Below are positions 1-64,000 of a stretch of 64,000 nucleotides of DNA, in pieces (the first letter of the stretch is position 1; every line of letters begins with the position of its first letter). A model generated the notes under the pieces. That model saw only the letters and a program-made list of their open reading frames with translations, made no database searches and was not told the DNA's origin. A program made the position numbers and the translations under genes. Source of the stretch: Pseudoalteromonas nigrifaciens (lineage in GTDB: Bacteria; Pseudomonadota; Gammaproteobacteria; Enterobacterales; Alteromonadaceae); contig NZ_CP011036.1 of NCBI RefSeq assembly GCF_002221505.1, positions 2,046,001 to 2,110,000 on the forward strand. The letters are read 5' to 3'.

Positions 1-743
1 GCAGGTTCCATTCCAATTGAGCGCAGTAACATATCGATCCACTGATCCATTGTGAATTTACGTCGAGCTTGATATACCTCTTCCATATTCATAGAAGGCA
101 TTTGAATTGGCTTTAAGCTAAATACACTAAAAGGTGATACTTTCTGGCCTTCTTCATAGTAATAGCTAACTGTAATAATGCACCAAATACCGCCTGTTAA
201 GAGCTTCTCGTTTTCTTTAACAATTTTATTTGGCACAACCGCATCTTTGATACCGATATTAGATAGGCTTGCTTCGTAAATATCTTTTTTCTGGTTTAGC
301 TTAACCGTCACTTTATCAATAACTTTATGCGTGCCTTTCTCACGAATAAGCGACTTGGCTTTTTCGGCCTCATCTGGTCGAACATAGTTTTCCGTTAAGA
401 TTTTCTTAACGTTTTTCATGCCTTCTTCAATTAAGTCATCTTCAGCAGCAGAGCAATACATACCTAAAAGGTATTCCAGTACGTATACAGGAACGTTAGC
501 ACCTTCTTTTAACTGCTTTGTTAGATCTTTACGTACAATACGACCTTTAAATTCATTTATCATCAGCTCGTCTAGATCAATACTTCTTAGCTCCCCACGC
601 TCAGTAAGCACAGGTGCAGTATCGTCTATAGGGTCTATCGTCGCGTCATTTTCATGCATATGAACATGTACATTAATTTCACGTTCTTGGTTGGCAACTT
701 GGTTTTCTTGATTATCATTTTCTAAATTGTCTTTGGTTTCCAT
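1..743 (-). CDS. brxL: BrxL, BREX Lon-like AAA+ protein (N-terminal part, runs off the window)
   Basis: This is the last gene of the BREX operon. About 247 codons are present, from the ATG at 741-743, and the gene continues past the left edge. The N-terminal region is recognisable from conserved BrxL segments: GRIVRKDLTKQLKEGANVPV, then VLEYLLGMYCSA, ENYVRPDEAEKAKS, and LLTGGIWCIITVSYYYEEGQ, ending at MDQWIDMLLRSIGMEP. In type 1 BREX, BrxL is a DNA-binding AAA+ ATPase with a Lon-like C-terminal domain and is required for phage exclusion in several systems. The AAA+ core and protease-like domain lie outside the window, so integrity cannot be judged. The start is 12 bases after the pglZ stop, which fits co-transcription. 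The first 35 or so residues are acidic and Asn/Gln-rich and less conserved. Confidence 0.93.
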   Translation of the reverse strand, partial: METKDNLENDNQENQVANQEREINVHVHMHENDATIDPIDDTAPVLTERGELRSIDLDELMINEFKGRIVRKDLTKQLKEGANVPVYVLEYLLGMYCSAAEDDLIEEGMKNVKKILTENYVRPDEAEKAKSLIREKGTHKVIDKVTVKLNQKKDIYEASLSNIGIKDAVVPNKIVKENEKLLTGGIWCIITVSYYYEEGQKVSPFSVFSLKPIQMPSMNMEEVYQARRKFTMDQWIDMLLRSIGMEP

Positions 744-755
744 TTTATGCCTTCC

Positions 756-3494
756 CTAAAAAAAGTCGTCTTCAAAAGCTAAATCAATAATCACAGAGTG
801 TGTTGTTTTTACTTTGCTCTCTGTATCTTCCATCATTAGCTTGTAGCTCACTGTGCGGTCAAAGCCGCTACCTTCTAATTTTATTTGTACGTTGCGTTTA
901 CGATCGTCCATCTTCTCTGAAGTCGATTCAAACAATACCTTTTCACGTGAACTTACCTTTTTCCCATCGGAATCTTCAATCCATATTTCTAATTCACGGG
1001 CCTTAAATTTCTCGCCTACCGGATCTGTTTGAAGGAATTTGATCCTATCGATATTAGATACTATTTTCACAGGATTATTGAGCGGAACAGCGTTTACTTT
1101 CTGCTTTGCGTGTTTCGTTTGAGCCTTTGTATCTAACTCTCTAATTTGAAGAACAGGAACACAAATTTCCTGTGGCATAATGCCACCATGAATAAACTTG
1201 GCCCCACCAACAAAGTTAAAGCGGTTACTTCCCCTAGGGATCATAAACTCAGCATCATCACCACCTTCAACATTTACGCCAGCAGTATTAGCCAATTTGC
1301 CAGTCCAGTAATAGCTGTCTGTAGGTAAGTTTGAGCCTATTACATAACGCTTTTTGGCTTCGGTTGTGCCTGCTGGTTTTGATTTAAGCGCAGTTTTATC
1401 TGAATCGGTCACGTCCGTCATTTTAAACAAGAAACCATGATCAGCGGTAACAAGCACTCTACTACCGTTTAAGCGATTAATGATACGACCAATCAATTGC
1501 TTGATTTCATCAACGGCATCGCGAGCGGCTTCAAAGGTTTGGTTCTCAGTTACTTGCTTATCACCTATTGCGTCAATCTCATCGTGATAAATATATACCA
1601 CCTGAGTATCACGCACTTTGTCTCGGCCTTCTTGATTTGTCCAGTTAAGGACCTCATCCGCTTTAAAAGCAACACCGCCATGCTTTTCAAGAATCTTATG
1701 GCGGTTGTCATGCCCATGCACAGACATGCCATCAGCTTTATATTCTGGCTTAGTGCCAAGGTGAGCTGTCAGCTTCTGGTGAGGTAACAAGCTACCCATC
1801 CCCAATTGAGTATAAGAAGGCACAACGCCTAACTGAGACTTAATCTCAGATTTAAAGCGTTTTTCATCGTTAATCTGCTGGTGAATATCATGCGCTACCT
1901 CGTATCGAAGTGCATCGGAAATAATCACAAAAACCCGTTTAGTTTGAGTTTTGCTTAATACACCTTTTACTTCTTCACGGAAGAAGTTTTGCTGATTGTT
2001 TATTCCAGCTAGACTCCAATTATCAAGTAAGTTTTCATCATCAACTAGCTTACCCCAAACAATCGCTAAATCATGCAAGTACCAATCAACATATAAGTGT
2101 TCAATATCTTCAACAAGACCTGTTGCTTTTAAAATATCAGAGCCGTTTTTACTAATTTCAATCGAGTTTTCACTAAAAATACGATACGCATGGTCAAACT
2201 TATAAAGCTCCGTTTCATATGCCTTGTAAAGACTCCTAGCACTTTCAAAGGCCAAACCATCAATGTGCTTTTCTTTTAAGTCATAGAACTCTTTAGCGGC
2301 TCTTAATGCCGTATAAATAGCCGCATAGTTAGCACTATCTTTATGTGAGCCTGGTGAGCACCAATGGCTGCGTAACTTTTTCGAAACCCATTCATTAATT
2401 TCAACAGCGTTATATGCAGGTAAATCCGTTGCTAACGATTTAATTAACTGCTGATCCGCTTCAACAAAGGTTTCAACATGTATTAGCTCCGACGGATGTT
2501 TAAACTCGGCAAGTTTATTCTTAATTTCTAGCTCTTGGGCAACTTCAGATGCCACAACATTATATGAATCCGATAACGTTCTGCTCTCTCGCCAAGACGA
2601 CACAAAGTTAACCACAGATGCGCGTTTAGAGGCCGCGTTCAATAGCAACTCTTTTACGCTCTTTGGCAGTGCTGTTGTTTCTTCATCACTTAAGCTCATA
2701 GGTAAAGTATGTGCAGAAAGGCTTGAGGCAAAACTCGTGGCTTGAACAGTAACGCCAGACGACTGCAACGCTTGGTAGCAATCAGTGACTAATAACTTGG
2801 TCAATAAGTCTTTGAACATAACGAGTTGTGCACTAGTAGCTTTATCATCAAGCCATAAACATTTGGCAACAAAGCCAAACTCTTCAACAGCTAACAGCCA
2901 AAACACTTTACCAAGCTCAAATTTATTTAAATCAGATAGCAACTCATCTGCTTTTTCTGGCTGCTCGGCATACAACTTAATTAATTGATAAAAAGCCGCA
3001 GTAAAAGAAACCGTTTCTACCTTAGCTATAACAGCAATCATCGAAAGCTCTAATGTTTGTTTATCTGCGCCCTCTGGTAGTAACCGCTTTAGCTTGTTAT
3101 ATCGCTGCTGGTTCCCAAAAAATTTCTTATAGCGGCCTATATCTTGGCGAAACTCCATTCTCATACCTAACTCATTCAATATCATTGAGCTTGAATCAGC
3201 ATAAAACTGCTCTGCGTATAAGCGAATATCATACAGCCAATCACGTGATGGCTCGCTTTGCGATTTATTGCTGTACAACAAAAACTTTGAGTTTGCTTCT
3301 TTTAACTCAATACGCTGTTTTATTTCAAAATGTGAACACTCATCAAGCTCAATAAACTCTACATCACTGCTATTAAGTTCGTCGTTTATTAGTGGCAACT
3401 GCTCTTTAAACTCGATGTCTTCGTCTTGCCAAAATACCAGTCGGCACTTTTCAAATTTGGCTAATATGCCTTGTTTTAATTGTTCTAGATTCAT
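756..3494 (-). CDS. pglZ: PglZ (BrxZ), BREX type 1 phosphatase-like protein
   Basis: This is a 912-residue alkaline-phosphatase-superfamily protein. The PglZ core holds the metal-binding motif SDALRYE near residues 526-532 and TADHGFLF near 684-691, both typical of BREX-1 PglZ. The first 500 residues are helical and the C-terminal 120 residues form a beta-rich tail. PglZ is essential for BREX and is thought to work with PglX and BrxB. Metal-dependent hydrolase activity is known for homologues, but its target in BREX is unsettled. The gene follows the NACHT gene with only two bases between stop and start and lies just before brxL, so it is in the same operon. Length is normal for the family and no breaks are seen. 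Confidence 0.95.
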   Translation of the reverse strand: MNLEQLKQGILAKFEKCRLVFWQDEDIEFKEQLPLINDELNSSDVEFIELDECSHFEIKQRIELKEANSKFLLYSNKSQSEPSRDWLYDIRLYAEQFYADSSSMILNELGMRMEFRQDIGRYKKFFGNQQRYNKLKRLLPEGADKQTLELSMIAVIAKVETVSFTAAFYQLIKLYAEQPEKADELLSDLNKFELGKVFWLLAVEEFGFVAKCLWLDDKATSAQLVMFKDLLTKLLVTDCYQALQSSGVTVQATSFASSLSAHTLPMSLSDEETTALPKSVKELLLNAASKRASVVNFVSSWRESRTLSDSYNVVASEVAQELEIKNKLAEFKHPSELIHVETFVEADQQLIKSLATDLPAYNAVEINEWVSKKLRSHWCSPGSHKDSANYAAIYTALRAAKEFYDLKEKHIDGLAFESARSLYKAYETELYKFDHAYRIFSENSIEISKNGSDILKATGLVEDIEHLYVDWYLHDLAIVWGKLVDDENLLDNWSLAGINNQQNFFREEVKGVLSKTQTKRVFVIISDALRYEVAHDIHQQINDEKRFKSEIKSQLGVVPSYTQLGMGSLLPHQKLTAHLGTKPEYKADGMSVHGHDNRHKILEKHGGVAFKADEVLNWTNQEGRDKVRDTQVVYIYHDEIDAIGDKQVTENQTFEAARDAVDEIKQLIGRIINRLNGSRVLVTADHGFLFKMTDVTDSDKTALKSKPAGTTEAKKRYVIGSNLPTDSYYWTGKLANTAGVNVEGGDDAEFMIPRGSNRFNFVGGAKFIHGGIMPQEICVPVLQIRELDTKAQTKHAKQKVNAVPLNNPVKIVSNIDRIKFLQTDPVGEKFKARELEIWIEDSDGKKVSSREKVLFESTSEKMDDRKRNVQIKLEGSGFDRTVSYKLMMEDTESKVKTTHSVIIDLAFEDDFF

Positions 3495-3496
3495 TA

Positions 3497-6400
3497 TTAC
3501 TTAACCGCCTCAGGCAAATAAAAAGTAACGTCATGAAAAACGTTATATTGAATATTTCTATCATCAGACTTAATTTGGCGTTCACCCCAATTCACGTATA
3601 TGAGTGAAAGATCATTATTTCGTAAATACTCATCTAATAGGTTTTTTCGTATGTACAAAAATTCTTCATAGTTTTTGTATGTGTTCTTTTGATTACCTTT
3701 TATTAACGTTGCAAGTTGGCCCTGCTTATCAACTAAATCAAAACCTTGGCTCTGCCCGCGTAATTCAAATTCTTTAATTAATCGGGGACTGACTGTACGA
3801 ACGCTGCCCTCCGATTCTTCGTTTATACTTTTAGAGACGGACACAGCAGTGCAATCGCAGGCTATAGAGTGGTACTTAGGTACATCAATTATTCGTTTTT
3901 CAATATTCTCTAAGTCTATTTCTAAACTTTCTTCATTAACGTTAAAACTAGGACTCTCAATTTCTTTATGCTCTGTGCCTATAATAAAATCAAAACTATC
4001 TTCAGTAAGCGAAGTATCTGGGAGTAATGTCACAAACTCTTTAAAAGTAACATTGTAAGACGAAGCTTTTTCAGGTAAGTGGTTTGACGAAAATTCACAT
4101 TTATTATAGTGCTCGATAATCTCATCAACTTTCGTATTAACTACAAAATATCCACGCATTTGAGCAAATACGGTTCTGTTATATTGAGGTTCTTGTTTAT
4201 CAAACGTACCATCTAATAAAACAAATTCTACTCCATTTTCTGCCGTAGTGAGGTATTCAACAATATTAGAAGGTGCACTCTTTAAGTTTAACCATGTGTC
4301 ATCAGGCTGAACATCTAACTCTAAAGCTTCAACCCCTACTTCACTTTCTGCCTTCCTAATAGGTATAAAACTAAGATCAAGCTCGGCCGCTGGGTAGTCC
4401 CAATCATCATCAAGTTGTTTTCTAGTTATAAGAACTCCAGCCATCTCATCATATGCAATCCACGCATATTTTTTACCATAGCGGTCAATTTTCTCTTCCT
4501 GCCTGCCAATTCTTGGGTGGTGTTGCATGGAAGCAATACGAGAATCTACTTCGTTAAACTTTTCGTCCCACCCCAGCTCCATAATGCGCCAAAGCATCTG
4601 TTCCTTTACTTGAATATATCCTGTATGGCTGTAATTATAATTTCCTCTATTTGGTACAAGCCTGCCAATAGTGTAATTTTCAAAGTCCATTCCAAATGGA
4701 TGTTTTATTCTCTCTTTCCAGTTTACTTTCCCCCTAGAGCTATTGAATTGGCTTTCGAGGGTTTGTTTCATCTCAGTTTGCTCGGCAGTAAAGGATGTTC
4801 CTGACAGGTGTAAAATATTTTGTATATATTTCCCAATCATAAAGTGAGAGGTATAAATTTCAGAGTCCATACAATAAAACGAACTTTTAATTTGTTCAGT
4901 AAACCCATTAGCATCAACAGGTAAGTTCAAGAATTTAGCATTTAAAACAACTGCGTAAGATGCGGCGAGCATTCTCTCAAATACATAAGGATCGTTAATA
5001 CTCGAAGACTCAAGTGTTAACTGAAATAAATGTTCTGGTGCTTTTAATCCAAACTGATATAGAGCACTTGTGATATCGTCTCTAAACTGTCTATGAGTCG
5101 TAGTAAGAGACCACATCAGAAATTCTGCAATTAATCTATCAGATTCAGAAACTTTAGTGTTCGTATCTGCCCATTTTCTGCGTAGCCTAGCAACATTTGG
5201 TGCAAGCTTATCTAAGTTTTTCCTTATCCATTCAGTCCAGCATAGATCTCGCTCGCTGACAGATAAGCCTTTTAATAGCTGTGTTAAAAATTTCGAATTA
5301 AGAGGGTTATCTTTATTACTTCTAACCCCCAATAACCGATTGAATATTTCACCTCTTAATTCTGTGTCTTGTTGAAAGCAATATACTATTTCATCAGTAG
5401 AATCTTGATCGATTAAACTAGGTTGAATTTCAAATACACCTAAAAGCGCTGAAACTTTATATTCTTGAGGCACGAGCGTCCATAACTGGGCACCATAAAA
5501 TTGTTTCGGAACAAGAGAAGTTAAGGATCTAAAAATATCACTCGATAAATAGTGATTTTCATTTCCCCCAAATTTCTCTAAAGCTTCCTCAGTGTTAAAC
5601 CATGATAAACTGTTATCTCTTGGATTAGATTGAATTAGAAAATCAGCAATTAGAAAGCCACCAAATGCATCATATACAGGTATTAGCTCAAACTGCCCAG
5701 GCCGATCTCCAGGATTCCTGAAGATGATCCCTTCTTGAGATAAAAGGTTTACTAAACTTGCATCCCAAACAACATCATCTTGTACCAGCTTTTTAAACGC
5801 TTTTTCATCACAGGATCTACTATTAGATTCCCACCAACACTGCCCCAAGTAATACAAAGCTAACCTAATATCAGACTCTGAATACTGTTGAGGAATGTGA
5901 GTCATGCCGCTTATTTTTGTACATGAATAGTCAATATACTTGCCAAAGATTTCGGGCAAAGATGTAGGGAATTGATTTACCTTAACTATCCCAGTTCTAT
6001 CAGGATTAGTGACCTCACAATATATTCTTAATGTAATTGGACGCTTGAAGAAATTAATTGGTAAAGTAGCATCGCCAGCATCAATTTTATAATAGTTTAG
6101 GTAGTCTCTAATAGCTTTGACTGTATACTCACCAAAACCGTCCATTTCAATTTTAACTATACCTTTAGGCAGCGCTTGAACTGCAAACGACTCTCTTTGA
6201 TCGACATGCTGTCGTTGAAAGTGACCGCGTCGGGGTAGTTCACCAGTTCTTAGTGTACATACTAATAGTACGTTTTTAGCGTTTTCCAATACTGGTAATA
6301 TCGAGGCTAATTCATCTTTCCAAACTCTTGGATCTTCAGCCTCATTCAGACCATCTATAACAATTGGTAGCCTACATTTTGCACGTTGTCCCGCTGAGTT

Positions 6401-7573
6401 TAATGCAGAAACTAACTCTTCAAATGTACCAACGCTCGCACCATTGATTTTGTATCTTTTGGCTAAAGAGTCTAGAGAGCTTGCTTTATCTAAAAACTTA
6501 CCTTGAATATAGATCCCACAAACAGCACCTTGGTTAGCTGATGAAAGTTGTGCCGAGAGTTGAGTTTTACCACCTCCAGCATCAGCTAAAACGGCTATTA
6601 ATGTCACTTTTAGTTTTTCATCTATAGAATTAAACAATCGTTTAGCGAGAAACATATCATCCAATGCATTAGCAGCATCAAGAGCAATAGGCAGTTTGAG
6701 CTTTCTTAACACTCGGACAAAACGTTTCGTACTATCTGAAATAAAAAGTGTAGAACTAGTTAGCCATTCATGAAGTGACTCAATGTCCCCGTCAAAAAGC
6801 ATTGTTTCTAGGTTGTCTAAAATATCCAAATACTCATTAGAACAACTTATAAATTCGCCTAAAAGCTTAGCCTCATCCTTTAACTTAGATTCAAATTTTA
6901 AGATATTTGATCGACATTGGCTTAAGCTTTGTCTAATGGTTTTAAACTCTTGATAAGCTGAAGGAGTAACTAATGCCCTGCGCACCTCATGCTCAGCTTG
7001 TGTGATTTGGTGGATAGGGGCCAGCCATCTATCTTTAATTGGAGCAATGCTTCTATCATGCTGCTCTTGTAATGCCTCAAATGATAGAACTAATTCACCA
7101 AAGTATGTTTTCCGTAACATTTCAGCGGGGCCTGATAGCCAATTATCAAGCTCCTCTTCCGCCCAAAGATGTAGCTTAAATGGGTAGTTTCTTTCCAACC
7201 CTTCGAACCAAGTTTGATCTTTAGTTGATAACGTAAAAGGTGTCCACAATACCCAGTCTGTTAAGTTAGGCACATGAGTAATTGTTTTCTTTAGTGAGTC
7301 TTCAATATCATTTTTACTTGCTGCTTTTAAGCTACTGTCTTTGTTTAACTCAAACCATTTACACTGCCAACCAAACCACCTTGTTGAGTCACCTAAAGAG
7401 GGGCAGTCTTTGGATAGTTTTATATGATATTCAACTCCAGGTTGATTTTTTAATGCTTTAAACTGACCATACCCACCGAAATGAGCACGAACAATACCTC
7501 GACACAAATTCTCAAAATTTATTCGTACATCACCTGAACATTCTTTAAACTTTTCCCAATTAAGTGCTGGCAT
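3497..7573 (-). CDS. Nuclease-NACHT NTPase, Avs-like, embedded in BREX
   Basis: This 1358-residue protein is not a core BREX component. The N-terminal 150 residues look like a PD-(D/E)xK (Mrr/Cap4-like) nuclease, with an acidic residue at E48 (PGVEYH) and a QxK motif at 70-72 (GWQCKW). A P-loop follows at about 330-338 (ADAGGGKTQLS) and a NACHT-type Walker B at about 404-413 (IVIDGLNEAED). The remaining 850 residues are mostly helical and could be a sensor, as in STAND immune proteins. The architecture resembles AVAST type 4 (Avs4), but I cannot confirm orthology. Start choice: ATG at 7571-7573 with AGAGGA about 10 bases upstream. It is packed between the 131-residue gene and pglZ, with gaps of a few bases. 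It probably provides a second, nucleolytic defence that is co-expressed with BREX. Confidence 0.75.
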   Translation of the reverse strand: MPALNWEKFKECSGDVRINFENLCRGIVRAHFGGYGQFKALKNQPGVEYHIKLSKDCPSLGDSTRWFGWQCKWFELNKDSSLKAASKNDIEDSLKKTITHVPNLTDWVLWTPFTLSTKDQTWFEGLERNYPFKLHLWAEEELDNWLSGPAEMLRKTYFGELVLSFEALQEQHDRSIAPIKDRWLAPIHQITQAEHEVRRALVTPSAYQEFKTIRQSLSQCRSNILKFESKLKDEAKLLGEFISCSNEYLDILDNLETMLFDGDIESLHEWLTSSTLFISDSTKRFVRVLRKLKLPIALDAANALDDMFLAKRLFNSIDEKLKVTLIAVLADAGGGKTQLSAQLSSANQGAVCGIYIQGKFLDKASSLDSLAKRYKINGASVGTFEELVSALNSAGQRAKCRLPIVIDGLNEAEDPRVWKDELASILPVLENAKNVLLVCTLRTGELPRRGHFQRQHVDQRESFAVQALPKGIVKIEMDGFGEYTVKAIRDYLNYYKIDAGDATLPINFFKRPITLRIYCEVTNPDRTGIVKVNQFPTSLPEIFGKYIDYSCTKISGMTHIPQQYSESDIRLALYYLGQCWWESNSRSCDEKAFKKLVQDDVVWDASLVNLLSQEGIIFRNPGDRPGQFELIPVYDAFGGFLIADFLIQSNPRDNSLSWFNTEEALEKFGGNENHYLSSDIFRSLTSLVPKQFYGAQLWTLVPQEYKVSALLGVFEIQPSLIDQDSTDEIVYCFQQDTELRGEIFNRLLGVRSNKDNPLNSKFLTQLLKGLSVSERDLCWTEWIRKNLDKLAPNVARLRRKWADTNTKVSESDRLIAEFLMWSLTTTHRQFRDDITSALYQFGLKAPEHLFQLTLESSSINDPYVFERMLAASYAVVLNAKFLNLPVDANGFTEQIKSSFYCMDSEIYTSHFMIGKYIQNILHLSGTSFTAEQTEMKQTLESQFNSSRGKVNWKERIKHPFGMDFENYTIGRLVPNRGNYNYSHTGYIQVKEQMLWRIMELGWDEKFNEVDSRIASMQHHPRIGRQEEKIDRYGKKYAWIAYDEMAGVLITRKQLDDDWDYPAAELDLSFIPIRKAESEVGVEALELDVQPDDTWLNLKSAPSNIVEYLTTAENGVEFVLLDGTFDKQEPQYNRTVFAQMRGYFVVNTKVDEIIEHYNKCEFSSNHLPEKASSYNVTFKEFVTLLPDTSLTEDSFDFIIGTEHKEIESPSFNVNEESLEIDLENIEKRIIDVPKYHSIACDCTAVSVSKSINEESEGSVRTVSPRLIKEFELRGQSQGFDLVDKQGQLATLIKGNQKNTYKNYEEFLYIRKNLLDEYLRNNDLSLIYVNWGERQIKSDDRNIQYNVFHDVTFYLPEAVK

Positions 7574-7576
7574 TTA

Positions 7577-7972
7577 CTATTTTCCTCTGCCATGTAGTTC
7601 ATCAGGAAAGTTATGTGCAGAATAAACTTCTACTTTTGCTCCTTTATCAATAAACAGTTTTAAGAAGGCTGAAAACTCAGTTTCCTCCGTTTTAAAGATT
7701 AGCTTTTCGCCCTCTTGTTCAATCCAGTGCTCATAAGAGAAGTGCTCTACCTCTTGTGGACTTAAAATATGAAAATTTTCTTTCCACAAAATATCCCTAA
7801 CTTCATCTGGGAACCGAGTTGTTTGTCCATCAAGCTCTACTTGATGCTGTAAATTGTCGCTCAAGCGTTCAGATAATTCTTTTGCTTCTGTCGCATCTTC
7901 AGCTGTTTTAAAAGTACCAACCATAACTAAATTCATAGAATGCTCAGAACCATAAGAAGTCCATATTTTCAT
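7577..7972 (-). CDS. 131-residue protein of unknown function
   Basis: This small soluble protein begins MKIWTSYGSEHSMNLVMVG. It has no signal peptide, membrane segment or recognisable catalytic motif. It is rich in Glu and aromatic residues and has a predicted alpha/beta pattern. I do not recognise its function; the opening motif reminds me of a domain of unknown function but I cannot name it with certainty. It lies between a radical SAM gene (17 bases upstream) and the nuclease-NACHT gene (3 bases downstream). The tight spacing suggests that the three are expressed together inside the BREX operon. It could be a substrate or partner of the radical SAM enzyme, or a regulator of the NACHT protein. 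Both ideas rest on position only. Confidence 0.7.
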   Translation of the reverse strand: MKIWTSYGSEHSMNLVMVGTFKTAEDATEAKELSERLSDNLQHQVELDGQTTRFPDEVRDILWKENFHILSPQEVEHFSYEHWIEQEGEKLIFKTEETEFSAFLKLFIDKGAKVEVYSAHNFPDELHGRGK

Positions 7973-7989
7973 TATAATTTTTCCTCTAC

Positions 7990-8889
7990 CTATATCGCTA
8001 ATTTCTCAAGTGCACTGAGAACACCATTTGTCCCTATCAAAACACAATCATTTGTAAACGAGTTACGTTTTACTTCAGCATTTGCATTGATATGAATATA
8101 AGACTGAATATCATTTTCCTTGATACAAGGCTCTATAACTTGAAATTCGGCTTTAAATGGCTCGCTAACGGACAGCCTCACTGAGCCTTTATAATCTTTA
8201 GCCCACTGATGAAGAGCTTTTAGGGATAGCTCGTCTATGCCCGCTCCCAAACCTGAACAAACCTCAGGCAGTAGTAATAGCTCGGAGGCACCGAATTTCT
8301 CGCAAATAGCAACGGCTCTGTCTAGATCATTGATAGTAGTAGCGTTAACAACATAATTAATTCCATACGAGATTTGATCTTGAAGTAAAGATAAGGAATG
8401 TAATAAGTCAGTAAATTTTTTTCCACGGATAGATTCATAGTTTCCACCTACACCGTCCATACTTACTCGAATAAAGTGCACATGGCCTTTTAATTTACCA
8501 ATTAGTTTTTCTGTCAACGTGTGTCCATGAGTAGTAAAAGTAATCGCTAGCTCTGTTTCTCTTGAACCAAACTCACATAGCTCAACAAACCCCTTATAAA
8601 GGGTTGGTTCACCACCGCCAAAACCAACACCAAAACAACCGTTTTTATCAAGCTCTACTAACCATTGTTGTAAAGTGCTTAAATCTAGCTCTGAAGACGA
8701 CTTAGGGGCATAACAGTGAGTACAATTTAAGTTACATAAATTAGTTAATGCGATAGATACCTGACGAGGGGATTTAGACCATTCTCTCTCAGGAACCAAT
8801 ATCTCATCCATTAAGATATTGGTTCCTGTAGTCCTATCAAAAAGATGAACTCCATCTGGGCCATATCGCACTTTATATGTACCCGCCAT
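7990..8889 (-). CDS. Radical SAM enzyme embedded in BREX
   Basis: This 299-residue radical S-adenosylmethionine protein has the cluster-binding CxxxCxxC motif at C52, C56 and C59 (LCNLNCTHCYAPK) and a GGE motif near 91-95 (FGGGEPTLY), followed by a normal beta-alpha barrel pattern. The C-terminus has only two further cysteines (EPCIKEN and NDCVLIG), so a full SPASM or twitch auxiliary-cluster domain is absent or reduced. It lacks the viperin-type motif, so I do not call it a prokaryotic viperin. The ATG starts immediately after the pglX stop, so translation is probably coupled. Radical SAM enzymes are not BREX core parts. The substrate is unknown; peptide or nucleotide modification are both possible. 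Confidence 0.85.
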   Translation of the reverse strand: MAGTYKVRYGPDGVHLFDRTTGTNILMDEILVPEREWSKSPRQVSIALTNLCNLNCTHCYAPKSSSELDLSTLQQWLVELDKNGCFGVGFGGGEPTLYKGFVELCEFGSRETELAITFTTHGHTLTEKLIGKLKGHVHFIRVSMDGVGGNYESIRGKKFTDLLHSLSLLQDQISYGINYVVNATTINDLDRAVAICEKFGASELLLLPEVCSGLGAGIDELSLKALHQWAKDYKGSVRLSVSEPFKAEFQVIEPCIKENDIQSYIHINANAEVKRNSFTNDCVLIGTNGVLSALEKLAI

Positions 8890-8890
8890 A

Positions 8891-11800
8891 TTATTTGACC
8901 GCCTTTCCGTGGATGGCTTTTACATCGGCTAATAAGTTGCCAAATTTGCCATAGTTGGCTTTTACGCCGTCGTCTAAATCGAGCGTAATGCGTTTTTCGG
9001 CGTAATGTTTGAGTTGCTCATCGAAGGTGCGAAGTTCGGCTTGTTTCTTCTCAAGTGACTTTAAGTCTTTTTCAATACCACGAGCTTCCGTGCCTGTGGC
9101 TTGTAGTTGTTGCTCAGACAGCAAAGTATGCTGAGCATCGTACTTACCCATTAACGGTGTGACGTACTCGGTACGCATACGTGATAACGTACCTTCGTTA
9201 TAACGGTGCTGATACACTAAACACTCAAAGGCTTTTTCTTTACCTGAACTAAATAACCAATAGATAGGACGCTTTTTGTATGTCTTACAATGATCTTTAA
9301 AGAATTGTGTCGAGAAGTAACGACGAATGGTTTCCATAGCACTTTCGCCCTTCTTAGGCTTCAATGCATGTAAGCATAAGCTTTCAGCAACAAACTCCAG
9401 ATTTTCAGATAAATGGTTGTCACCCCAAATAGTTTTAACGAACTCTTTAAAACGAGAGGTTGCATCATCATCAAATAGCCATTCTTCTGAAGCTAATGGA
9501 ATAATGCCATCATCATCGGCTGGGAAAGTTTTATATACGCCTTCGGCTTCTAACTCTTTAAAACCTACATTTTCGGAATGAGCATACAGAACCCCTTCTA
9601 TATCCAGGGAATAGCGACCCATTGCACAACCAATGAAATAACTTAATATCTTAACAAACTTATTTGATAGGTAGAGTCTTTCGTCTCCTTTAAACCCTTT
9701 ATCAAAACTTACATTATTAATTAATGAAATTTCTTCGATAGACACTTCACTTTCGAGAAGTTCTTTTAACTCAAATTTTTCTACAAAAATTCGATTTATA
9801 TTACTTTCGATGTTTCTAAGTAAAAAGGATAATTCTTTATCTTGATTAAATATTTGTTTAGATAAATCAGCCAATCTTGTGTTCCCTCGATTGACAATAA
9901 ACTCACTTTTCGAAAATTTAAGTGAAGTTTCCTGACTATCCCAATCTAATTTTGCAATCCTGATAGCTTCTTTTGTACAACTTATTAAATCGTCATCATT
10001 AAAATCAATAATGGGTACATTCAGAACATCGCCGACTAGATAATTTACTGACTGAGTATTTACTTTTACAAAATAGTCAAAGACAACTGAATTCAGAAAA
10101 GATAGATAAAACTCATTTGAAAGTATTTCAGGAAAAATACACAAGGCTGCATTATTTGCCACCGATTCTTTTTCAAGGACTCTAAATGATGGCTTCCCAC
10201 TACTAACCGCAGACCATGATATACCTTTTCGATCCCAATACCTTTCATCTAAAATACGCGCTATTTTATCTTTCTTATAGTGCCGCCTCGCATCTTCTGA
10301 CCATAAGATTACACTCTCAGTATTACCAAACCACTTCCTATACTCACCACCTTTCGGATGCATTCGCCACTTTGAGTTTTTGCCGATCTCACTGAAGTCA
10401 ATTTCCCATAAAAAACGGATGAATTTTTCGTTATTCCCTGTTTTAACTGATCCATCTGATACTAAGTGCTTTGATAACATTTCATTTCCGTAAGCTTTTA
10501 TTGCATTAGAATCAGTCCAGTACGCTATCGGCTGGTTAGGTATTTTCCTAAAATCACATTGTTTAGTTTGATTGTAACAATTTTCCTTATTTACTAAAGC
10601 TTCTCGCTTTTTATCCTCGTTACCATCAATTAAACGAAAAAAAGAAGGCTGATAAGATTCAAGGTGAAGATTGCTCATTACCCAAGCGGTTGTTTGAACA
10701 ACTTCACCTGAAATTTGCCCAAACGCTCTTGCGCCTAAGTGCGCCATGGTGACAAATGTATTTGTCTCTATAAGCCATTGACGTAGTTTTTCATAACTCG
10801 ATAAGAACATCCAAGATTGCATATTAACTTGTGCGTTGAAACCATGATCCGTTAAAAGCTCAAAAGCGCGCTCCATAAATATCGCAAATAAGTCAGCTTT
10901 AGAATTTGGAAAGCGCTTTTTAGCAAATTCTTTTAGTTCTGCATTCATACCATTACTCCCCATATAAGGAGGGTTAGCAATCACAGAGTCATAGCGCTGA
11001 GCTATTAAAATAGACTGATTTACAAAAGGTAAAACTTCCAGCACAGCTTGTTTGGCAGCAGGGTCTGAACCTCTCTCTTTTACTTGCAATAATTTTTTTA
11101 ATGCTAATAATTGTTGTAAATGTTGATTATCAATATGTATCAACGAGCCAAATGTTTTAGCTTTTAAGAATTCTGTTTTCAATATTTGTAGTAAATGGTA
11201 ATAATCAGCATAAATACCTGCTTGCGCAGGTATCGTTTTTTCGCTTTGTTCGTTGTAAGCAAAGTCACTTGGCTGTACTACCTCATCAAATAACCCTGCA
11301 GTTGTGCCACTTTGATGTTTTCCCTCTAAATCAAGCGCATTCCAAAGCTTGTGTATATCAAGGTGCTCGGTTGATTGTAATGAGTACACATTAAGGGTTA
11401 CTTCACCGTCTTCAACTCGTTGAAAAATTCGCCTGTCATCTTCACGCGCTTTCATCATTAATGCAAAACCAGCAAGCTGTGCTGCACGGTCGTCTATATC
11501 TAAACCATAAATATTTTTGGTAAGAATTAGTTCGGGTATTTCACGAAGGCGGTAACCACGCTCTAAATAGATTTCACGTAAAACTTCATACACTTCAACC
11601 AAGATATGCCCTGAACCACATGCAGGGTCTAGCACTTTGATTTCTTCTGGGTCGATGCTTGTTGGCGTAATGGCTTTTAGCTGTTCAATAACATCTTCAG
11701 ACTGTTCAGCAGGCTCAATGTAATATTCCATTTTGTCTTTAAGGTCTGAGTCAGGGTAAGTGGCTAACCACTGCCTACCCACCGAGTTTTGCACTAGGTA

Positions 11801-12559
11801 TTTAACAATCCAGTTTGGTGTAAATAACTGAGTAGCAGCGGGTATATCTTCTGACTTAACCACTTTACCCATTACAGAGTCTTTGTGCTCTGATATGTAA
11901 AACTGATAAAGCCATCCAATAACTTCAATCTCTTGCCAGTCTTCTTCTGGTATATCGTTGATTAGCCCTTTTAAAATAGAATCAGTTTTGGTTAGGTTGT
12001 TTGGCAGCAATAACTCGGTTGCGTCATCAATCGCCTCAAACGCTAAGCCTTTAAATATTTGAGGCATAATTTTAGCGAGTTGGTGACATTGGCCTAATAG
12101 CAATTCACGATACAACTCTTCTTCTTTATCACCCGCAAGCTGTAGCTCAATAATATGGTCTTTATCTAAATTTAAACTTTCAGCCACATCGGATGCATGA
12201 TTTAAAATTTCAGGTAGGCCACCTTGGTTAGTGGGATGAGAAAGTACACGAAAACCATGATCAAAGTAATCGTGTATTTCCATATAACGCAGTGCGGCAA
12301 GGCGGTTAAACCATGTGTAGGCAATTTCACGCGTGAACATGTCATAGCCACGTTCTGCTAGTTTGCTTTCTAAACGTTTACGTTGCTCACCTTCTTTGCG
12401 AGTAAAGGCACGGCCTTCAATTATGGCTGCACCGCCTTCTATACGGACGTCTTCTACTCGGTCTTCGTATATACCAAAGTGAGCTGCACGTTTTTTAACG
12501 GCTTCAATAAACTGTTTACGCGCTTTAGGTGCGTATGCTTTTAGGTTTTTAGTATTCAT
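8891..12559 (-). CDS. pglX: PglX (BrxX), BREX adenine-specific DNA methyltransferase
   Basis: This 1222-residue methyltransferase has SAM-binding motif I at about 311-318 (DPACGSGH) and the N6-adenine catalytic motif NPPY at 529-532 (VIANPPYMGS). Its opening, from MNTKNLKAYAPKARKQFIEA to the conserved RYMEIHDYFDHGFRVLSHP, is characteristic of type 1 BREX PglX. It methylates a non-palindromic site on host DNA so that self DNA is recognised, and it is also needed for restriction. Target recognition lies in the C-terminal half. Length is normal and no frameshift is seen, which matters because pglX is often phase-variable or broken. It lies between the DUF262 gene and the radical SAM gene in the operon. 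Confidence 0.96.
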   Translation of the reverse strand: MNTKNLKAYAPKARKQFIEAVKKRAAHFGIYEDRVEDVRIEGGAAIIEGRAFTRKEGEQRKRLESKLAERGYDMFTREIAYTWFNRLAALRYMEIHDYFDHGFRVLSHPTNQGGLPEILNHASDVAESLNLDKDHIIELQLAGDKEEELYRELLLGQCHQLAKIMPQIFKGLAFEAIDDATELLLPNNLTKTDSILKGLINDIPEEDWQEIEVIGWLYQFYISEHKDSVMGKVVKSEDIPAATQLFTPNWIVKYLVQNSVGRQWLATYPDSDLKDKMEYYIEPAEQSEDVIEQLKAITPTSIDPEEIKVLDPACGSGHILVEVYEVLREIYLERGYRLREIPELILTKNIYGLDIDDRAAQLAGFALMMKAREDDRRIFQRVEDGEVTLNVYSLQSTEHLDIHKLWNALDLEGKHQSGTTAGLFDEVVQPSDFAYNEQSEKTIPAQAGIYADYYHLLQILKTEFLKAKTFGSLIHIDNQHLQQLLALKKLLQVKERGSDPAAKQAVLEVLPFVNQSILIAQRYDSVIANPPYMGSNGMNAELKEFAKKRFPNSKADLFAIFMERAFELLTDHGFNAQVNMQSWMFLSSYEKLRQWLIETNTFVTMAHLGARAFGQISGEVVQTTAWVMSNLHLESYQPSFFRLIDGNEDKKREALVNKENCYNQTKQCDFRKIPNQPIAYWTDSNAIKAYGNEMLSKHLVSDGSVKTGNNEKFIRFLWEIDFSEIGKNSKWRMHPKGGEYRKWFGNTESVILWSEDARRHYKKDKIARILDERYWDRKGISWSAVSSGKPSFRVLEKESVANNAALCIFPEILSNEFYLSFLNSVVFDYFVKVNTQSVNYLVGDVLNVPIIDFNDDDLISCTKEAIRIAKLDWDSQETSLKFSKSEFIVNRGNTRLADLSKQIFNQDKELSFLLRNIESNINRIFVEKFELKELLESEVSIEEISLINNVSFDKGFKGDERLYLSNKFVKILSYFIGCAMGRYSLDIEGVLYAHSENVGFKELEAEGVYKTFPADDDGIIPLASEEWLFDDDATSRFKEFVKTIWGDNHLSENLEFVAESLCLHALKPKKGESAMETIRRYFSTQFFKDHCKTYKKRPIYWLFSSGKEKAFECLVYQHRYNEGTLSRMRTEYVTPLMGKYDAQHTLLSEQQLQATGTEARGIEKDLKSLEKKQAELRTFDEQLKHYAEKRITLDLDDGVKANYGKFGNLLADVKAIHGKAVK

Positions 12560-12571
12560 TTATCGTTTTCC

Positions 12572-14314
12572 CTAACTTTGGTTTAATACTTGATTAATAC
12601 GGGATATAAGGGTTTCTTTTCTCTGGAAGCAAAATTGTTCGAAATCAAGTAGTGACTCTGGCAAATAAGTTATTGCTTGTCTTTCCAAGTGAAGGTTTCT
12701 TGCTGTTTCGTCAGGCCAGATTAACTTGTACCAATCAGCAGGCATTTTCTGGCGTTTTTCGTTGTTAATTGTACCTTCTAACAATTGAAGGTTTGCAAGG
12801 GAGTTGACTAATATTTGATATTTATCGATTTGCTCTTCGTTCAGTCCTTCTTGTCTCAATAACTTTTTGCTGAATAAGCTTTTTGGGTAAATATGATCGA
12901 CATGAAAATGGTGTGAAAAGTCAAAGCCACTAAACAACACCGATAGCAGTGCATAAGTTCTTTTATTTCCATATTCTAGTTCTGCTAATTCTTCAATTTC
13001 TTCTTCTTCAAACTTCAACGATTTCCCACGAGAGGTCATAAATGCCTCAATTTTTTCAACTGGAAAAACTTTACCATCGGACTTTTGGATCACAGCTCGA
13101 ATGCCCGTTAAAAGTGTATCTAAACCACTTCCCCAAATTCCCGAAGCTTTTAGTAACGACTTAACCAACCATAGTCTTAAATTTTCTCGATCAGTGGCAT
13201 ATTGGCTTTTAGACAAATACTCGTTGGTTCGTTTATGAAAGTGTAAAAAATAGGCAATGGGCAATATAGCACTATCAGCTCTTAAATTTTGACCATTGAA
13301 ACCAAAGCTAGCAAGCAAGCTAGTAGCCAATCTTAACGAGTCTCTTATCGCTTCCCAATTAGATTCTAACTTTTCCATATTCGTTTTATTAAAGTTCTCA
13401 ACTTTAAAACCAACGCTGCCAATATCGGATAGCATAAGACCAGCTTTAAGAACTAAATCTTTGCTATAAGCAAAGCCATCCCCAATAGAATTTAACTCGT
13501 CTACCAAAGAATGAATCTCTTCTCTAGCATCTAAGTTTGACCACTGCGCAACTGCAATCGAGAGTAGAAGGTCACTGTATGACAGCGGCGTACCTCCACT
13601 GTTCATGCGGATAAAAATACTTAAGACTCTTTCTAAACTTTGATTTTCCTCTTCGTAATAAGAAATAAGAGGCTTATCGTGAATTGTCCTGAACAATAAT
13701 CGTATGTTGTTTCTAGCTATCTTTACTAACGATTTATCATCTATGAACTCATCTAGTTCGTCTGTCAGATCATCAAGATCTTCGGTCATAATACGAGATA
13801 CTAAAAACCAGTGTGCTGTATTGTTAGAGTTTTTTGCTTTTTCTTTGGTCAAAAACTGAAAGTCATACTCAGTTCCTTCATCAAGGTTTGGCTCACCTAA
13901 TAGATTCAAATAAAGTAATTTTTCAGGGAATGCATCATCGCTTGACCACCACTTACCCGCTATTTTTTGATGATAAGAGCCATTAAGACCTATGTTGAGC
14001 GAACTAACACGTTGCTGACCATCCAAAACAGCAACAAACTCATGCTCAGGAATATCTATTAACCTGGGACAATGACTAGCATCCCTTTGATGGTAGTTTT
14101 GTACAAATTCGTAAAACTGATAAGCATTACGATTTTCTGGTTTTATTTTCCAGTATAAAAATGTTCCTATTGGATAACCCTGAAGTAAGCTATCAAACAA
14201 GCTACATATCTGTTCTGGCTTCCAGACGAACTCTCTCTGAATAGCTGGTAGTACAAGGTTTTTCTCTTGTACTTTATCCAACAATGATTTTATTGTGCCG
14301 CCGTTTTGATACAT
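12572..14314 (-). CDS. DUF262/HNH (GmrSD-like) nuclease in the BREX operon
   Basis: This 580-residue protein has an N-terminal DUF262 domain with the nucleotide-binding motif DGQQR at about 98-102 (VAVLDGQQRVSSL). A helical middle follows, then a C-terminal DUF1524-type HNH motif at about 471-479 (HVDHIYPKS). This is the domain order of fused GmrSD type IV restriction enzymes. BrxU of the Escherichia fergusonii BREX locus is such an enzyme and cuts DNA with modified cytosines, so a complementary role against modified-base phages is plausible. BrxU lies downstream of pglX, whereas this gene lies between brxC and pglX. It may be a different GmrSD branch. Sequence specificity is unknown. Confidence 0.85.
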   Translation of the reverse strand: MYQNGGTIKSLLDKVQEKNLVLPAIQREFVWKPEQICSLFDSLLQGYPIGTFLYWKIKPENRNAYQFYEFVQNYHQRDASHCPRLIDIPEHEFVAVLDGQQRVSSLNIGLNGSYHQKIAGKWWSSDDAFPEKLLYLNLLGEPNLDEGTEYDFQFLTKEKAKNSNNTAHWFLVSRIMTEDLDDLTDELDEFIDDKSLVKIARNNIRLLFRTIHDKPLISYYEEENQSLERVLSIFIRMNSGGTPLSYSDLLLSIAVAQWSNLDAREEIHSLVDELNSIGDGFAYSKDLVLKAGLMLSDIGSVGFKVENFNKTNMEKLESNWEAIRDSLRLATSLLASFGFNGQNLRADSAILPIAYFLHFHKRTNEYLSKSQYATDRENLRLWLVKSLLKASGIWGSGLDTLLTGIRAVIQKSDGKVFPVEKIEAFMTSRGKSLKFEEEEIEELAELEYGNKRTYALLSVLFSGFDFSHHFHVDHIYPKSLFSKKLLRQEGLNEEQIDKYQILVNSLANLQLLEGTINNEKRQKMPADWYKLIWPDETARNLHLERQAITYLPESLLDFEQFCFQRKETLISRINQVLNQS

Positions 14315-14326
14315 TTTTAGAAATCC

Positions 14327-17300
14327 TTATCTAATTCTTACTTTGTTATTACTGTTAACCAACTTCGCTAATTTAGCTTTAAGCGCTGATAAATAGTCCT
14401 CAATGTCTTGCTCGGTTTCAATAACACCTGTGGCATTTACCTCTCGCATTACACTTGAGGTATCAACAGAAACTATTTTTTTCGGTGTTCGTTCTGCTAC
14501 TTTTTTTGGCTCAGTTTTTGTTGGTTTGTAGTCACCACTTTCTGAGTCTATACCTGAGCCAAGAACCGATTCGGGGGCTTGTTTAGCCTTTTGCGCTGCT
14601 TCTTTGGCTTTTTGCTCAGCGAGTTTTTGTTGCTGTTCAATAAACTTATTGATTAGTTCGTAAGCATCTTCTTCAAGTGTGGCTGCTTCTGTGATCTCTT
14701 GATGTATTTCAGCAATACCTTGCAGCGTATCAACACGCTTTTTAGCGTTTTGAAGTGGATAAAGCGCTTTATTGCTAATATCGCTATTTATCGCGCCTGC
14801 TGCTTTAATTTGCTCAGTTACATGTTCAATACGAATATCAATTCTTGCCTTTGCATGAGTGCGCTTTTCAGTTAATAAAGCCTCGTTAACTTTGTTTACA
14901 CTTTCAATAAGCGGTTCTACGTCGCGTATGTCACGGTATGGGCGTTCTTTATTAAAAATAGATTCTAACTTTTGCAGCGCCGCTATCGCACTTTCGTCTT
15001 TTTCGAGTGCTATGCGGTTGCGGTCAAAGTCGATAGTGAGTGCTTTGTATAACTTTTGCCAAGTTGAAAATTGAGTCTCGTAGAAGTTTTCAAGATCTTG
15101 ATAGTCTTCTTCAAAATCAAGTAGATCATCACCATTAGCTAGGAATGATTCAATAAACTGATAGCTTGATTGTGCTTCAATTAAACCTGCTAGCAATACT
15201 CGGCCATTATCAATATCTTTTACACCTGGATAATGCCCCGTTGATGCTTTATTGGCAAAGCCATCAAGCTTCTTTTTCATGGTGTTAATATTAGCTTGAG
15301 CAATATTAAAAAGCTCTTTTTCACTGTCTGGAGCATTTTTTCCAAACACGTTTTTAAACAATTTAGCTGCACGGTTTAAGTTGGCTTCAGACTGTTGTTT
15401 AATACGTCGAATACGAAGCTCTGCGCGCTTTCTAACTTGTGTTAGATTGTCGTATGCACTTTTTAAAGGAACTTCTTGCTGACGCATTTGAAAGCAAATT
15501 TTGTTAGCGAGTGCTAAACGCGAAATGATTAAAATAATTTCTTCATCATTCCAACCAAACGGACGCTTTGAGAACCGTTTTACAATGTCTTCTGCGGTAA
15601 TAGCTCTACCAGTGTCATCGCCAAGCGTTATAAACTTTTCTACCTCCAAAGAGGCTAGCGGATTTATTTCATCAGCGTTTAAATCGAGGTCAATTTGACT
15701 AACATCGTCTGCAACTAAGGTGTTTTGAATTTCGCGGCGTATATCACCTGGAAATGGTTTAACTAACTTTAATTTACTGAATGTGTTTTCAATTACGTAG
15801 CGATAAAGCTCTTGAAGTATTGAGCTTACAGCTCCACCTTTTGGATTTTGTTTAGAACCTAATGCGTAAAATTCAGCATCTTTTAGTAGCTCCTCTACTT
15901 CTCCTATCAAGCGGCGATTTCGATCTTGGTTTTCTGTCGCTTTTTGATGAAGTAACTGTTGTTGTTCTGGGCGTTTACCAGAGTTACCACGTAAAAACTT
16001 ACTTGTTCGGATAAACGTTTCGATGTCTCTGAATACTCTGTTGCTTTCAGCCAGTTTGATGATTATCGAGCCACTATCGCCATCCATTGAACGATTAGCA
16101 CATACGGTAGATGTATATTCATCGTAGTTTGGATCTCTTGGTGTGATCACTTTTACTACTAAGTCGTTTTCTTGAGAGCCATCTCTTGGGCTACCATTAC
16201 AAAAACGGCTGATAGGGAAATCTTGTTTGTTTTCTGGGTAGCGATAGTTCGCTTCACGACGCAGCACATCATCAAAAATTAGATCGCTTATCTTTTTAGT
16301 CTGATCAGATAATTCAATTTCAGTTTTTTGGATTTCTTGCTCAATCTCTTTTTCTTCGTTAGTAAGGAAAATGTACTCGTCACCTTGGCGAGCGATAAGC
16401 ATATTAAGCTCTAAGGCATTTAAAGCCTGCTCAATTTCGCGCCTTAACGCTAGGCGGTCTTCATCGACTTTGCTTACACACAGGGTGACAAGGTTATCTA
16501 ACGTTGACTTAATTACATCGACATAACGAATTAAAAACAATGTTTTTAATATATTCAGCGCGAACGGCGATATAGATTCTTTAACGGATGCCTGATCAAT
16601 ATCTTTTTTAACAGATGTATCGAGGAAGCTTTCGATAGCTGGATAGAAAAAATATAACGGGATTAGAACTCCGACATTTTCATTTCGGACTTGTTTGGCA
16701 GCGCTTTGGAATGCATCTAACAAAGAGCGTTCACCACGGCTTAAATGTAAGCCTGTTGCACCCGCTTTACGAATAGCTTCAAATATTTTTTGAACTAAAA
16801 TATAATGATAAGGTACAAATGGATAGCTATTAATAAAGCTACTTGCATCTTTATAGTTAGCTAACTCAGCGGTTGTTGTACTGTCAAAAGCTAACTGGTT
16901 CCTTAGAATGTCACCCTTTTGATCATACAAGTCCTGGAGTTCAATACGAGCCGCATCTTCTTTTGATAACAAACGTTTCTCTATCACCTCACTAGTATTT
17001 GAACTTGAAAGAGATAGGCGTTCAAAGCGACCTTGGATTTTTGAGAAGTCGTGACCTTTTGAGCCTGTCATTTGCCCTATAACTGCATCGATGTCTTCTT
17101 GAGAAGTAACCACCACCCAAGCACGGCCTTCACAAATAGTACCGAGGTTTTCAGTGATTGTTTGAAGTTTCAGCATCATCTGGGTGTTGTTGCCAATGAA
17201 CTGCCCCACTTCATCCACAAAGAACAAAACTCGGCGGTCTGAGTTTACATCTAGGTATTCTTTTACCCATTTACAAAAGTTGCTAACGTCTAACGTGAAG

Positions 17301-18016
17301 TTGTTTTCAAGTTGCTCAACCCACTGCCTTGCTGATTCAGTTGATTGATTAGTTACCTTACCAAGCGCATCAGCCATGTCATCGCGGTAAAAATCGTAAG
17401 CATCTCTTTCTTCAATCCAGTTAGCAGACGCTAACGCATTGAACTCTTGTTTGAACTGTTCAAATACACCTCGTTGGTCTAACTCGCGTTCAAGGTGCGC
17501 AATATGAGGGTGATCACCACTGAAGCCCATTTGCTCGTTAAAAACTTTTAAGAACACTTTTAAAATTGCATCATCACCGTCATCGGTGTTGGCACGGCTG
17601 TCGATATTAAAAAGGATAACGGTATTATCTTTGGTAACCGCAGTGTCTATTTCACCTAATAAGAAGCCATCTAGGTTTTTATCTTTGAAAAACTCGATAG
17701 CTGATTTATCAAACTCACCATTTGTTGCTTGAATGTTTTGTAAAAGGTAAGACAATATTTTGATGAAATGAGATTTACCTGAGCCAAAAAATCCACTCAC
17801 CCAGATCCCTAACTTGCCTGATGCAGCTTTTGCTTTTGGATCGCGCACTGAAGGCATATACGCATCAAAAAACTCTTCGAAGTGTTTTGCTAATTCGGTG
17901 GTGATTACATATTCATCTAGCTCGGTAAAAACAGTGCTGTTTTCTAATTGGTCAGCTTTTACAACACCATTAATTGGTCGGTTTATATCTTTAGTAAATA
18001 AGTCTTTAATTTGCAT
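14327..18016 (-). CDS. brxC: BrxC, large P-loop ATPase of BREX
   Basis: This 1229-residue P-loop NTPase has Walker A at about 75-82 (GFFGSGKS) and a Walker B-like segment RRVLFFVDEVGQFIG. The opening (MQIKDLFTKDINRPINGVVK) is typical of type 1 BrxC. Long helical and coiled-coil stretches fill the second half, with an Ala/Glu/Lys/Gln-rich linker near residues 1110-1150. BrxC is an essential BREX component, distantly related to AAA+/ORC-type ATPases, and is thought to organise the complex with BrxB, PglX and PglZ. The gene is 35 bases after brxB and 12 bases before the DUF262 gene. No defects are seen. Confidence 0.95.
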   Translation of the reverse strand: MQIKDLFTKDINRPINGVVKADQLENSTVFTELDEYVITTELAKHFEEFFDAYMPSVRDPKAKAASGKLGIWVSGFFGSGKSHFIKILSYLLQNIQATNGEFDKSAIEFFKDKNLDGFLLGEIDTAVTKDNTVILFNIDSRANTDDGDDAILKVFLKVFNEQMGFSGDHPHIAHLERELDQRGVFEQFKQEFNALASANWIEERDAYDFYRDDMADALGKVTNQSTESARQWVEQLENNFTLDVSNFCKWVKEYLDVNSDRRVLFFVDEVGQFIGNNTQMMLKLQTITENLGTICEGRAWVVVTSQEDIDAVIGQMTGSKGHDFSKIQGRFERLSLSSSNTSEVIEKRLLSKEDAARIELQDLYDQKGDILRNQLAFDSTTTAELANYKDASSFINSYPFVPYHYILVQKIFEAIRKAGATGLHLSRGERSLLDAFQSAAKQVRNENVGVLIPLYFFYPAIESFLDTSVKKDIDQASVKESISPFALNILKTLFLIRYVDVIKSTLDNLVTLCVSKVDEDRLALRREIEQALNALELNMLIARQGDEYIFLTNEEKEIEQEIQKTEIELSDQTKKISDLIFDDVLRREANYRYPENKQDFPISRFCNGSPRDGSQENDLVVKVITPRDPNYDEYTSTVCANRSMDGDSGSIIIKLAESNRVFRDIETFIRTSKFLRGNSGKRPEQQQLLHQKATENQDRNRRLIGEVEELLKDAEFYALGSKQNPKGGAVSSILQELYRYVIENTFSKLKLVKPFPGDIRREIQNTLVADDVSQIDLDLNADEINPLASLEVEKFITLGDDTGRAITAEDIVKRFSKRPFGWNDEEIILIISRLALANKICFQMRQQEVPLKSAYDNLTQVRKRAELRIRRIKQQSEANLNRAAKLFKNVFGKNAPDSEKELFNIAQANINTMKKKLDGFANKASTGHYPGVKDIDNGRVLLAGLIEAQSSYQFIESFLANGDDLLDFEEDYQDLENFYETQFSTWQKLYKALTIDFDRNRIALEKDESAIAALQKLESIFNKERPYRDIRDVEPLIESVNKVNEALLTEKRTHAKARIDIRIEHVTEQIKAAGAINSDISNKALYPLQNAKKRVDTLQGIAEIHQEITEAATLEEDAYELINKFIEQQQKLAEQKAKEAAQKAKQAPESVLGSGIDSESGDYKPTKTEPKKVAERTPKKIVSVDTSSVMREVNATGVIETEQDIEDYLSALKAKLAKLVNSNNKVRIR

Positions 18017-18051
18017 GTTATTTTATCCTTGTTGTTTGATTGCAAGTCCGT

Positions 18052-18657
18052 TTACGGTACTAGTTTAAATGCACGATAATAGTTATTTGATTCGATTCTG
18101 CCAAAGGGCTTTAACGCTGTACCGTCGTACTCACCAGGATAGAAGAGCACCGTTGGTACGTTGCCTACCTTAGCATGTAGAGCGTTTAACAAGCCGTGAC
18201 CACGAATAATAGGCCACGCGCTCCCAAGCCCATGAAGTAAAATGAACTCAGTTTTATTTTTTTCACAAGAGCCGAAGTCGATTTTTGAGGCGATAAATTC
18301 AGCGACTCGGTTTTGCTCAAGAGGCCCCTTTAGTGCGTTGAATAGCGCATCATCACCGCGCTCTTTTTGTACTTTAAACGCTCTTTCAGTAAGTTTTCGG
18401 GAATCGAGCAATTCAATAATGGCTTCAAATAAGTTGATGCTTCTAAAATTACGCCCACGTTTATCAAGGCGTTCTGTCATGTATTCTAGATGCTCTCTTA
18501 CAGTTAATTCTGCCTCTGGTGGGTAGTCGAACACGTAAAAGCCAATCTCGTTTCCTAAACCTTGGTTTTTTAAAAAATCTTCGCTTTCAATCTTGGGCTG
18601 AATTTCATCAAGCCGCTCGTGAAGTCGTTTTTGTTGTTTGGTTTTAAGCTCAACCAT
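18052..18657 (-). CDS. brxB: BrxB (DUF1788), BREX component
   Basis: This 201-residue protein matches the DUF1788 family of type 1 BREX loci. Recognisable parts are the opening helix (LHERLDEIQPKIESEDFL), the segment IGFYVFDYPPEAELTVREHL, and the C-terminal VPTVLFYPGEYDGTALKPFG. BrxB is required for BREX and is thought to bridge other subunits; it has no catalytic motif. Its ATG overlaps the brxA stop by one base, which indicates translational coupling. Confidence 0.93.
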   Translation of the reverse strand: MVELKTKQQKRLHERLDEIQPKIESEDFLKNQGLGNEIGFYVFDYPPEAELTVREHLEYMTERLDKRGRNFRSINLFEAIIELLDSRKLTERAFKVQKERGDDALFNALKGPLEQNRVAEFIASKIDFGSCEKNKTEFILLHGLGSAWPIIRGHGLLNALHAKVGNVPTVLFYPGEYDGTALKPFGRIESNNYYRAFKLVP

Positions 18658-19280
18658 TAGTGCAACTCCATCGCTGAAATAATATCGTCTCTGTTGATCT
18701 CTAGAAGTAAGTCTCTCACTTCTGGTAACAAATATACATTTTGTATTTTTTTATTCCGTGTTGTTTCTATATAACCAGCGTCAGCTATGGCTTTAAAAGC
18801 TACTTGAGAAATTTTGTAAGTCGATGATTCTGACATTTGAGCTAACTCAGGGAATAATCTAATGCGTTCATCCCAAAAAGACTCCCAATCAGCTACATCT
18901 AAACTTTCACGGAACATACGTTTAGCATCTAACACTACATTGCGCATAAAATCAGCAAGTAATGTGCAGTTAATTAACGTAGCTGCAAACATTAACTGAG
19001 TTGATAGCTCAGTGCTACCAAATGCGATTAGTTCTAGATATTTGTATGACATATCTTCTAAACGCTTTTTGATAGTAGCCGCATTCCTCTTTGCTGAAGC
19101 GTCTGACCGTTTTTGTAAAACATTCTGATTTACAATGGCTTCTAGCCATTCTTCTTGTGACGGTTTTTTAAGTAATAGCTCAGCTACGGTCTGGCTTTCT
19201 TTGATCATTAAACTGCCGCCAATGAGATCGCCGAGATAGTCTCTATATGATTTCATTTGTGTTGTATTTGCAGTCGTCAT
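18657..19280 (-). CDS. brxA: BrxA (DUF1819), BREX DNA-binding component
   Basis: This 207-residue protein belongs to the DUF1819 family, seen from DYLGDLIGGSLMIKESQTVA near the N-terminus and the helix KRNAATIKKRLEDMSYKYL. BrxA is a small helical protein resembling NusB-like or RNA-binding folds and it binds DNA in studied systems. It is the first structural gene after the regulator brxR, whose stop codon it abuts. Length and spacing are typical. Confidence 0.93.
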   Translation of the reverse strand: MTTANTTQMKSYRDYLGDLIGGSLMIKESQTVAELLLKKPSQEEWLEAIVNQNVLQKRSDASAKRNAATIKKRLEDMSYKYLELIAFGSTELSTQLMFAATLINCTLLADFMRNVVLDAKRMFRESLDVADWESFWDERIRLFPELAQMSESSTYKISQVAFKAIADAGYIETTRNKKIQNVYLLPEVRDLLLEINRDDIISAMELH

Positions 19281-20168
19281 TTATAGTTCTTCCAGTTCTG
19301 GTACATAACCTGGAGCAATTGCTAAGTTTTCGGCACCGAATAACGTTTGACGATTTTTGAGCCATAATTGATACTCAGCGCCAACAAGCTCGGCATCAGC
19401 GGTACAATCAACATTCCAACGCCTTAATAGATAACCAGCCATAGCAGCCCTGACATTAAGTGACAGCTCATCTCCCTTCATTCCATAGTCTAATGCGATA
19501 GCAGTAGGGTGCCTTACATTATGAGGATGAGGAACGAGTTGCAACGGCATCATACGCATCCATTGATGATCGCTTAGCTTATCTTCCAAAGGTTGTATTT
19601 CCGAGTTTTCCAATGTGGCCTTTGTGATTCTAGTTAATACAAAATCCCGAAAGCTGTTAGATTTACGATCATAAGCTCTCACATGCCAGCGCAAACCATT
19701 ATCGACGATACTGTGGGGAACGATATCTCTTTCTCCTGAGCCGCTACTTAGGGAGGTGTAAGTGATATTAACTGCTTTTTGATTAATTACTGCTTGAACC
19801 AACTTTGCGACAATAAAAATATCAGGAATATTTAACTGGCTTGGCGCTTCGACAGGGAATGTCGTATCGCCAATAGCATCAAAGCCATCAGTTATTTGAT
19901 TAGAAAGTTTTACAAGGGTTTTGCGAGGGTCATGTGTGAATAAGGGCCTAAAGCCCGCAGCTTGAAAATATCTCTTTTCTTTTGAGTCATATACCATATT
20001 TTCAGGGCACAACTCTTTATAGAAATTGATATCACGAGTAGCCGAGGTTAACCCTTTCTCGAAATAAGAAACTATTTCAGCTCTCGTAACATATCCAACA
20101 AAAAAAAGTTTAAAATCAATGTATGACAAACGTTGTTTTTGAGTAAAGCCAATATCGTTTAAATTCAT
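19281..20168 (-). CDS. brxR: BrxR, WYL-domain regulator of BREX
   Basis: This 295-residue protein has an N-terminal winged helix-turn-helix (about 1-90), a central WYL domain (KAVNITYTSLSSGSGERDIV, then LRWHVRAYDRKSNSFRDFVL) and a C-terminal dimerisation (WCX) domain. This is the layout of BrxR, a repressor encoded upstream of brxA in many BREX loci. The WYL domain is thought to sense a ligand, perhaps a nucleic acid signal. It is the first gene of the BREX transcript; a candidate operator lies just upstream at 20192-20208. Confidence 0.9.
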   Translation of the reverse strand: MNLNDIGFTQKQRLSYIDFKLFFVGYVTRAEIVSYFEKGLTSATRDINFYKELCPENMVYDSKEKRYFQAAGFRPLFTHDPRKTLVKLSNQITDGFDAIGDTTFPVEAPSQLNIPDIFIVAKLVQAVINQKAVNITYTSLSSGSGERDIVPHSIVDNGLRWHVRAYDRKSNSFRDFVLTRITKATLENSEIQPLEDKLSDHQWMRMMPLQLVPHPHNVRHPTAIALDYGMKGDELSLNVRAAMAGYLLRRWNVDCTADAELVGAEYQLWLKNRQTLFGAENLAIAPGYVPELEEL

Positions 20169-20422
20169 TTCTAATTATAAAATCAACTAAGTGAACCTAG
20201 TATGTTCATAAAGTGAATAGATATCAAATAATTTTTGATGAATCTTAAATCCACTCATAATTCATATCACTTTAGATAAAATATTATTTAGACTGACTAG
20301 TTGATATCAATCAAAATAGATTTTCACCACTTGCTTTTAAGCCTATATAGAATCATATCTTAAATAATATATAAAGGTTATGCAGTGTTAATCTATCTAA
20401 CGCTTTTAATACTACTCTTTAG
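20169..20422. promoter_or_regulatory. BREX promoter region
   Basis: This 254-bp AT-rich gap lies between the BREX operon start (read leftwards) and the stop of the XRE gene. It must hold the BREX promoter. I see no open frame of note. An inverted repeat near the brxR start is listed separately. Confidence 0.5.
20192..20208. promoter_or_regulatory. Candidate BrxR operator
   Basis: Inverted repeat TGAAC-N7-GTTCA, 24 bases upstream of the brxR start codon. The half-sequence AAGTGAA also recurs at 20188-20195 and 20211-20217. WYL regulators such as BrxR bind inverted repeats in their own promoter. The assignment rests on position and symmetry only. Confidence 0.35.
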
Positions 20423-20650
20423 TTAATTATCGACTTTTTCGTAGGTAATAATTTCTTCTATTTTGCAGTCGAAGTAAGCACATAATGCATCCAAAGTACG
20501 CGTAGTTGTTGAGTAATTATTGTTATTAGCCATTTTTGACATAGCGGCTTTATTTACTCCTGCGGCATTTGCAACTTCATCTAACGTAATTTTACGTCCC
20601 TCTTTCAATGACTTAGCTGCGATTAATTCCTTTAAGTTATAAACAATCAT
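20423..20650 (-). CDS. XRE-family helix-turn-helix regulator
   Basis: This 75-residue Cro/CI-type DNA-binding protein has its helix-turn-helix at about residues 20-45 (KITLDEVANAAGVNKAAMSK). The rest matches small single-domain XRE regulators that end near IEEIITYEK. It is divergent from the excisionase-integrase pair, with an 87-bp shared control region, so it probably represses the integration module. It reads towards the BREX promoter but ends about 250 bp before brxR. No effector domain is present. Confidence 0.85.
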   Translation of the reverse strand: MIVYNLKELIAAKSLKEGRKITLDEVANAAGVNKAAMSKMANNNNYSTTTRTLDALCAYFDCKIEEIITYEKVDN

Positions 20651-20737
20651 TTTAATACAACCAATTATTTAAAAAGTTTCTTTACAGGATACTTTACGTA
20701 TGATTTAATCAGCTTAGTTTCTTGTGAGGATACTTTT

Positions 20738-20989
20738 ATGATTAAAAATGAATTTACTTTGCTTTCTGCTAAAGAACTTTCAAGCTTTATTAAGTTCAGC
20801 CCAGATTACATTAACCGTAAGTTGAAAGACAATGTTTTTTTTGAGGGTGAGCATTACATTAGACCTTTTGGATCAAGAAAAATACTTTACCTTTTAGAAA
20901 GTGTAATGGAAGAAATGTACAACACCACGTATAAAGCTGAGCGCGAATTTGTCATTCCTCTCGCAAGTGGAGGTGTATGTTATGGCTAG
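20738..20989 (+). CDS. Excisionase/AlpA-like small DNA-binding protein
   Basis: This 83-residue protein has a MerR/excisionase-like winged helix: LLSAKELSSFIKFSPDYINR would be the recognition helix-turn-helix, followed by a wing (EGEHYIRPFGSRKILYL). The family usually controls excision or integrase direction. It overlaps the start of the integrase gene by 8 bases (20982-20989), which supports a shared transcript and function. A GAGG ribosome-binding motif precedes the ATG. The name is by fold and context, not by a close match I can recall. Confidence 0.7.
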   Translation: MIKNEFTLLSAKELSSFIKFSPDYINRKLKDNVFFEGEHYIRPFGSRKILYLLESVMEEMYNTTYKAEREFVIPLASGGVCYG

Positions 20990-22193
20990 TGTAAGAAGCC
21001 GAAACGATAAGTTGTTTTTTGATTTTTATTATCAAAACATACGATGTCGTGAGCAGACCTTACTCAAGGAAACAAAAGCTAATCGTATCAAACTTGAGAA
21101 AGTTCTAGAGAATATTGAAATTCAAATTATGCTCGATCGTTTTGTTTACCGAGATATGTTTCCGAATAGTAACCGCTGTAAGGCTTTTAAACTGTTTGAT
21201 GATCAGATAGAAGCTATAAAAGCCAATGAAACGAATAAAGCTGATGTTATTTTACAGAATGTACCTAACTTCGAGGCATTTGCTTATGAGTGGCTAGAAG
21301 AAAGTAAAATTCATTGGAAAATTAGTCATTTTAAAAATGTGTCTATGATCTTTGAGCGTTATTTAATTCCTGAATTTGGCAAGTTTAATCTTGATGAAAT
21401 AAGTCGTGCTCATATTATTAAATATCGCGCGGGCATATTAGAGCCTAAGCGTAGTAGTAAAAAACAATTAAGTAATGATTGGATCAATCATGTTATGACA
21501 CCTCTTAGAGGCATACTTAAAGAAGCGTCATTACGTTATGATTTTCAAACTCCTTTTAACAATATAAAACCACTAAAAGTAGTTAAAACCAAGATAGAAC
21601 CTTTTTCACTCAAGGAAGTTCAGCAATTTCTTAAGTATGTAAGAAGTGATTTTCGTAATTATTATACAGTTCGCTTTTTTACTGCGATACGAACAGCAGA
21701 GATTGATGGCCTCAAGTGGGAATACGTTAACTTTGATCGAAATGAAATTACTATTCATGAAACCTTAGTTGATGGCAATGTTGAGACACCTAAAACAGCC
21801 ACATCATATAGAAATATCCAGCTGTCTAGAGTTGTTGTTGATGCATTAAAAACACAATTCAAAATAACAGGTAAGAACACTTATGTTTTTTGTAATAAAA
21901 AAGGTAACCCTCTTGACCATCGAAATATAACTAAAAGGGTATGGTATCCAACGCTAGAAGAGCTCTCTTTAAAGAGGAGACGCCCTTATCAAACGAGGCA
22001 TACATGCGCAACTTTATGGCTTTCTGCTGGTGAAAATCCTGAATGGATAGCTAAACAAATGGGTCACAGCACGACTAAAATGCTATTTGAAGTTTATAGC
22101 CGTTATGTTCCAAACAATACTCGACAAGATGGTAGTGCTTTTGATCGCCTACTTCTAAATGCCAACATTGAAGAAGAGGCTACTTATGAATAA
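20982..22193 (+). CDS. Tyrosine-type site-specific integrase
   Basis: This 403-residue phage-type integrase has an N-terminal arm-binding domain of the DUF3596 kind (MASVRSRNDKLFFDFYYQN), a SAM-like core-binding domain and a C-terminal catalytic domain. Catalytic residues are visible: box I Arg in FFTAIRTAEIDGLKW, HxxR-region RPYQTRHTCAT, MGHS and the nucleophile Tyr in FEVYSRYV. I chose the ATG at 20982 because GGAGG sits at 20969-20973, eight bases upstream; an upstream TTG frame extension to 20949 lacks this support. Together with the excisionase it should drive integration of the island, plausibly at the tRNA-Val site whose fragment lies at 31865-31912. Confidence 0.93.
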   Translation: MASVRSRNDKLFFDFYYQNIRCREQTLLKETKANRIKLEKVLENIEIQIMLDRFVYRDMFPNSNRCKAFKLFDDQIEAIKANETNKADVILQNVPNFEAFAYEWLEESKIHWKISHFKNVSMIFERYLIPEFGKFNLDEISRAHIIKYRAGILEPKRSSKKQLSNDWINHVMTPLRGILKEASLRYDFQTPFNNIKPLKVVKTKIEPFSLKEVQQFLKYVRSDFRNYYTVRFFTAIRTAEIDGLKWEYVNFDRNEITIHETLVDGNVETPKTATSYRNIQLSRVVVDALKTQFKITGKNTYVFCNKKGNPLDHRNITKRVWYPTLEELSLKRRRPYQTRHTCATLWLSAGENPEWIAKQMGHSTTKMLFEVYSRYVPNNTRQDGSAFDRLLLNANIEEEATYE

Positions 22194-23043
22194 CTATATC
22201 TATGGTTGGTTAAAAAATTTACATATTAATGGTACTTTGCCAACAGCCAATTGTGAGCTATTGATAAGCAAGCAAATAATTTACGCTATTACATCTGCTG
22301 ATATTGCTAGAAAATGCCAAATAGTGTCTGGCTTAGCTCAATTTCAGTTAACTCACGATATAATGGGTAATCATGTTGTTTGTGATATAGAGCCTATACT
22401 TTCTCAATGTAACGAACAGCAGTACCTTAATTTAACTTCGATGATAAATAATACAAATGAGCATTTAATAGCACGATTTTTTAAGCTGCTTAGCTTTGTC
22501 ACATGCAGTGAGTTGCAGCCTTTTATTGATTTTATTTTAACTAAACAAAGCATTTTACAAAAATTCATACAAGCACCGGCTAGCCTAAACCACCATCACT
22601 CTTATACTCATGGATTGTTTGAGCACAGTATAGAGGTAGCTGAAATTGCATTTAATAATGCTAAACACTTAAATCATTCCAGTATTGAATGCCAAGCTGC
22701 ATTAGTAGCTGGCTTATTTCACGATATTGGTAAAATATTTGTCATGCTACATCAAGCCAACGATCGCTATATACCAGGACCACACGAAGGTTATAACTTT
22801 GCTATCTTAGCTGAACCTTTAGCGAAGCTAGGCAGTCGGAATAGGCAATTGCTTGAGTTATTAAGCAGTTTATTAGCTGCCAAGCCATCTGGCTATAAAG
22901 CGAGATATGCAATTGAGCATATTGTGCAACAAGCTGACCGATGCTCTTCTGAATCAGCTTTTATACATGCTAAATTTCAAGAGCTTCCTGATTACTACCA
23001 TTTTTGTAAAGTTGGCGATAAAGTTCTTAAAAGAATGAGTTAA
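22186..23043 (+). CDS. TraI_2/HD-fold protein (relaxase-like)
   Basis: This 285-residue protein has the histidine-rich HD-type signature of the TraI_2 (MOBH-relaxase N-terminal) family: NHHHSYTHGLFEHSIEVAEI and GLFHDIGKIF. Full MOBH relaxases are longer, so this is a short stand-alone version, often found beside integrases in genomic islands. A role in mobilisation or in nucleic-acid hydrolysis is possible. The start at ATG 22186 overlaps the integrase stop (ATGAATAA arrangement) and is preceded by AGAGG. An alternative in-frame ATG at 22159 is less likely. Confidence 0.75.
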   Translation: MNNYIYGWLKNLHINGTLPTANCELLISKQIIYAITSADIARKCQIVSGLAQFQLTHDIMGNHVVCDIEPILSQCNEQQYLNLTSMINNTNEHLIARFFKLLSFVTCSELQPFIDFILTKQSILQKFIQAPASLNHHHSYTHGLFEHSIEVAEIAFNNAKHLNHSSIECQAALVAGLFHDIGKIFVMLHQANDRYIPGPHEGYNFAILAEPLAKLGSRNRQLLELLSSLLAAKPSGYKARYAIEHIVQQADRCSSESAFIHAKFQELPDYYHFCKVGDKVLKRMS

Positions 23044-23076
23044 AGTTTTAAAATACCTAAACTTAATTTGAAGCTT

Positions 23077-26000
23077 TTAAGGGTCTTCGCCGGCCCTATA
23101 ACTTATAATAAGCAGCAAATGAAGAAAACTCATTAAGCTATGGTGGCGCCTCGACTTTTTATATGTGCCTTTACTACCCTTTACTGTAATTAATAATCCA
23201 ACTTCCAAAAAGCCATTGCCATTATGTTTACCTAGAAACCTGCCCTCCTCAATTGAGGCGCTTTCGATGTGACTATCGCTTAATCCAAATGAAGAAACTA
23301 ATTGCTCCCAGTAAGACCTCGCTTGAGTAACATTTTGATTTTGTAAATCTACTTGATGAAAACGAAATTTGAAGTGGCTCGACTTTAATTTAAATTTTAT
23401 ACATAAATTTAAAAAGTTGCGTATTACTTGCTCATCAGGACAACGAAGAGCGAAATTCTTCCCTGCAGCACCATATTTCAATATTTGTAGGGCATCAAAT
23501 GCTTCACTAAGAGTTACACTTTTCTGACTTAGTAAAGTATCAAATTTCTGACATAAATAATAAAATGCTTTTTGTGAAGAAACTCTTTTTAAGTCATCTT
23601 TAGTATTATCTAAACTTGGGAAGTTAGGAATTAAGGGCAGCTTTTTACCTTTCCTAGGATATTCTCTGCTTACACTCAGAGCATTATCATGTAATTTTTG
23701 AACTTGCTCCACAGGGAGTGAGTAACTCGATGCTGTATCGTGTATTGAGTTTAGTTCTAGCGATTTAAGAGCATTTGCATAATCTAACATTCTTATTTGC
23801 CCATCAGCTTCAAACTTTTGTTTAAAACCTTTAAACGATGGTGTGATTAAATCACTAACCTTACCCGCATATTGGATCGAATAGTCTTGCTCTTGTTTTT
23901 TACTATAAAATTCAATTCTTTCAATTAAACTTTCACCTAGCATAAACTCCTTAAAATTAGCTCTCCCTATACATTCAGATAAAAAATACTTAGATACTGT
24001 ATATGTCTGATTCATTTGAGCGCAATGCTGTATGTCCTTTAAGTGTAAATAGCTATTTAGTGTCGACACCGTGACTTTATGACCAAGTAAATGAGACAAA
24101 AAAAACATTTTTGAACGAGTATTGTCTTTAACTTTTAATCTTTTGTTAAAGTGAGTAATAAAATTTTGCTCAAATAAGTCATTTTCAAATATAGATAAAT
24201 ACTGCCTTCCCGTTAATACCAAGTTTGAATTTAATCTGTACCAAGTCCAATTAGCAAAGCTATGTCTTAGGTGATGAATTCTTAGAGTATGATCCTTAGT
24301 ATAATAATGCAGTAATTGCGTTAATAGCTCGTATGCTTTATTTACGCTAACAGAGCAGTTAAATAACAATGAATTTGATGGCTTATTTTCAGTGTTTTTT
24401 TGAACGTCATAAAAGCTTCTTAGCTTGGCTAAATGCTCTTTTGGCCATAACGCATCTAGGGGCAGTTCTCTTCTAGCTGAAGGTGTTTTTAAACCCCTTA
24501 TTTTATTTGGTCTGATTGATAGTAGAACCCAATCATATTCATCTTCATTTGGCTTTATAGGTGAAACCTGAATATCACCAAAGTACAGCTTAGCGGCTTC
24601 ATTACGGCGCAAGCCACTATAAAAACAAAAACACATTAATAAATATGCATATAACTCAACCGGACTGTTATTGAGGCTGTCACTTAAATATTCAAGAATT
24701 GCGCTTACATGACTAGCTGAAACTAAATTAGCATCAACTTTACTTTGGACAGGAGCTATATCAAGATCGTCAATACACAAGTCTTTGACAATTTCAGACT
24801 CTATTAAAAACACAGAGAAATAATATAAATACTTTTTACGTTGGGCAGAATTAAAATATTCACTCGTATCATTTAACTTTATTGCCCAATCTGACGCTGA
24901 TATTACTGCTAGATCAGTTCGAGTAAAAACATTTAAAAAAGGTTCACTGATACTTTTCACATAATCAATTACTGTGTCTACTTTTAACTTCTTTTTAGTT
25001 ACCCCTCCCTCTTTCAAAAGGTAATAAAGCCAACCACACAAAATATTGAAATAAACACTATTTTTATCATTTTTCAATTCTTGTTCAACAAATTTAATGC
25101 ACTGTGCCCTTGAAGCTCTTTGGCCATTCAGTTCCCTCAAGTTTTTATAGGTATACTCTAACTTGGCTTTTATTAATTTAGGCTCAATATAATCAAAGCT
25201 GTCACTATCAAATGACAATAGCTTATTAAGCTCATTAAATTTCTTAGGTTGTTTTGCTATTTCGTCTGCAACTAATGCCTTATTACTTATTAACCTTAAA
25301 AAAGCTGTTTGAGGTAGCTCGGTACAGGTACTAGACCGTAAATACATCTGATAGTCGATAGGGCTGAGGTTGATTATAGTATCTATTTTTCTAAGTGTTC
25401 GTAATTTTAAAAGTGACAAGCTTTGCCAGTTTGTACCACTAGCTTCTGTTAAAAACGTTATTATAAATTCACTTAATCTATTTTTATTTACTCGTATTTT
25501 CTCAGACGGCTTAATGAAGTTTTTATGATGTAATAATAAAAGGACAACAGCATCACATAGTACGTATCGTCGTTCCTCTTTTTCGCTTTTCCCAAACCAA
25601 AATACTTGACCACCTAAATACATTAAAGCATCCGGGGCATTTATGATTGTAATAAGCTCGTCAAACTGAACACCTGTTGTCATATATAAAAATAAAACCA
25701 ACCGACCATAACTAGCTTCTTTTGATAAATTAGCAGTTGGTGTTTGTAGCTCTTTACTTAATATTGACTTAATTTGGAGTGCTATCGGTAGTTTTATTAA
25801 TTCTACTGGTGATAACATAGGTTTATCGCGCTTTAGTACGACGATTTGAGGGACTTTTGAAGATTCAATACCATGATGCTTTAATCCATAATTTAATATA
25901 GCATCAATAAGCATGAGCTGAAGGTGTTTAATCGTTAAGTCTTCTTTTAACCGTGACTTTAAAATGTTCATTTCACTAGAAAGAACATTCTCATCGGATT

Positions 26001-26190
26001 TTTTAAAATACCTAAGCATTAGCATGCATAGCTTTTTATATTCGTTTAAAAAATCATCATCGCTAAATCTAATTCCAAAATCATTATCTGAGCCGTTTCT
26101 ATAAGCATTTACAATCTGTTGAAAACATTGATGGAACTTACCTTGCTTCTTCAGTTCATTTAAATAAGATCGGACTTTAGAGTTTGCCAC
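23077..26190 (-). CDS. Very large tyrosine recombinase (third gene of cassette)
   Basis: This 1037-residue protein carries a tyrosine recombinase catalytic domain in its middle: box I CFYSGLRRNEAAKLYFGDI, box II RIHHLRHSFANW, then SHLLGHKVTVSTLNSYLHL with the likely nucleophile Tyr. Large extra domains lie on both sides, so it is far longer than a standard integrase (about 400). Its start overlaps the end of the preceding 845-codon recombinase gene by 31 bases, a sign of coupled translation. Together with that gene and the 192-residue gene it forms a three-gene cassette, reminiscent of multi-recombinase elements such as Tn554, RIT elements or strand-biased circularising elements. I cannot assign it to a named family. 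Confidence 0.85.
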   Translation of the reverse strand: MANSKVRSYLNELKKQGKFHQCFQQIVNAYRNGSDNDFGIRFSDDDFLNEYKKLCMLMLRYFKKSDENVLSSEMNILKSRLKEDLTIKHLQLMLIDAILNYGLKHHGIESSKVPQIVVLKRDKPMLSPVELIKLPIALQIKSILSKELQTPTANLSKEASYGRLVLFLYMTTGVQFDELITIINAPDALMYLGGQVFWFGKSEKEERRYVLCDAVVLLLLHHKNFIKPSEKIRVNKNRLSEFIITFLTEASGTNWQSLSLLKLRTLRKIDTIINLSPIDYQMYLRSSTCTELPQTAFLRLISNKALVADEIAKQPKKFNELNKLLSFDSDSFDYIEPKLIKAKLEYTYKNLRELNGQRASRAQCIKFVEQELKNDKNSVYFNILCGWLYYLLKEGGVTKKKLKVDTVIDYVKSISEPFLNVFTRTDLAVISASDWAIKLNDTSEYFNSAQRKKYLYYFSVFLIESEIVKDLCIDDLDIAPVQSKVDANLVSASHVSAILEYLSDSLNNSPVELYAYLLMCFCFYSGLRRNEAAKLYFGDIQVSPIKPNEDEYDWVLLSIRPNKIRGLKTPSARRELPLDALWPKEHLAKLRSFYDVQKNTENKPSNSLLFNCSVSVNKAYELLTQLLHYYTKDHTLRIHHLRHSFANWTWYRLNSNLVLTGRQYLSIFENDLFEQNFITHFNKRLKVKDNTRSKMFFLSHLLGHKVTVSTLNSYLHLKDIQHCAQMNQTYTVSKYFLSECIGRANFKEFMLGESLIERIEFYSKKQEQDYSIQYAGKVSDLITPSFKGFKQKFEADGQIRMLDYANALKSLELNSIHDTASSYSLPVEQVQKLHDNALSVSREYPRKGKKLPLIPNFPSLDNTKDDLKRVSSQKAFYYLCQKFDTLLSQKSVTLSEAFDALQILKYGAAGKNFALRCPDEQVIRNFLNLCIKFKLKSSHFKFRFHQVDLQNQNVTQARSYWEQLVSSFGLSDSHIESASIEEGRFLGKHNGNGFLEVGLLITVKGSKGTYKKSRRHHSLMSFLHLLLIISYRAGEDP

Positions 26191-28184
26191 CCTACCCCCT
26201 TAAATAACTTATCTAGAATAGGTAATAATTCATTTACAGAATCTATGTAATTTAGTGTCGAATAATCAGCTAAAGGAACCTCACCAGACTGCCAATGGCC
26301 CATTTGAAAGTTTATTAGCTCTGAATTGACGTTGTTATAAAGCAAATTACTTTTAAGCCAATGCCTTCCTGCATTTGCAGGTATTTTATGTTCCTTAGGT
26401 AACCTGAGAACTAACTCTGTAGGAGAAATACCTTTAGTAACAATTCCTGCTCTTTGTCTTTGAAATATGAATAAAGGTCCATGATTTATACGTGAATTTC
26501 TAATTAGCTTAAACCACTGACAAGATTCTTTGTAATCGAGATTTAAGCTTTTAGAGGCGGCATTTAAAAAGTCATCTATTGACTGGCATAACTTGGGCTT
26601 TAATACTCTTATTAACCCTCTCAAACAACTAAGGTGCTCTTGATAAGCTGTGATTTGCGCATTTAAAATAGACGGTAAACAAACTAATCTAGAATGCGTA
26701 AAATCACTATCATCTTTATCACTTATCCCCATGAGGTTTAGCGTTGGAAAATACAGAGAAAAAGTTGGTAACGGGTTCCAAACAGCCCGATAACCCGTTC
26801 CAAACATTAACATCCATGCCGTATAGACTGTAAACGCGTTATGGTATTTTAAGATTGCATCAAGTTGTTTTAAAGAGTTTAACTTAGTGTTTTTAACTTC
26901 TAATACCAAAGCTGCTATGAGGCTCTTAACTGTCATATTCTCTGGTGTAAATTTAGAACCAAGCATACGATTACGCTTATCAAAACACACTAATTCAAAA
27001 AGTTTTATAGGGAATTTTTCTTTACAATAATCATAGTAATCAGACTCAACTTCTTGCCAAAACTCAAATAGCCTTTCACACCGCGTAACATCATCAATAT
27101 TGCTATAGCTTCTAGATACTCGAGTAGAATACATTTTTACATCGTAACTAAAGTCTATATAAATAGGGTCTATCACACCTGTTGCATTAATATAATTCCC
27201 AATAAAATTACTAATGCTATTGATACTTAGTCTTCCGCTATAAGCTCTATCTGATACCTTTTTTAATTTTTTGGCTAAACTGCTTTCAAGTGCTGCAAAA
27301 TTGTCTACGTTAATAAGTAAACCTTCTTTTCTGCCCTTTAAATATTTAATTATTAAATCTGTTAAAAATGTAGGACAAGCAGTAAATACACCATTCGCTG
27401 TTTTAATAAGACCAACTTTTTTAATCGTTGGTTTAGCAGTTTGAGTTATAGGAAAATACCACCAACCACGGTCATTTTCATCTAGAAACAAACCTCGTGT
27501 TTTGTCATCTATTTTATTAAATATCTGTAAGTTTTCTATCTCATGTAACGTCTTACCCAATAAAAACATCAGCCATCCCAATATTGCTAGCTCAATATTT
27601 TTATCGGAACGGCCATACTTATTTAATGTATCAAATAATAAGCCCAGTTCTGGCGCCTTTAATAATCGCGTATCTTGGTAAGCAATATTATGAGCTCGGT
27701 GCACATTGCGAGTTATATCTATTTGTTTTTTCTTCTTAGAGGCGGGACTAAAAATCATTTCAATGCTTTGATGATCGGTTTTATCTCTTTCAGTATTGCT
27801 TTCATTGTTATCAATTACAAAAGGCATCTGAACCTCAGAATCTTCAGGGTTAAGTCCCTCTGTATCTGATAAAAAGTTTAAAGATGGTATTAAAACTGAC
27901 AAATTATCAACAGCCCCAGGAATAGGTAAAGTATTAGGTTTTTTATACCATTTAGCGATGGAGCCTCTGTAACGGCCTCCTCTTTTATACAGCCGAGCTG
28001 GTTGCCAGTCATTCTTATAAAAATGAATTAAAGTATTTAAATAACCTCTATCCGTTACATTATTAGTATATATATCATTATTAATAATTGACTCTAACTT
28101 ACTCGCGATTGACGAAGCTGAATCAAGGTAGTTTGTTAATATTTTATCTTTATCTGGTTCGAAGGCTATATTGGACTTTTTCAT
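26160..28184 (-). pseudogene. 3' part (674 codons) of a large tyrosine recombinase gene cut by IS21
   Basis: The 674-residue frame contains the recombinase catalytic region: GTGYRAVWNPL (box I Arg), AGRHWLKSN, FQMGHWQSG and ADYST (candidate Tyr). It looks like an independent gene starting at ATG 28184, but the codons upstream stay open to the IS21 left end. If the insertion and one 8-bp target copy are removed, they join in frame with the 5' fragment ending at 30632. The ancestral protein would have 845 residues, with the junction ELATS-SSTREAEVCNKF. The truncated product still holds the catalytic domain, so residual function is possible if it is expressed from within the IS. Confidence 0.85.
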
Positions 28185-28228
28185 TAATAAGCGAAACTTA
28201 TTACAAACCTCAGCTTCTCTTGTTGATG

Positions 28229-28236
28229 AGCTTGTA
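28229..28236. repeat. IS21 target-site duplication, left copy (AGCTTGTA)
   Basis: The 8-bp direct repeat AGCTTGTA borders the insertion sequence here and again at 30631-30638. The perfect match and the restored reading frame indicate a fairly recent insertion. Confidence 0.9.
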
Positions 28237-28329
28237 TATTAAGCGACAATTACGGTGGCCGGTCTAGCGACAATTATCTTGGCCGGTTGATCTGATAAGG
28301 TTCGGTACAGCAGAACGGAGGAGTTCACT

Positions 28330-29823
28330 GTGCCGGGAACACGAATCACTGATCAGCAGGTCACTATTTATATGAAACATAGAAAACGTAATAGCCAAGT
28401 TATCGCGGCTGCGAAAGCAGGTATTTCTGAACGTTCAGCAAGGCGCATTGATAAACTGGATGAGCAGCCATTGTCTAATAAACGCCAATGGCGAACGCGT
28501 ATAGATCCACTTGAGTCTATCTGGGACAGTATTGTTGTCCCTCTACTTCAAGGTGATGCAACGTTAACTCCGGTGGGAATTTTTGATCACCTTTGCGAGT
28601 TTCACACCGACAAATTTAACCCTAGCTCACGGCGTACATTAGAGCGTCGAATTCACAAATGGCGAGCACTGTATGGCTCAAGCAAAGAGGTCGTATTCCT
28701 GCAAACACACGAGTATGGCCTATTAGGCATGTGTGATTTTACACATGTGAAGTCACCCGTTACCATTGCTAGTGAACCCTTAAAGCATATGTTGTTTCAT
28801 TATCGTATGCCCGCCAGTGGCTGGGCTTATGCCCAAGTGATTTACGGCGGTGAAAGCTTTGCTGCTTTTTCTGATGGCGTGCAAAACGCATTTAAAGCAG
28901 CCGGCGGTGTGCCTAAAGAAGTGCGTACAGACAGTCTGAGTGCCGCCTATCGTAATCACACTAATGATAACGATTTTACAGAGCGCTTTAATGAATTAGT
29001 CACCCATTATGGCTTTAAAGCGACCCGCAATAACCGTGGTATTGCGCATGAAAATGGGGCTATTGAGAGCCCTCATGGGCATCTTAAATCGCAACTGGAG
29101 CAAGCATTAAAAATCCGTGGTAGTTATGACTTTCAGACAAGAGAAGTCTATGAATCGTTTGTTGCCGACATTGTAGCTCGCCGTAATCGCCGTGTAAGTG
29201 ATAAATACGCAGTAGAGCAGCGACAATTACATGCTTTACCACGGACGATGAGCGTCAATTACACCGAGCATTATCTAACGGTGTCACGTACGAGTACTAT
29301 TTCGTTGAAACGTGTTACCTATAGCGTCCCGTCACGCCTTATTGGTAGCCGATTACTTGTTCGTTTATATGACAACCGTTTAGAGCTGCGCTATGGCAGC
29401 GATTTAGTTCAAACGTTAGCGCGTGTCTATGCTTCTAAAGGATGCCGTGCACGTAATATTAGTTACTTGCATGTTATTGACGCACTGGTTAAAAAACCAT
29501 TGGCATTTCGCTACTCACAACTACGTGACGACTTACTTCCAAGCGACAATTACAAAGCTATTTGGGAATACGTTAATGCCCACCTTTTAGCGGATGAAGC
29601 GAGCTATTACATGGTGAAATTGCTCCATTTAGCGAAGCAAAGTGGGTGTGAACGTCAATTAGGACGATTTGTAGCAGCGTCAATTACTCAGCGACAATTA
29701 CCGGCCATCCGAGAATGTGAAGCGCAATTTTTAGTGATTGCATCAAACATACCCACAATAACAATAAAGCAACACAGCTTGAGCGCTTATAGCAGCATGA
29801 TACCGGGAGGTCTACATGGATAA
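28330..29823 (+). CDS. istA: IstA transposase of IS21 family
   Basis: This 497-residue DDE transposase has an N-terminal helix-turn-helix (AAAKAGISERSARRIDKL), an rve-type catalytic core starting near LLGMCDFTHVK (first Asp), then VRTDSLSAAY (second Asp) and ENGAIESPHGHLK (Glu), and a C-terminal beta domain. The start is GTG at 28330 with a strong GGAGGAG ribosome-binding site at 28317-28323. It overlaps istB by 8 bases, the usual IS21 arrangement. Confidence 0.95.
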   Translation: MPGTRITDQQVTIYMKHRKRNSQVIAAAKAGISERSARRIDKLDEQPLSNKRQWRTRIDPLESIWDSIVVPLLQGDATLTPVGIFDHLCEFHTDKFNPSSRRTLERRIHKWRALYGSSKEVVFLQTHEYGLLGMCDFTHVKSPVTIASEPLKHMLFHYRMPASGWAYAQVIYGGESFAAFSDGVQNAFKAAGGVPKEVRTDSLSAAYRNHTNDNDFTERFNELVTHYGFKATRNNRGIAHENGAIESPHGHLKSQLEQALKIRGSYDFQTREVYESFVADIVARRNRRVSDKYAVEQRQLHALPRTMSVNYTEHYLTVSRTSTISLKRVTYSVPSRLIGSRLLVRLYDNRLELRYGSDLVQTLARVYASKGCRARNISYLHVIDALVKKPLAFRYSQLRDDLLPSDNYKAIWEYVNAHLLADEASYYMVKLLHLAKQSGCERQLGRFVAASITQRQLPAIRECEAQFLVIASNIPTITIKQHSLSAYSSMIPGGLHG

Positions 29824-30568
29824 CTTCACGGCCTCGTTACCTTTAATGCTGAAACAATTAAAGCTTAGCACCATGCTTCAACAGTGGAATACTCTGGGCA
29901 AAAAAGCGATAGAAGAACAATGGAGCCCACAGCAATACTTATCTGAGCTGTGCCATATTGAACTTGCGACACGCGATGACAAACGCCTTCAGCGGCTTTT
30001 AAAAGATGCAAAATTGCCCGTGGGTAAACACCTTAGCAGCTTCGACTTTACCCTTGTTGATGGGGTTAGTAAGCCCCTTGTTGCTGATTTAATAAATCAG
30101 CCGGATTGGTTGAAGTACGGTGGCAATATATTGTTATTTGGCGCCAGTGGTCTTGGTAAAACGCATATCGCCAGTAGCATCGGTTATGGCCTTATCGAGC
30201 AGGGCCATAAAGTTAAGTTTGTTGCCGCGTCAGCGATTGTTCAACAACTCCAGCAAGCAAAGCGACATTTACGCTTGCAAGACGAACTTGTAAAGCTCGA
30301 TAAATACAGCTTATTAATCGTTGATGACGTTGGTTACGTTCGAAAAACGGAACAGGAAACGAGTGTGCTGTTTGAATTGATAGCCCATCGCTATGAGCGA
30401 CACAGCATGATCATCACATCAAACAAATCATTCGAACAATGGGATGAACTATTTGATGATTCAACGATGACTGTCGCGGCAATCGATCGCTTGGTTCATC
30501 ATGCAACGATTATTCATTGCGAAGGTGAAAGTTACCGACGCAAAACAGCGCTCAATAAGAGCAAATAA
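29816..30568 (+). CDS. istB: IstB ATP-binding helper protein of IS21 family
   Basis: This 250-residue AAA+ ATPase has Walker A GASGLGKTH and Walker B LLIVDDVGYV, with the usual N-terminal helical domain. IstB selects the target site and activates IstA. Its ATG lies inside the end of istA. Length is normal for the family. Confidence 0.95.
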   Translation: MDNFTASLPLMLKQLKLSTMLQQWNTLGKKAIEEQWSPQQYLSELCHIELATRDDKRLQRLLKDAKLPVGKHLSSFDFTLVDGVSKPLVADLINQPDWLKYGGNILLFGASGLGKTHIASSIGYGLIEQGHKVKFVAASAIVQQLQQAKRHLRLQDELVKLDKYSLLIVDDVGYVRKTEQETSVLFELIAHRYERHSMIITSNKSFEQWDELFDDSTMTVAAIDRLVHHATIIHCEGESYRRKTALNKSK

Positions 30569-30577
30569 AATTCGGTG

Positions 30578-31099
30578 TCAACCGGCCAAGATAATTGACG
30601 CGGAACCGGCCAAGTTAATTGACGCTAGATAGCTTGTAGCTAATTCAGGATCGATGAGTGTATGTATTGTTTTAAAATAATTACCAATAAAATTAGCAAG
30701 AAGATTTAATGATTTTGAATCTTGCTTATACTCATATGATTTAATAAGTAATACATAGAATGGTATCTCATTGCACCAACCATTTTTATATGTGCTGCGA
30801 TTAAAACTCTCTCTTGAGCTTGCATCTAGCTCAACTCCATACTCATTAAAGGCATAATAAATATACTCAGGAAGACATAGCTCACTTTTAGTAAACTCCC
30901 ATAGCTTCTGTGACGCATCATTCATCCTTTTTAATAATAAAAAAACTTGTGATAAACCACTCAAATCTTCAGGGGCACTTATGCGAGAAGTAAAATCATC
31001 AAAGTCAGATTTTATATCCTCGATACTGATTTCCAAGTTTACCCCTTTACAATACAACTCAATATGCTCAAGAAGCTTAACTTTTAGCGTACCCGTCAT
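30578..31099 (-). pseudogene. 5' part of the IS21-interrupted recombinase gene
   Basis: The frame gives 173 residues. The first 156 belong to the original gene; the last 17 (after ELATS) are read from the IS21 terminus and end at a stop there. The natural continuation is the 674-codon frame on the other side of the insertion sequence (26160-28184). The start codon overlaps the stop of the upstream 192-residue gene by four bases (ATGA), so the ancestral cassette was a coupled operon. This N-terminal domain is helical, with no motif that I recognise. Confidence 0.85.
30631..30638. repeat. IS21 target-site duplication, right copy (AGCTTGTA)
   Basis: Second copy of the 8-bp target repeat that borders the IS21 element; see the left copy at 28229-28236. 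Confidence 0.9.
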
Positions 31100-31674
31100 A
31101 ATTTAATCACTTTTGTACTAATTTTAAGCCATTTACATAATTCTGTTTTTGTTTTAATAGCTGGAAATAAGGTACGCCATTCTGTTGAATCAATTACTGG
31201 TTGTTCACCTTTGAATAAGCCAATAAGTAACTCTGAGATTAAAGGGCCGGATGCATTAAAGTACTGCTTAAAAAGTAGTCGAACAATATCATTAAGAAAA
31301 ATTAAACGTCTAAGATCGGGTGTCGGACGATTAGGAAGGATCAAACATGGGACAAGTTGATTTGACTGTTCTTGAAGTCGACAAACTTTATGAAATGTAA
31401 ATAAGCCAGAGACTAGTTTTAACTTTTCATTATCAGTTTTATATCCAATTATCGGGGCTTGATAAGCATCAAGTTTCCAAGTAGTAATTGTATCAAAGCT
31501 GTCGTTTGAACTTGGTTTTAAAAACGAAAACAAATTTATATTACTAATTAAATTATCTATGGTTTTTTCAAGGGTAATATTTTCTGCGACAATATACTCA
31601 AATGTAGACCTGTCTAATAATTCATCGATCTTTTTTAATTTGCCTTCAACATTCTCATCAATCATATTCAGCAC
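31096..31674 (-). CDS. 192-residue protein, first gene of recombinase cassette
   Basis: This predicted soluble helical protein has no motif I recognise. It begins with GTG at 31674, or ATG at 31665 three codons later; neither has a strong ribosome-binding site. It overlaps the next gene by four bases. Its place at the head of a cassette with two giant tyrosine recombinases suggests an accessory role in recombination, for example directing or regulating strand exchange, but this is position-based. The gene begins about 190 bp from the tRNA-Val fragment that probably marks the element end. Confidence 0.65.
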   Translation of the reverse strand: MLNMIDENVEGKLKKIDELLDRSTFEYIVAENITLEKTIDNLISNINLFSFLKPSSNDSFDTITTWKLDAYQAPIIGYKTDNEKLKLVSGLFTFHKVCRLQEQSNQLVPCLILPNRPTPDLRRLIFLNDIVRLLFKQYFNASGPLISELLIGLFKGEQPVIDSTEWRTLFPAIKTKTELCKWLKISTKVIKL

Positions 31675-31864
31675 CAGAACAATAAGTAGTCATTTTTGAC
31701 ATTTTCATAATGTGCCTAAACAGTGCCCAGATCAAGCTTTAAATGTTCGTAAAACACTCAAAAACAGATTTTAATATTAACTAAATTTTATATAAGTTAT
31801 TGTAATAATATGCAATTCATTATATTTACTGGAGATTATTATTTATAGAAGTAGTTAAACTAAC

Positions 31865-31912
31865 GTCTTGACATGGTAGAGGTCGGTGGTTCGAATCCAC
31901 TCGGTCGTACCA
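31865..31912 (+). other. 3' fragment of tRNA-Val(GAC), probable att site
   Basis: The sequence runs from the anticodon loop (CTTGACATGGTAG) through the variable loop, T-arm (GGTGGTTCGAATCCACT) and acceptor strand to an encoded CCA. It matches the 3' half of gammaproteobacterial tRNA-Val with anticodon GAC. The 5' half (acceptor, D-arm) is not present upstream, so this is not a working tRNA. Integrases often use exactly this 3' part of tRNA genes as attachment core. Given its plus orientation, the element it closes should lie to its left. Confidence 0.75.
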
Positions 31913-32077
31913 ATTAAACTCTATATTTCAAACAGTTAAAAACCCTATTCAATCTATTCGTTTAATTATTCAACTAAAAATTAAATTCTTAGTTTTTTAT
32001 TATTTTGTATTCAAAATTTTAAAATAACGAGAGCCAAGCCTCAAAAGATCATCCTAAAAATTCCAGTTTTTATCGAT

Positions 32078-32110
32078 TTGTGCCCAAACTTGTGCCCAAG
32101 CGCCCAAACC
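32078..32110. repeat. Short direct repeats TTGTGCCCAAAC (possible integrase arm sites)
   Basis: Two adjacent 12-bp copies (TTGTGCCCAAAC, TTGTGCCCAAGC) and a partial third (GCCCAAACC). Related copies TGTGCCTAAAC and AGTGCCCAGAT lie at 31711-31732 on the other side of the tRNA fragment. Short repeated sites beside an att core are typical arm-type sites of tyrosine integrases. This use is inferred. Confidence 0.45.
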
Positions 32111-32242
32111 ACTTTTTTAGCTCCTTGACCTAGCACCTAATTCGACCTCGCGCCTTTGCAGATTATCTGTATAACAATAAAGTTAAGCAGACATCCGCTT
32201 GCCGAGTTAAATAACTGCTTAGTCAAAATTTATTTTTAACTA

Positions 32243-33160
32243 TTAAAGAATAACAATCGATGGCTTAAGCACTTTACCTGTTTTAGTATTTATACAACCG
32301 TGAAATAAAACACTTTGAATATCGCCACTCATATTTTCACTTTTATTGTGTTTAATATGAGATTGGGTATCAAATTTATCCCCAGCTTTAACTCGCTGCA
32401 GTTCAAACATCGGATAAGCAAGCTTAAAGCGGTTAAACAACAACATAAACAGTTGGATAATACGCTCTTGGTCTGAGTTATTTCCTTTAACCACCTCCGC
32501 TTTAATATAATCCCACAAGTTAAAAATATATTTTTCTTGAATACCACAAGCAACTAGCCCTTTTACGCTAGGATCGGTAAATATATTATCCGTTGATAAT
32601 TTGGTTTGAGTAGAAAGAGCATCATAGATTTCTTTAATTCGAAGATCTTCTTCAAAGTTATCGCGGTAGTATGCTATTTTTTTTTCTTGTTCTTCATATT
32701 TCGCTTTAATAGAATCATATTCTGTCTTTAAATATTTATAATTGCTAGAAGCCTCCGACAAGCTCTGTTTGTTTTGATTAAGGTTAGAAGTTACTGTAGA
32801 TAAGTTAGCTTCTAAGCCTGACTTATCTTGGTTTAGTGATAAAATAGCTTCGTTGCTTTTATTTAAAGCGGAGTCTTTCAATCCGAGTAATGACTTAAGT
32901 TTTATAATAATTTCTTTCATTTCTTCATTCTCACTTCTTAATTTTATTACCTCAATATCTAAATTATTACCTTCTTCTTGTAGTTCCTGAGTTAAAGTAT
33001 TGTCATTGAGAGCTAAGTCTTCAACAACTGTTGTTTCTAAAGTCCTGTTAACTGCCGGTTTCAACATTATTTCACGCACTTTTCCTTGGACTTCACTGTC
33101 TTCCAAAAGTAATAAAAAACTCTGTTTTAAAGTTTGATCTCCAATTAATTGCTCATCCAT
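32243..33160 (-). CDS. Coiled-coil protein with GrpE-like C-terminus
   Basis: This 305-residue protein has a long predicted coiled coil at about residues 60-170 and a C-terminal module (about 255-305) that resembles the GrpE beta domain: KAGDKFDTQSH, then GDIQSVLFHGC, then TGKVLKPSIVIL. GrpE has the same pattern of G-x-x-FDP-x-x-H, a short beta hairpin and a closing RPAxVxV strand, and it also dimerises through a long helix. GrpE is the nucleotide exchange factor of Hsp70. The presence of an Hsp70-like ATPase at the head of the same operon makes this reading attractive. It is the last gene and overlaps the 158-residue gene by one base. Confidence 0.6.
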   Translation of the reverse strand: MDEQLIGDQTLKQSFLLLLEDSEVQGKVREIMLKPAVNRTLETTVVEDLALNDNTLTQELQEEGNNLDIEVIKLRSENEEMKEIIIKLKSLLGLKDSALNKSNEAILSLNQDKSGLEANLSTVTSNLNQNKQSLSEASSNYKYLKTEYDSIKAKYEEQEKKIAYYRDNFEEDLRIKEIYDALSTQTKLSTDNIFTDPSVKGLVACGIQEKYIFNLWDYIKAEVVKGNNSDQERIIQLFMLLFNRFKLAYPMFELQRVKAGDKFDTQSHIKHNKSENMSGDIQSVLFHGCINTKTGKVLKPSIVIL

Positions 33161-33636
33161 TATTGATTGCCTCTTTTAAAATTCCTTGTCGCCTTTCGGT
33201 AATAATTCTGTAAAACATTACTATTGCCAGCATCTACTTCTTCAACAGCTGGCTTAACGGTTTTTTCATCAACACCAAGTTGATCATTTTTAACCGCACT
33301 GCTTACTTTAAGCCTTGTTGAAATATCTGGATAAAGAAAAACTTGAGAACAAGCAGTGTCAATACCATTAATAATCCACTGAAGATCTTGTTCACTAGTA
33401 ATAAACTTGTCAGCGATTGAAATACTCGTATCAACATTAAAAGAGTTAATATCTGTATCAATAACAAAGGCCAGCTTTTCAGTCGTAGTATATTCAATTT
33501 TATTTTTAAATTGTTGCCAGTATAAATTAACCGAAATCCACTCTTCTCCGGCAAAGCGAATAATCTCTAAGTCACCATCTATAATGCGACTCGTTTTAGC
33601 CATGTTATTTTTTACTTGAATATAAAAATCAGCCAT
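33160..33636 (-). CDS. 158-residue protein of unknown function
   Basis: This predicted alpha/beta protein begins MADFYIQVKNNMAKTSRIID and ends in a basic tail (YYRKATRNFKRGNQ). There is no signal peptide, membrane helix or J-domain HPD motif. It abuts the stop of the second A/S-rich paralogue and overlaps the GrpE-like gene by one base, so it is part of the same operon. I do not recognise the family. It could be a scaffold or adaptor of the proposed Hsp70/HerA machine; this is inferred from context only. Confidence 0.65.
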   Translation of the reverse strand: MADFYIQVKNNMAKTSRIIDGDLEIIRFAGEEWISVNLYWQQFKNKIEYTTTEKLAFVIDTDINSFNVDTSISIADKFITSEQDLQWIINGIDTACSQVFLYPDISTRLKVSSAVKNDQLGVDEKTVKPAVEEVDAGNSNVLQNYYRKATRNFKRGNQ

Positions 33637-34287
33637 TTACTTACTTAACCCCATAACCTTGCTTTCAATCTGTTCAATAGATAATTCAGGCTCTAGTTTT
33701 TGGTAAGCATCAACTAAGGCATTACTATGCTTCGTTGTTTCATCAAGAGAGAGCTCATCATTAAGGTAAAGCTCGTAGTTATCTAGCTTTAATTCCTTCT
33801 CTTTATAGGCCTTTATAGTCCCAATAATTTCATCAGTTTCTAGCTCTTGAGCCGCCACAGTCGCCATGAATTCAGGTGTCACTGTTGCATCTAGTTTTTC
33901 ATTAATTCCTTTTAAAGTAATAGAGGCACCAATAGAAGAACGTGCCAAAAGATCTTTTTCATCAAGGCTATCAAATTTTTCTTTATCAAAGACGACGTTA
34001 TTTCTCAGGTGATCAATATAATCATTAATTGAATCGAAATCTTCTGGCTTTTTATCACTTAACATAGCCCGCTCGCCTAGCTCTTCCATTGTATCTTCTG
34101 GGCTAATAATGCCTAAAGAAATGCCAACCGACTTAATGGCATCAGAAACTTTTGCCGCAAGGCTTATTCCTAAGCTGGCAATGCTTGTAGCAGCACTTGC
34201 AATGCTACTACCAATACTTGATACTGTGCTACTTATAACGCTACATGCACTGCTCACAGCACTACACAAACCACTCCAAAAACCCAT
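33637..34287 (-). CDS. Small Ala/Ser-rich protein, paralogue B
   Basis: This 216-residue protein has a first 65 residues rich in Ala, Ser, Ile and Gly (MGFWSGLCSAVSSACSVISS onward), with a repeating pattern that could form an amphipathic or membrane-inserting helix. The remainder is a helical domain homologous to the product of 37308-37934: compare MEELGERAMLSDKKPEDFDS with VNELGAKAISADKTPEDFNQ, and INDYIDHLRNNV with INDYIDYLRNDV. It is immediately upstream of the 158-residue gene. A membrane-acting role is a hypothesis from composition; function is unknown. Confidence 0.75.
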   Translation of the reverse strand: MGFWSGLCSAVSSACSVISSTVSSIGSSIASAATSIASLGISLAAKVSDAIKSVGISLGIISPEDTMEELGERAMLSDKKPEDFDSINDYIDHLRNNVVFDKEKFDSLDEKDLLARSSIGASITLKGINEKLDATVTPEFMATVAAQELETDEIIGTIKAYKEKELKLDNYELYLNDELSLDETTKHSNALVDAYQKLEPELSIEQIESKVMGLSK

Positions 34288-34297
34288 AGTTATTTCC

Positions 34298-36349
34298 TTA
34301 ATTAAAATTTAATTTTTTATTAGTACAAAGCGCATTTCTTTGTTCCATATTAAATGCAACTTCAGAGTTTTCGAGCACTGCATATAGGTAAAGCCTTAAA
34401 CAGTCGCTTCGACTATTTGACTGTTTTTCATTTTCGTCTGATTCTGCAGGTGTTTTATAACAAGTGGTAAGAATATATTGATGCATAAAACCAATACCAT
34501 AACCTTTAATATAGTTATGTAACTCAATGTTTGATTTATAATTTTTTACAGTGTTAATCCAAGCAAGCATTGGATTCCCTTGTAATATATCCTGAATAAC
34601 ATCTGCTGAAGGTTTACTTTCTAAAAGCTCTAACCCCTGAATTAAACCTAACTTGTAATTATCCGCATAATATTGAAGCGCTATGTTTCTAATTTCTTCA
34701 GGATCAACATCTGTTTCTTGTGTTGTACTAACAAACTCTTTTATTTGAACTTGAAGAGGTTTTGTCGTCCCCGAAGTAGATAAAATAACACGACCAGGTT
34801 CAAGATTTGATAAAAAGTCTTTTTGCTCATCCGATAGTGCCATTGTATTTCCAACGGCCTCTTTATCATCTTGTGCAAAAAGCTTATGAATAATTTTAGT
34901 ACTCGTATTTTTTAATACTTCTGGCGTTAGTTTATTCGGAATTTGATCAACAATAATCAACGACTCCCCATATTTTCGTACTTCAGCCAACATATCAGCA
35001 AATGTTTCAACCCCCTGTTTTTTATTGGAGCTATCCCCTGTCTCAAATTTAGATAGTAAACGGTGTGCTTCTTCAATCAGTGTAATATGTCTAAACTTCT
35101 CGCCGCGCTTTCTATATTCTTCGTGATTAGCACGTACGGCTTCATTTAGATTAGCTAAAACAAACCCCATAATTAAAGACTTTTCACTTGGGTTACGGAT
35201 CTCTTCAAGTTCTAAAATCACATTGCGTTGCGCTAAGTCTTTAAAGTTTATAGACCGCGGTGTATTTAACATTTGGCCTTTAGAGCCTATCAATAACCCT
35301 TGCAAGCGTGCTTTTATTGACCCTACATAATCCTGTTTTAACCTATCATCAAAGCCTTGCTCGTTTACAACAACCTCAGTCATATCAATCAATTCAGCTA
35401 GTGTAGGAAACGCATACACCCCTGGGGCAAATGGGTTTTCATAATAGCTATTTTTAGAATTAGCAATATTCCAACCTTTAGCCTCGTAGCAACGATAAAT
35501 AGCAGCTTCTATTAATTGTGGTATTGCAGCTTCCATATCAAAAGCTGATTCTATACTCGCCTTTATCATATCGACTCTAGAGGTAATATTTTCATGGGGG
35601 AAAAATTCAAAAGGGTTGAGTCTGAAAGGAGCAACATTATCGTTACCCAAGGTAAAAATTAAAATGCTGTTATCTTTTTTTGTTAGTACTCTGTATTCTG
35701 TTTTAGCTGGCTCAATGACTAAAAATGGCATTTGAGCTGAGTGTAATAATCGATGGCAAGTTGTCGTTTTACCACTTCCTGTAACACCTGCTATAAACGT
35801 ATGTTTGTCTAAGTCACGCTTATCTATACTCACCTCTGTTCTCTGCTTTAAACCACTTTTAACTAGGTTACCCAAAAAGAGTTTGTTTTCATCACTGGCC
35901 TGTTGCGTCATATTCAAGCCAAATTCAACTTCTTCTTTTAAAGTTAACCCCACAACTTCTTTCTGAGGTAGACCAGCAACAACACTCAATTCATTAGTAG
36001 AGAGCCAATTACATAAATATCGATTAAAAGGGTTTCTAGAAAGCAATAGATTTAATTGATGGATATTGTTATCACTTTTCGCAGCATCAGCACTTGCTGC
36101 TTGCAATGCAGGCAATTGGAAGTTTTTTAATGTAGAAATCTCATTTTTGACCGTCAATTTTTTAAGTTGTAAAGGTGACTTGTTCGCCTCTTCACCCGAA
36201 AAAATTGATTTTGCCGTATTTCCTAGCTTTAAAACACTAGCCTCAGAGTTAGATAATAAGTAAATATTAGACAGATAAAGCCCTTTATTTTTGCCTATTT
36301 GAATCCGTTTTAATAACACTTCATCAATATAACTAACCCAATCTTGCAC
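34298..36349 (-). CDS. HerA-like ATPase, C-terminal part after an in-frame stop
   Basis: The 683-residue frame carries a HerA/FtsK-type (DUF87) P-loop: Walker A GVTGSGKTTT at about 188-197, VIEPAKTEYR shortly after, and Walker B HITLIEEAHRLL near 422-433. The ATPase domain fills the C-terminal two thirds. It would start at GTG 36349, with only a poor ribosome-binding site. The 15 codons upstream are open and in the same frame as the preceding 303-codon gene, from which only one TAA (36395-36397) separates it. I infer one ancestral protein of about 1002 residues. HerA-like motors pump or unwind DNA and are frequent in anti-phage systems such as SIR2-HerA and DUF4297-HerA. Confidence 0.85.
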   Translation of the reverse strand: MQDWVSYIDEVLLKRIQIGKNKGLYLSNIYLLSNSEASVLKLGNTAKSIFSGEEANKSPLQLKKLTVKNEISTLKNFQLPALQAASADAAKSDNNIHQLNLLLSRNPFNRYLCNWLSTNELSVVAGLPQKEVVGLTLKEEVEFGLNMTQQASDENKLFLGNLVKSGLKQRTEVSIDKRDLDKHTFIAGVTGSGKTTTCHRLLHSAQMPFLVIEPAKTEYRVLTKKDNSILIFTLGNDNVAPFRLNPFEFFPHENITSRVDMIKASIESAFDMEAAIPQLIEAAIYRCYEAKGWNIANSKNSYYENPFAPGVYAFPTLAELIDMTEVVVNEQGFDDRLKQDYVGSIKARLQGLLIGSKGQMLNTPRSINFKDLAQRNVILELEEIRNPSEKSLIMGFVLANLNEAVRANHEEYRKRGEKFRHITLIEEAHRLLSKFETGDSSNKKQGVETFADMLAEVRKYGESLIIVDQIPNKLTPEVLKNTSTKIIHKLFAQDDKEAVGNTMALSDEQKDFLSNLEPGRVILSTSGTTKPLQVQIKEFVSTTQETDVDPEEIRNIALQYYADNYKLGLIQGLELLESKPSADVIQDILQGNPMLAWINTVKNYKSNIELHNYIKGYGIGFMHQYILTTCYKTPAESDENEKQSNSRSDCLRLYLYAVLENSEVAFNMEQRNALCTNKKLNFN

Positions 36350-36394
36350 TGTTTTATCTGAAAACTCACGAGATTCACTAGATGATGTACCTGT

Positions 36395-37306
36395 TTACTC
36401 CGATGTACTTGTTCCTCGGTTGCTGCCTGTAGCCGTAGACTCTGAGGTGCCTTTCGTTGTACTTTCACTACCATTTATATGGCGACTATGGTCGGTCTCA
36501 GAAAAGCCTGATGATGACTGCTTACTACCTTCGGTGTTATTTGTCCCTTTGTTTGTAGTAACCGATTTACCCGTATTAGTTGTTACAGATTTACCGTCAT
36601 TTTCACTCGTTGTTTTAGTGCTACTAGAACCTTCAGAGGCTCCTTCTGTCTTAGCCTTATTTGTTCCGTCTTGAATGCTTTTTTTAGATAAGGGCAGTAA
36701 TTTGTCATAAATTTCATGTAATTGCCCTTCAAGTTCGTTTACCTCAGTCAGTGAAAGAGGATCAGCCAAAACAGCTAAGCAAAACTTATCGCCACTCATT
36801 ATATCAACCAAACGGTCAACACCTTGAAACTGTTCGTTATCTTCATGAACGCTAGGGACGCCTTCAAGTTTAGAGACTTTAGAAAAAGCATCCACATCGC
36901 TTTTAACTTGCTTGCGTTCATATTTATCAAGCTTTTTAACTATGCTTCCTCTAAAATTCCCCTCTAAAGAGGGTTTTAAAATACTTTCGCCTATATCGTC
37001 AACATCAAGGGATAAATCTCCTTTGTAGCGCTTATCTTTTGCAATACCAAATAAAAACTTAACGCTTTCTCCATCGCCAATGAGTAAATAAAGAAAGAGA
37101 ATACCTTCAATATTTAACGAATTTAACACATTCTCAAACGCCTCTTTTCGAGGAAGTTCTTCATCAAAAGTTACTTCTTTTATGTGGTAAAGTGAAAATT
37201 CATGCTCAGCTAGTAAAAATGGCTTTTCAATAGCAGGTACTTGCACAGCTGCATCTATACTATTTGCTTTTAAAAGTTCAACTAACGATTTTTTTATCCT
37301 TGCCAT
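36395..37306 (-). CDS. N-terminal part of the split HerA-like protein (Ser/Thr/Gly-rich tail)
   Basis: This 303-residue product has an N-terminal alpha/beta domain (about 1-200) and then a low-complexity Ser/Thr/Gly/Asn linker that ends at GSNRGTSTSE and a TAA. The codons after the stop continue the same composition (TGTSSSESREFSDK) and lead in frame into the HerA-like ATPase. Proteins with this N-domain, low-complexity linker and HerA domain are usually one chain, so the stop is probably a nonsense mutation, a sequencing error or a read-through site. The start follows the paralogue A stop after one base (TAAAATG). Taken alone it would have no catalytic motif. Confidence 0.75.
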   Translation of the reverse strand: MARIKKSLVELLKANSIDAAVQVPAIEKPFLLAEHEFSLYHIKEVTFDEELPRKEAFENVLNSLNIEGILFLYLLIGDGESVKFLFGIAKDKRYKGDLSLDVDDIGESILKPSLEGNFRGSIVKKLDKYERKQVKSDVDAFSKVSKLEGVPSVHEDNEQFQGVDRLVDIMSGDKFCLAVLADPLSLTEVNELEGQLHEIYDKLLPLSKKSIQDGTNKAKTEGASEGSSSTKTTSENDGKSVTTNTGKSVTTNKGTNNTEGSKQSSSGFSETDHSRHINGSESTTKGTSESTATGSNRGTSTSE

Positions 37307-37307
37307 T

Positions 37308-37934
37308 TTAAAAATCCTTCATTACAGCTTGTTCGGCTTCTTGTTGAGTCATAGATGGTTCAGCATTTTTATAAGCGCTAACCAAGCAATCACTATGTTG
37401 TTTAGTTTCATTCAATTGGAGCTGGCCGTCACTGTAAGCTTCTATTTGCTCTAAATTTAAGCCACTGCCTGAATACGCTTTAATAATCTCGAAAACCACT
37501 TTCGAACCTACACCTATCTCTGCTACTTTATTTAAAAATGGTAAAGAAATGTTGGTACTCAATTCCCTGTTCAAGCCTTGCAATAAAATGGCACTCCCTA
37601 TCGCCTGACAGGCTAAAACATTTGTTGGTTCATCAGTTAGCGTTACTTCTGTCACATCATTTCGTAAGTAATCTATATAATCATTAATTTGATTAAAGTC
37701 TTCGGGTGTTTTATCAGCAGAAATAGCTTTAGCGCCTAGCTCATTAACGCTTTCATTCGGTTTAAGAACGCTCGAAGCAATGCTTAACTGCTCAATGACT
37801 TGAACAACCTTAGGTAAGTTTTCACCTACTGTTTTTAATACCATAGGTGCGGTTCTAACTAGCATTGGTCCTAGAGTCGAAGCTAATTTACTAACCGCTG
37901 TTATTATTGTAGGGATAAGTGTAGGTACTAACAT
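37308..37934 (-). CDS. Small protein, paralogue A of the Hsp70/HerA cluster
   Basis: This 208-residue protein has a hydrophobic N-terminus (MLVPTLIPTIITAVSKLAST onward, about 60 residues of Leu/Ile/Val/Pro/Ala) and a helical domain homologous to the product of 33637-34287. Both copies share the NELGxxAxxxDKxPEDF and INDYIDxLRN motifs and a C-terminal pattern of H-S-x-x-L-V-x-A-Y. It lies 15 bases after the Hsp70-like gene and one base before the HerA-like gene. Two related proteins bracketing the HerA gene suggest a heteromeric assembly or two targets of the motor. Membrane insertion is possible but unproven. Confidence 0.75.
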   Translation of the reverse strand: MLVPTLIPTIITAVSKLASTLGPMLVRTAPMVLKTVGENLPKVVQVIEQLSIASSVLKPNESVNELGAKAISADKTPEDFNQINDYIDYLRNDVTEVTLTDEPTNVLACQAIGSAILLQGLNRELSTNISLPFLNKVAEIGVGSKVVFEIIKAYSGSGLNLEQIEAYSDGQLQLNETKQHSDCLVSAYKNAEPSMTQQEAEQAVMKDF

Positions 37935-37949
37935 AATCTTCCTTAAATA

Positions 37950-40742
37950 TTATAGTTCTAGGCTTTGAGGTTCATTTAGATAAGAGTTATTTTTAATGTC
38001 CTGCTCATCAGCTATCACGTACTCAATCTGAGTAGGTGATATAATTCTTAAGTAAACCATTGCATCGTTATCGGTCATATCAAGCTTAATGGCTTTCTTT
38101 TTAATACCACTGTCAGCAATAGATACATTCCCTGTGCTTGATGTTGGTTGTTCAGTGTAAAATAATTCAAATTTTTGGTAGCCTGCATCAATAAACTCAA
38201 TCCACTGATTAAAATTACTTTCACGGTCTATTATTGGTTTAAATTTACCTTTACGGCTTTCGCCTAGGTAATATTTAAAACGAATATCATCATCGCCAAC
38301 ATTACGGTCAATCACCATTATGTTGCCGCCTTCTCGCGACTCAATTAAACCAAAAGCAACGCCTGTTTTACCTGTTGGTTTTTCAAGGTCAGTTTTATTA
38401 GCGCCCAGTGGCGCAAATAATTTAAAATGGCTATTACCACTAATATTGCCAATAGCTTCATCTTGTAAGTTAATATGCTTTTCAAATAATGCGTTAACAA
38501 AGCTAGACTGGCTTGAATTACCCGCTAAAAATATTTTTACATCATCAATATCATTTAATGATTCTTGAATATTGCTAAAAGCCAAACGCAGCGCATTAAA
38601 AAAGTTTTCAACGCCTCGCTCAATACGATCAGACAGTAACTGAGTTAGTTCATCCTCATCAACATCAAGCGCAAAAGCAGAATGCTGAATACCATTAATA
38701 TCTGTGAGCGTTATACTAAGCTCTCCAGAAGCATCAATCGAAAAGCCTTCGTGCTCTTCCCAAAATGGGCGCAAAGCAATACATAGTTTTTTTGTGTTGT
38801 TTCTTGCTTCTTGTGAATAACTTAGTAGTTGTTCGCTGCCTGCAAATTCATCTTTTTCAGGGTGTTTTTCAAATTGAATTCCCGCTTTTAAAAGTGCTAC
38901 TTTGTTTTTCTTAAATACTTCAAACGCTAATAATTCTAAAAGGTTTTCACCACCAAGAAATTGATCGCCACCAGCACCAAAGTGCTCTATTACGTAGTCA
39001 AAACGGCGCTCTTTTCCACTTTTAGCTTCTCTAAAAATGCCAAAATCAAAATCGGTTGTGCCGCCGCCAAAGTCAAAAACGCCATAAAAAATGCGTTCGT
39101 CACCTTCTGGGTCAAAGTCATGAGATTTAAAAGCAGTTAAGGCATAAGCAGCAGGTTCACTCGCCCCTTTTATAACGGTTAATTGCTCAATAGTGTCAGG
39201 CCCTAATTCAGCAGGAAGTGATTTTTTAAGCCCCTTTTCAAAGCTTTCTATAATTTTATCGCGCACTGGCATTTCGTAAGTCACAGGAAACGACAGTATG
39301 TACTCCATAAAAATGCCATTATTTAAGTTATTAATATATAAACCTAAATAATATGCATAAATTTCAATAGGGTTAAAGTCGTCAGTGCCAAGTTCTAAAA
39401 ATGGTGGTAAGTCAATCACTTTGCCTTTTTGTCCAACTACTTTTAGCTTTCTGTTTTTATCGCCCGCCCATTGTTTTATTTCATCTAAAAAGGTATTAAA
39501 TTGGCTAGACTCAGTGCCTTCCATTGCATTTTTGGCAGTATGGGAAATAGTTAAATCTTGCCAACGAGTATAAGGTTTATTGGCTTTTGCACCATAAGCA
39601 CTAATAAATGCGTCAAGGTCTCTAAATTCCATAATTGTTGGGTTTTCATAATGATGGGCTTGTATATCTGTACGTAAATCCCCAGTACCAACTCGCATAG
39701 GATGAATATTCACATTATCTTTTTGATACACTACAACGGTACTTTTTGTACCAAAATCTATTGCGACCACCCCATCGTTAATACTCGATTTTGGGTCTCG
39801 CGCAACCAGTGGAATGGGTAAATTAATACTTTGCTCATTAGTATTTTCAAGCTCATCGGTCCACAAAGACCAATGACCGAGCTCTGTATCTTCTACCATT
39901 TTTGAGTGATAAGGCGCTATGTCAGCGCGAATATGGTCTTCTAGTAGCAAGCTATTAGTTATTTTTTTTGTGACTAGCTGATTTAATATGTCAGTTTTAT
40001 CAGCTATTTTTTGAATTGCAGCTTTATTTTTGTAATTTAATGCAACAATTAATACTTTATATAACGCATTATCTTTGAGTTTAGTCGGGACAAAACCACT
40101 GTATATGGCATTAATGAATATCCCTTTCGCCCCCAATCCAGATATATCATGCTGGGATAGATAGGGTAGGCAGAAACCTTTTGAGGCATCAGTAAAGCAA
40201 TTTAAATCACAATCAAAACCCTGTACCTTATTATTTTTTTTATATAAATAGTAAGCATTTAATAAGAAACGACCTCGGTTAATATTAAAAGGTGCACTTA
40301 ATAACTTTGTTAACAACCTAAGAGTAGCGAGGTTCGGTACATCCCACTCATTAAAGTCATCTTTTAATTCAGAATTAATTATTTCTATTACATCACTATA
40401 TGATTGGCCCGAGTTAAAATATGAGTCTTTATTAAATGCTTTTACCTTAGCTTCACAAAGCATCCAAAAGCCTTTGGCTTGTTTATCAAAGTAAATATCA
40501 CCCCCAAAGTTTACCCAACGATCACTATTAAATTCACTTTCAACCTCATTAAAACAATTATTTAACGCATTAACTAATGGCCTATCTTCCCCCGTAACTG
40601 TTACATTATTTACAAAGGCAATAATTTCTTTTTGAATCATTTCTTCTAAATGCATAACCATTTTGTCAAATGATGCATCAACACCTATTTGTTGCGCATC
40701 TTTATTAGATAGCATCCATTGCGTAATTCTTTTTGTATCCAT
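37950..40742 (-). CDS. Hsp70-like (actin-fold) ATPase with long N-terminal extension
   Basis: This is a 930-residue protein. About 320 N-terminal residues have no motif I recognise. An Hsp70/actin-fold ATPase then starts: phosphate-1 motif DFGTKST near 329-335, YILSFPVTYE near 481-490, phosphate-2 motif DFGGGTTDF near 557-565, and adenosine motif FLAGNSSQSS near 738-747. A beta-rich tail of about 150 residues follows. It is not DnaK: the extension and divergent sequence set it apart. It is the first gene of a six-protein operon that also encodes a GrpE-like protein and a HerA-like NTPase. The ATG follows a 182-bp gap that contains the CAAGCTTG motif. Confidence 0.85.
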   Translation of the reverse strand: MDTKRITQWMLSNKDAQQIGVDASFDKMVMHLEEMIQKEIIAFVNNVTVTGEDRPLVNALNNCFNEVESEFNSDRWVNFGGDIYFDKQAKGFWMLCEAKVKAFNKDSYFNSGQSYSDVIEIINSELKDDFNEWDVPNLATLRLLTKLLSAPFNINRGRFLLNAYYLYKKNNKVQGFDCDLNCFTDASKGFCLPYLSQHDISGLGAKGIFINAIYSGFVPTKLKDNALYKVLIVALNYKNKAAIQKIADKTDILNQLVTKKITNSLLLEDHIRADIAPYHSKMVEDTELGHWSLWTDELENTNEQSINLPIPLVARDPKSSINDGVVAIDFGTKSTVVVYQKDNVNIHPMRVGTGDLRTDIQAHHYENPTIMEFRDLDAFISAYGAKANKPYTRWQDLTISHTAKNAMEGTESSQFNTFLDEIKQWAGDKNRKLKVVGQKGKVIDLPPFLELGTDDFNPIEIYAYYLGLYINNLNNGIFMEYILSFPVTYEMPVRDKIIESFEKGLKKSLPAELGPDTIEQLTVIKGASEPAAYALTAFKSHDFDPEGDERIFYGVFDFGGGTTDFDFGIFREAKSGKERRFDYVIEHFGAGGDQFLGGENLLELLAFEVFKKNKVALLKAGIQFEKHPEKDEFAGSEQLLSYSQEARNNTKKLCIALRPFWEEHEGFSIDASGELSITLTDINGIQHSAFALDVDEDELTQLLSDRIERGVENFFNALRLAFSNIQESLNDIDDVKIFLAGNSSQSSFVNALFEKHINLQDEAIGNISGNSHFKLFAPLGANKTDLEKPTGKTGVAFGLIESREGGNIMVIDRNVGDDDIRFKYYLGESRKGKFKPIIDRESNFNQWIEFIDAGYQKFELFYTEQPTSSTGNVSIADSGIKKKAIKLDMTDNDAMVYLRIISPTQIEYVIADEQDIKNNSYLNEPQSLEL

Positions 40743-40924
40743 TATTCTTCCTATATTTTTTATGTATAAGTCTTATTCTGCTTTTACTACTAAAACCTGT
40801 ATAAATAATTTAAATACCTTGTAGGCTTAATATTTCATACACATCTCAATATTATGCTTTTATCTTTCGAAATTAATTTCACAAGCTTGCAAAGTAGTAA
40901 GCTCACCCTTAATGCCAACTAACC
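40743..40924. promoter_or_regulatory. Gap between zorD and the Hsp70-like gene
   Basis: This 182-bp AT-rich gap probably contains the promoter for the Hsp70/HerA operon. It holds the motif CAAGCTTGCAAAGTAGT at 40882-40898, which recurs exactly at 59099-59115 upstream of the TPR-like gene. Confidence 0.5.
40882..40898. promoter_or_regulatory. Shared 17-bp motif, copy 1
   Basis: CAAGCTTGCAAAGTAGT, identical to 59099-59115. A shorter inverted match (TTTGCAAGCTTG) lies at 56115-56126 upstream of hsdR. The core CAAGCTTG is a palindrome, as expected for an operator. Function inferred. Confidence 0.5.
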
Positions 40925-43900
40925 TCATAACCCCATTGACGACATTAGCTCATGCTCACTCACAACTTCAGGCATTACTACCGCATCTCTTAGCATGGTT
41001 TTCTTTGCGAGTAGTTTGTCTAGGTTCACATCAAACGAATCATATTCTGGGTGTAAAAGGCAGGGTAAGTGAATAAACACAGGTTTTTCTTGACCAATAC
41101 GATAAACGCGGTCTGTAGCTTGAGCCTCTTTTGCGGGGTTCCAGTGGCGTTCTAAATGAACTACATGGTTTGCACCAACAACCGTTAAGCCAACGCCTGC
41201 CGCTACAGGCGACATAATTATAACGTTAAAGCCTTCTTCTGCTTCAAAGTCAGTGATCATCCCTTTACGAGACAGCTGATCTTTTTTTGTAGCAATCGCT
41301 TTGCTGTCTCCGTTAATAACATGAATGTTTAGCTCATAAATTTTATCTAAGCATATTTTAAGAACAGCCTGGAGCTTTTTAGTTGTCGCAAAAATAATTA
41401 CCTTCTCTTGTTTGTTTTTTATATCTGACAATATATCTAACAACATGCGTAACTTTTCAGACTCTTGTAAATTACGCTGTGCCTCTTTGGCATTATTAGG
41501 TGGCTGTTTAAAAACCTCATCAAGCCTTGGATGCAAACTAACAGCCCTTAATTGCTGTAATACTGTTAAAGCATGGCCGCCGCCCTGCTCTTTTGCTTTC
41601 TCCTTTCTATAATCTTCAACAATTTGGTTGTAGCCAAGCAACTGACCTCCGGTCATATTACGAGCTAACTCTGGAGCAAATGCCATATTGTCAGCCAAGT
41701 TTTTATGAATACCTGTTTTTATTGTTTTAGTAGGCATTCCGGTTAGCTCGTCTTCCTTGGTTCGGCGTAACATAAACTGCCCAGCAGCATTACGTAAATC
41801 GTTACCAACTTCTAAACGCACCTCTGCTTTTTCTTCCTCATTAGCACTACTTATTGGCTTAATCCAGCGCTCTCTAAAATAGCCCCAATCGCCTAATAGC
41901 CCTGGTTGCGCTGTATCCATTAAACACCAAAACTCGCTTAAACTATTTTCAACAGGAGTACCTGTAGCTAGTAATTTAAAATCAGCTTTTAGTGCTTTAG
42001 CTGCACGTGTTGCTTGAGTATTTGGGTTTTTAATATTTTGAGCTTCATCAAATATTACAATTCCCCAGTCAATAACACATAAAGAAAATTGGTAATCCCG
42101 TAACGTTTGATAAGTCGTAATAACAACACGTCTATCCATATCTAAACGCTTTGTTGCTGCATCAGCCCCAACATGCAAAGCGTAACGAATAGATTTATGA
42201 TCAGCATGCGAATCATTCATTACCGTCGCAAGCTGCATAGACTCTCGTTCAGCCCCTTGAACTTTAAACTCTTTTAAATCCCTTGATGACTGCAGGACTT
42301 TAATATCTCTAAATGGAGAATCTTTAAAAGTAGCTTCAACCTCTTGTTCCCAGTTTTCCAATAAACTAAGTGGAGCGACTATTAATATGGGCTTTTCGGA
42401 TTTATTGCTTTGCTGCTGCATTGACAAGTACTCAGCCAGCATAACTAACGTCATATAGGTTTTACCAAGCCCCATATCATCGGCTAGTAAAGCCCCTTGC
42501 ACTCTATACATATCATCATGGTTATCTAATTGAGCTGACTTAAGTAACGACATCATCCAGCTAATGCCAGACTCTTGATGAGGGAAAGGTGTTCGCGCTA
42601 AATTAGTTCTGTCAAAACTAATAGATCGGTCTAACTGCGCAACTTTATTTACAATGTCTTGATTATGTTCTTCCGCATCTTTTAGTAACAAGGAGACTTG
42701 CTCTTTACGAACCAGAGTATCTTCAACTCCAGGCGTATCTGAGTCATTAGAAGGGTTTGCTAAATTTTCTCTTACCTCTGCGAGTGTTTCACTAACTCGC
42801 TGCTCATCGCGTATGTCAATTAACTCATCATCAACAACAACACTATCTGCATTTTGCCCTTTAGCTTGCTGGTAACTTTGCTCAAACGATACAACATCGT
42901 CCTCGCATTCAAGCAACTTAACTAAGCGCTCTGGTGGCTCACTGTCTGTATTTGTCGAAAACCAGCCATTACTGCCATCGCTGTCTTGACCAAAAGGAAT
43001 GTGTACCATTTTGCCAATACCAGCAACTCTCAGAGAAAATCCAAGATCGAGGTTTAAAATAGATGCATCTAAAAAAGCTGAAGGGGTTTTAATAAATTCT
43101 GCGACTTTGTGTGCAGGAATGGTTCTATTTTGCAGTACTTCTTTAACAGCTTGTTTTTTATCGTCAGTAAGTAAAACAATGCGATCTTTTATTCGCATTA
43201 CTTGCCCGTCGCCCTGTAACTGAGCTAAGCGATTTTGTAAGTCTTCAGATGAAGAGCCATCACCAAAGCTTGGGCTAAGCTCTAGGCTACCATCAACTTT
43301 TTGATTTGCTGTTACTGTAATATGTTGTGGTTGTACTAAATCAAATTTATCAAAATGTTTTAAATCTAGTTTTAACCCATCTTTAACTGCTTGCTGTAAC
43401 TTAGCAACTGCCAACACATTATTTAGCTCAGTGCGGTCATCGGGCGTAAGCGACGAATGTTTTTCTACGGCTAAAACAGCATTAAGCTGCTCAGGCGTCA
43501 TTAAATATTGTGTTTGTTCACTAAAAAAAAGTATCGGTCCTTTTCTTTTTACTGGATATTTTTGCTGCTCAAATTTTGCAAACAACTGCAGCGAAAAGCT
43601 ACTTTTAGTTGTTCTACCTTGAATATCAACGTCAAAGTCGTTATTAAAAAAAGGCGGTAACCCTAAAACGTCTGCATCTTCTGGGTCTAATAAACATGCT
43701 TGCTCACTATCAAGCCTAAAGCCATTAGGCAGTGTTTCAGCAATATGTCTTTCTTCAAGCATTTTAAGTACAACATGCTGAATAAGCTGGCTACCTCCGC
43801 CCTCACCTTTGTTTAGGCAATGAAATGTAGCTTCATTAGTGGCAAAATTAACGCCATACGAGTCATATACTAAGGAGTATTTATCGTCCGCTAAATGACT

Positions 43901-43948
43901 ATTTTTATTATTAGGCAAAAGCCCTTTTATCAAACTAACAAGTGACAT
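40925..43948 (-). CDS. zorD: ZorD, SNF2-family helicase of type I Zorya
   Basis: This 1007-residue SF2 (SNF2/Rad54-like) ATPase has Walker A ADDMGLGKTYMT, the DEAQ box IVIFDEAQNIKN, motif III LATGTPVEN and motif VI-like DRVYRIGQEKPVFIH. An N-terminal domain of about 430 residues precedes it. In type I Zorya, ZorD with ZorC is thought to act on invading DNA after the ZorAB membrane motor senses infection; ZorD has ATPase and nuclease-linked activities in studied systems. It is the last of the zorABCD set, 56 bases after zorC. Motifs are complete. Confidence 0.92.
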   Translation of the reverse strand: MSLVSLIKGLLPNNKNSHLADDKYSLVYDSYGVNFATNEATFHCLNKGEGGGSQLIQHVVLKMLEERHIAETLPNGFRLDSEQACLLDPEDADVLGLPPFFNNDFDVDIQGRTTKSSFSLQLFAKFEQQKYPVKRKGPILFFSEQTQYLMTPEQLNAVLAVEKHSSLTPDDRTELNNVLAVAKLQQAVKDGLKLDLKHFDKFDLVQPQHITVTANQKVDGSLELSPSFGDGSSSEDLQNRLAQLQGDGQVMRIKDRIVLLTDDKKQAVKEVLQNRTIPAHKVAEFIKTPSAFLDASILNLDLGFSLRVAGIGKMVHIPFGQDSDGSNGWFSTNTDSEPPERLVKLLECEDDVVSFEQSYQQAKGQNADSVVVDDELIDIRDEQRVSETLAEVRENLANPSNDSDTPGVEDTLVRKEQVSLLLKDAEEHNQDIVNKVAQLDRSISFDRTNLARTPFPHQESGISWMMSLLKSAQLDNHDDMYRVQGALLADDMGLGKTYMTLVMLAEYLSMQQQSNKSEKPILIVAPLSLLENWEQEVEATFKDSPFRDIKVLQSSRDLKEFKVQGAERESMQLATVMNDSHADHKSIRYALHVGADAATKRLDMDRRVVITTYQTLRDYQFSLCVIDWGIVIFDEAQNIKNPNTQATRAAKALKADFKLLATGTPVENSLSEFWCLMDTAQPGLLGDWGYFRERWIKPISSANEEEKAEVRLEVGNDLRNAAGQFMLRRTKEDELTGMPTKTIKTGIHKNLADNMAFAPELARNMTGGQLLGYNQIVEDYRKEKAKEQGGGHALTVLQQLRAVSLHPRLDEVFKQPPNNAKEAQRNLQESEKLRMLLDILSDIKNKQEKVIIFATTKKLQAVLKICLDKIYELNIHVINGDSKAIATKKDQLSRKGMITDFEAEEGFNVIIMSPVAAGVGLTVVGANHVVHLERHWNPAKEAQATDRVYRIGQEKPVFIHLPCLLHPEYDSFDVNLDKLLAKKTMLRDAVVMPEVVSEHELMSSMGL

Positions 43949-44004
43949 GTATTTTTAAATCCCTTTTTAATATTCCTAAAGTTCATGCTTTTCTCTGAAG
44001 TGGG

Positions 44005-45732
44005 CTACAGCGAACGGCTCCATAACTCTTCAGAGTTTAAGGTGACCCTACCTTTTGTACGTAAAGAGTAAAGTGCAAAATTTACCTGGTGAACACTTTT
44101 GCGAAGCTCAAACTCCTGCGCTAAGATATTAGTAATTGAGTTACTATTTATAGGTTGATGTACATCTAGTACATGCAAAATTAAAGACTCCAGCGATTGA
44201 GTGGCTTCCGTTTTTGCTTCTACTTCTATTTCTACTTTTTCTTTTCTTCCTAAAACAGGTAATCCATAACGATTTACATATCTCCTGTATTCGTCTTTAT
44301 AAAAGAGCTTTTCTAAATCGAGCTCAACACCATTTTGAGTTAAAAAATCAATCGCATTTTTTTGCCAAGAAGTCGGCGAGTGTTGAATTGGCATTAAATC
44401 GCCTTTTAGATAGTTCTTTTTATATTCTTGTGGAAAGCTATTTGTTAAAGCAAAATGGTTTAACTCACCCAAAGAGTAATCATTCAACTTATTACTCGGA
44501 AGGCCCATATAAATCCATAGCTTAAAGTTATGCGATCCTTCAATGATATGAAAATCACCGCAATCTAAATAAATAATGGAAGTTTGAGCCATTCCTCTAA
44601 GCTTTATATAGCTGGTTGTTAAACTCTTTCCTAGCACTCGCTTAACTGTATGCTCCGCTTGGTTTCCAAGCATTAGCCGTGCATTTCGCACAAAGCCATG
44701 TTCATACAGCCCTTCTAAAAAGCGCTTACGTGCAGGGAACATTCTATTTAACGCTTCATCACCGGTGTAATTTGCGTACTCTTCAATAGCGCCTAAAAAT
44801 AACCGCAAGTCTTCTTTGGCAAGCCAGCTTGTCACTGCTTTTACTCTATTCTCACCAATGGGCTTCCACCACTGGCGGTAATTTGTAGCTGTATTAGCAA
44901 TACGCGGATCGCCAGCTAAATTCAGTACAAAGTTTTGCCATATTTCACTTGGTGCACCAGCAGAGCGGTCAATAATAATTTCAAGCGCTATGTGCCCTAT
45001 TCGTTTACCTTCTTCAAAAGGCATTGTGGCAACATCTTGTTTTAATAGCTCATGCAGAACATCATGCTGCTCACCAACAGGAATTTCTTTTAGTGTATCC
45101 AGGTAATATTGCGCGTGACAAATATCTAAAAAACGCCCTTGCGGCAGCTCGTTTAAGCGTAGTTTTTTTAATTGTTCGTTTAAGTCTAAGTGGTTTTGTT
45201 TGGCAAGGTTAACCAAAGCCTTAGGAGCTGTTAAATCAAACAGCCATTTGGCTTGATTAAGCACCGACAAAATTGTGTCACTTGTATTTTTTCGATCTTT
45301 TAAGCGTTGCTCTATTTGCTGTTTAAGCCACTGCGTTAATCTGTTAAAAATATTACCATCAACCAGTGCATCAAAATAACGATAAACTAACGAAATTAAA
45401 TTCATTAACGACGACATACCAAGTTTGGGATGTTTAGCTTGAATGTAATCTATTGTTTCTTCGTTTAATGAGTTTTTTCTTACTTCTTCTTTATCAATCC
45501 ATAACTGAGTTAAAACACGTACACCTTTTCGCTTAATTAAAATTTGTTTAAGCTTTTCTTTTTGATCGTACATAACGTAGCGATTAATCTGTTGCTCAAG
45601 GGCTTTATATTCTTCACCTTGCCCTGCACCGTCGGCAATTTTCTTTGTTTGTGAAGTCAGGCTATTCCACTGCTGTGAAAATCGCTCCCAGCTAAATTCT
45701 GAAAGCTGAGGAATAGGAGGTAAAAGCAACAT
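44005..45732 (-). CDS. zorC: ZorC, EH-signature protein of type I Zorya
   Basis: This 575-residue protein is recognised by its place between zorB and zorD and by the EH_Signature-type region around residues 300-450 (GDFHIIEGSHNFKLWIYMGL). It is mostly helical, with a basic N-terminal half. In type I Zorya, ZorC binds DNA and cooperates with ZorD. It starts two bases after the zorB stop. Length matches known ZorC proteins (about 560). Confidence 0.88.
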   Translation of the reverse strand: MLLLPPIPQLSEFSWERFSQQWNSLTSQTKKIADGAGQGEEYKALEQQINRYVMYDQKEKLKQILIKRKGVRVLTQLWIDKEEVRKNSLNEETIDYIQAKHPKLGMSSLMNLISLVYRYFDALVDGNIFNRLTQWLKQQIEQRLKDRKNTSDTILSVLNQAKWLFDLTAPKALVNLAKQNHLDLNEQLKKLRLNELPQGRFLDICHAQYYLDTLKEIPVGEQHDVLHELLKQDVATMPFEEGKRIGHIALEIIIDRSAGAPSEIWQNFVLNLAGDPRIANTATNYRQWWKPIGENRVKAVTSWLAKEDLRLFLGAIEEYANYTGDEALNRMFPARKRFLEGLYEHGFVRNARLMLGNQAEHTVKRVLGKSLTTSYIKLRGMAQTSIIYLDCGDFHIIEGSHNFKLWIYMGLPSNKLNDYSLGELNHFALTNSFPQEYKKNYLKGDLMPIQHSPTSWQKNAIDFLTQNGVELDLEKLFYKDEYRRYVNRYGLPVLGRKEKVEIEVEAKTEATQSLESLILHVLDVHQPINSNSITNILAQEFELRKSVHQVNFALYSLRTKGRVTLNSEELWSRSL

Positions 45733-45734
45733 AA

Positions 45735-46493
45735 TTAAGGCATCTCCAAACGGCTTCTTACTGTTTCGTATTCAGCGCTGGTGGGTCTACGAATTGTAAA
45801 ACGTATATCAATGCGTCTGTTTGATCTAAAATCACTCTCTGTTAGCTCTTCAACAACCATGCGCCTTGTTGCCGCATAGCCACTCACCGAAAAAAGTGGG
45901 TTGCCTTCTTTGTTAGTAATACTAGCTAAATCGTGTTGGCTTGGCAGTAACTTACTCCAAAGCTCCCATAACGAAATCGCCCTAAAGGTCGATAAGCCCC
46001 AATTACCTTTACCCAGCATACCGTTAAAGTTTTTACTATCGGTGTGCCCTTCAATAAAAATAGTATCGAGGAATTGCTCACGGTTATCTTTATTTATAAC
46101 CTCAGCTAGCACCTCACCAATTTCAAGTGCAGTGCCTTCAAACTGCGGACTTATATTAAATGCAGCGCTATCAAACCCTAAAATATCGTTAGGAATACTT
46201 AATACCGTTTCATTTTCGCTAACCGTAACTTGTATGCCTCGCTTACGCAGTAACTCAGCAGCTTCATGTAATATCGTTTTGCGAACACCCTCAGCCATGT
46301 GCAGCATTTCTAGCTCTTGGGTAAATGCTTGTTGTTTATTTTCAAGCTCTTCTTTGGCCTCCATAAGCTCAACCATTAACACAACAGATGCTAAAACAAA
46401 TAAAATAAGTAAGCCCGACAAAATATCCGAAAACGACATCCAGTAAGGGTTTTCTTCATCAACACTTACTTGGTTGCTTTTAAATACTCGCAT
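45735..46493 (-). CDS. zorB: ZorB, OmpA-like stator partner of Zorya
   Basis: This 252-residue inner-membrane protein has one N-terminal transmembrane helix (about 18-45, DILSGLLILFVLASVVLMVE) that contains the functional Asp, and a C-terminal OmpA/MotB-type peptidoglycan-binding domain (IEGHTDSK, then SNRRIDIRFTIR). ZorA and ZorB form a MotAB-like proton-driven motor that spans the envelope. Its ATG overlaps the zorA stop by one base. Confidence 0.95.
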   Translation of the reverse strand: MRVFKSNQVSVDEENPYWMSFSDILSGLLILFVLASVVLMVELMEAKEELENKQQAFTQELEMLHMAEGVRKTILHEAAELLRKRGIQVTVSENETVLSIPNDILGFDSAAFNISPQFEGTALEIGEVLAEVINKDNREQFLDTIFIEGHTDSKNFNGMLGKGNWGLSTFRAISLWELWSKLLPSQHDLASITNKEGNPLFSVSGYAATRRMVVEELTESDFRSNRRIDIRFTIRRPTSAEYETVRSRLEMP

Positions 46494-48667
46494 TAGCTAC
46501 GCTCCAATTCATCCACTAAATCAGAAATAGAACTTACTGTACGGCGCATCTGGTCACCAAACTCAAGGGTTGTGGTATTCCAGGTTTCCATACGCTCTTT
46601 AACTTGCGTATTTACTTCTGATGAATAGCTGCGTAGCCACTCATTTGTTTGCTTTTCAATATCAGACACTTGCTTAGCTAAAGTATTACTTAGCCCTTCA
46701 AACGATGCCTCAACACCACGTATAAACTCACTTTGGTGTGTTTTCATTTCGCTAAAGCCACTTTGAGCTAATTTAGCTGTATTACCAAATTGCTCTGTTG
46801 TAGCAACAAGTGAGGTTTCGAGCCCTCTTAGCACTTTAGCTTGTTCAATTACGTGATTCGCTAATCCATCATTTTGAGCTGAAATACCTTTAATAGTGTC
46901 GGTCATATCAGCTAAGCGCGTATCAAACAGCTCTGTTGCTTTTAATAAATTGCCCGATAACACCCCAATTTGGTTTGCGCTATTACTTAGGTTTTGGCTA
47001 CTTGTAGCAGATGACTCCGCAACCGTTTTAAGCTCTCCAATAACGTCTTTATGCTGTGCAATAACCGAATCCATATGTGTTTGCGTACGTTTTACAGCAT
47101 CAGTCATCGAGGTAAGCATTTGGTCTTGTTGTGCTAGCCACTGACCTAACTGCGATTGTAATTGCTCACGATACTCTGAGTCACGCTTAGAGGCTTCAAG
47201 CTGTTGGCTGTTAATCAATGAGCCAAACGTTTCTTCAAGCGTCTTTTGGCGCTGCTCAGAGCTTTGCATAAAGCTTTGTAAACTTGTTTCAAGGCCACTA
47301 GTAAACGCCTGTTGCTGCGCCGTTGTTTTTTCGTTTTGGCTAGAAAGCTCATTAACAAATCCACGGTTCGATTCGCCCATAGCGCTTTGTACTTCGGCCA
47401 TAGAGTCAGAAAGCTTATTAAGCGTTTGCGATTGCTCAGTTAACCAACCACCTAATACCGACTGTAAATTATCTACATGGTTTGCTTCACGCGTCGCTTG
47501 GGATTGCTGCTGCGATTCGATCGCCGTAAATAACTTTTGCTCCATAAGCTGTTGGCGTTCTTCACTTTTGCTCAGCATCACTTCGAGTTGCTGATTAAAT
47601 TGCGATGATGCCCCCGCTTGTTGCTGGGCCATTAGCTCAGCTTGTTTACTGCTTTGCTCAAGCACTGCGCTCATTTGCCCGCTCAGGCTACTTACGGCCT
47701 CGTGCATTTGCTCAGTCGACTTTTGTATAAGCTCACCTTGGCCTCTACCTGCCGCTTGCATGCTTTCGGTAAAGTTACTAATTAAATGCTCCAACACGCC
47801 GCTGGTTTGTTGGCTGGTATTACTGACTAACGACTGCATAGCAGGTGCCATTACATTATTAAGTGCGTTAGTAAAAGCATCTTGCATGCTGTCACTCACA
47901 CCCGAAATCGTCTCCTGTAATTTATCACCAATACGCTCATGCAATTCCTTTAAAGCCTCACTGCTATCACTGGTGTTTTTAGAAATATCAACAAGTGATT
48001 TTTCAGCAGGCAAGCGCGGATATAAAAAATCAATGCGGTGTTGCACAGCAGTAATATTTCGTATGATTAAACGCTCCGCTATTTTTTCAATAAAGTTGAG
48101 CAGTAAGCTCAAACCTACCCCCCATACAGAGGTAACAAAGGCGAAAGCGGCACCACTCATCATGCTGTTTATGCCAACTTTTAATACTTCTATATCCTCA
48201 CTTCCAATATTAATATCACGCAAACCCATAGTGAGGCCCATAAAGGTACCTAACACACCAATTGCGGTTAAAAATGAGGGGGTAGCCGCTAATAACCTGT
48301 TAGATGTAAGCCCAGCAGAAAGGGTTTTATGGTTAAAAAAGTGCTCCGCGTCCAGCGTATTATAAACACGTTGCAAGCGATCATCTTTTACTAAGCTTTC
48401 ACCAAATTCATGCCACAGGCTGTGCACTATTTTAGATTTTGACGCTTTAGCACGCTCGCTGATAGCCAAGCTATTATCATAAAGCGTAGTAATAGATTCA
48501 CCATTAATAATGTGCCTAACTTGCTTTACTCGACTATTGCTCTTAACCGTAAGTACAATAATCGAGATCAAAGCAACAACAAACACGGCTATTAATGCAA
48601 GCCAAAAAGATACCCCCAATACAGATTGCGGTATCAACCAATGCTCTGATGGCATAAAATCCAACAT
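46493..48667 (-). CDS. zorA: ZorA, MotA/ExbB-like motor protein with long tail
   Basis: This 724-residue protein has a transmembrane helix near the N-terminus (LALIAVFVVALISIIVLTV) and the MotA/TolQ/ExbB channel region (FLTAIGVLGTFMGLTMGLRD, then MMSGAAFAFVTSVWGVGLSL). About 480 residues of cytoplasmic coiled coil follow, the ZorA tail, rich in Gln and Ser. Two tail segments (about 350-430 and 440-525) are alignable repeats. In Zorya the tail is thought to carry the signal from the envelope to ZorC/ZorD. The gene begins 42 bases after hsdS, with no clear terminator between. Confidence 0.95.
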   Translation of the reverse strand: MLDFMPSEHWLIPQSVLGVSFWLALIAVFVVALISIIVLTVKSNSRVKQVRHIINGESITTLYDNSLAISERAKASKSKIVHSLWHEFGESLVKDDRLQRVYNTLDAEHFFNHKTLSAGLTSNRLLAATPSFLTAIGVLGTFMGLTMGLRDINIGSEDIEVLKVGINSMMSGAAFAFVTSVWGVGLSLLLNFIEKIAERLIIRNITAVQHRIDFLYPRLPAEKSLVDISKNTSDSSEALKELHERIGDKLQETISGVSDSMQDAFTNALNNVMAPAMQSLVSNTSQQTSGVLEHLISNFTESMQAAGRGQGELIQKSTEQMHEAVSSLSGQMSAVLEQSSKQAELMAQQQAGASSQFNQQLEVMLSKSEERQQLMEQKLFTAIESQQQSQATREANHVDNLQSVLGGWLTEQSQTLNKLSDSMAEVQSAMGESNRGFVNELSSQNEKTTAQQQAFTSGLETSLQSFMQSSEQRQKTLEETFGSLINSQQLEASKRDSEYREQLQSQLGQWLAQQDQMLTSMTDAVKRTQTHMDSVIAQHKDVIGELKTVAESSATSSQNLSNSANQIGVLSGNLLKATELFDTRLADMTDTIKGISAQNDGLANHVIEQAKVLRGLETSLVATTEQFGNTAKLAQSGFSEMKTHQSEFIRGVEASFEGLSNTLAKQVSDIEKQTNEWLRSYSSEVNTQVKERMETWNTTTLEFGDQMRRTVSSISDLVDELERS

Positions 48668-48709
48668 ATTTACTACTCCCTTAGTTTATTGGGTATTACT
48701 TATTTTTTG

Positions 48710-49882
48710 TTATAACTCGCCAGCAAAGGCTTTTTGGCTTAGTGAGTTAAAACCATCTTTATTTAACTTACTAGAATTATTCAACTTTCTCTTAAGCTCA
48801 TTTATTTTTTCAACAGTATTCGTAAAACGAATTTGTTGTTCTATCGGTGGTAAAGGAATATCTAAATCACGTAATATAGCTAGGTTAATATTTTTTTGAG
48901 CCGATTCAGGGGCGTTAGCTTCAAGAATTTTCTGCAAAAAGCTAAGCCAAGTTTGAACATACTCTGTTGTAACTAATTGATTTGGTTTAAACCCGACTAC
49001 ACTGTCAGGGAAACACGCCTCAAAAGTTAAGATACCCGTTTTTGCAATATTTGCCGCAATAGTTATGCAAAGTGTCCCCGCTTTCCATTTTCTACTTTGA
49101 GCTAAACCAAAGTCAGAATAAGTTGCACTGTAAGATGTTATATATCCACCAGATTTAGCAACATCACCAGTCTGGATTAACGGATGTTCACCGCCTAATA
49201 ACTTTGGATCATTTCTTGGCCTATGTTTGGACTTGCCTCTGTCTAATACTCCAACTTCATCAAGTTTCTTAACTTCCCACCCCTTTGGATTAGTGACAGG
49301 ATCGCCGAACATGTCTAGGAATACGCTGCGTAGGAAGTCGTCGGCGAGTTGGATGGCTTGTTGGCGTTTGCGGCGGATGGCGTCGGCTTTATCTAAAATC
49401 GCTGCTATGCGTTTTTGTTCTTCGAGTGGTGGAAGTGGGATTGTTATGCTACGTATAAGTGGCATGTTCAACCCTGCTCTATCTTTATCTCCAGTAATAT
49501 TTCTAATTTGACGATACTGAGATTTTAAAAAGTAAAATAAGTAATCTGAGAATAACTCTCTTTGGTTATTAGGGTTTATTGAAACAATGGATTGATTACA
49601 AGTAGCATTTGATGCTCTCAATAATGCTACTGTCCCACGAGTTTTACCTTGACCATTTAGTGCGATAAGAACGCTATCCTTTGGTAAATATCTTGCGTTT
49701 GAGTTCTCTACAGCTAGTTCTGTAATTTTTTTATCACAATCAAAAATCTCACCTTTGTGAATATCCCCTGAAACAATCCAAGGTACAGTTCCATCTTCAT
49801 AATATTCTGAGATTGTCGTTTTTGGTGTTCCACCAGTCATTAAACTGCAAACATCTCCTATCTTAACCAATGGGCAGCTCAC
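48710..49882 (-). CDS. hsdS: HsdS, specificity subunit of type I restriction-modification
   Basis: This 390-residue protein has two target-recognition domains separated by conserved helical spacers. Spacer 1 is [20 protein letters not shown] followed by [17 protein letters not shown]; spacer 2 is near the C-terminus ([19 protein letters not shown]). The N-terminus ([18 protein letters not shown]) and second TRD ([16 protein letters not shown]) open in the usual way. HsdS decides the split DNA sequence recognised by HsdMR. It overlaps hsdM by four bases. Target sequence cannot be read from the protein. Confidence 0.95.
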
Positions 49883-51459
49883 AGCATCCCCTCCAGCTCT
49901 TTTAAATCAGCCAGTATTTCATTTTCCAAGCTCACTAATTTACCTAAAATTTCTTTTGGCGGTTCGTATGTTTCTTCCTCGTACACCACTTCTTTGTAGC
50001 GATTGATTGAAAGGTCGTATTTATTGCTAACTATGTCGTCTTTACTTACCCAAAAGGCTTTCTGGGTTTTATCATTACTACCACTTGTTGCCTGTGCTTT
50101 ATCACGGGCTTTAAATTCGCTGATTAGGCTTGGTAAGTCGTTGGTTTTTATTGGAGTACGCTTGTCATCCAAGCTAAAACCATCGGCTTGAACATCGTAA
50201 AACCATACGTGATCGGTGCTGCCGCCTTTAGTGAATATAAGTATGGCGGTTGAAACGCCGGCGTAGGGTTTAAACACGCCACTTGGCAGTGAAATTACGG
50301 CTTCTAGCTGGTTGTTATCTACCAGCATTTGGCGAAGTTGTACGTGCGCTTTTGATGAGCCAAAGAGTACGCCGTCGGGTACGATAGTGGCCGACTGCCC
50401 GCCTACTTTTAACATGCGCTCAATAAGGGCAACAAATAGCAGCTCGGTTTTTTTGGTTTTTACTTTACGTAATAACTCAGGGCATACGTCTTCTTCGTCT
50501 AGGCTGCCTTTAAATGGCGGGTTGGCGAGTATTATGTCAAAACCTTCTTTTGCCTTTTGTGGGTAGTGCTCTTTAAAGTTTTGGCTTAGGGTATCTTGAT
50601 AATGAATGCCCGGTTGTTTAATACCGTGCATTACTAAGTTCATGGCAGCTACGCGTAGCATGGTAGCGTCAAAGTCAAAGCCGTTGAACATGTTTGTATC
50701 TATGTGGCTGCGCTGCTCTGGAGTAATTAAATCACCTGAATAGAGACAATTTTCAAGCGGTTTGCCGCTGTCATCAAGCTGTACGTTGCCATCCACATCA
50801 AGCACGGGTTCGCGCTCGACGCCCTCGGCTGATGTGTATTTTTGTAACAGGTATTCGTAACTTACCGATAAAAAGCCACCGGTGCCGGTTGATGGGTCAC
50901 AAATTTGGCTGGTAACGTCTGGGTCCATCATTTCGACCATGGCACGTATAATGTGGCGCGGCGTTCTAAATTGGCCGTTAATGCCTGCGGTGGTGAGTTT
51001 GCTAAGCAAGTATTCGTACAAATCGCCTTTGGTGTCGGCGTTTTCAAGCGGGAGATCGTTTACCATTTCAACGGCTTTTACCAACAAGCTTTGCTTTTGA
51101 ATCATTAATTGCGCGTCTTTCATAAACTCGTTAAATACCGCGCCTTCTGGCGATACGTCGTCTGAGGTTTTTGAAAAAAACGGAAACAGCTCATCTTTAA
51201 CTAGTTTGTATAACTCTTCTGCGCCTAAATGGCGCAGGTTTTGCCAACGAATGTGTTGCTCTGCGTCGCTAAAGCGGCGGTTAAATGGCTGCTTGGTACG
51301 TGCACTTCGTTTTTCGTCGGCTTGCTCGTTCATGTCGAGCATGCGGGCGTACATTAAAAAAGTAATTTGCTCTACTACGGTAAGCGGGTTAGTTATTCCG
51401 CCTGTCCAAAATTCTTCCCATAGTTTGTCTATTTTACTTTTTAAAGGTCCGGTGATCAT
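49879..51459 (-). CDS. hsdM: HsdM, N6-adenine methyltransferase subunit of type I R-M
   Basis: This 526-residue methyltransferase has an HsdM_N helical domain ([20 protein letters not shown]), SAM motif [11 protein letters not shown] and catalytic motif [10 protein letters not shown] (N-P-P-F, for N6-adenine). It forms the modification complex with HsdS and the restriction complex with HsdR. The RhuM-Fic gene and a tandem hairpin repeat separate it from hsdR. Confidence 0.96.
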
Positions 51460-51520
51460 AGTTTTCCTATTTTGAGCGGTTTGTTGCGCTCATTGTATTG
51501 GTTAAATTTTATATCATGGT

Positions 51521-51609
51521 GTCGGATGGTGCTTTGCCTATTCAACATCGTCGGATGGCGCTTTGGCTTATCCAACATCGTCGGATGGCGCTCTGGCTTA
51601 TCCAACCTA
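51521..51609. repeat. Three tandem 29-30 bp hairpin repeats
   Basis: Three near-identical copies of GTCGGATGGCGCTTTGGCTT-ATCCAACATC start at 51521, 51550 and 51580 in the gap between the RhuM-Fic gene and hsdM. Each unit has facing GTCGGAT and ATCCAAC arms and can form a hairpin, like REP or small palindromic repeats found between bacterial genes. Spacing is exact and there are no spacers, so this is not CRISPR. They may stabilise or attenuate the operon mRNA ahead of hsdM. Confidence 0.8.
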
Positions 51610-51622
51610 CGTTTTGTGCTAT

Positions 51623-52618
51623 TTAATTTTGGCTTAATAAATTTTCGATTAAGCGAATAATGGTGTCTTTTTCTTTAGGGTTTGACTCTGCGACTAATAA
51701 GGTTATTGCCGCTAAGCCTGTGTCGTTTATTACGGGTTGATAATTTTCATTTAACAGGCGTTGATTACGATTTAGAAAATCGACAAATAAAAATGCTGCG
51801 GTGCGTTTATTGCCATCACTAAATGGGTGGTTTTTAACAACAAAATATAATAAATGCGCCGCTTTACTTTCTATGCTTGGGTAGGCAGGCTCACCAAATA
51901 CACTTTGATCTAACGCGCCCCAAATTGCATTTAGGCCATTGTTACGCTCTTGTGCAAATAACTTGGTGGCTTCGCCTTTGTTTATAAGGTTTTGCTTAAG
52001 CTGTGAAATCGCGATTTTTGCATCATTAAGTGGTGTAAGTGCACCGCCTAATTCCCCTTTTGGTGAATTAAGCAGTCCTTCATCATACTGTTGTAGCCAT
52101 AAGAAGGTTTGCGTGTAACTGGCAATTATATCTACAAGCCCTGCACCAAACTCACTGTTTTGTGGCAAAACAGCAATACGTTTAACGAGTTGTAATGCGT
52201 TATCTAGCTCTGTTGCATTTTGTGCTAATCGCTCTTGGTTTAAAGTGTAGCCTTTTAATAAATGCTGCTTTAATGTTTTAGTCGCCCATTGGCGAAAGCG
52301 CGTTGCTTGGGTTGAGTTAACGCGGTAGCCCACGGAAATAATAGCATCAAGATTGTAAAATTTAGTTTTTGATTTTTGTGTTTTCCCAGCTATTGCACCG
52401 TGTTCAGTGGTTTGTTCCAAAATGGAACTAACCACTTCTTGCTCCAGTTCACCAGTCTTAAAAATATTAGACAAGTGCTTTGTAATAGCGGGTCGCTTCG
52501 TTCCAAATAAATCAGCCATTTGCGCTTGAGACATCCAAAGCGATTCATTTTTAAATTGAATATCAAAAGATAACGAACCATCCGGAGTTTGGTATATAAC
52601 AACACCTTGATTAGCCAT
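51623..52618 (-). CDS. RhuM-type protein fused to a Fic/Doc domain
   Basis: This is a 331-residue protein. The N-terminal two thirds belong to the RhuM (virulence RhuM) family: LWMSQAQMADLFGTKRPAIT, a helix-turn-helix, and then FYNLDAIISVGYRVNSTQAT. The C-terminal third holds a Fic/Doc-type motif, HPFSDGNKRTAAFLF (HxFx(D)GNKR). Fic/Doc proteins transfer AMP or phosphate to targets, and RhuM proteins often accompany type I R-M genes. Its start abuts the hsdR stop, so it is in the same transcript. It might guard or regulate the R-M system; this is inferred from position. Confidence 0.88.
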   Translation of the reverse strand: MANQGVVIYQTPDGSLSFDIQFKNESLWMSQAQMADLFGTKRPAITKHLSNIFKTGELEQEVVSSILEQTTEHGAIAGKTQKSKTKFYNLDAIISVGYRVNSTQATRFRQWATKTLKQHLLKGYTLNQERLAQNATELDNALQLVKRIAVLPQNSEFGAGLVDIIASYTQTFLWLQQYDEGLLNSPKGELGGALTPLNDAKIAISQLKQNLINKGEATKLFAQERNNGLNAIWGALDQSVFGEPAYPSIESKAAHLLYFVVKNHPFSDGNKRTAAFLFVDFLNRNQRLLNENYQPVINDTGLAAITLLVAESNPKEKDTIIRLIENLLSQN

Positions 52619-55600
52619 TTACAATCTCACCTCTTTTTCAACAGATTGGTTTTTATCACCCAATTGTACATCAAACTGCTTAATAAATTGCTCTATTACG
52701 TCGGCTTGTTGCTGGCTAAATACGCCATCGAGCCCCATGTCGTGTATTTGTGTAAAAGGTGCGTCGTAAAGCTGGGCTATTTCAATAGAGCCGTGGCGAA
52801 TTAGGTGGTTTTTTAACATACCAATAAAGCGCTGTTGCTTGGCATTAACATGGGTGTGTATTTGCTGCACAAAGGTTGTAAAGCTTTGCTCTATGGCGTT
52901 TTTATCCATGCCGACTATGGTACGCAATATTTTGTCTAAGCTAGCGGTTGATTCGGGAAAAAACTCTTTTAATGTATTTAAATCAACACTTGGGTTTTGC
53001 GTATGCACTAACGAGCTTAATTGCGCTAAGTCGGCTTCGGTTACTTGTTCGCCATTGCGAATTTTTTGCAGAACGCTGTCGGTTTCAAATAACGGGGTGA
53101 GTGTTTTTTCAACCTCTTGTCGGTATATTTGATAATCAATAGAGACTATTTTTGTAAGCCTATCAGCTTCGTGTATTTGGTTTGCGTCTTCTTTTATATC
53201 GAGTATAAAGTCACTTTTTGGCGGTGTTATGTCTTTATTACGCAGGTGTATAATACTGCGTAAATTAATGCGGCTTTGCTCAAGCGCTGCATGGGTTAAA
53301 TACTGCCAATATTGCTCGGTTTGTATTTCTGCTATTGCAGGTGCTTTGCTACGTACTTCGTTTAAGTGCATTTGTAGCGATTCAACTTTGTTCATTACAT
53401 TTTGTTTAGCTAAATCAATTTGGCTTTCATCGGTAATTAACAGCGTTTGAATGGTGGTTAGCTCAGAATCAAATTTATACGCTTCACTTTGCCCCATAAT
53501 GTTACGCCATTGCATAAGCGGCGCTACTTCTTCTAGCAACGTTTGTACATCATCAGGGATAAACTGATTAAGGCGTTTTAGGTCTTTAAAGGTTTCGACC
53601 ACTTGCCAGTTGTCGCGCACCGATATTGATTCCATTGGCAGTAAGCAAATATCGTCGTGAATTAATTTTATTGTTTGATCAAACACATCCATATTGGCTT
53701 TTTTGAGGGCGGTTTGTGCAAGGGTTACCCGCGCTTCAAATAGCTTTTGCAGTAACGATTTAGCTTGTTTTACGTCTTCTTCTTCTGGGTTTTCATCAAA
53801 GTATTCAAAATTTGCCCAGTGGTCGAATATTAAAAAGTGAGTTTTGTGCTTGCCAGGGCCATATAGGTTTTCGCATAAGCGTGTGCCACGGCCAATCATT
53901 TGCCAAAACTTTACTTTTGATTTTATGGGTTTGGCAAATACAAGGTTTACACATTCTGGTACGTCTATGCCGGTGTCGAGCATATCGACCGATACGGCTA
54001 TGCGTACGCTGTTTTCGTCGCTTGATTTAAAGTCGTCTATTAGCTCTTCAGCGCGTTCGTACTTTGAGTGAATAACGCGGCAAAAATTAGCACCATGCTG
54101 CGGGTAAAGCTCGCTAAACAACTGCGCCATTAATTCGGCGTGAGCTATGTTACGGGCAAATATAATAGTTTTACCTGGTAGCTGACCGTCTTTATCGCGC
54201 AGGCCTTTTTCCATTAAGTTACGTAGTATTAGCCTGTTGGTGTCTTTATTTTTAATGGCTTCGTCTATTTGTTTTGCGTCAAAGTCGAGCTCGTTCGGAT
54301 CAATCCCTTGCTCTTCTAGTTGGGCTATTTGCTCATCGGTTAGGTTATCTTTTTTAATGCCTTCGCGTAAAAATTGTGTGGTGTAACTTACAATTTTGTA
54401 AGGGACTAAGTTGCCTTGTTCTATGGCGTCTTCAAGTGGGTAATTGGCTGTTGGCATTTTGTAATCACAGCTAAACAAGTCACAGGTTGAGCGCGATACC
54501 ATTTCAACCGGCGTGGCGGTTAAGCCCACTTCTAGCGCGTCAAAGTATTTAAAAATATCACCATAAATATTATAAATTGAACGGTGCGATTCATCGGCTA
54601 CTATTAGGTCAAAGTGGCCTACGTCGTACTTGTTCATTATACGCAGCATGCCTGGGTAGGTTGCTATAAAAACACGCGCACTTGCTGCGGTGTTTTTAGC
54701 GCTTTTGCCTACAATGTGTACTGGCTCTTTGGTGTGTTCAGTAAAGGCATTACCCGCTTGTTTACGTAGCTCTTTTCGATCACATAAAAATAGTACGCGC
54801 TTAGCCCAACCTGCATCGAGCAGCCGTTTGGCAAGGGCAATAGATACGCGTGTTTTACCTGTGCCGGTTGCTTGCACAATAAGCGCTTTGCGGTGTTTAT
54901 CACTAAAGCGCTCACACACACGGGTTATGGTTTCCATTTGATACAAACGCCCTGCTACTGCGGTATCTATTGGCGTGGTGTTTAGCTCTTTTTTAAGCGT
55001 GCGTTGCTTTATTAGGTATTGCAGGGAATCTTTTGAGTAGTAACCGTATAAACCACGGCTATTATAACCTTGCGCGTCATCAAGAATTTTTATATCCCAG
55101 CCGTTTGAATAAAAAATAACGGGGCGTTGACCATATTGCTTTTCGAGCGCGTTGGCATAAAGCGTTGCTTGCTGGCGGCCTTTTTCGATATTTTCGCGGG
55201 TGCGTTTTGCCTCAATTACGCCAAGTGGCTTGCCATCGTCATCCCATAATACGTAATCAACATAACCTATGCCTGTTGTTGTAGGTTGATCTGTTACTTT
55301 TACTTCTTTGCCAACGTCTTCTGTTGATTTGTCGTCAAGTGCTACATTCCAACCTGCATTACGCAGGTCTAAGTCGATAATGCGTTTACGGGTTTCATCT
55401 TCGTTAAAGTTAAAACTTGAGTTAACAATTTGCTCATTGCGGGTTTTAACCTGGTTAAGCTTTTCTGCATCAATAGTTTGTTTTAGTTTTGCTGTTTGCT
55501 GCTGGGCTTGTTTTTGTGCAAGCTCTGCGGCTTCTAGTTCGTCAAGCGCGCGTTTTAAACGGGCTTGATTTTCGGCTAATTGTTGAGTGAGTTGCTTGTT

Positions 55601-56062
55601 CTTTTTAGCAAACTGGGCATCGCTTTGATTGCTAGGTTGTGTTTGCTCAGGCGCTTTAAACTCTGGGCATTCTTGTTGCGTGCCATTGGCATAAGCCATA
55701 AACAAATAAGAGGCTACAAAGTAGCTTTCTTTTAATATCCAAATAGCTTGTTGTTGATCTACTTTGCCTTCATGCGCGGCTTGGTTGCCGCTTTTACGTA
55801 TGGCATGGAGCTTATCGGTTATTAAACGCGGCACGGCACTGGTAAAGTCGTCGGCGGTGAGTTTATCGAAAATGTTAGACGTTGGTAAAACAGGTAAGCT
55901 AAGCTCTTTGTATAAGTAGCCTACTACTTTTTCGGCAAAGCAACGCAGCTTAACCAATGAGCTTTGCGGATCGGTAATCGCATAGTCTTCTGCAAAAGCG
56001 GCTAACTGGTGTAGCTCTGGCCACTTAGATTGAATATGTTCAAAGTTCATTGACTGCTTCAT
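52619..56062 (-). CDS. hsdR: HsdR, restriction/translocase subunit of type I R-M
   Basis: This 1147-residue protein has an N-terminal DUF4145-like domain (about 1-110, NFEHIQSKWPELHQLA), a coiled coil, a PD-(D/E)xK nuclease (YVDYVLWDDDGKPLGVIEAK), then an SF2 motor with VQATGTGKTRVS, the DESH box VADESHRS and motif VI MIGRGTRLCE. It cuts unmodified DNA after ATP-driven translocation, with HsdM and HsdS. It is the first R-M gene. A CAAGCTTG motif lies 53 bases upstream of the ATG. All motifs are intact. Confidence 0.96.
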   Translation of the reverse strand: MKQSMNFEHIQSKWPELHQLAAFAEDYAITDPQSSLVKLRCFAEKVVGYLYKELSLPVLPTSNIFDKLTADDFTSAVPRLITDKLHAIRKSGNQAAHEGKVDQQQAIWILKESYFVASYLFMAYANGTQQECPEFKAPEQTQPSNQSDAQFAKKNKQLTQQLAENQARLKRALDELEAAELAQKQAQQQTAKLKQTIDAEKLNQVKTRNEQIVNSSFNFNEDETRKRIIDLDLRNAGWNVALDDKSTEDVGKEVKVTDQPTTTGIGYVDYVLWDDDGKPLGVIEAKRTRENIEKGRQQATLYANALEKQYGQRPVIFYSNGWDIKILDDAQGYNSRGLYGYYSKDSLQYLIKQRTLKKELNTTPIDTAVAGRLYQMETITRVCERFSDKHRKALIVQATGTGKTRVSIALAKRLLDAGWAKRVLFLCDRKELRKQAGNAFTEHTKEPVHIVGKSAKNTAASARVFIATYPGMLRIMNKYDVGHFDLIVADESHRSIYNIYGDIFKYFDALEVGLTATPVEMVSRSTCDLFSCDYKMPTANYPLEDAIEQGNLVPYKIVSYTTQFLREGIKKDNLTDEQIAQLEEQGIDPNELDFDAKQIDEAIKNKDTNRLILRNLMEKGLRDKDGQLPGKTIIFARNIAHAELMAQLFSELYPQHGANFCRVIHSKYERAEELIDDFKSSDENSVRIAVSVDMLDTGIDVPECVNLVFAKPIKSKVKFWQMIGRGTRLCENLYGPGKHKTHFLIFDHWANFEYFDENPEEEDVKQAKSLLQKLFEARVTLAQTALKKANMDVFDQTIKLIHDDICLLPMESISVRDNWQVVETFKDLKRLNQFIPDDVQTLLEEVAPLMQWRNIMGQSEAYKFDSELTTIQTLLITDESQIDLAKQNVMNKVESLQMHLNEVRSKAPAIAEIQTEQYWQYLTHAALEQSRINLRSIIHLRNKDITPPKSDFILDIKEDANQIHEADRLTKIVSIDYQIYRQEVEKTLTPLFETDSVLQKIRNGEQVTEADLAQLSSLVHTQNPSVDLNTLKEFFPESTASLDKILRTIVGMDKNAIEQSFTTFVQQIHTHVNAKQQRFIGMLKNHLIRHGSIEIAQLYDAPFTQIHDMGLDGVFSQQQADVIEQFIKQFDVQLGDKNQSVEKEVRL

Positions 56063-56114
56063 TCCTGATTACTTCCTTATCAACTAATTTACCATGCGTT
56101 ATTATTTTTATGCG

Positions 56115-56126
56115 TTTGCAAGCTTG
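56115..56126. promoter_or_regulatory. Shared motif, copy 2 (inverted, shorter)
   Basis: TTTGCAAGCTTG, the reverse complement of the first 12 bases of the motif at 40882 and 59099. It is placed 53 bases upstream of hsdR. Only the palindromic core and three flanking bases match, so this copy is weaker. Confidence 0.4.
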
Positions 56127-56132
56127 AGAATA

Positions 56133-57272
56133 TTAAGCTGTTATATTTATTTTTATGTTACTTGTTGCTGCACTTAACCAATAGCTTGTTTCAAAGCTTT
56201 GGTTATTAGAGTCAATCGCTACTTTTTTAGCAAGCTCGTTTGGTAACACCTTATTTATTTTATTGTTTATGCGGCTGCGCGTTTGTTGCACAAAGGTTTT
56301 TTCCATTACTTTCAAATCATTGTATAAACCATCTCTGAAATCTTCGGGCTCTATGCCAAACGTATCGCGGAATATACGTAAATCACTACTATTTTGCTGT
56401 AAAAGCATGAGATATTCTTTGCTGTAACGCAAAGACTCTTCAAAATCACGACCCACAACTAGCTTTTTATGTTCACTTTGGCTGTATTGGTTTAACCATA
56501 AATAAAAGGCGGTTTCTTTTGCGGTAAGTTTAATTTCGATACCTGCAAAGGTGAGCGTTTTTGCTTTTGCGTTTACTTCAAGGGTTAAATCTTTTTTATG
56601 AGCTGAGTTTAAGCTTGCTACTGTTTGGCTAAACGATGCACTTTGCATTGAAGCAATTAGAGTTTCGTCTATAGATTGGCGCATTCGTACAAAGGGTATT
56701 TCGGCAAGGGTTACCTTTGCATTAATACAATTGACCTGCGTGCCGTTTTTACCATCAATAATATGGTCATAAGGTGTTGGGTAGTAAAAGTCTCTGACAA
56801 ATTCAAATTCGTTATTCACAAATACATGACTGAGCGAATCTTGCTCACGGCCTAATAATGACATGGCATAGCCTAAATAAAACGCCATTGTTTTACGTCC
56901 ACCAGCAATAGATGCATGAATACTAATATCGTTTTTATTGGTAAGTTCAAACACTTTACGGGTAATAAAGTCGGCCATGTAAGTTTGTTCTATTTCAGAT
57001 TTAGCATCATTAATAGGTTGGCCTTCATCGTCTTCTATTAGCCAAATATTTTCATCGGGGAGTTTAATATCAGGAAGTTTATAATCTGCTATTAATTTAG
57101 CTAAATGACCTTGCTCAAATAATCCATTAGTAAGCATTGGCTTTGTGCTTTTTGTAGTAATAACAAAAATCTCTTCGGGAATAGGCTTACCCTGCTGATA
57201 AAGCGCAAAAAGAGTTTCGGTTAATACTTGTGGGCTTGCACCAGTAACTATTAGTAGAATATTTTTCATCAA
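56133..57272 (-). CDS. Orphan CARF protein, NE0113 family
   Basis: This 379-residue protein has an N-terminal CARF-like Rossmann domain with the ligand motif IVTGASPQVLTETLFAL (about 7-23) and the second conserved segment SIAGGRKTMAFYLGYAMSLL (about 125-145). This matches the CRISPR-associated NE0113 family, linked to cyclic-oligoadenylate sensing or ring-nuclease activity. A C-terminal helical region may be a winged helix or an effector; I see no HEPN RxxxxH motif that is clear. No CRISPR array or other cas gene is in the window. It lies upstream of hsdR in the same direction, 70 bases away. Confidence 0.8.
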   Translation of the reverse strand: MMKNILLIVTGASPQVLTETLFALYQQGKPIPEEIFVITTKSTKPMLTNGLFEQGHLAKLIADYKLPDIKLPDENIWLIEDDEGQPINDAKSEIEQTYMADFITRKVFELTNKNDISIHASIAGGRKTMAFYLGYAMSLLGREQDSLSHVFVNNEFEFVRDFYYPTPYDHIIDGKNGTQVNCINAKVTLAEIPFVRMRQSIDETLIASMQSASFSQTVASLNSAHKKDLTLEVNAKAKTLTFAGIEIKLTAKETAFYLWLNQYSQSEHKKLVVGRDFEESLRYSKEYLMLLQQNSSDLRIFRDTFGIEPEDFRDGLYNDLKVMEKTFVQQTRSRINNKINKVLPNELAKKVAIDSNNQSFETSYWLSAATSNIKINITA

Positions 57273-57385
57273 GAATCCTTTCGTATGAGATTGTTATATC
57301 TTATCCCAAAGGCTGCTTAAGTGAAACTAGAAGTGCTTATGTTATTGAGTTAATTAATTTATATTGTATTTTTTAACATCATTTT

Positions 57386-57425
57386 GTTAACTTTAAATAA
57401 GTTGTTACCTATTTAAAGTTAACAC
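57386..57425. terminator. Perfect 15-bp inverted repeat downstream of the TPR-like gene
   Basis: TGTTAACTTTAAATA (57386-57400) faces its exact complement at 57411-57425 across a 10-base loop. It lies 14 bases past the stop of the 531-residue gene and about 115 bp upstream of the CARF start. It may be a terminator or mRNA-stability hairpin, or an AT-rich operator for the CARF gene. No classic U-run follows on the minus strand. Confidence 0.5.
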
Positions 57426-57438
57426 TATTTTGGTATAA

Positions 57439-59034
57439 CTATTTTTTGTTTGCTTTTTTAGCCTGTTTTTTAGCTATTTTTTGCTTTTGACGATTAACTT
57501 GTTTAAATGTTGTTGTTTGGCTAATAAAGGAATTATCTCGCATTAGTGCCTTGCCTACAGGAAGCTTTAAAAATTGTTTAGCTTTTTCATATCCTAATTG
57601 GGCCGACTCTTTTATTAACGCTTTTAGCCCAAAGCTGCATTTTACTTTGCCACAACTTGCTAGCTCTTCTTTCATCAGCATTGCTATTTCAAACTGAATT
57701 TGTGCTTTTAGTTTTATATTTTTTTCTAACTTTATTGCGACACAACCAATCTCTATAGCGGTTACTCTGTGCGCAGTGTGTTCTTTTAATATGCTAAATA
57801 ACCGAGTTTGGTAATACACTGTACCCGGCAAATTTTTATAAGTATTAATAAGCTCGCTAACTACATTTAATCTTGGTGTTTTACCCCAGTAACCAAAGTA
57901 ATCACAAAATGCTTTTAAATATTGATACCCTGGTGCTTGCGTTGCTTGAGCTGTAATTAACGCCGTACGAGCTCGTTTTTTTGCCAAATCGTTTTCTTTA
58001 TCTGTTAGCCATAATTCGAGTTTATTTGCAGCATCGATAGTAAATGAGTTAATTTCTTTATACTCAACCCCCTGCTTAACCCAATGATTATAAATACTAT
58101 CATCTGATCTATAGTGTTTTTTCTGCAAAGCAACAATAGCTTGATGATAACCATGCTTTGCAGACTCCTCACAAAAAGTCCATGCCCTTTTAGGCTGACC
58201 TATTACACTTAAATAATTAGCATATAAAAAGTATGATTCACCCGTAGTGCATTCTTTTATAGCCTGTTTATAACAATACTCTGCATTTATAGTTTTAGAC
58301 TCTTCTAAAAATTTTTGCTCGTATGCTTGTGCATATAATTGCCACGTACCTGAAGCATTTAATGAATGCGCCCGAGATAACCAATACTCTAAATCTTTTT
58401 TATTTAGTGTGTTATACGCTTTTTTATTTGTTTTATTACTCAAAGTAGATACTTGATTTTTTATTGAAAGCAATTGCGAATACGCTTGCTCGGCAATTGC
58501 TAAATTTGCTTGGGGGCATCCATTTAAAGCAAGGTTTACATTAGAAACGGTATTTTCTAAAACAGGCTCTTGCCATATAGCCTGCTCTCCTAGCTCATTT
58601 GCTAAATTAAAGTAAGAAAACTGAGCTAGTTCAAAAGTAGCCTTTAGTGTTTGCTTTACTTGTGTACGACTACAACTAACAACTGAACGCCAACTCCCTT
58701 CCCACTCCTGAGATGCATGAACCCCATGATTAGTGCTTGTTCTTATTAGGCTTAACTCATCAATAATATAAGTTGGAACCGTAGATGAAAGCTTTAACTG
58801 ATTTATTTTTTGACTAAGATCTGAATTTTTAGCTAACTTTAAATTAAAAAACTGTGCTGTTTGATGGCACCAAACCTCAGCAAACAAGCGAGCTTTGAGT
58901 AAAGCGCAACTATGGTCGGTTGAATAATAATATTCCATTTCGTTTGCTAAACGATATAGTTCCGGAAAAGTTGATTTAATAAATTCAAAATTGGTGATCG
59001 AAACTGAATGAGTTGTTTGTTGCATTGTTAACAT
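57439..59034 (-). CDS. TPR/Sel1-like protein with an HsdR-type N-terminal domain
   Basis: This is a 531-residue protein. The first 110 residues (NFEFIKSTFPELYRLANEME, TDHSCALLKARLFAE) align with the N-terminal DUF4145-like domain of the neighbouring HsdR. From about 215 to 320 there are Sel1/TPR-like helical pairs (WQLYAQAYEQKFLEES; ESYFLYANYLSVIGQPKRAW). The tail is Lys-rich (KQKIAKKQAKKANKK). No catalytic motif is visible. It is the first gene of the minus-strand defence block and has the 17-bp CAAGCTTG motif about 65 bases upstream. It may be a partner or sensor for the CARF protein or HsdR. Confidence 0.65.
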   Translation of the reverse strand: MLTMQQTTHSVSITNFEFIKSTFPELYRLANEMEYYYSTDHSCALLKARLFAEVWCHQTAQFFNLKLAKNSDLSQKINQLKLSSTVPTYIIDELSLIRTSTNHGVHASQEWEGSWRSVVSCSRTQVKQTLKATFELAQFSYFNLANELGEQAIWQEPVLENTVSNVNLALNGCPQANLAIAEQAYSQLLSIKNQVSTLSNKTNKKAYNTLNKKDLEYWLSRAHSLNASGTWQLYAQAYEQKFLEESKTINAEYCYKQAIKECTTGESYFLYANYLSVIGQPKRAWTFCEESAKHGYHQAIVALQKKHYRSDDSIYNHWVKQGVEYKEINSFTIDAANKLELWLTDKENDLAKKRARTALITAQATQAPGYQYLKAFCDYFGYWGKTPRLNVVSELINTYKNLPGTVYYQTRLFSILKEHTAHRVTAIEIGCVAIKLEKNIKLKAQIQFEIAMLMKEELASCGKVKCSFGLKALIKESAQLGYEKAKQFLKLPVGKALMRDNSFISQTTTFKQVNRQKQKIAKKQAKKANKK

Positions 59035-59452
59035 TATTTAAGCCTTGTGTACTTTAAGGCCTTTAATATTAAATTAAAAAATTTATTAAAGAGGATCGCA
59101 AGCTTGCAAAGTAGTTTTAACTATTTTGTTTAATACAAGGAAATATCATTCATAGCATACTTATTTATGTTTGCCGTACTGCTTTAGAAGACTCAAAACA
59201 TGCCTTAGAAATAAAATGATCTTTACTTTTAAAGTTTATTTAACGTGCTTTTCGTCCCCACATTGTTATTTTTAAATTTATTGTGCTCAACCACTGCTGA
59301 TCTAAAAGCCTTTTTATAAAACTTTAAATACCATTTTTTACAGGGATCTATCTCGGCTAATTCTCGTACTATACTATTTGGGCTATTAGTATAGTATTGA
59401 GTGATCAGTGTATTTTGTTTTCATTCTAAATAATCATTAAAGGAGCAATTGT
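59035..59452. promoter_or_regulatory. Divergent promoter region between the TPR-like gene and catalase
   Basis: This 418-bp gap is the border between the defence block and ordinary chromosome. It contains the 17-bp motif (59099-59115) on the defence side. On the catalase side there is an inverted repeat, CTATACT (59369-59375) and AGTATAG (59388-59394), with a 12-base spacer, and a strong AAAGGAG ribosome-binding site before the catalase ATG. No gene seen. Confidence 0.5.
59099..59115. promoter_or_regulatory. Shared 17-bp motif, copy 3
   Basis: CAAGCTTGCAAAGTAGT, identical to 40882-40898; here the palindrome extends to GCAAGCTTGC. It lies 65-81 bases upstream of the start of the TPR-like gene. 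Confidence 0.5.
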
Positions 59453-60973
59453 ATGAGTGATAAAAGATGTCCTTTTGACCATACCCCTCTCACCACTAAC
59501 AGCGGTGCGCCTGTTGTTGATAACCAAAATAGTATGACCGCTGGTAAGCGTGGGCCATTACTTGCTCAAGACGTTTGGCTAAATGAAAAGCTGGCAAATT
59601 TTGTGCGCGAAGTTATTCCAGAACGCCGTATGCATGCAAAGGGGTCTGGCGCGTTTGGCACATTTACTGTTACTAACGACATTAGTAAGTATTCTTGTGC
59701 AAAAATATTCAGCGAAGTTGGTAAAAAAACCGAAATGTTTGCTCGATTTAGTACGGTTGCTGGTGAACGTGGCGCTGCTGATGCTGAGCGTGATATTCGT
59801 GGGTTTGCATTAAAGTTTTATACCGAAGAAGGCAATTGGGATATGGTTGGTAATAATACCCCTGTATTCTTTTTACGTGATCCTCTTAAATTCCCAGATT
59901 TGAATAAAGCGGTAAAGCGCGATCCTCGTACTAATATGCGCTCTGCAACTAACAATTGGGACTTTTGGACTTTATTACCTGAAGCGCTCCATCAAGTAAC
60001 GGTTGTAATGAGTGATCGTGGTATACCTGCCTCGTATAGACATATGCATGGTTTTGGCTCACACACCTATAGTTTGTGGAATGAAGCCGGGGAGCGCTTT
60101 TGGGTGAAATTTCATTTTCGTACACAACAAGGTATTAAAAACTTAACCGATGCAGAAGCTGCTGAAATAGTTGCTATGGATCGTGAAAGTAATCAAAAAG
60201 ATTTATTTGAATCGATTGAGCGCGGCGACTTCCCTAAATGGAAAATGTATGTGCAAATTATGCCTGAAGCCGAAGCTGATAACGTGCCGTATCACCCTTT
60301 TGATTTAACTAAAGTATGGCCTAAAGGTGATTACCCACTGATTGAAGTAGGTGAGTATGAGTTAAATAAAAACGCTGATAACTACTTTGCTGACGTAGAG
60401 CAAGCTGCTTTTGCACCGAGTAATTTAGTACCTGGAATTGGTGTATCACCCGATAAAATGCTACAAGCCCGTTTAATTAACTACGCTGATGCACAGCGCT
60501 ACCGTGTAGGCGTGAATCATAATCAAGTGCCGGTAAATCAACCTCGCTGCCCTGTTAATAGCAATGCGCGCGATGGACAAGGCCGTGTTGATGGTAACTA
60601 TGGCGCAAGGCCACACTACGAACCGAATAGCTTTGGCCAGTGGCAAGAGCAGTCACAATATGTTGAACCGCCACTTAAAATTAATGGCGATGCTAAACAT
60701 TACGACTTCCGTGAAGACGATAGCGACTACTTTAGTCAGCCACGCGCTCTTTTTAACATAATGAATGATGAGCAAAAACAAGCGCTATTTAGTAATACGG
60801 CGGCACAAATAGGTGATACCTATGACTTTATTAAATATCGTCATATTCGTAACTGTAATCGGTGCGATCCTGCCTATGGTGAAGGTGTTGCTAAAGCCCT
60901 TGGGATGACTGTTGCTGATGCAATAAAAGCACGTGAAACAGACCCTGCAAAACACTTACCTGGCTGCTTATAA
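59453..60973 (+). CDS. Haem catalase, small-subunit clade
   Basis: This 506-residue monofunctional catalase degrades hydrogen peroxide. Recognisable parts: [13 protein letters not shown] near the N-terminus, the catalytic His in [14 protein letters not shown], catalytic Asn in [11 protein letters not shown], and the haem-ligand Tyr region [13 protein letters not shown]. Length fits small-subunit clade 3 enzymes. The AAAGGAG motif ten bases upstream marks the start. Ordinary housekeeping gene, probably transcribed alone from the plus strand. Confidence 0.96.
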
Positions 60974-61282
60974 ACTATTAGTTATATCTAAATTTTGCTA
61001 TTACAGCTAGAAACACAGTTTTAATAAGCAAGGATGCTTTGTTATATTTGCTGCCCTTAAAGGGCAAATAATTTTATTGGCTTAATAGTGTAACCCGGTC
61101 TATTTGTGAGTTTTATGCTAAAACGCAGTTATTGCTAGCTGGCTTTTCTAACAAAAAGCCAGCTAATTACAGCAGTAATAAATGTGGTTAACCTTAATCT
61201 GTGGTTTAATTTATATAACCCATTTAAATAATGCACTTATATATTCTCCCTTATACCAGTTCCACTACATAATTAACCTTCT
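60974..61282. other. 309-bp gap after catalase
   Basis: No gene is seen. It contains a weak hairpin GCCC-TTAAA-GGGC at 61051-61066, possibly the catalase terminator, and a strong hairpin at 61136-61165 that is listed separately. Confidence 0.5.
61136..61165. terminator. 12-bp perfect hairpin between catalase and the 147-residue gene
   Basis: TAGCTGGCTTTT pairs exactly with AAAAGCCAGCTA around a 6-base loop. The A/T tracts sit inside the stem on both sides, so it could serve as a bidirectional terminator for the two convergent genes. Confidence 0.6.
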
Positions 61283-61726
61283 CTATTCATGACAGCTAAT
61301 CATAAAAAATTCAAAACCGTTTTTCTGCTCACTTAAGTCTTGATTAAAGCCAGCCGACACATATAAAAAGCCATCATTTGCTACAAGCTGTTTAAGCTTA
61401 TTTACACTATCAGAAAAGTCATCCATAAAATTAGTCTCGGAGTTTTCAAGCAACTTTTTATGCCCAAATAAAGCCTTTGGTGTGTACTGATTTGATTTAA
61501 CAAATTCAGTTAACGTATCTTGATTAGAAAAGGTTTTAAAACCATGTTTACACTCGGCTAAAAATGCTAATAAATCCGCAAAGTCAACTTCAACAAATGT
61601 TGACTCTTCCATTACCCGAATAAAGGTTAAAATTAAATCATTTGAAAAAGTATCACCAAACTGACTTTTAATTGACTCTGTTATGTCATTTTTAACTTCA
61701 AGCGGGAACGCTTTATAACTTTTCAT
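61283..61726 (-). CDS. 147-residue protein of unknown function
   Basis: This small acidic, soluble protein begins MKSYKAFPLEVKNDITESIK and ends FEFFMISCHE. There is no signal peptide, membrane helix or known motif. An AAAGGAG ribosome-binding site precedes the ATG, which supports a real gene. It faces the catalase gene across the hairpin at 61136. I do not recognise its family. Confidence 0.7.
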   Translation of the reverse strand: MKSYKAFPLEVKNDITESIKSQFGDTFSNDLILTFIRVMEESTFVEVDFADLLAFLAECKHGFKTFSNQDTLTEFVKSNQYTPKALFGHKKLLENSETNFMDDFSDSVNKLKQLVANDGFLYVSAGFNQDLSEQKNGFEFFMISCHE

Positions 61727-62129
61727 ACTAAACTCCTTTTATTTATATATTTAACTCATGGCTTTAAATAAACCATGTATTTAATCGCTAAATTTTTAAT
61801 TGCTTATAAATGCATTTTTAAAGTGTTGAATAGGCTACCTCAAACCACAGCATTATGCCTTAGATTTATTTGTAAATAAGATTGATTAATAAATGCGTTT
61901 TTGTTTGCAATAATACGCTAGGTATTTATCAATAGAGAAATGTATATCAATACCTTACATGAAAAGTGAAGCCAATTTGACAAGCTTCTTGAAGGGAGTT
62001 ATCTTACCAATTAGTATTATAAAATTACCAATTAACTTACGATTACAAAGTAGGCGTAAAGTAGCCTTATTAATTTTCTATTGTGGCAACATTATGAATT
62101 TACAACAATTTAAATCAGAGGATATGAAA
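61727..62129. promoter_or_regulatory. Divergent control region upstream of the GntR gene
   Basis: This 403-bp AT-rich gap lies between two divergent genes. It holds two TTACCAATTA direct repeats (62004-62013 and 62025-62034) whose 21-bp spacing equals two helical turns. A weak inverted repeat GGTATT/AATACC lies at about 61920-61956. An upstream in-frame extension of the GntR gene crosses this region but is unlikely to be coding. Confidence 0.45.
62004..62034. promoter_or_regulatory. Candidate operator: two TTACCAATTA repeats
   Basis: Two exact 10-bp repeats on the same face of the helix, 96 bases upstream of the chosen GntR start. FCD-type GntR regulators such as UxuR/ExuR bind TTGGT/ACCAA half-sites, which these contain. 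Probable autoregulation. Confidence 0.4.
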
Positions 62130-62861
62130 ATGAAAAGGCGCAGACGTTTTTGGACAATTGTTGAAAAATTAGAAGCCGCGATAGCTCAAGGTATTTATCC
62201 TGTAGGTACACGGTTACCAGCAGAGCGTGAGTTAGCCGAAATTCACCAAGTAAGCCGCCCGACTATACGCGAGGCAATTATTGCACTTGAAGTTAGAGAG
62301 CGCGTTGAAGTAAAAACGGGATCTGGTGTTTTTGTTACTGACACTAAAAAGTCAGAAAGCTTCGCTAAACCAATTAGTGCATTTGAGCTAACTCAAGCCC
62401 GTGCTTTGGTTGAAGCCGAGGCTGCAGCACTGTCTGCTGCAACGATACAAAGTGAAGAGTTGGCGTTGTTAAAACAAACACTTGATGACATGCGCATTGC
62501 TGAAACCGCGAATTCAGCCGATCAACGTTTTCATGAAATTATTGCGCAATCAACCCGTAATAACGCTATTGTTTTAACAATTAATAATCTTTGGAAGTTG
62601 AGATTAACCGAACCTGAAATTATCTCGGCTCATGAAGATGTTTGTTCGCAAAGTAACGAGCAACGAATACAAGAACACACTGCTATATACGAAGCAATTG
62701 CATCGCATGACTCATCAGCAGCAAGAAAAGCAATGCATAACCACTTTAACCGATTAATTAATGCATTATTTGCAGCCAGTGAAGCTAAAGCGCTTGAAGA
62801 GATAAAACGTAAAACAGATGAAACGCGTGGATTGTATTCTATTACCCATTTAACCCACTAA
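62130..62861 (+). CDS. GntR-family regulator, FCD (FadR/UxuR-like) subfamily
   Basis: This 243-residue regulator has a winged helix at about 5-70 (YPVGTRLPAERELAEIHQVS, RPTIREAI) and an FCD ligand-binding domain at about 85-220 (RFHEIIAQSTRN; HTAIYEAIA; AMHNHFNRL). I chose ATG 62130 because AGAGGA lies seven bases upstream and the protein then starts MKRRRRFW, as in relatives; in-frame ATGs at 61959, 62094 and 62124 exist. Such regulators often control uronate or polysaccharide uptake, and the decayed TonB receptor gene downstream fits a lost regulon partner. Confidence 0.9.
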   Translation: MKRRRRFWTIVEKLEAAIAQGIYPVGTRLPAERELAEIHQVSRPTIREAIIALEVRERVEVKTGSGVFVTDTKKSESFAKPISAFELTQARALVEAEAAALSAATIQSEELALLKQTLDDMRIAETANSADQRFHEIIAQSTRNNAIVLTINNLWKLRLTEPEIISAHEDVCSQSNEQRIQEHTAIYEAIASHDSSAARKAMHNHFNRLINALFAASEAKALEEIKRKTDETRGLYSITHLTH

Positions 62862-62880
62862 GTTAGTTTGTTCACCAAAT

Positions 62881-62907
62881 AAAAAAGGCTCTAAATTAGA
62901 GCCTTTT
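62881..62907. terminator. Bidirectional rho-independent terminator
   Basis: Stem GGCTCTAA/TTAGAGCC with one-base loop, A-run before and T-run after. It serves the GntR gene (plus) and the convergent receptor remnant (minus). Confidence 0.85.
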
Positions 62908-62926
62908 GTGTGTTAATTGCTTTAAA

Positions 62927-63331
62927 TTAGAACTTAAAGCTCATACCTAAGAATAAGCGTGGCCCGTAGTCATTCACTTCACCTAGGTTACCCTCAACAA
63001 AGTAGTCTTGTGATTTAGGTGCACTAAATAAGTTAATTGCCTCTGCTTTAATTCTAATGTGCTCATTAATTTTATAAGATGCGCGCATTTCCCACACTCC
63101 TACCCCGTCAACATAACGTAAGCGAGTACCATTAGATGTGTAAGGTTGGAAGTATTCGCTACGGTATTTGTAAATAACCGCGGTATCGAATCCACCAATT
63201 TGCTAGTACAACTGGCTACTAAATACATGCTTAGAGAAGCCAGGTACTGAAGCTGGTGGAATAATACCTGCTTGCAGTTGAGTTGAATTTCCATCTACAT
63301 CAGTTTCATACGTGTCGCCTAATAATTTAAG
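62927..63331 (-). pseudogene. TonB-dependent receptor, C-terminal remnant
   Basis: The minus strand encodes the last strands of an outer-membrane receptor: RASYKINEHIRIKAEAINLF and a final YGPRLFLGMSFKF with terminal Phe. About 75 codons upstream of the stop codon there is an in-frame TAG (in the plus strand, CTA at 63202-63204) where a Tyr would be expected (SSQLY-stop-QIGGFD). The homology ends near 63331 (LLKLLGDTYETDVDG), with no N-terminal plug or barrel. It is a deletion and nonsense-mutated relic. Confidence 0.8.
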
Positions 63332-63825
63332 GAACTAATATTAATTAAATTTAACAAAGCTCTCAGAAAAGCTATGCCGGTTAGATGCGCTTTCTTACAG
63401 ATATAATAAACCTAAATTTAATTTAATAAGAAATGAAAACAATGACTTAAACTAACTATACCTAAGCAACTATGAAAGCCACGGTATTGTTTTTATAGGA
63501 TAAAGCTATATTGCCAAGCGTTTGATTATTGAAGCTATAAATTGCTAATTTAAAAATATAAGCTAAGTAGAGGTTACAAAGCGAAGTAGTGCTTATCATT
63601 TTATACTGAATGCTATTGCTAGGTATTAGGTATTAGGTGCTATGGCGGGTATTCTGATTTATTCACTAAGAAAGTAAGTCATACTTTAACATTACAAATG
63701 TTAAAGTTAAACGCTTTGGCTGTTGTTTAAATCAATGTTAGATTAATTGGTTACTTATAAAAAATGAAACCGCTAGAAATATATCAAAACGGTTTCATTG
63801 GTTAAATTATATTAAAGTAAGTGTA
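63332..63825. other. 494-bp gap with no gene
   Basis: AT-rich sequence between the receptor remnant and the nitroreductase. No coding frame is convincing. It holds an inverted repeat at 63763-63799 next to the nitroreductase stop; the rest may be eroded receptor-locus DNA. Confidence 0.5.
63763..63799. terminator. Hairpin downstream of the nitroreductase gene
   Basis: AATGAAACCG and its exact complement CGGTTTCATT are separated by 17 bases and lie just past the nitroreductase stop codon on the minus strand, followed there by a T-rich stretch. Likely terminator, though the loop is long. Confidence 0.55.
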
Positions 63826-64000
63826 TTAACCAAATACTTTCATACGTTCTTCAACCGGTTTAAACTCCTTGTCGCCTGCTGGCTGATCGATAGCGCCAAA
63901 TACCATTTGTGCATTTAATTCCCAGTCTGCAGCTATGTTCCACTCATCTGCAACTTTTTGATCGATAACTGGATTATAATGTTGCAGGTTGGCACCAATA
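63826..64000 (-). CDS. Nitroreductase-family protein, C-terminal end (Frm2-like)
   Basis: The last 57 codons of a gene that enters from the right edge. The ending GANLQHYNPVIDQKVADEWN, then AQMVFGAIDQPAGDKEFKPV and EERMKVFG, matches the C-terminus of Frm2/YdgI-type nitroreductases (FMN-dependent, fatty-acid repression mutant family). The catalytic part is outside the window. Confidence 0.8.
   Translation of the reverse strand, partial: IGANLQHYNPVIDQKVADEWNIAADWELNAQMVFGAIDQPAGDKEFKPVEERMKVFG

Follow-up and report, generated by a model that had tools for sequence, protein, structure and literature searches.

A six-gene operon of Pseudoalteromonas nigrifaciens joining an Hsp70-like ATPase to a VirB4-type motor, a possible conflict system

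In a window of 64,000 nucleotides from Pseudoalteromonas nigrifaciens (contig NZ_CP011036.1, positions 2,046,001 to 2,110,000), we characterized a tight operon of six genes, all on the minus strand (32243-40742 of the window). Their products belong to a co-inherited set composed of an Hsp70-like ATPase, a GrpE-like partner, a motor with a VirB4-like N-domain, a long Ser-rich linker and an FtsK/HerA core, one or two small proteins, hydrophobic at the N-terminus, of a family called AB, and a protein of the S158 family. The operon is real and not a product of chance, as confirmed by eight loci (L005-L012) from Vibrionaceae, Pseudoalteromonadaceae and Ferrimonadaceae in which the same six genes follow each other in the same order; other loci differ in order. 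We tentatively suggest, with rather less than even confidence, that it is a stand-alone conflict system, probably anti-phage, in which an Hsp70/GrpE-like switch would control a motor of the VirB4 type that works together with AB at the membrane.

The operon and its six proteins

The arrangement in six proteins proposed by an earlier, sequence-only reading was confirmed by the coordinates of the open reading frames and by the gaps between them, which are 15, 1, 10, 0 and -1 bases, with 45 more at the stop that interrupts the motor gene. The flanks were also as described, Zorya on one side and a mobile-island junction on the other: a complete type I Zorya, ZorA-D, detected by PADLOC, adjoins the operon (40925-48667) and IS21 genes are found on the opposite flank (28330-30568). 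None of the operon proteins matches a Zorya model in PADLOC.

The first gene (37950-40742) encodes a protein of 930 residues with a divergent N-terminal region (about 1-260), a nucleotide-binding core (about 315-800) and then a C-terminal domain. Actin-fold motifs are readable in this protein and the profile of its core ranks DnaK first among 1,073 proteins (E 9.7e-8), in agreement with its initial description as an Hsp70-like ATPase. No Pfam family, HSP70 included, matches it above cut-off, and PF00012 was matched in one of the 30 rows of alignment A6 (29 of 99 family members plus the window protein) at E 0.0012. By profile comparison, the region past residue 800, where the substrate-binding domain of an Hsp70 would be expected, shows no match to DnaK. 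Two Acinetobacter relatives possess an Lcl_C/DUF1566-like N-terminus (E 1.8e-6 and 1e-6, under the curated cut-off), which was found in none of the 30 rows of A6 at E <= 0.01.

GrpE is characterized by a beta-domain, with a C-terminal signature, that follows a coiled coil. The last gene of the operon (32243-33160) encodes a coiled-coil protein of 305 residues whose end had been considered GrpE-like. With its C-terminal profile, the GrpE of the same genome indeed comes first among 1,073 proteins, although at E 0.012; hhalign against GrpE gave E 2e-4 with a probability of 46%, and PF01025 was detected in 5 of 41 rows (alignment A4, 40 of 68 members plus the window; best E 9.4e-5), unrelated coiled-coil families matching an equal or greater number of rows. 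These comparisons suggest a weak kinship to GrpE.

The motor gene is read in two parts. The N-terminal part (36395-37306, 303 residues) holds the N-domain and a portion of the Ser-rich linker, which is about 100 residues long, and closes at an in-frame stop; it aligns to residues 52-326 of an intact Acinetobacter protein of 1047 residues. The C-terminal part (34298-36349, 683 residues), 42.5% identical to the Acinetobacter motor over 550 residues, holds the FtsK/HerA ATPase core. It contains the motifs GVTGSGKTT and LIEEAHR, which we take to be Walker A and Walker B, and it matches PF01935 (E 1.7e-6), so that the HerA P-loop was correctly recognized; in PADLOC the motor matches mad8 (E 8.8e-26) and HerA models. 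The earlier description as a HerA-like motor has to be changed in that the N-domain is VirB4-like, the protein combining the VirB4 N-domain and RecA-like motor that define the VirB4 type. Because N-domain and core are both VirB4-like, secretion is as likely a function as DNA pumping. The predicted model of the whole motor has a mean pLDDT of 69.5, and its full-length fit to TrwK an rmsd of 13.4 Å.

A genome search showed that the two parts share one frame, otherwise open, and are separated by a single in-frame stop. This stop is missing from all 25 full-length relatives compared, where the motor is a single open gene; these are the 23 sequences of alignment A5 (23 of 28 family members; the two fragments in L016, the fragments in L025 and L069, and the L002 sequence were left out) together with L002 and L122. 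Since the motor gene bears this premature stop, the window copy is either dead or functional as two chains. The chances seem evenly balanced that the operon is here a dead remnant with a motor inactivated by the stop, which would be compatible with any function for the intact copies: besides the intact relatives, a second broken motor, shortened and in two pieces, is known in L016, but the other five genes of the window are open and the stop is located in the flexible linker, so that a protein in two halves might remain functional.

Small proteins A (37308-37934, 208 residues) and B (33637-34287, 216 residues), encoded on either side of the motor gene, are paralogues, as had been proposed (36.5% over 167 residues, E 1.5e-34), and were aligned with 30 of the 31 AB family members (A2). 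In B, a hydrophobic Ser/Ala-rich N-terminal stretch of 57 residues (mean hydropathy +1.05) precedes a helical domain (-0.52 for the remainder), and its AlphaFold2 model, made of helices throughout, is that of a confident compact helical protein (mean pLDDT 90.8). From hydropathy, we infer that AB may insert into the membrane. B has no PDB or viral match at E <= 0.001, and in Pfam neither A nor B matches WXG100. The remaining gene (33160-33636) encodes the S158-family protein, of 158 residues; the family has 26 members in the fetched loci, all aligned with the window protein in A3, and a consensus C-terminal tail of the type LxxYYRxKT, with no PDB sequence match.

Recurrence in other genomes and relation to known systems

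A scan of genome contigs confirmed 351 relatives, the best 80 of which were retained and gave 78 Hsp70-like loci (L005-L082); not counted are L001, L004, the slice of the window itself and two loci on plasmids, L002 and L003. Among these best 80 of 351, a motor gene is present in 26 of the 78 loci, every time on the strand of the Hsp70 gene, and an AB small protein accompanies it in 23 of the 23 motor loci whose contig extends further. The families are thus found together elsewhere and behave as a unit, which, with several defence-type neighbours, speaks for the earlier reading as a defence system; against it, 52 of the 78 loci have no visible motor, although in 26 of these 4.5 kb or more could be read on each side. 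An intact homologous operon is that of L006, from an environmental strain of Pseudoalteromonas lipolytica (NZ_LJTC01000008.1). Individual loci vary: L008 has two Hsp70s, the Hsp70 is divided between two ORFs in L115 and in L003 and into fragments separated by another ORF in L099, the motor of L105 is in two ORFs, and the Acinetobacter plasmid locus L002 has a different gene order and no detectable S158.

Several loci adjoin restriction, CARF, WYL or HEPN genes, in flanks chosen by eye; we noticed no defence genes at L005 and L012. A WYL gene is present in 6 of 26 motor loci versus 1 of 52 motor-less ones (Fisher p 0.005; the profile was seeded from the same loci, and the genomes are related to one another). 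It is from these neighbouring genes that we infer a defence role.

No PADLOC system covers the six-gene set, but part of it is probably already described. For Type III-A CoCoNuT systems, a study describes an optional extension in which an EccE3-HerA ATPase, EccE3-like plus VirB4-like, accompanies a small helical protein, and it also mentions Hsp70-like domains in systems of this kind (PMC11090510). On Photobacterium damselae plasmid NZ_CP076735.1 (L122), a motor (44% identical to that of L005 over 80%, 1031 bits) and an AB homologue (E 1e-41) are encoded after AAA and DUF2357 genes; kinase, phosphatase and csm6 genes lie close by. From its annotated genes, we read this locus as a Type III-A CoCoNuT; its DUF2357 protein does not match the Hsp70 profile at E <= 1, and the S158 and GrpE profiles match nothing there. 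Because a homologous pair adjoins this CoCoNuT-like locus, the motor and AB are probably already in print as the optional Type III-A extension, with which the published description, as far as available, agrees. In contrast to CoCoNuT, the operon has separate Hsp70-like, GrpE-like and S158 proteins, and no McrB-like GTPase or McrC/DUF2357 was detected by Pfam or PADLOC in its seven ORFs and the two downstream.

Other systems share single features with the operon. In GAP1-N2 GTPase-centric systems, too, a single predicted conflict operon contains both HSP70 and GrpE, and the part of their description available mentions no HerA motor (PMC7159879); their GTPase, FNIII and DnaJ have no Pfam match in our operon. 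The FtsK/HerA core is common to SIR2-HerA, DUF4297-HerA, DndH and Mad8 of MADS, but no SIR2, DUF4297, Dnd or other MADS component was matched among the operon ORFs (Pfam, PADLOC), the motor being the sole representative, as mad8, of the mad1-mad8 set. A type VII-like FtsK/WXG100 cassette, which adjoins Hsp70-GrpE in L003, similarly places a motor of the FtsK/HerA superfamily next to small helical proteins, but WXG100 has half the length of AB. VirB4/TrwK of type IV secretion has the same N-domain and motor fold, to which the operon motor adds its Ser-rich linker.

Proposed mechanism and alternatives

In the conflict system that we favour, the Hsp70-like protein would be a nucleotide-driven switch, its variable N-terminal region sensing infection, and the GrpE-like protein would reset it. 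At the inner membrane, the motor would form a hexamer that drives AB into or through the membrane, upon which the infected cell would stop growing or suffer membrane damage. S158 could serve as an adaptor; in the copies that adjoin a WYL gene, this gene might keep the operon silent, and neighbouring HEPN, CARF or restriction genes might be accessory effectors. A wider proposal, possible but doubtful, is that of an immune machine, widespread and as yet unnamed, whose dedicated Hsp70/GrpE pair would gate a secretion-type VirB4 motor driving the small, membrane-active AB proteins into the infected-cell membrane, with an exchangeable output end (motor and AB in most motor loci; FtsK with DNase, and with WXG100-like proteins, in Helicobacter; the same motor and AB on McrBC-type CoCoNuT). 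The exchange is not clean, because the genome of L043 also holds the motor set, on a separate contig (L102).

It is somewhat unlikely that the operon is an antibacterial export machine, whose VirB4-type motor would secrete AB, and perhaps other substrates, in a type VII/IV manner with Hsp70/GrpE as dedicated export chaperones. The VirB4-like fold is consistent with it, and the earlier concern that homologues might be housekeeping or secretion loci is touched, since distant motors sit with DNase genes in seeming toxin-immunity or secretion loci. In L104, L118, L120 and L121, whose motors are among the distant relatives (350-455 bits), Pfam finds LHH or WHH/colicin-DNase domains encoded after the motor, an HNH endonuclease is annotated after the motor on plasmids L123 and L124, with SMI1/KNR4 in L123 and a dynamin family protein in L124, and similar and SMI1-like genes were found by eye or with our own profile in L104, L106, L118, L120 and L121; Helicobacter loci join Hsp70-GrpE with WHH nuclease, SMI1 and FtsK genes. 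However, the DNase-linked motors separate from the Hsp70-type ones on the motor tree (starred branch, 100), neither an immunity gene nor a toxin domain that we could recognise was noticed in the Hsp70-type loci inspected, and in Pfam the operon ORFs hold no further type IV secretion gene, VirB3, VirB6 and VirB8-10 included.

DNA capture seems unlikely to us. Here Hsp70/GrpE would govern the assembly of a HerA-like hexamer that pumps invading DNA, a role proposed for DndFGH and for HerA-anchored systems. The motor N-domain is VirB4-like, AB shows no DNA-binding kinship and no nuclease was matched in the operon ORFs (Pfam, PADLOC). As to an ordinary proteostasis Hsp70-GrpE pair that recruited a motor cassette and whose island location is incidental, many motor-less loci are Bacillota with the GrpE-Hsp70 pair alone, and on the Hsp70 tree ten copies of the Domibacillus/Lysinibacillus/Peribacillus type group in a single clade with the pair only, the pair being stable within the Peribacillus group. 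We nevertheless consider it very improbable, with absence from all of the 59 other congeners that were searched and with a presence of the module that requires no fewer than 15 changes on the tree, of which starred branches force 10, although some pair-only contigs are short.

If the conflict reading is true, bacteria would have an immune or conflict machine driven by a private Hsp70/GrpE cycle, and a chaperone-controlled membrane effector would join the known defence mechanisms. The unexplained CoCoNuT ATPase extension would gain a testable role, a secretion-type ATPase with small membrane proteins being then an interchangeable output module of several such systems. Since motor loci among those fetched span Pseudomonadota, Campylobacterota, Bacillota and Lentisphaerota, working homologues are expected in laboratory-tractable strains.

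The operon and its surroundings

The sequence-only reading had described a tight minus-strand operon of six genes at 32243-40742, between Zorya and a mobile-island junction. We indeed found there seven minus-strand ORFs which make up six genes, with intergenic gaps of 15, 1, 10, 0 and -1 bases and 45 bases at the in-frame stop within the gene of the HerA/VirB4-like ATPase, hereafter the motor. A complete type I Zorya (ZorA-D) is located upstream and an IS21 pair downstream, the latter past two ORFs of 173 and 192 aa (window 30578-31674) without match in Pfam, PADLOC or NCBIfam. Beyond the IS21 pair, on the same downstream side, we observed a type I BREX set (PglZ, PglX, BrxC, BrxB, BrxA). The BREX operon also encodes a 1358-aa protein matching Avs2 (window 3497-7573; E 4.7e-86) adjoining pglZ, and a HEC-05-type protein (window 12572-14314; E 7.9e-221) between pglX and brxC. 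The Hsp70-like gene is present in a single copy in the whole genome of this strain. A search of 98 further genomes, including 59 congeneric ones, did not find it.

The linker, interrupted in the motor of the window, is open in the 23 full-length motors of our alignment A5 and in those of the plasmid loci L002 (Acinetobacter) and L122 (Photobacterium damselae); therefore intact copies exist, and that of the window may have lost its activity or function as two separate polypeptides. The motor of locus L016 is shortened and split in two pieces.

Co-occurrence of the families

We aligned four Hsp70-like proteins and scanned bacterial and archaeal genomes with the alignment, which gave 351 confirmed relatives; 78 loci were kept from the best 80 of these. 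We used a simple script for ORF calling and built six family profiles iteratively. By profile search, the GrpE-like gene was detected in 63 of the 78 loci, the motor in 26, the 158-aa protein (S158) in 26 and a gene for the paralogous small proteins A and B (AB) in 22, plus one in L052 missed by the ORF rule and found by hand. Among the 26 motor loci, 24 have the GrpE-like gene and 23 S158, all labelled genes share one strand, and in those without AB (L025, L027, L069) the sequence stops within the motor gene or just 97 bases past it. AB was found in 0/52 motor-less loci and S158 in three; at least 4.5 kb is available on both sides in 26 of the 52, so that at least these are genuine cases of absence. 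A unit made of these families had been proposed from the window alone, and by these counts among 78 loci the motor, AB, S158 and GrpE-like genes do travel together beside the Hsp70-like gene in other genomes.

The order Hsp70-A-motor-B-S158-GrpE is found in L005 to L012 (Photobacterium, Pseudoalteromonas, Vibrio, Aliivibrio, Ferrimonas; two Hsp70s in L008), motor-AB-S158-GrpE-Hsp70-Hsp70 in L016 and L020, and GrpE-Hsp70-motor-AB-S158 in L022, L024, L029, L030, L037, L046, L049, L050 and L055, with slight deviations in L035, L052, L053 and L080. Pairwise Hsp70 distances correlate with those of the other families (r 0.85 to 0.94; 0/2000 permutations as high), which host kinship can explain in part. 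On a quick Hsp70 tree without bootstrap, no fewer than 15 changes are required for the motor label, and starred branches force 10 of these; the cassette was therefore gained or lost repeatedly. Some short contigs are surely scored as having the pair alone because they are truncated.

Seen from the motor side (E <= 1e-40), 4/398 genomes of the window's phylum have a motor, its own counted. All four motors adjoin AB, and the two loci with enough sequence (window, L099) also have Hsp70, L085 and L086 being cut. In the phylum of the Clostridium of L035, that genome counted, the figure is 8/398: the full set is present in three (L035, L115 and L116, the last with a faint S158), L117, on a short contig, has an AB-like gene but shows no Hsp70, and L118, L119, L120 and L121 have neither AB nor Hsp70. 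Selected loci led us to 18 genomes, 6 of which have a motor at E <= 1e-20; in Helicobacter labacensis, another contig (L102) holds a GrpE-Hsp70-motor-AB-S158 set, and in Pseudoflavonifractor sp. 60 the motor (L103) and the Hsp70-like gene (L078) are on different contigs.

Flank proteins were picked by eye. L006 has type I restriction genes on its flanks and L008 type I methylase and specificity genes; near L011 there is a piece of a specificity gene. L006 also has two genes matching HEC-06, Orf5 and SspE, and both L006 and L008 a CARF/Csx1-like (PF09623) gene. By this inspection, no defence genes were noticed around L005 and L012. A WYL gene is found ahead of the operon in L002, L007, L009, L010, L011 and L020 and behind it in L050; by profile, WYL occurs in 6/26 motor loci versus 1/52 others (Fisher p 0.005), a soft test since the WYL profile was seeded from the same loci. 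A HEPN-type gene, so named from the L002 record (Pfam gave just E 0.024), follows the operon in L002 and also, on the opposite strand, in L007, L009 (short) and L010. In L053 (1-9228) and L057, genes that by eye resemble parts of a phage tail or baseplate lie upstream of the GrpE/Hsp70-like pairs, as does the gene of an 871-876-aa protein that matches the Hsp70 core faintly (E 0.01 and 0.18).

Other partners of the pair and of the motor

Three Helicobacter loci (5100-13810 of the plasmid locus L003; L039; L043) have, after the Hsp70-GrpE pair, genes for a WHH nuclease, SMI1/KNR4, a 77-aa protein and FtsK, 65 to 83% alike between the loci. This looks like an exchange of the motor-AB cassette for a type VII-like one. 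A WXG100-like gene is seen in L003 only (E 4.8e-5, below the cut-off).

Distant motor relatives accompany DNase genes in L104, L106, L118, L120, L121, L123 and L124: LHH or WHH/colicin-DNase domains are encoded downstream of the motor in L104, L118, L120 and L121, and HNH genes are annotated in L123 and L124. These loci, which often include genes of WYL, dynamin-like and SMI1-like proteins, are found on chromosomes of Bacillota and on plasmids of Exiguobacterium and Lactococcus. In L105 (6015-14874) and L117 (1375-9440), small proteins with very Cys-rich N-termini are encoded some genes past the motor, together with a 413-435-aa protein resembling by eye a peptide-maturation enzyme. On a viral contig (L132, 5876-7822), another actin-fold ATPase (MreB, Hsp70 at E 0.002-0.004) is ahead of a distant motor, which is a second pairing of such an ATPase with a motor-type enzyme.

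L122 (1-21499) carries a motor (1031 bits) together with an AB homologue (E 1e-41), both preceded by AAA and DUF2357 genes; kinase, phosphatase and csm6 genes are found in the vicinity. Among the extensions of Type III-A CoCoNuTs, PMC11090510 describes a third kind, an EccE3-like and VirB4-like ATPase with a small helical protein. By its annotated genes, L122 would fit this description; however, its DUF2357 protein does not match our Hsp70-like profile, which counts against a full match. On a quick motor tree, rooted on a long branch, L122 clusters with the Hsp70-type motors (100*), from which those of the DNase-linked loci are split.

A putative switch and motor

A membrane-located system made of a switch and a motor is the reading that covers most of the facts. 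The Hsp70-like and GrpE-like proteins would form the switch, under which the VirB4-type motor would work at the membrane, with AB as its putative membrane or export substrate. Going by the neighbourhood of the loci, phage would be the putative target. The claim that no named system holds this set stands in part: in the literature searched we found no stand-alone operon with the whole set, but its motor-AB half is very probably already in print.
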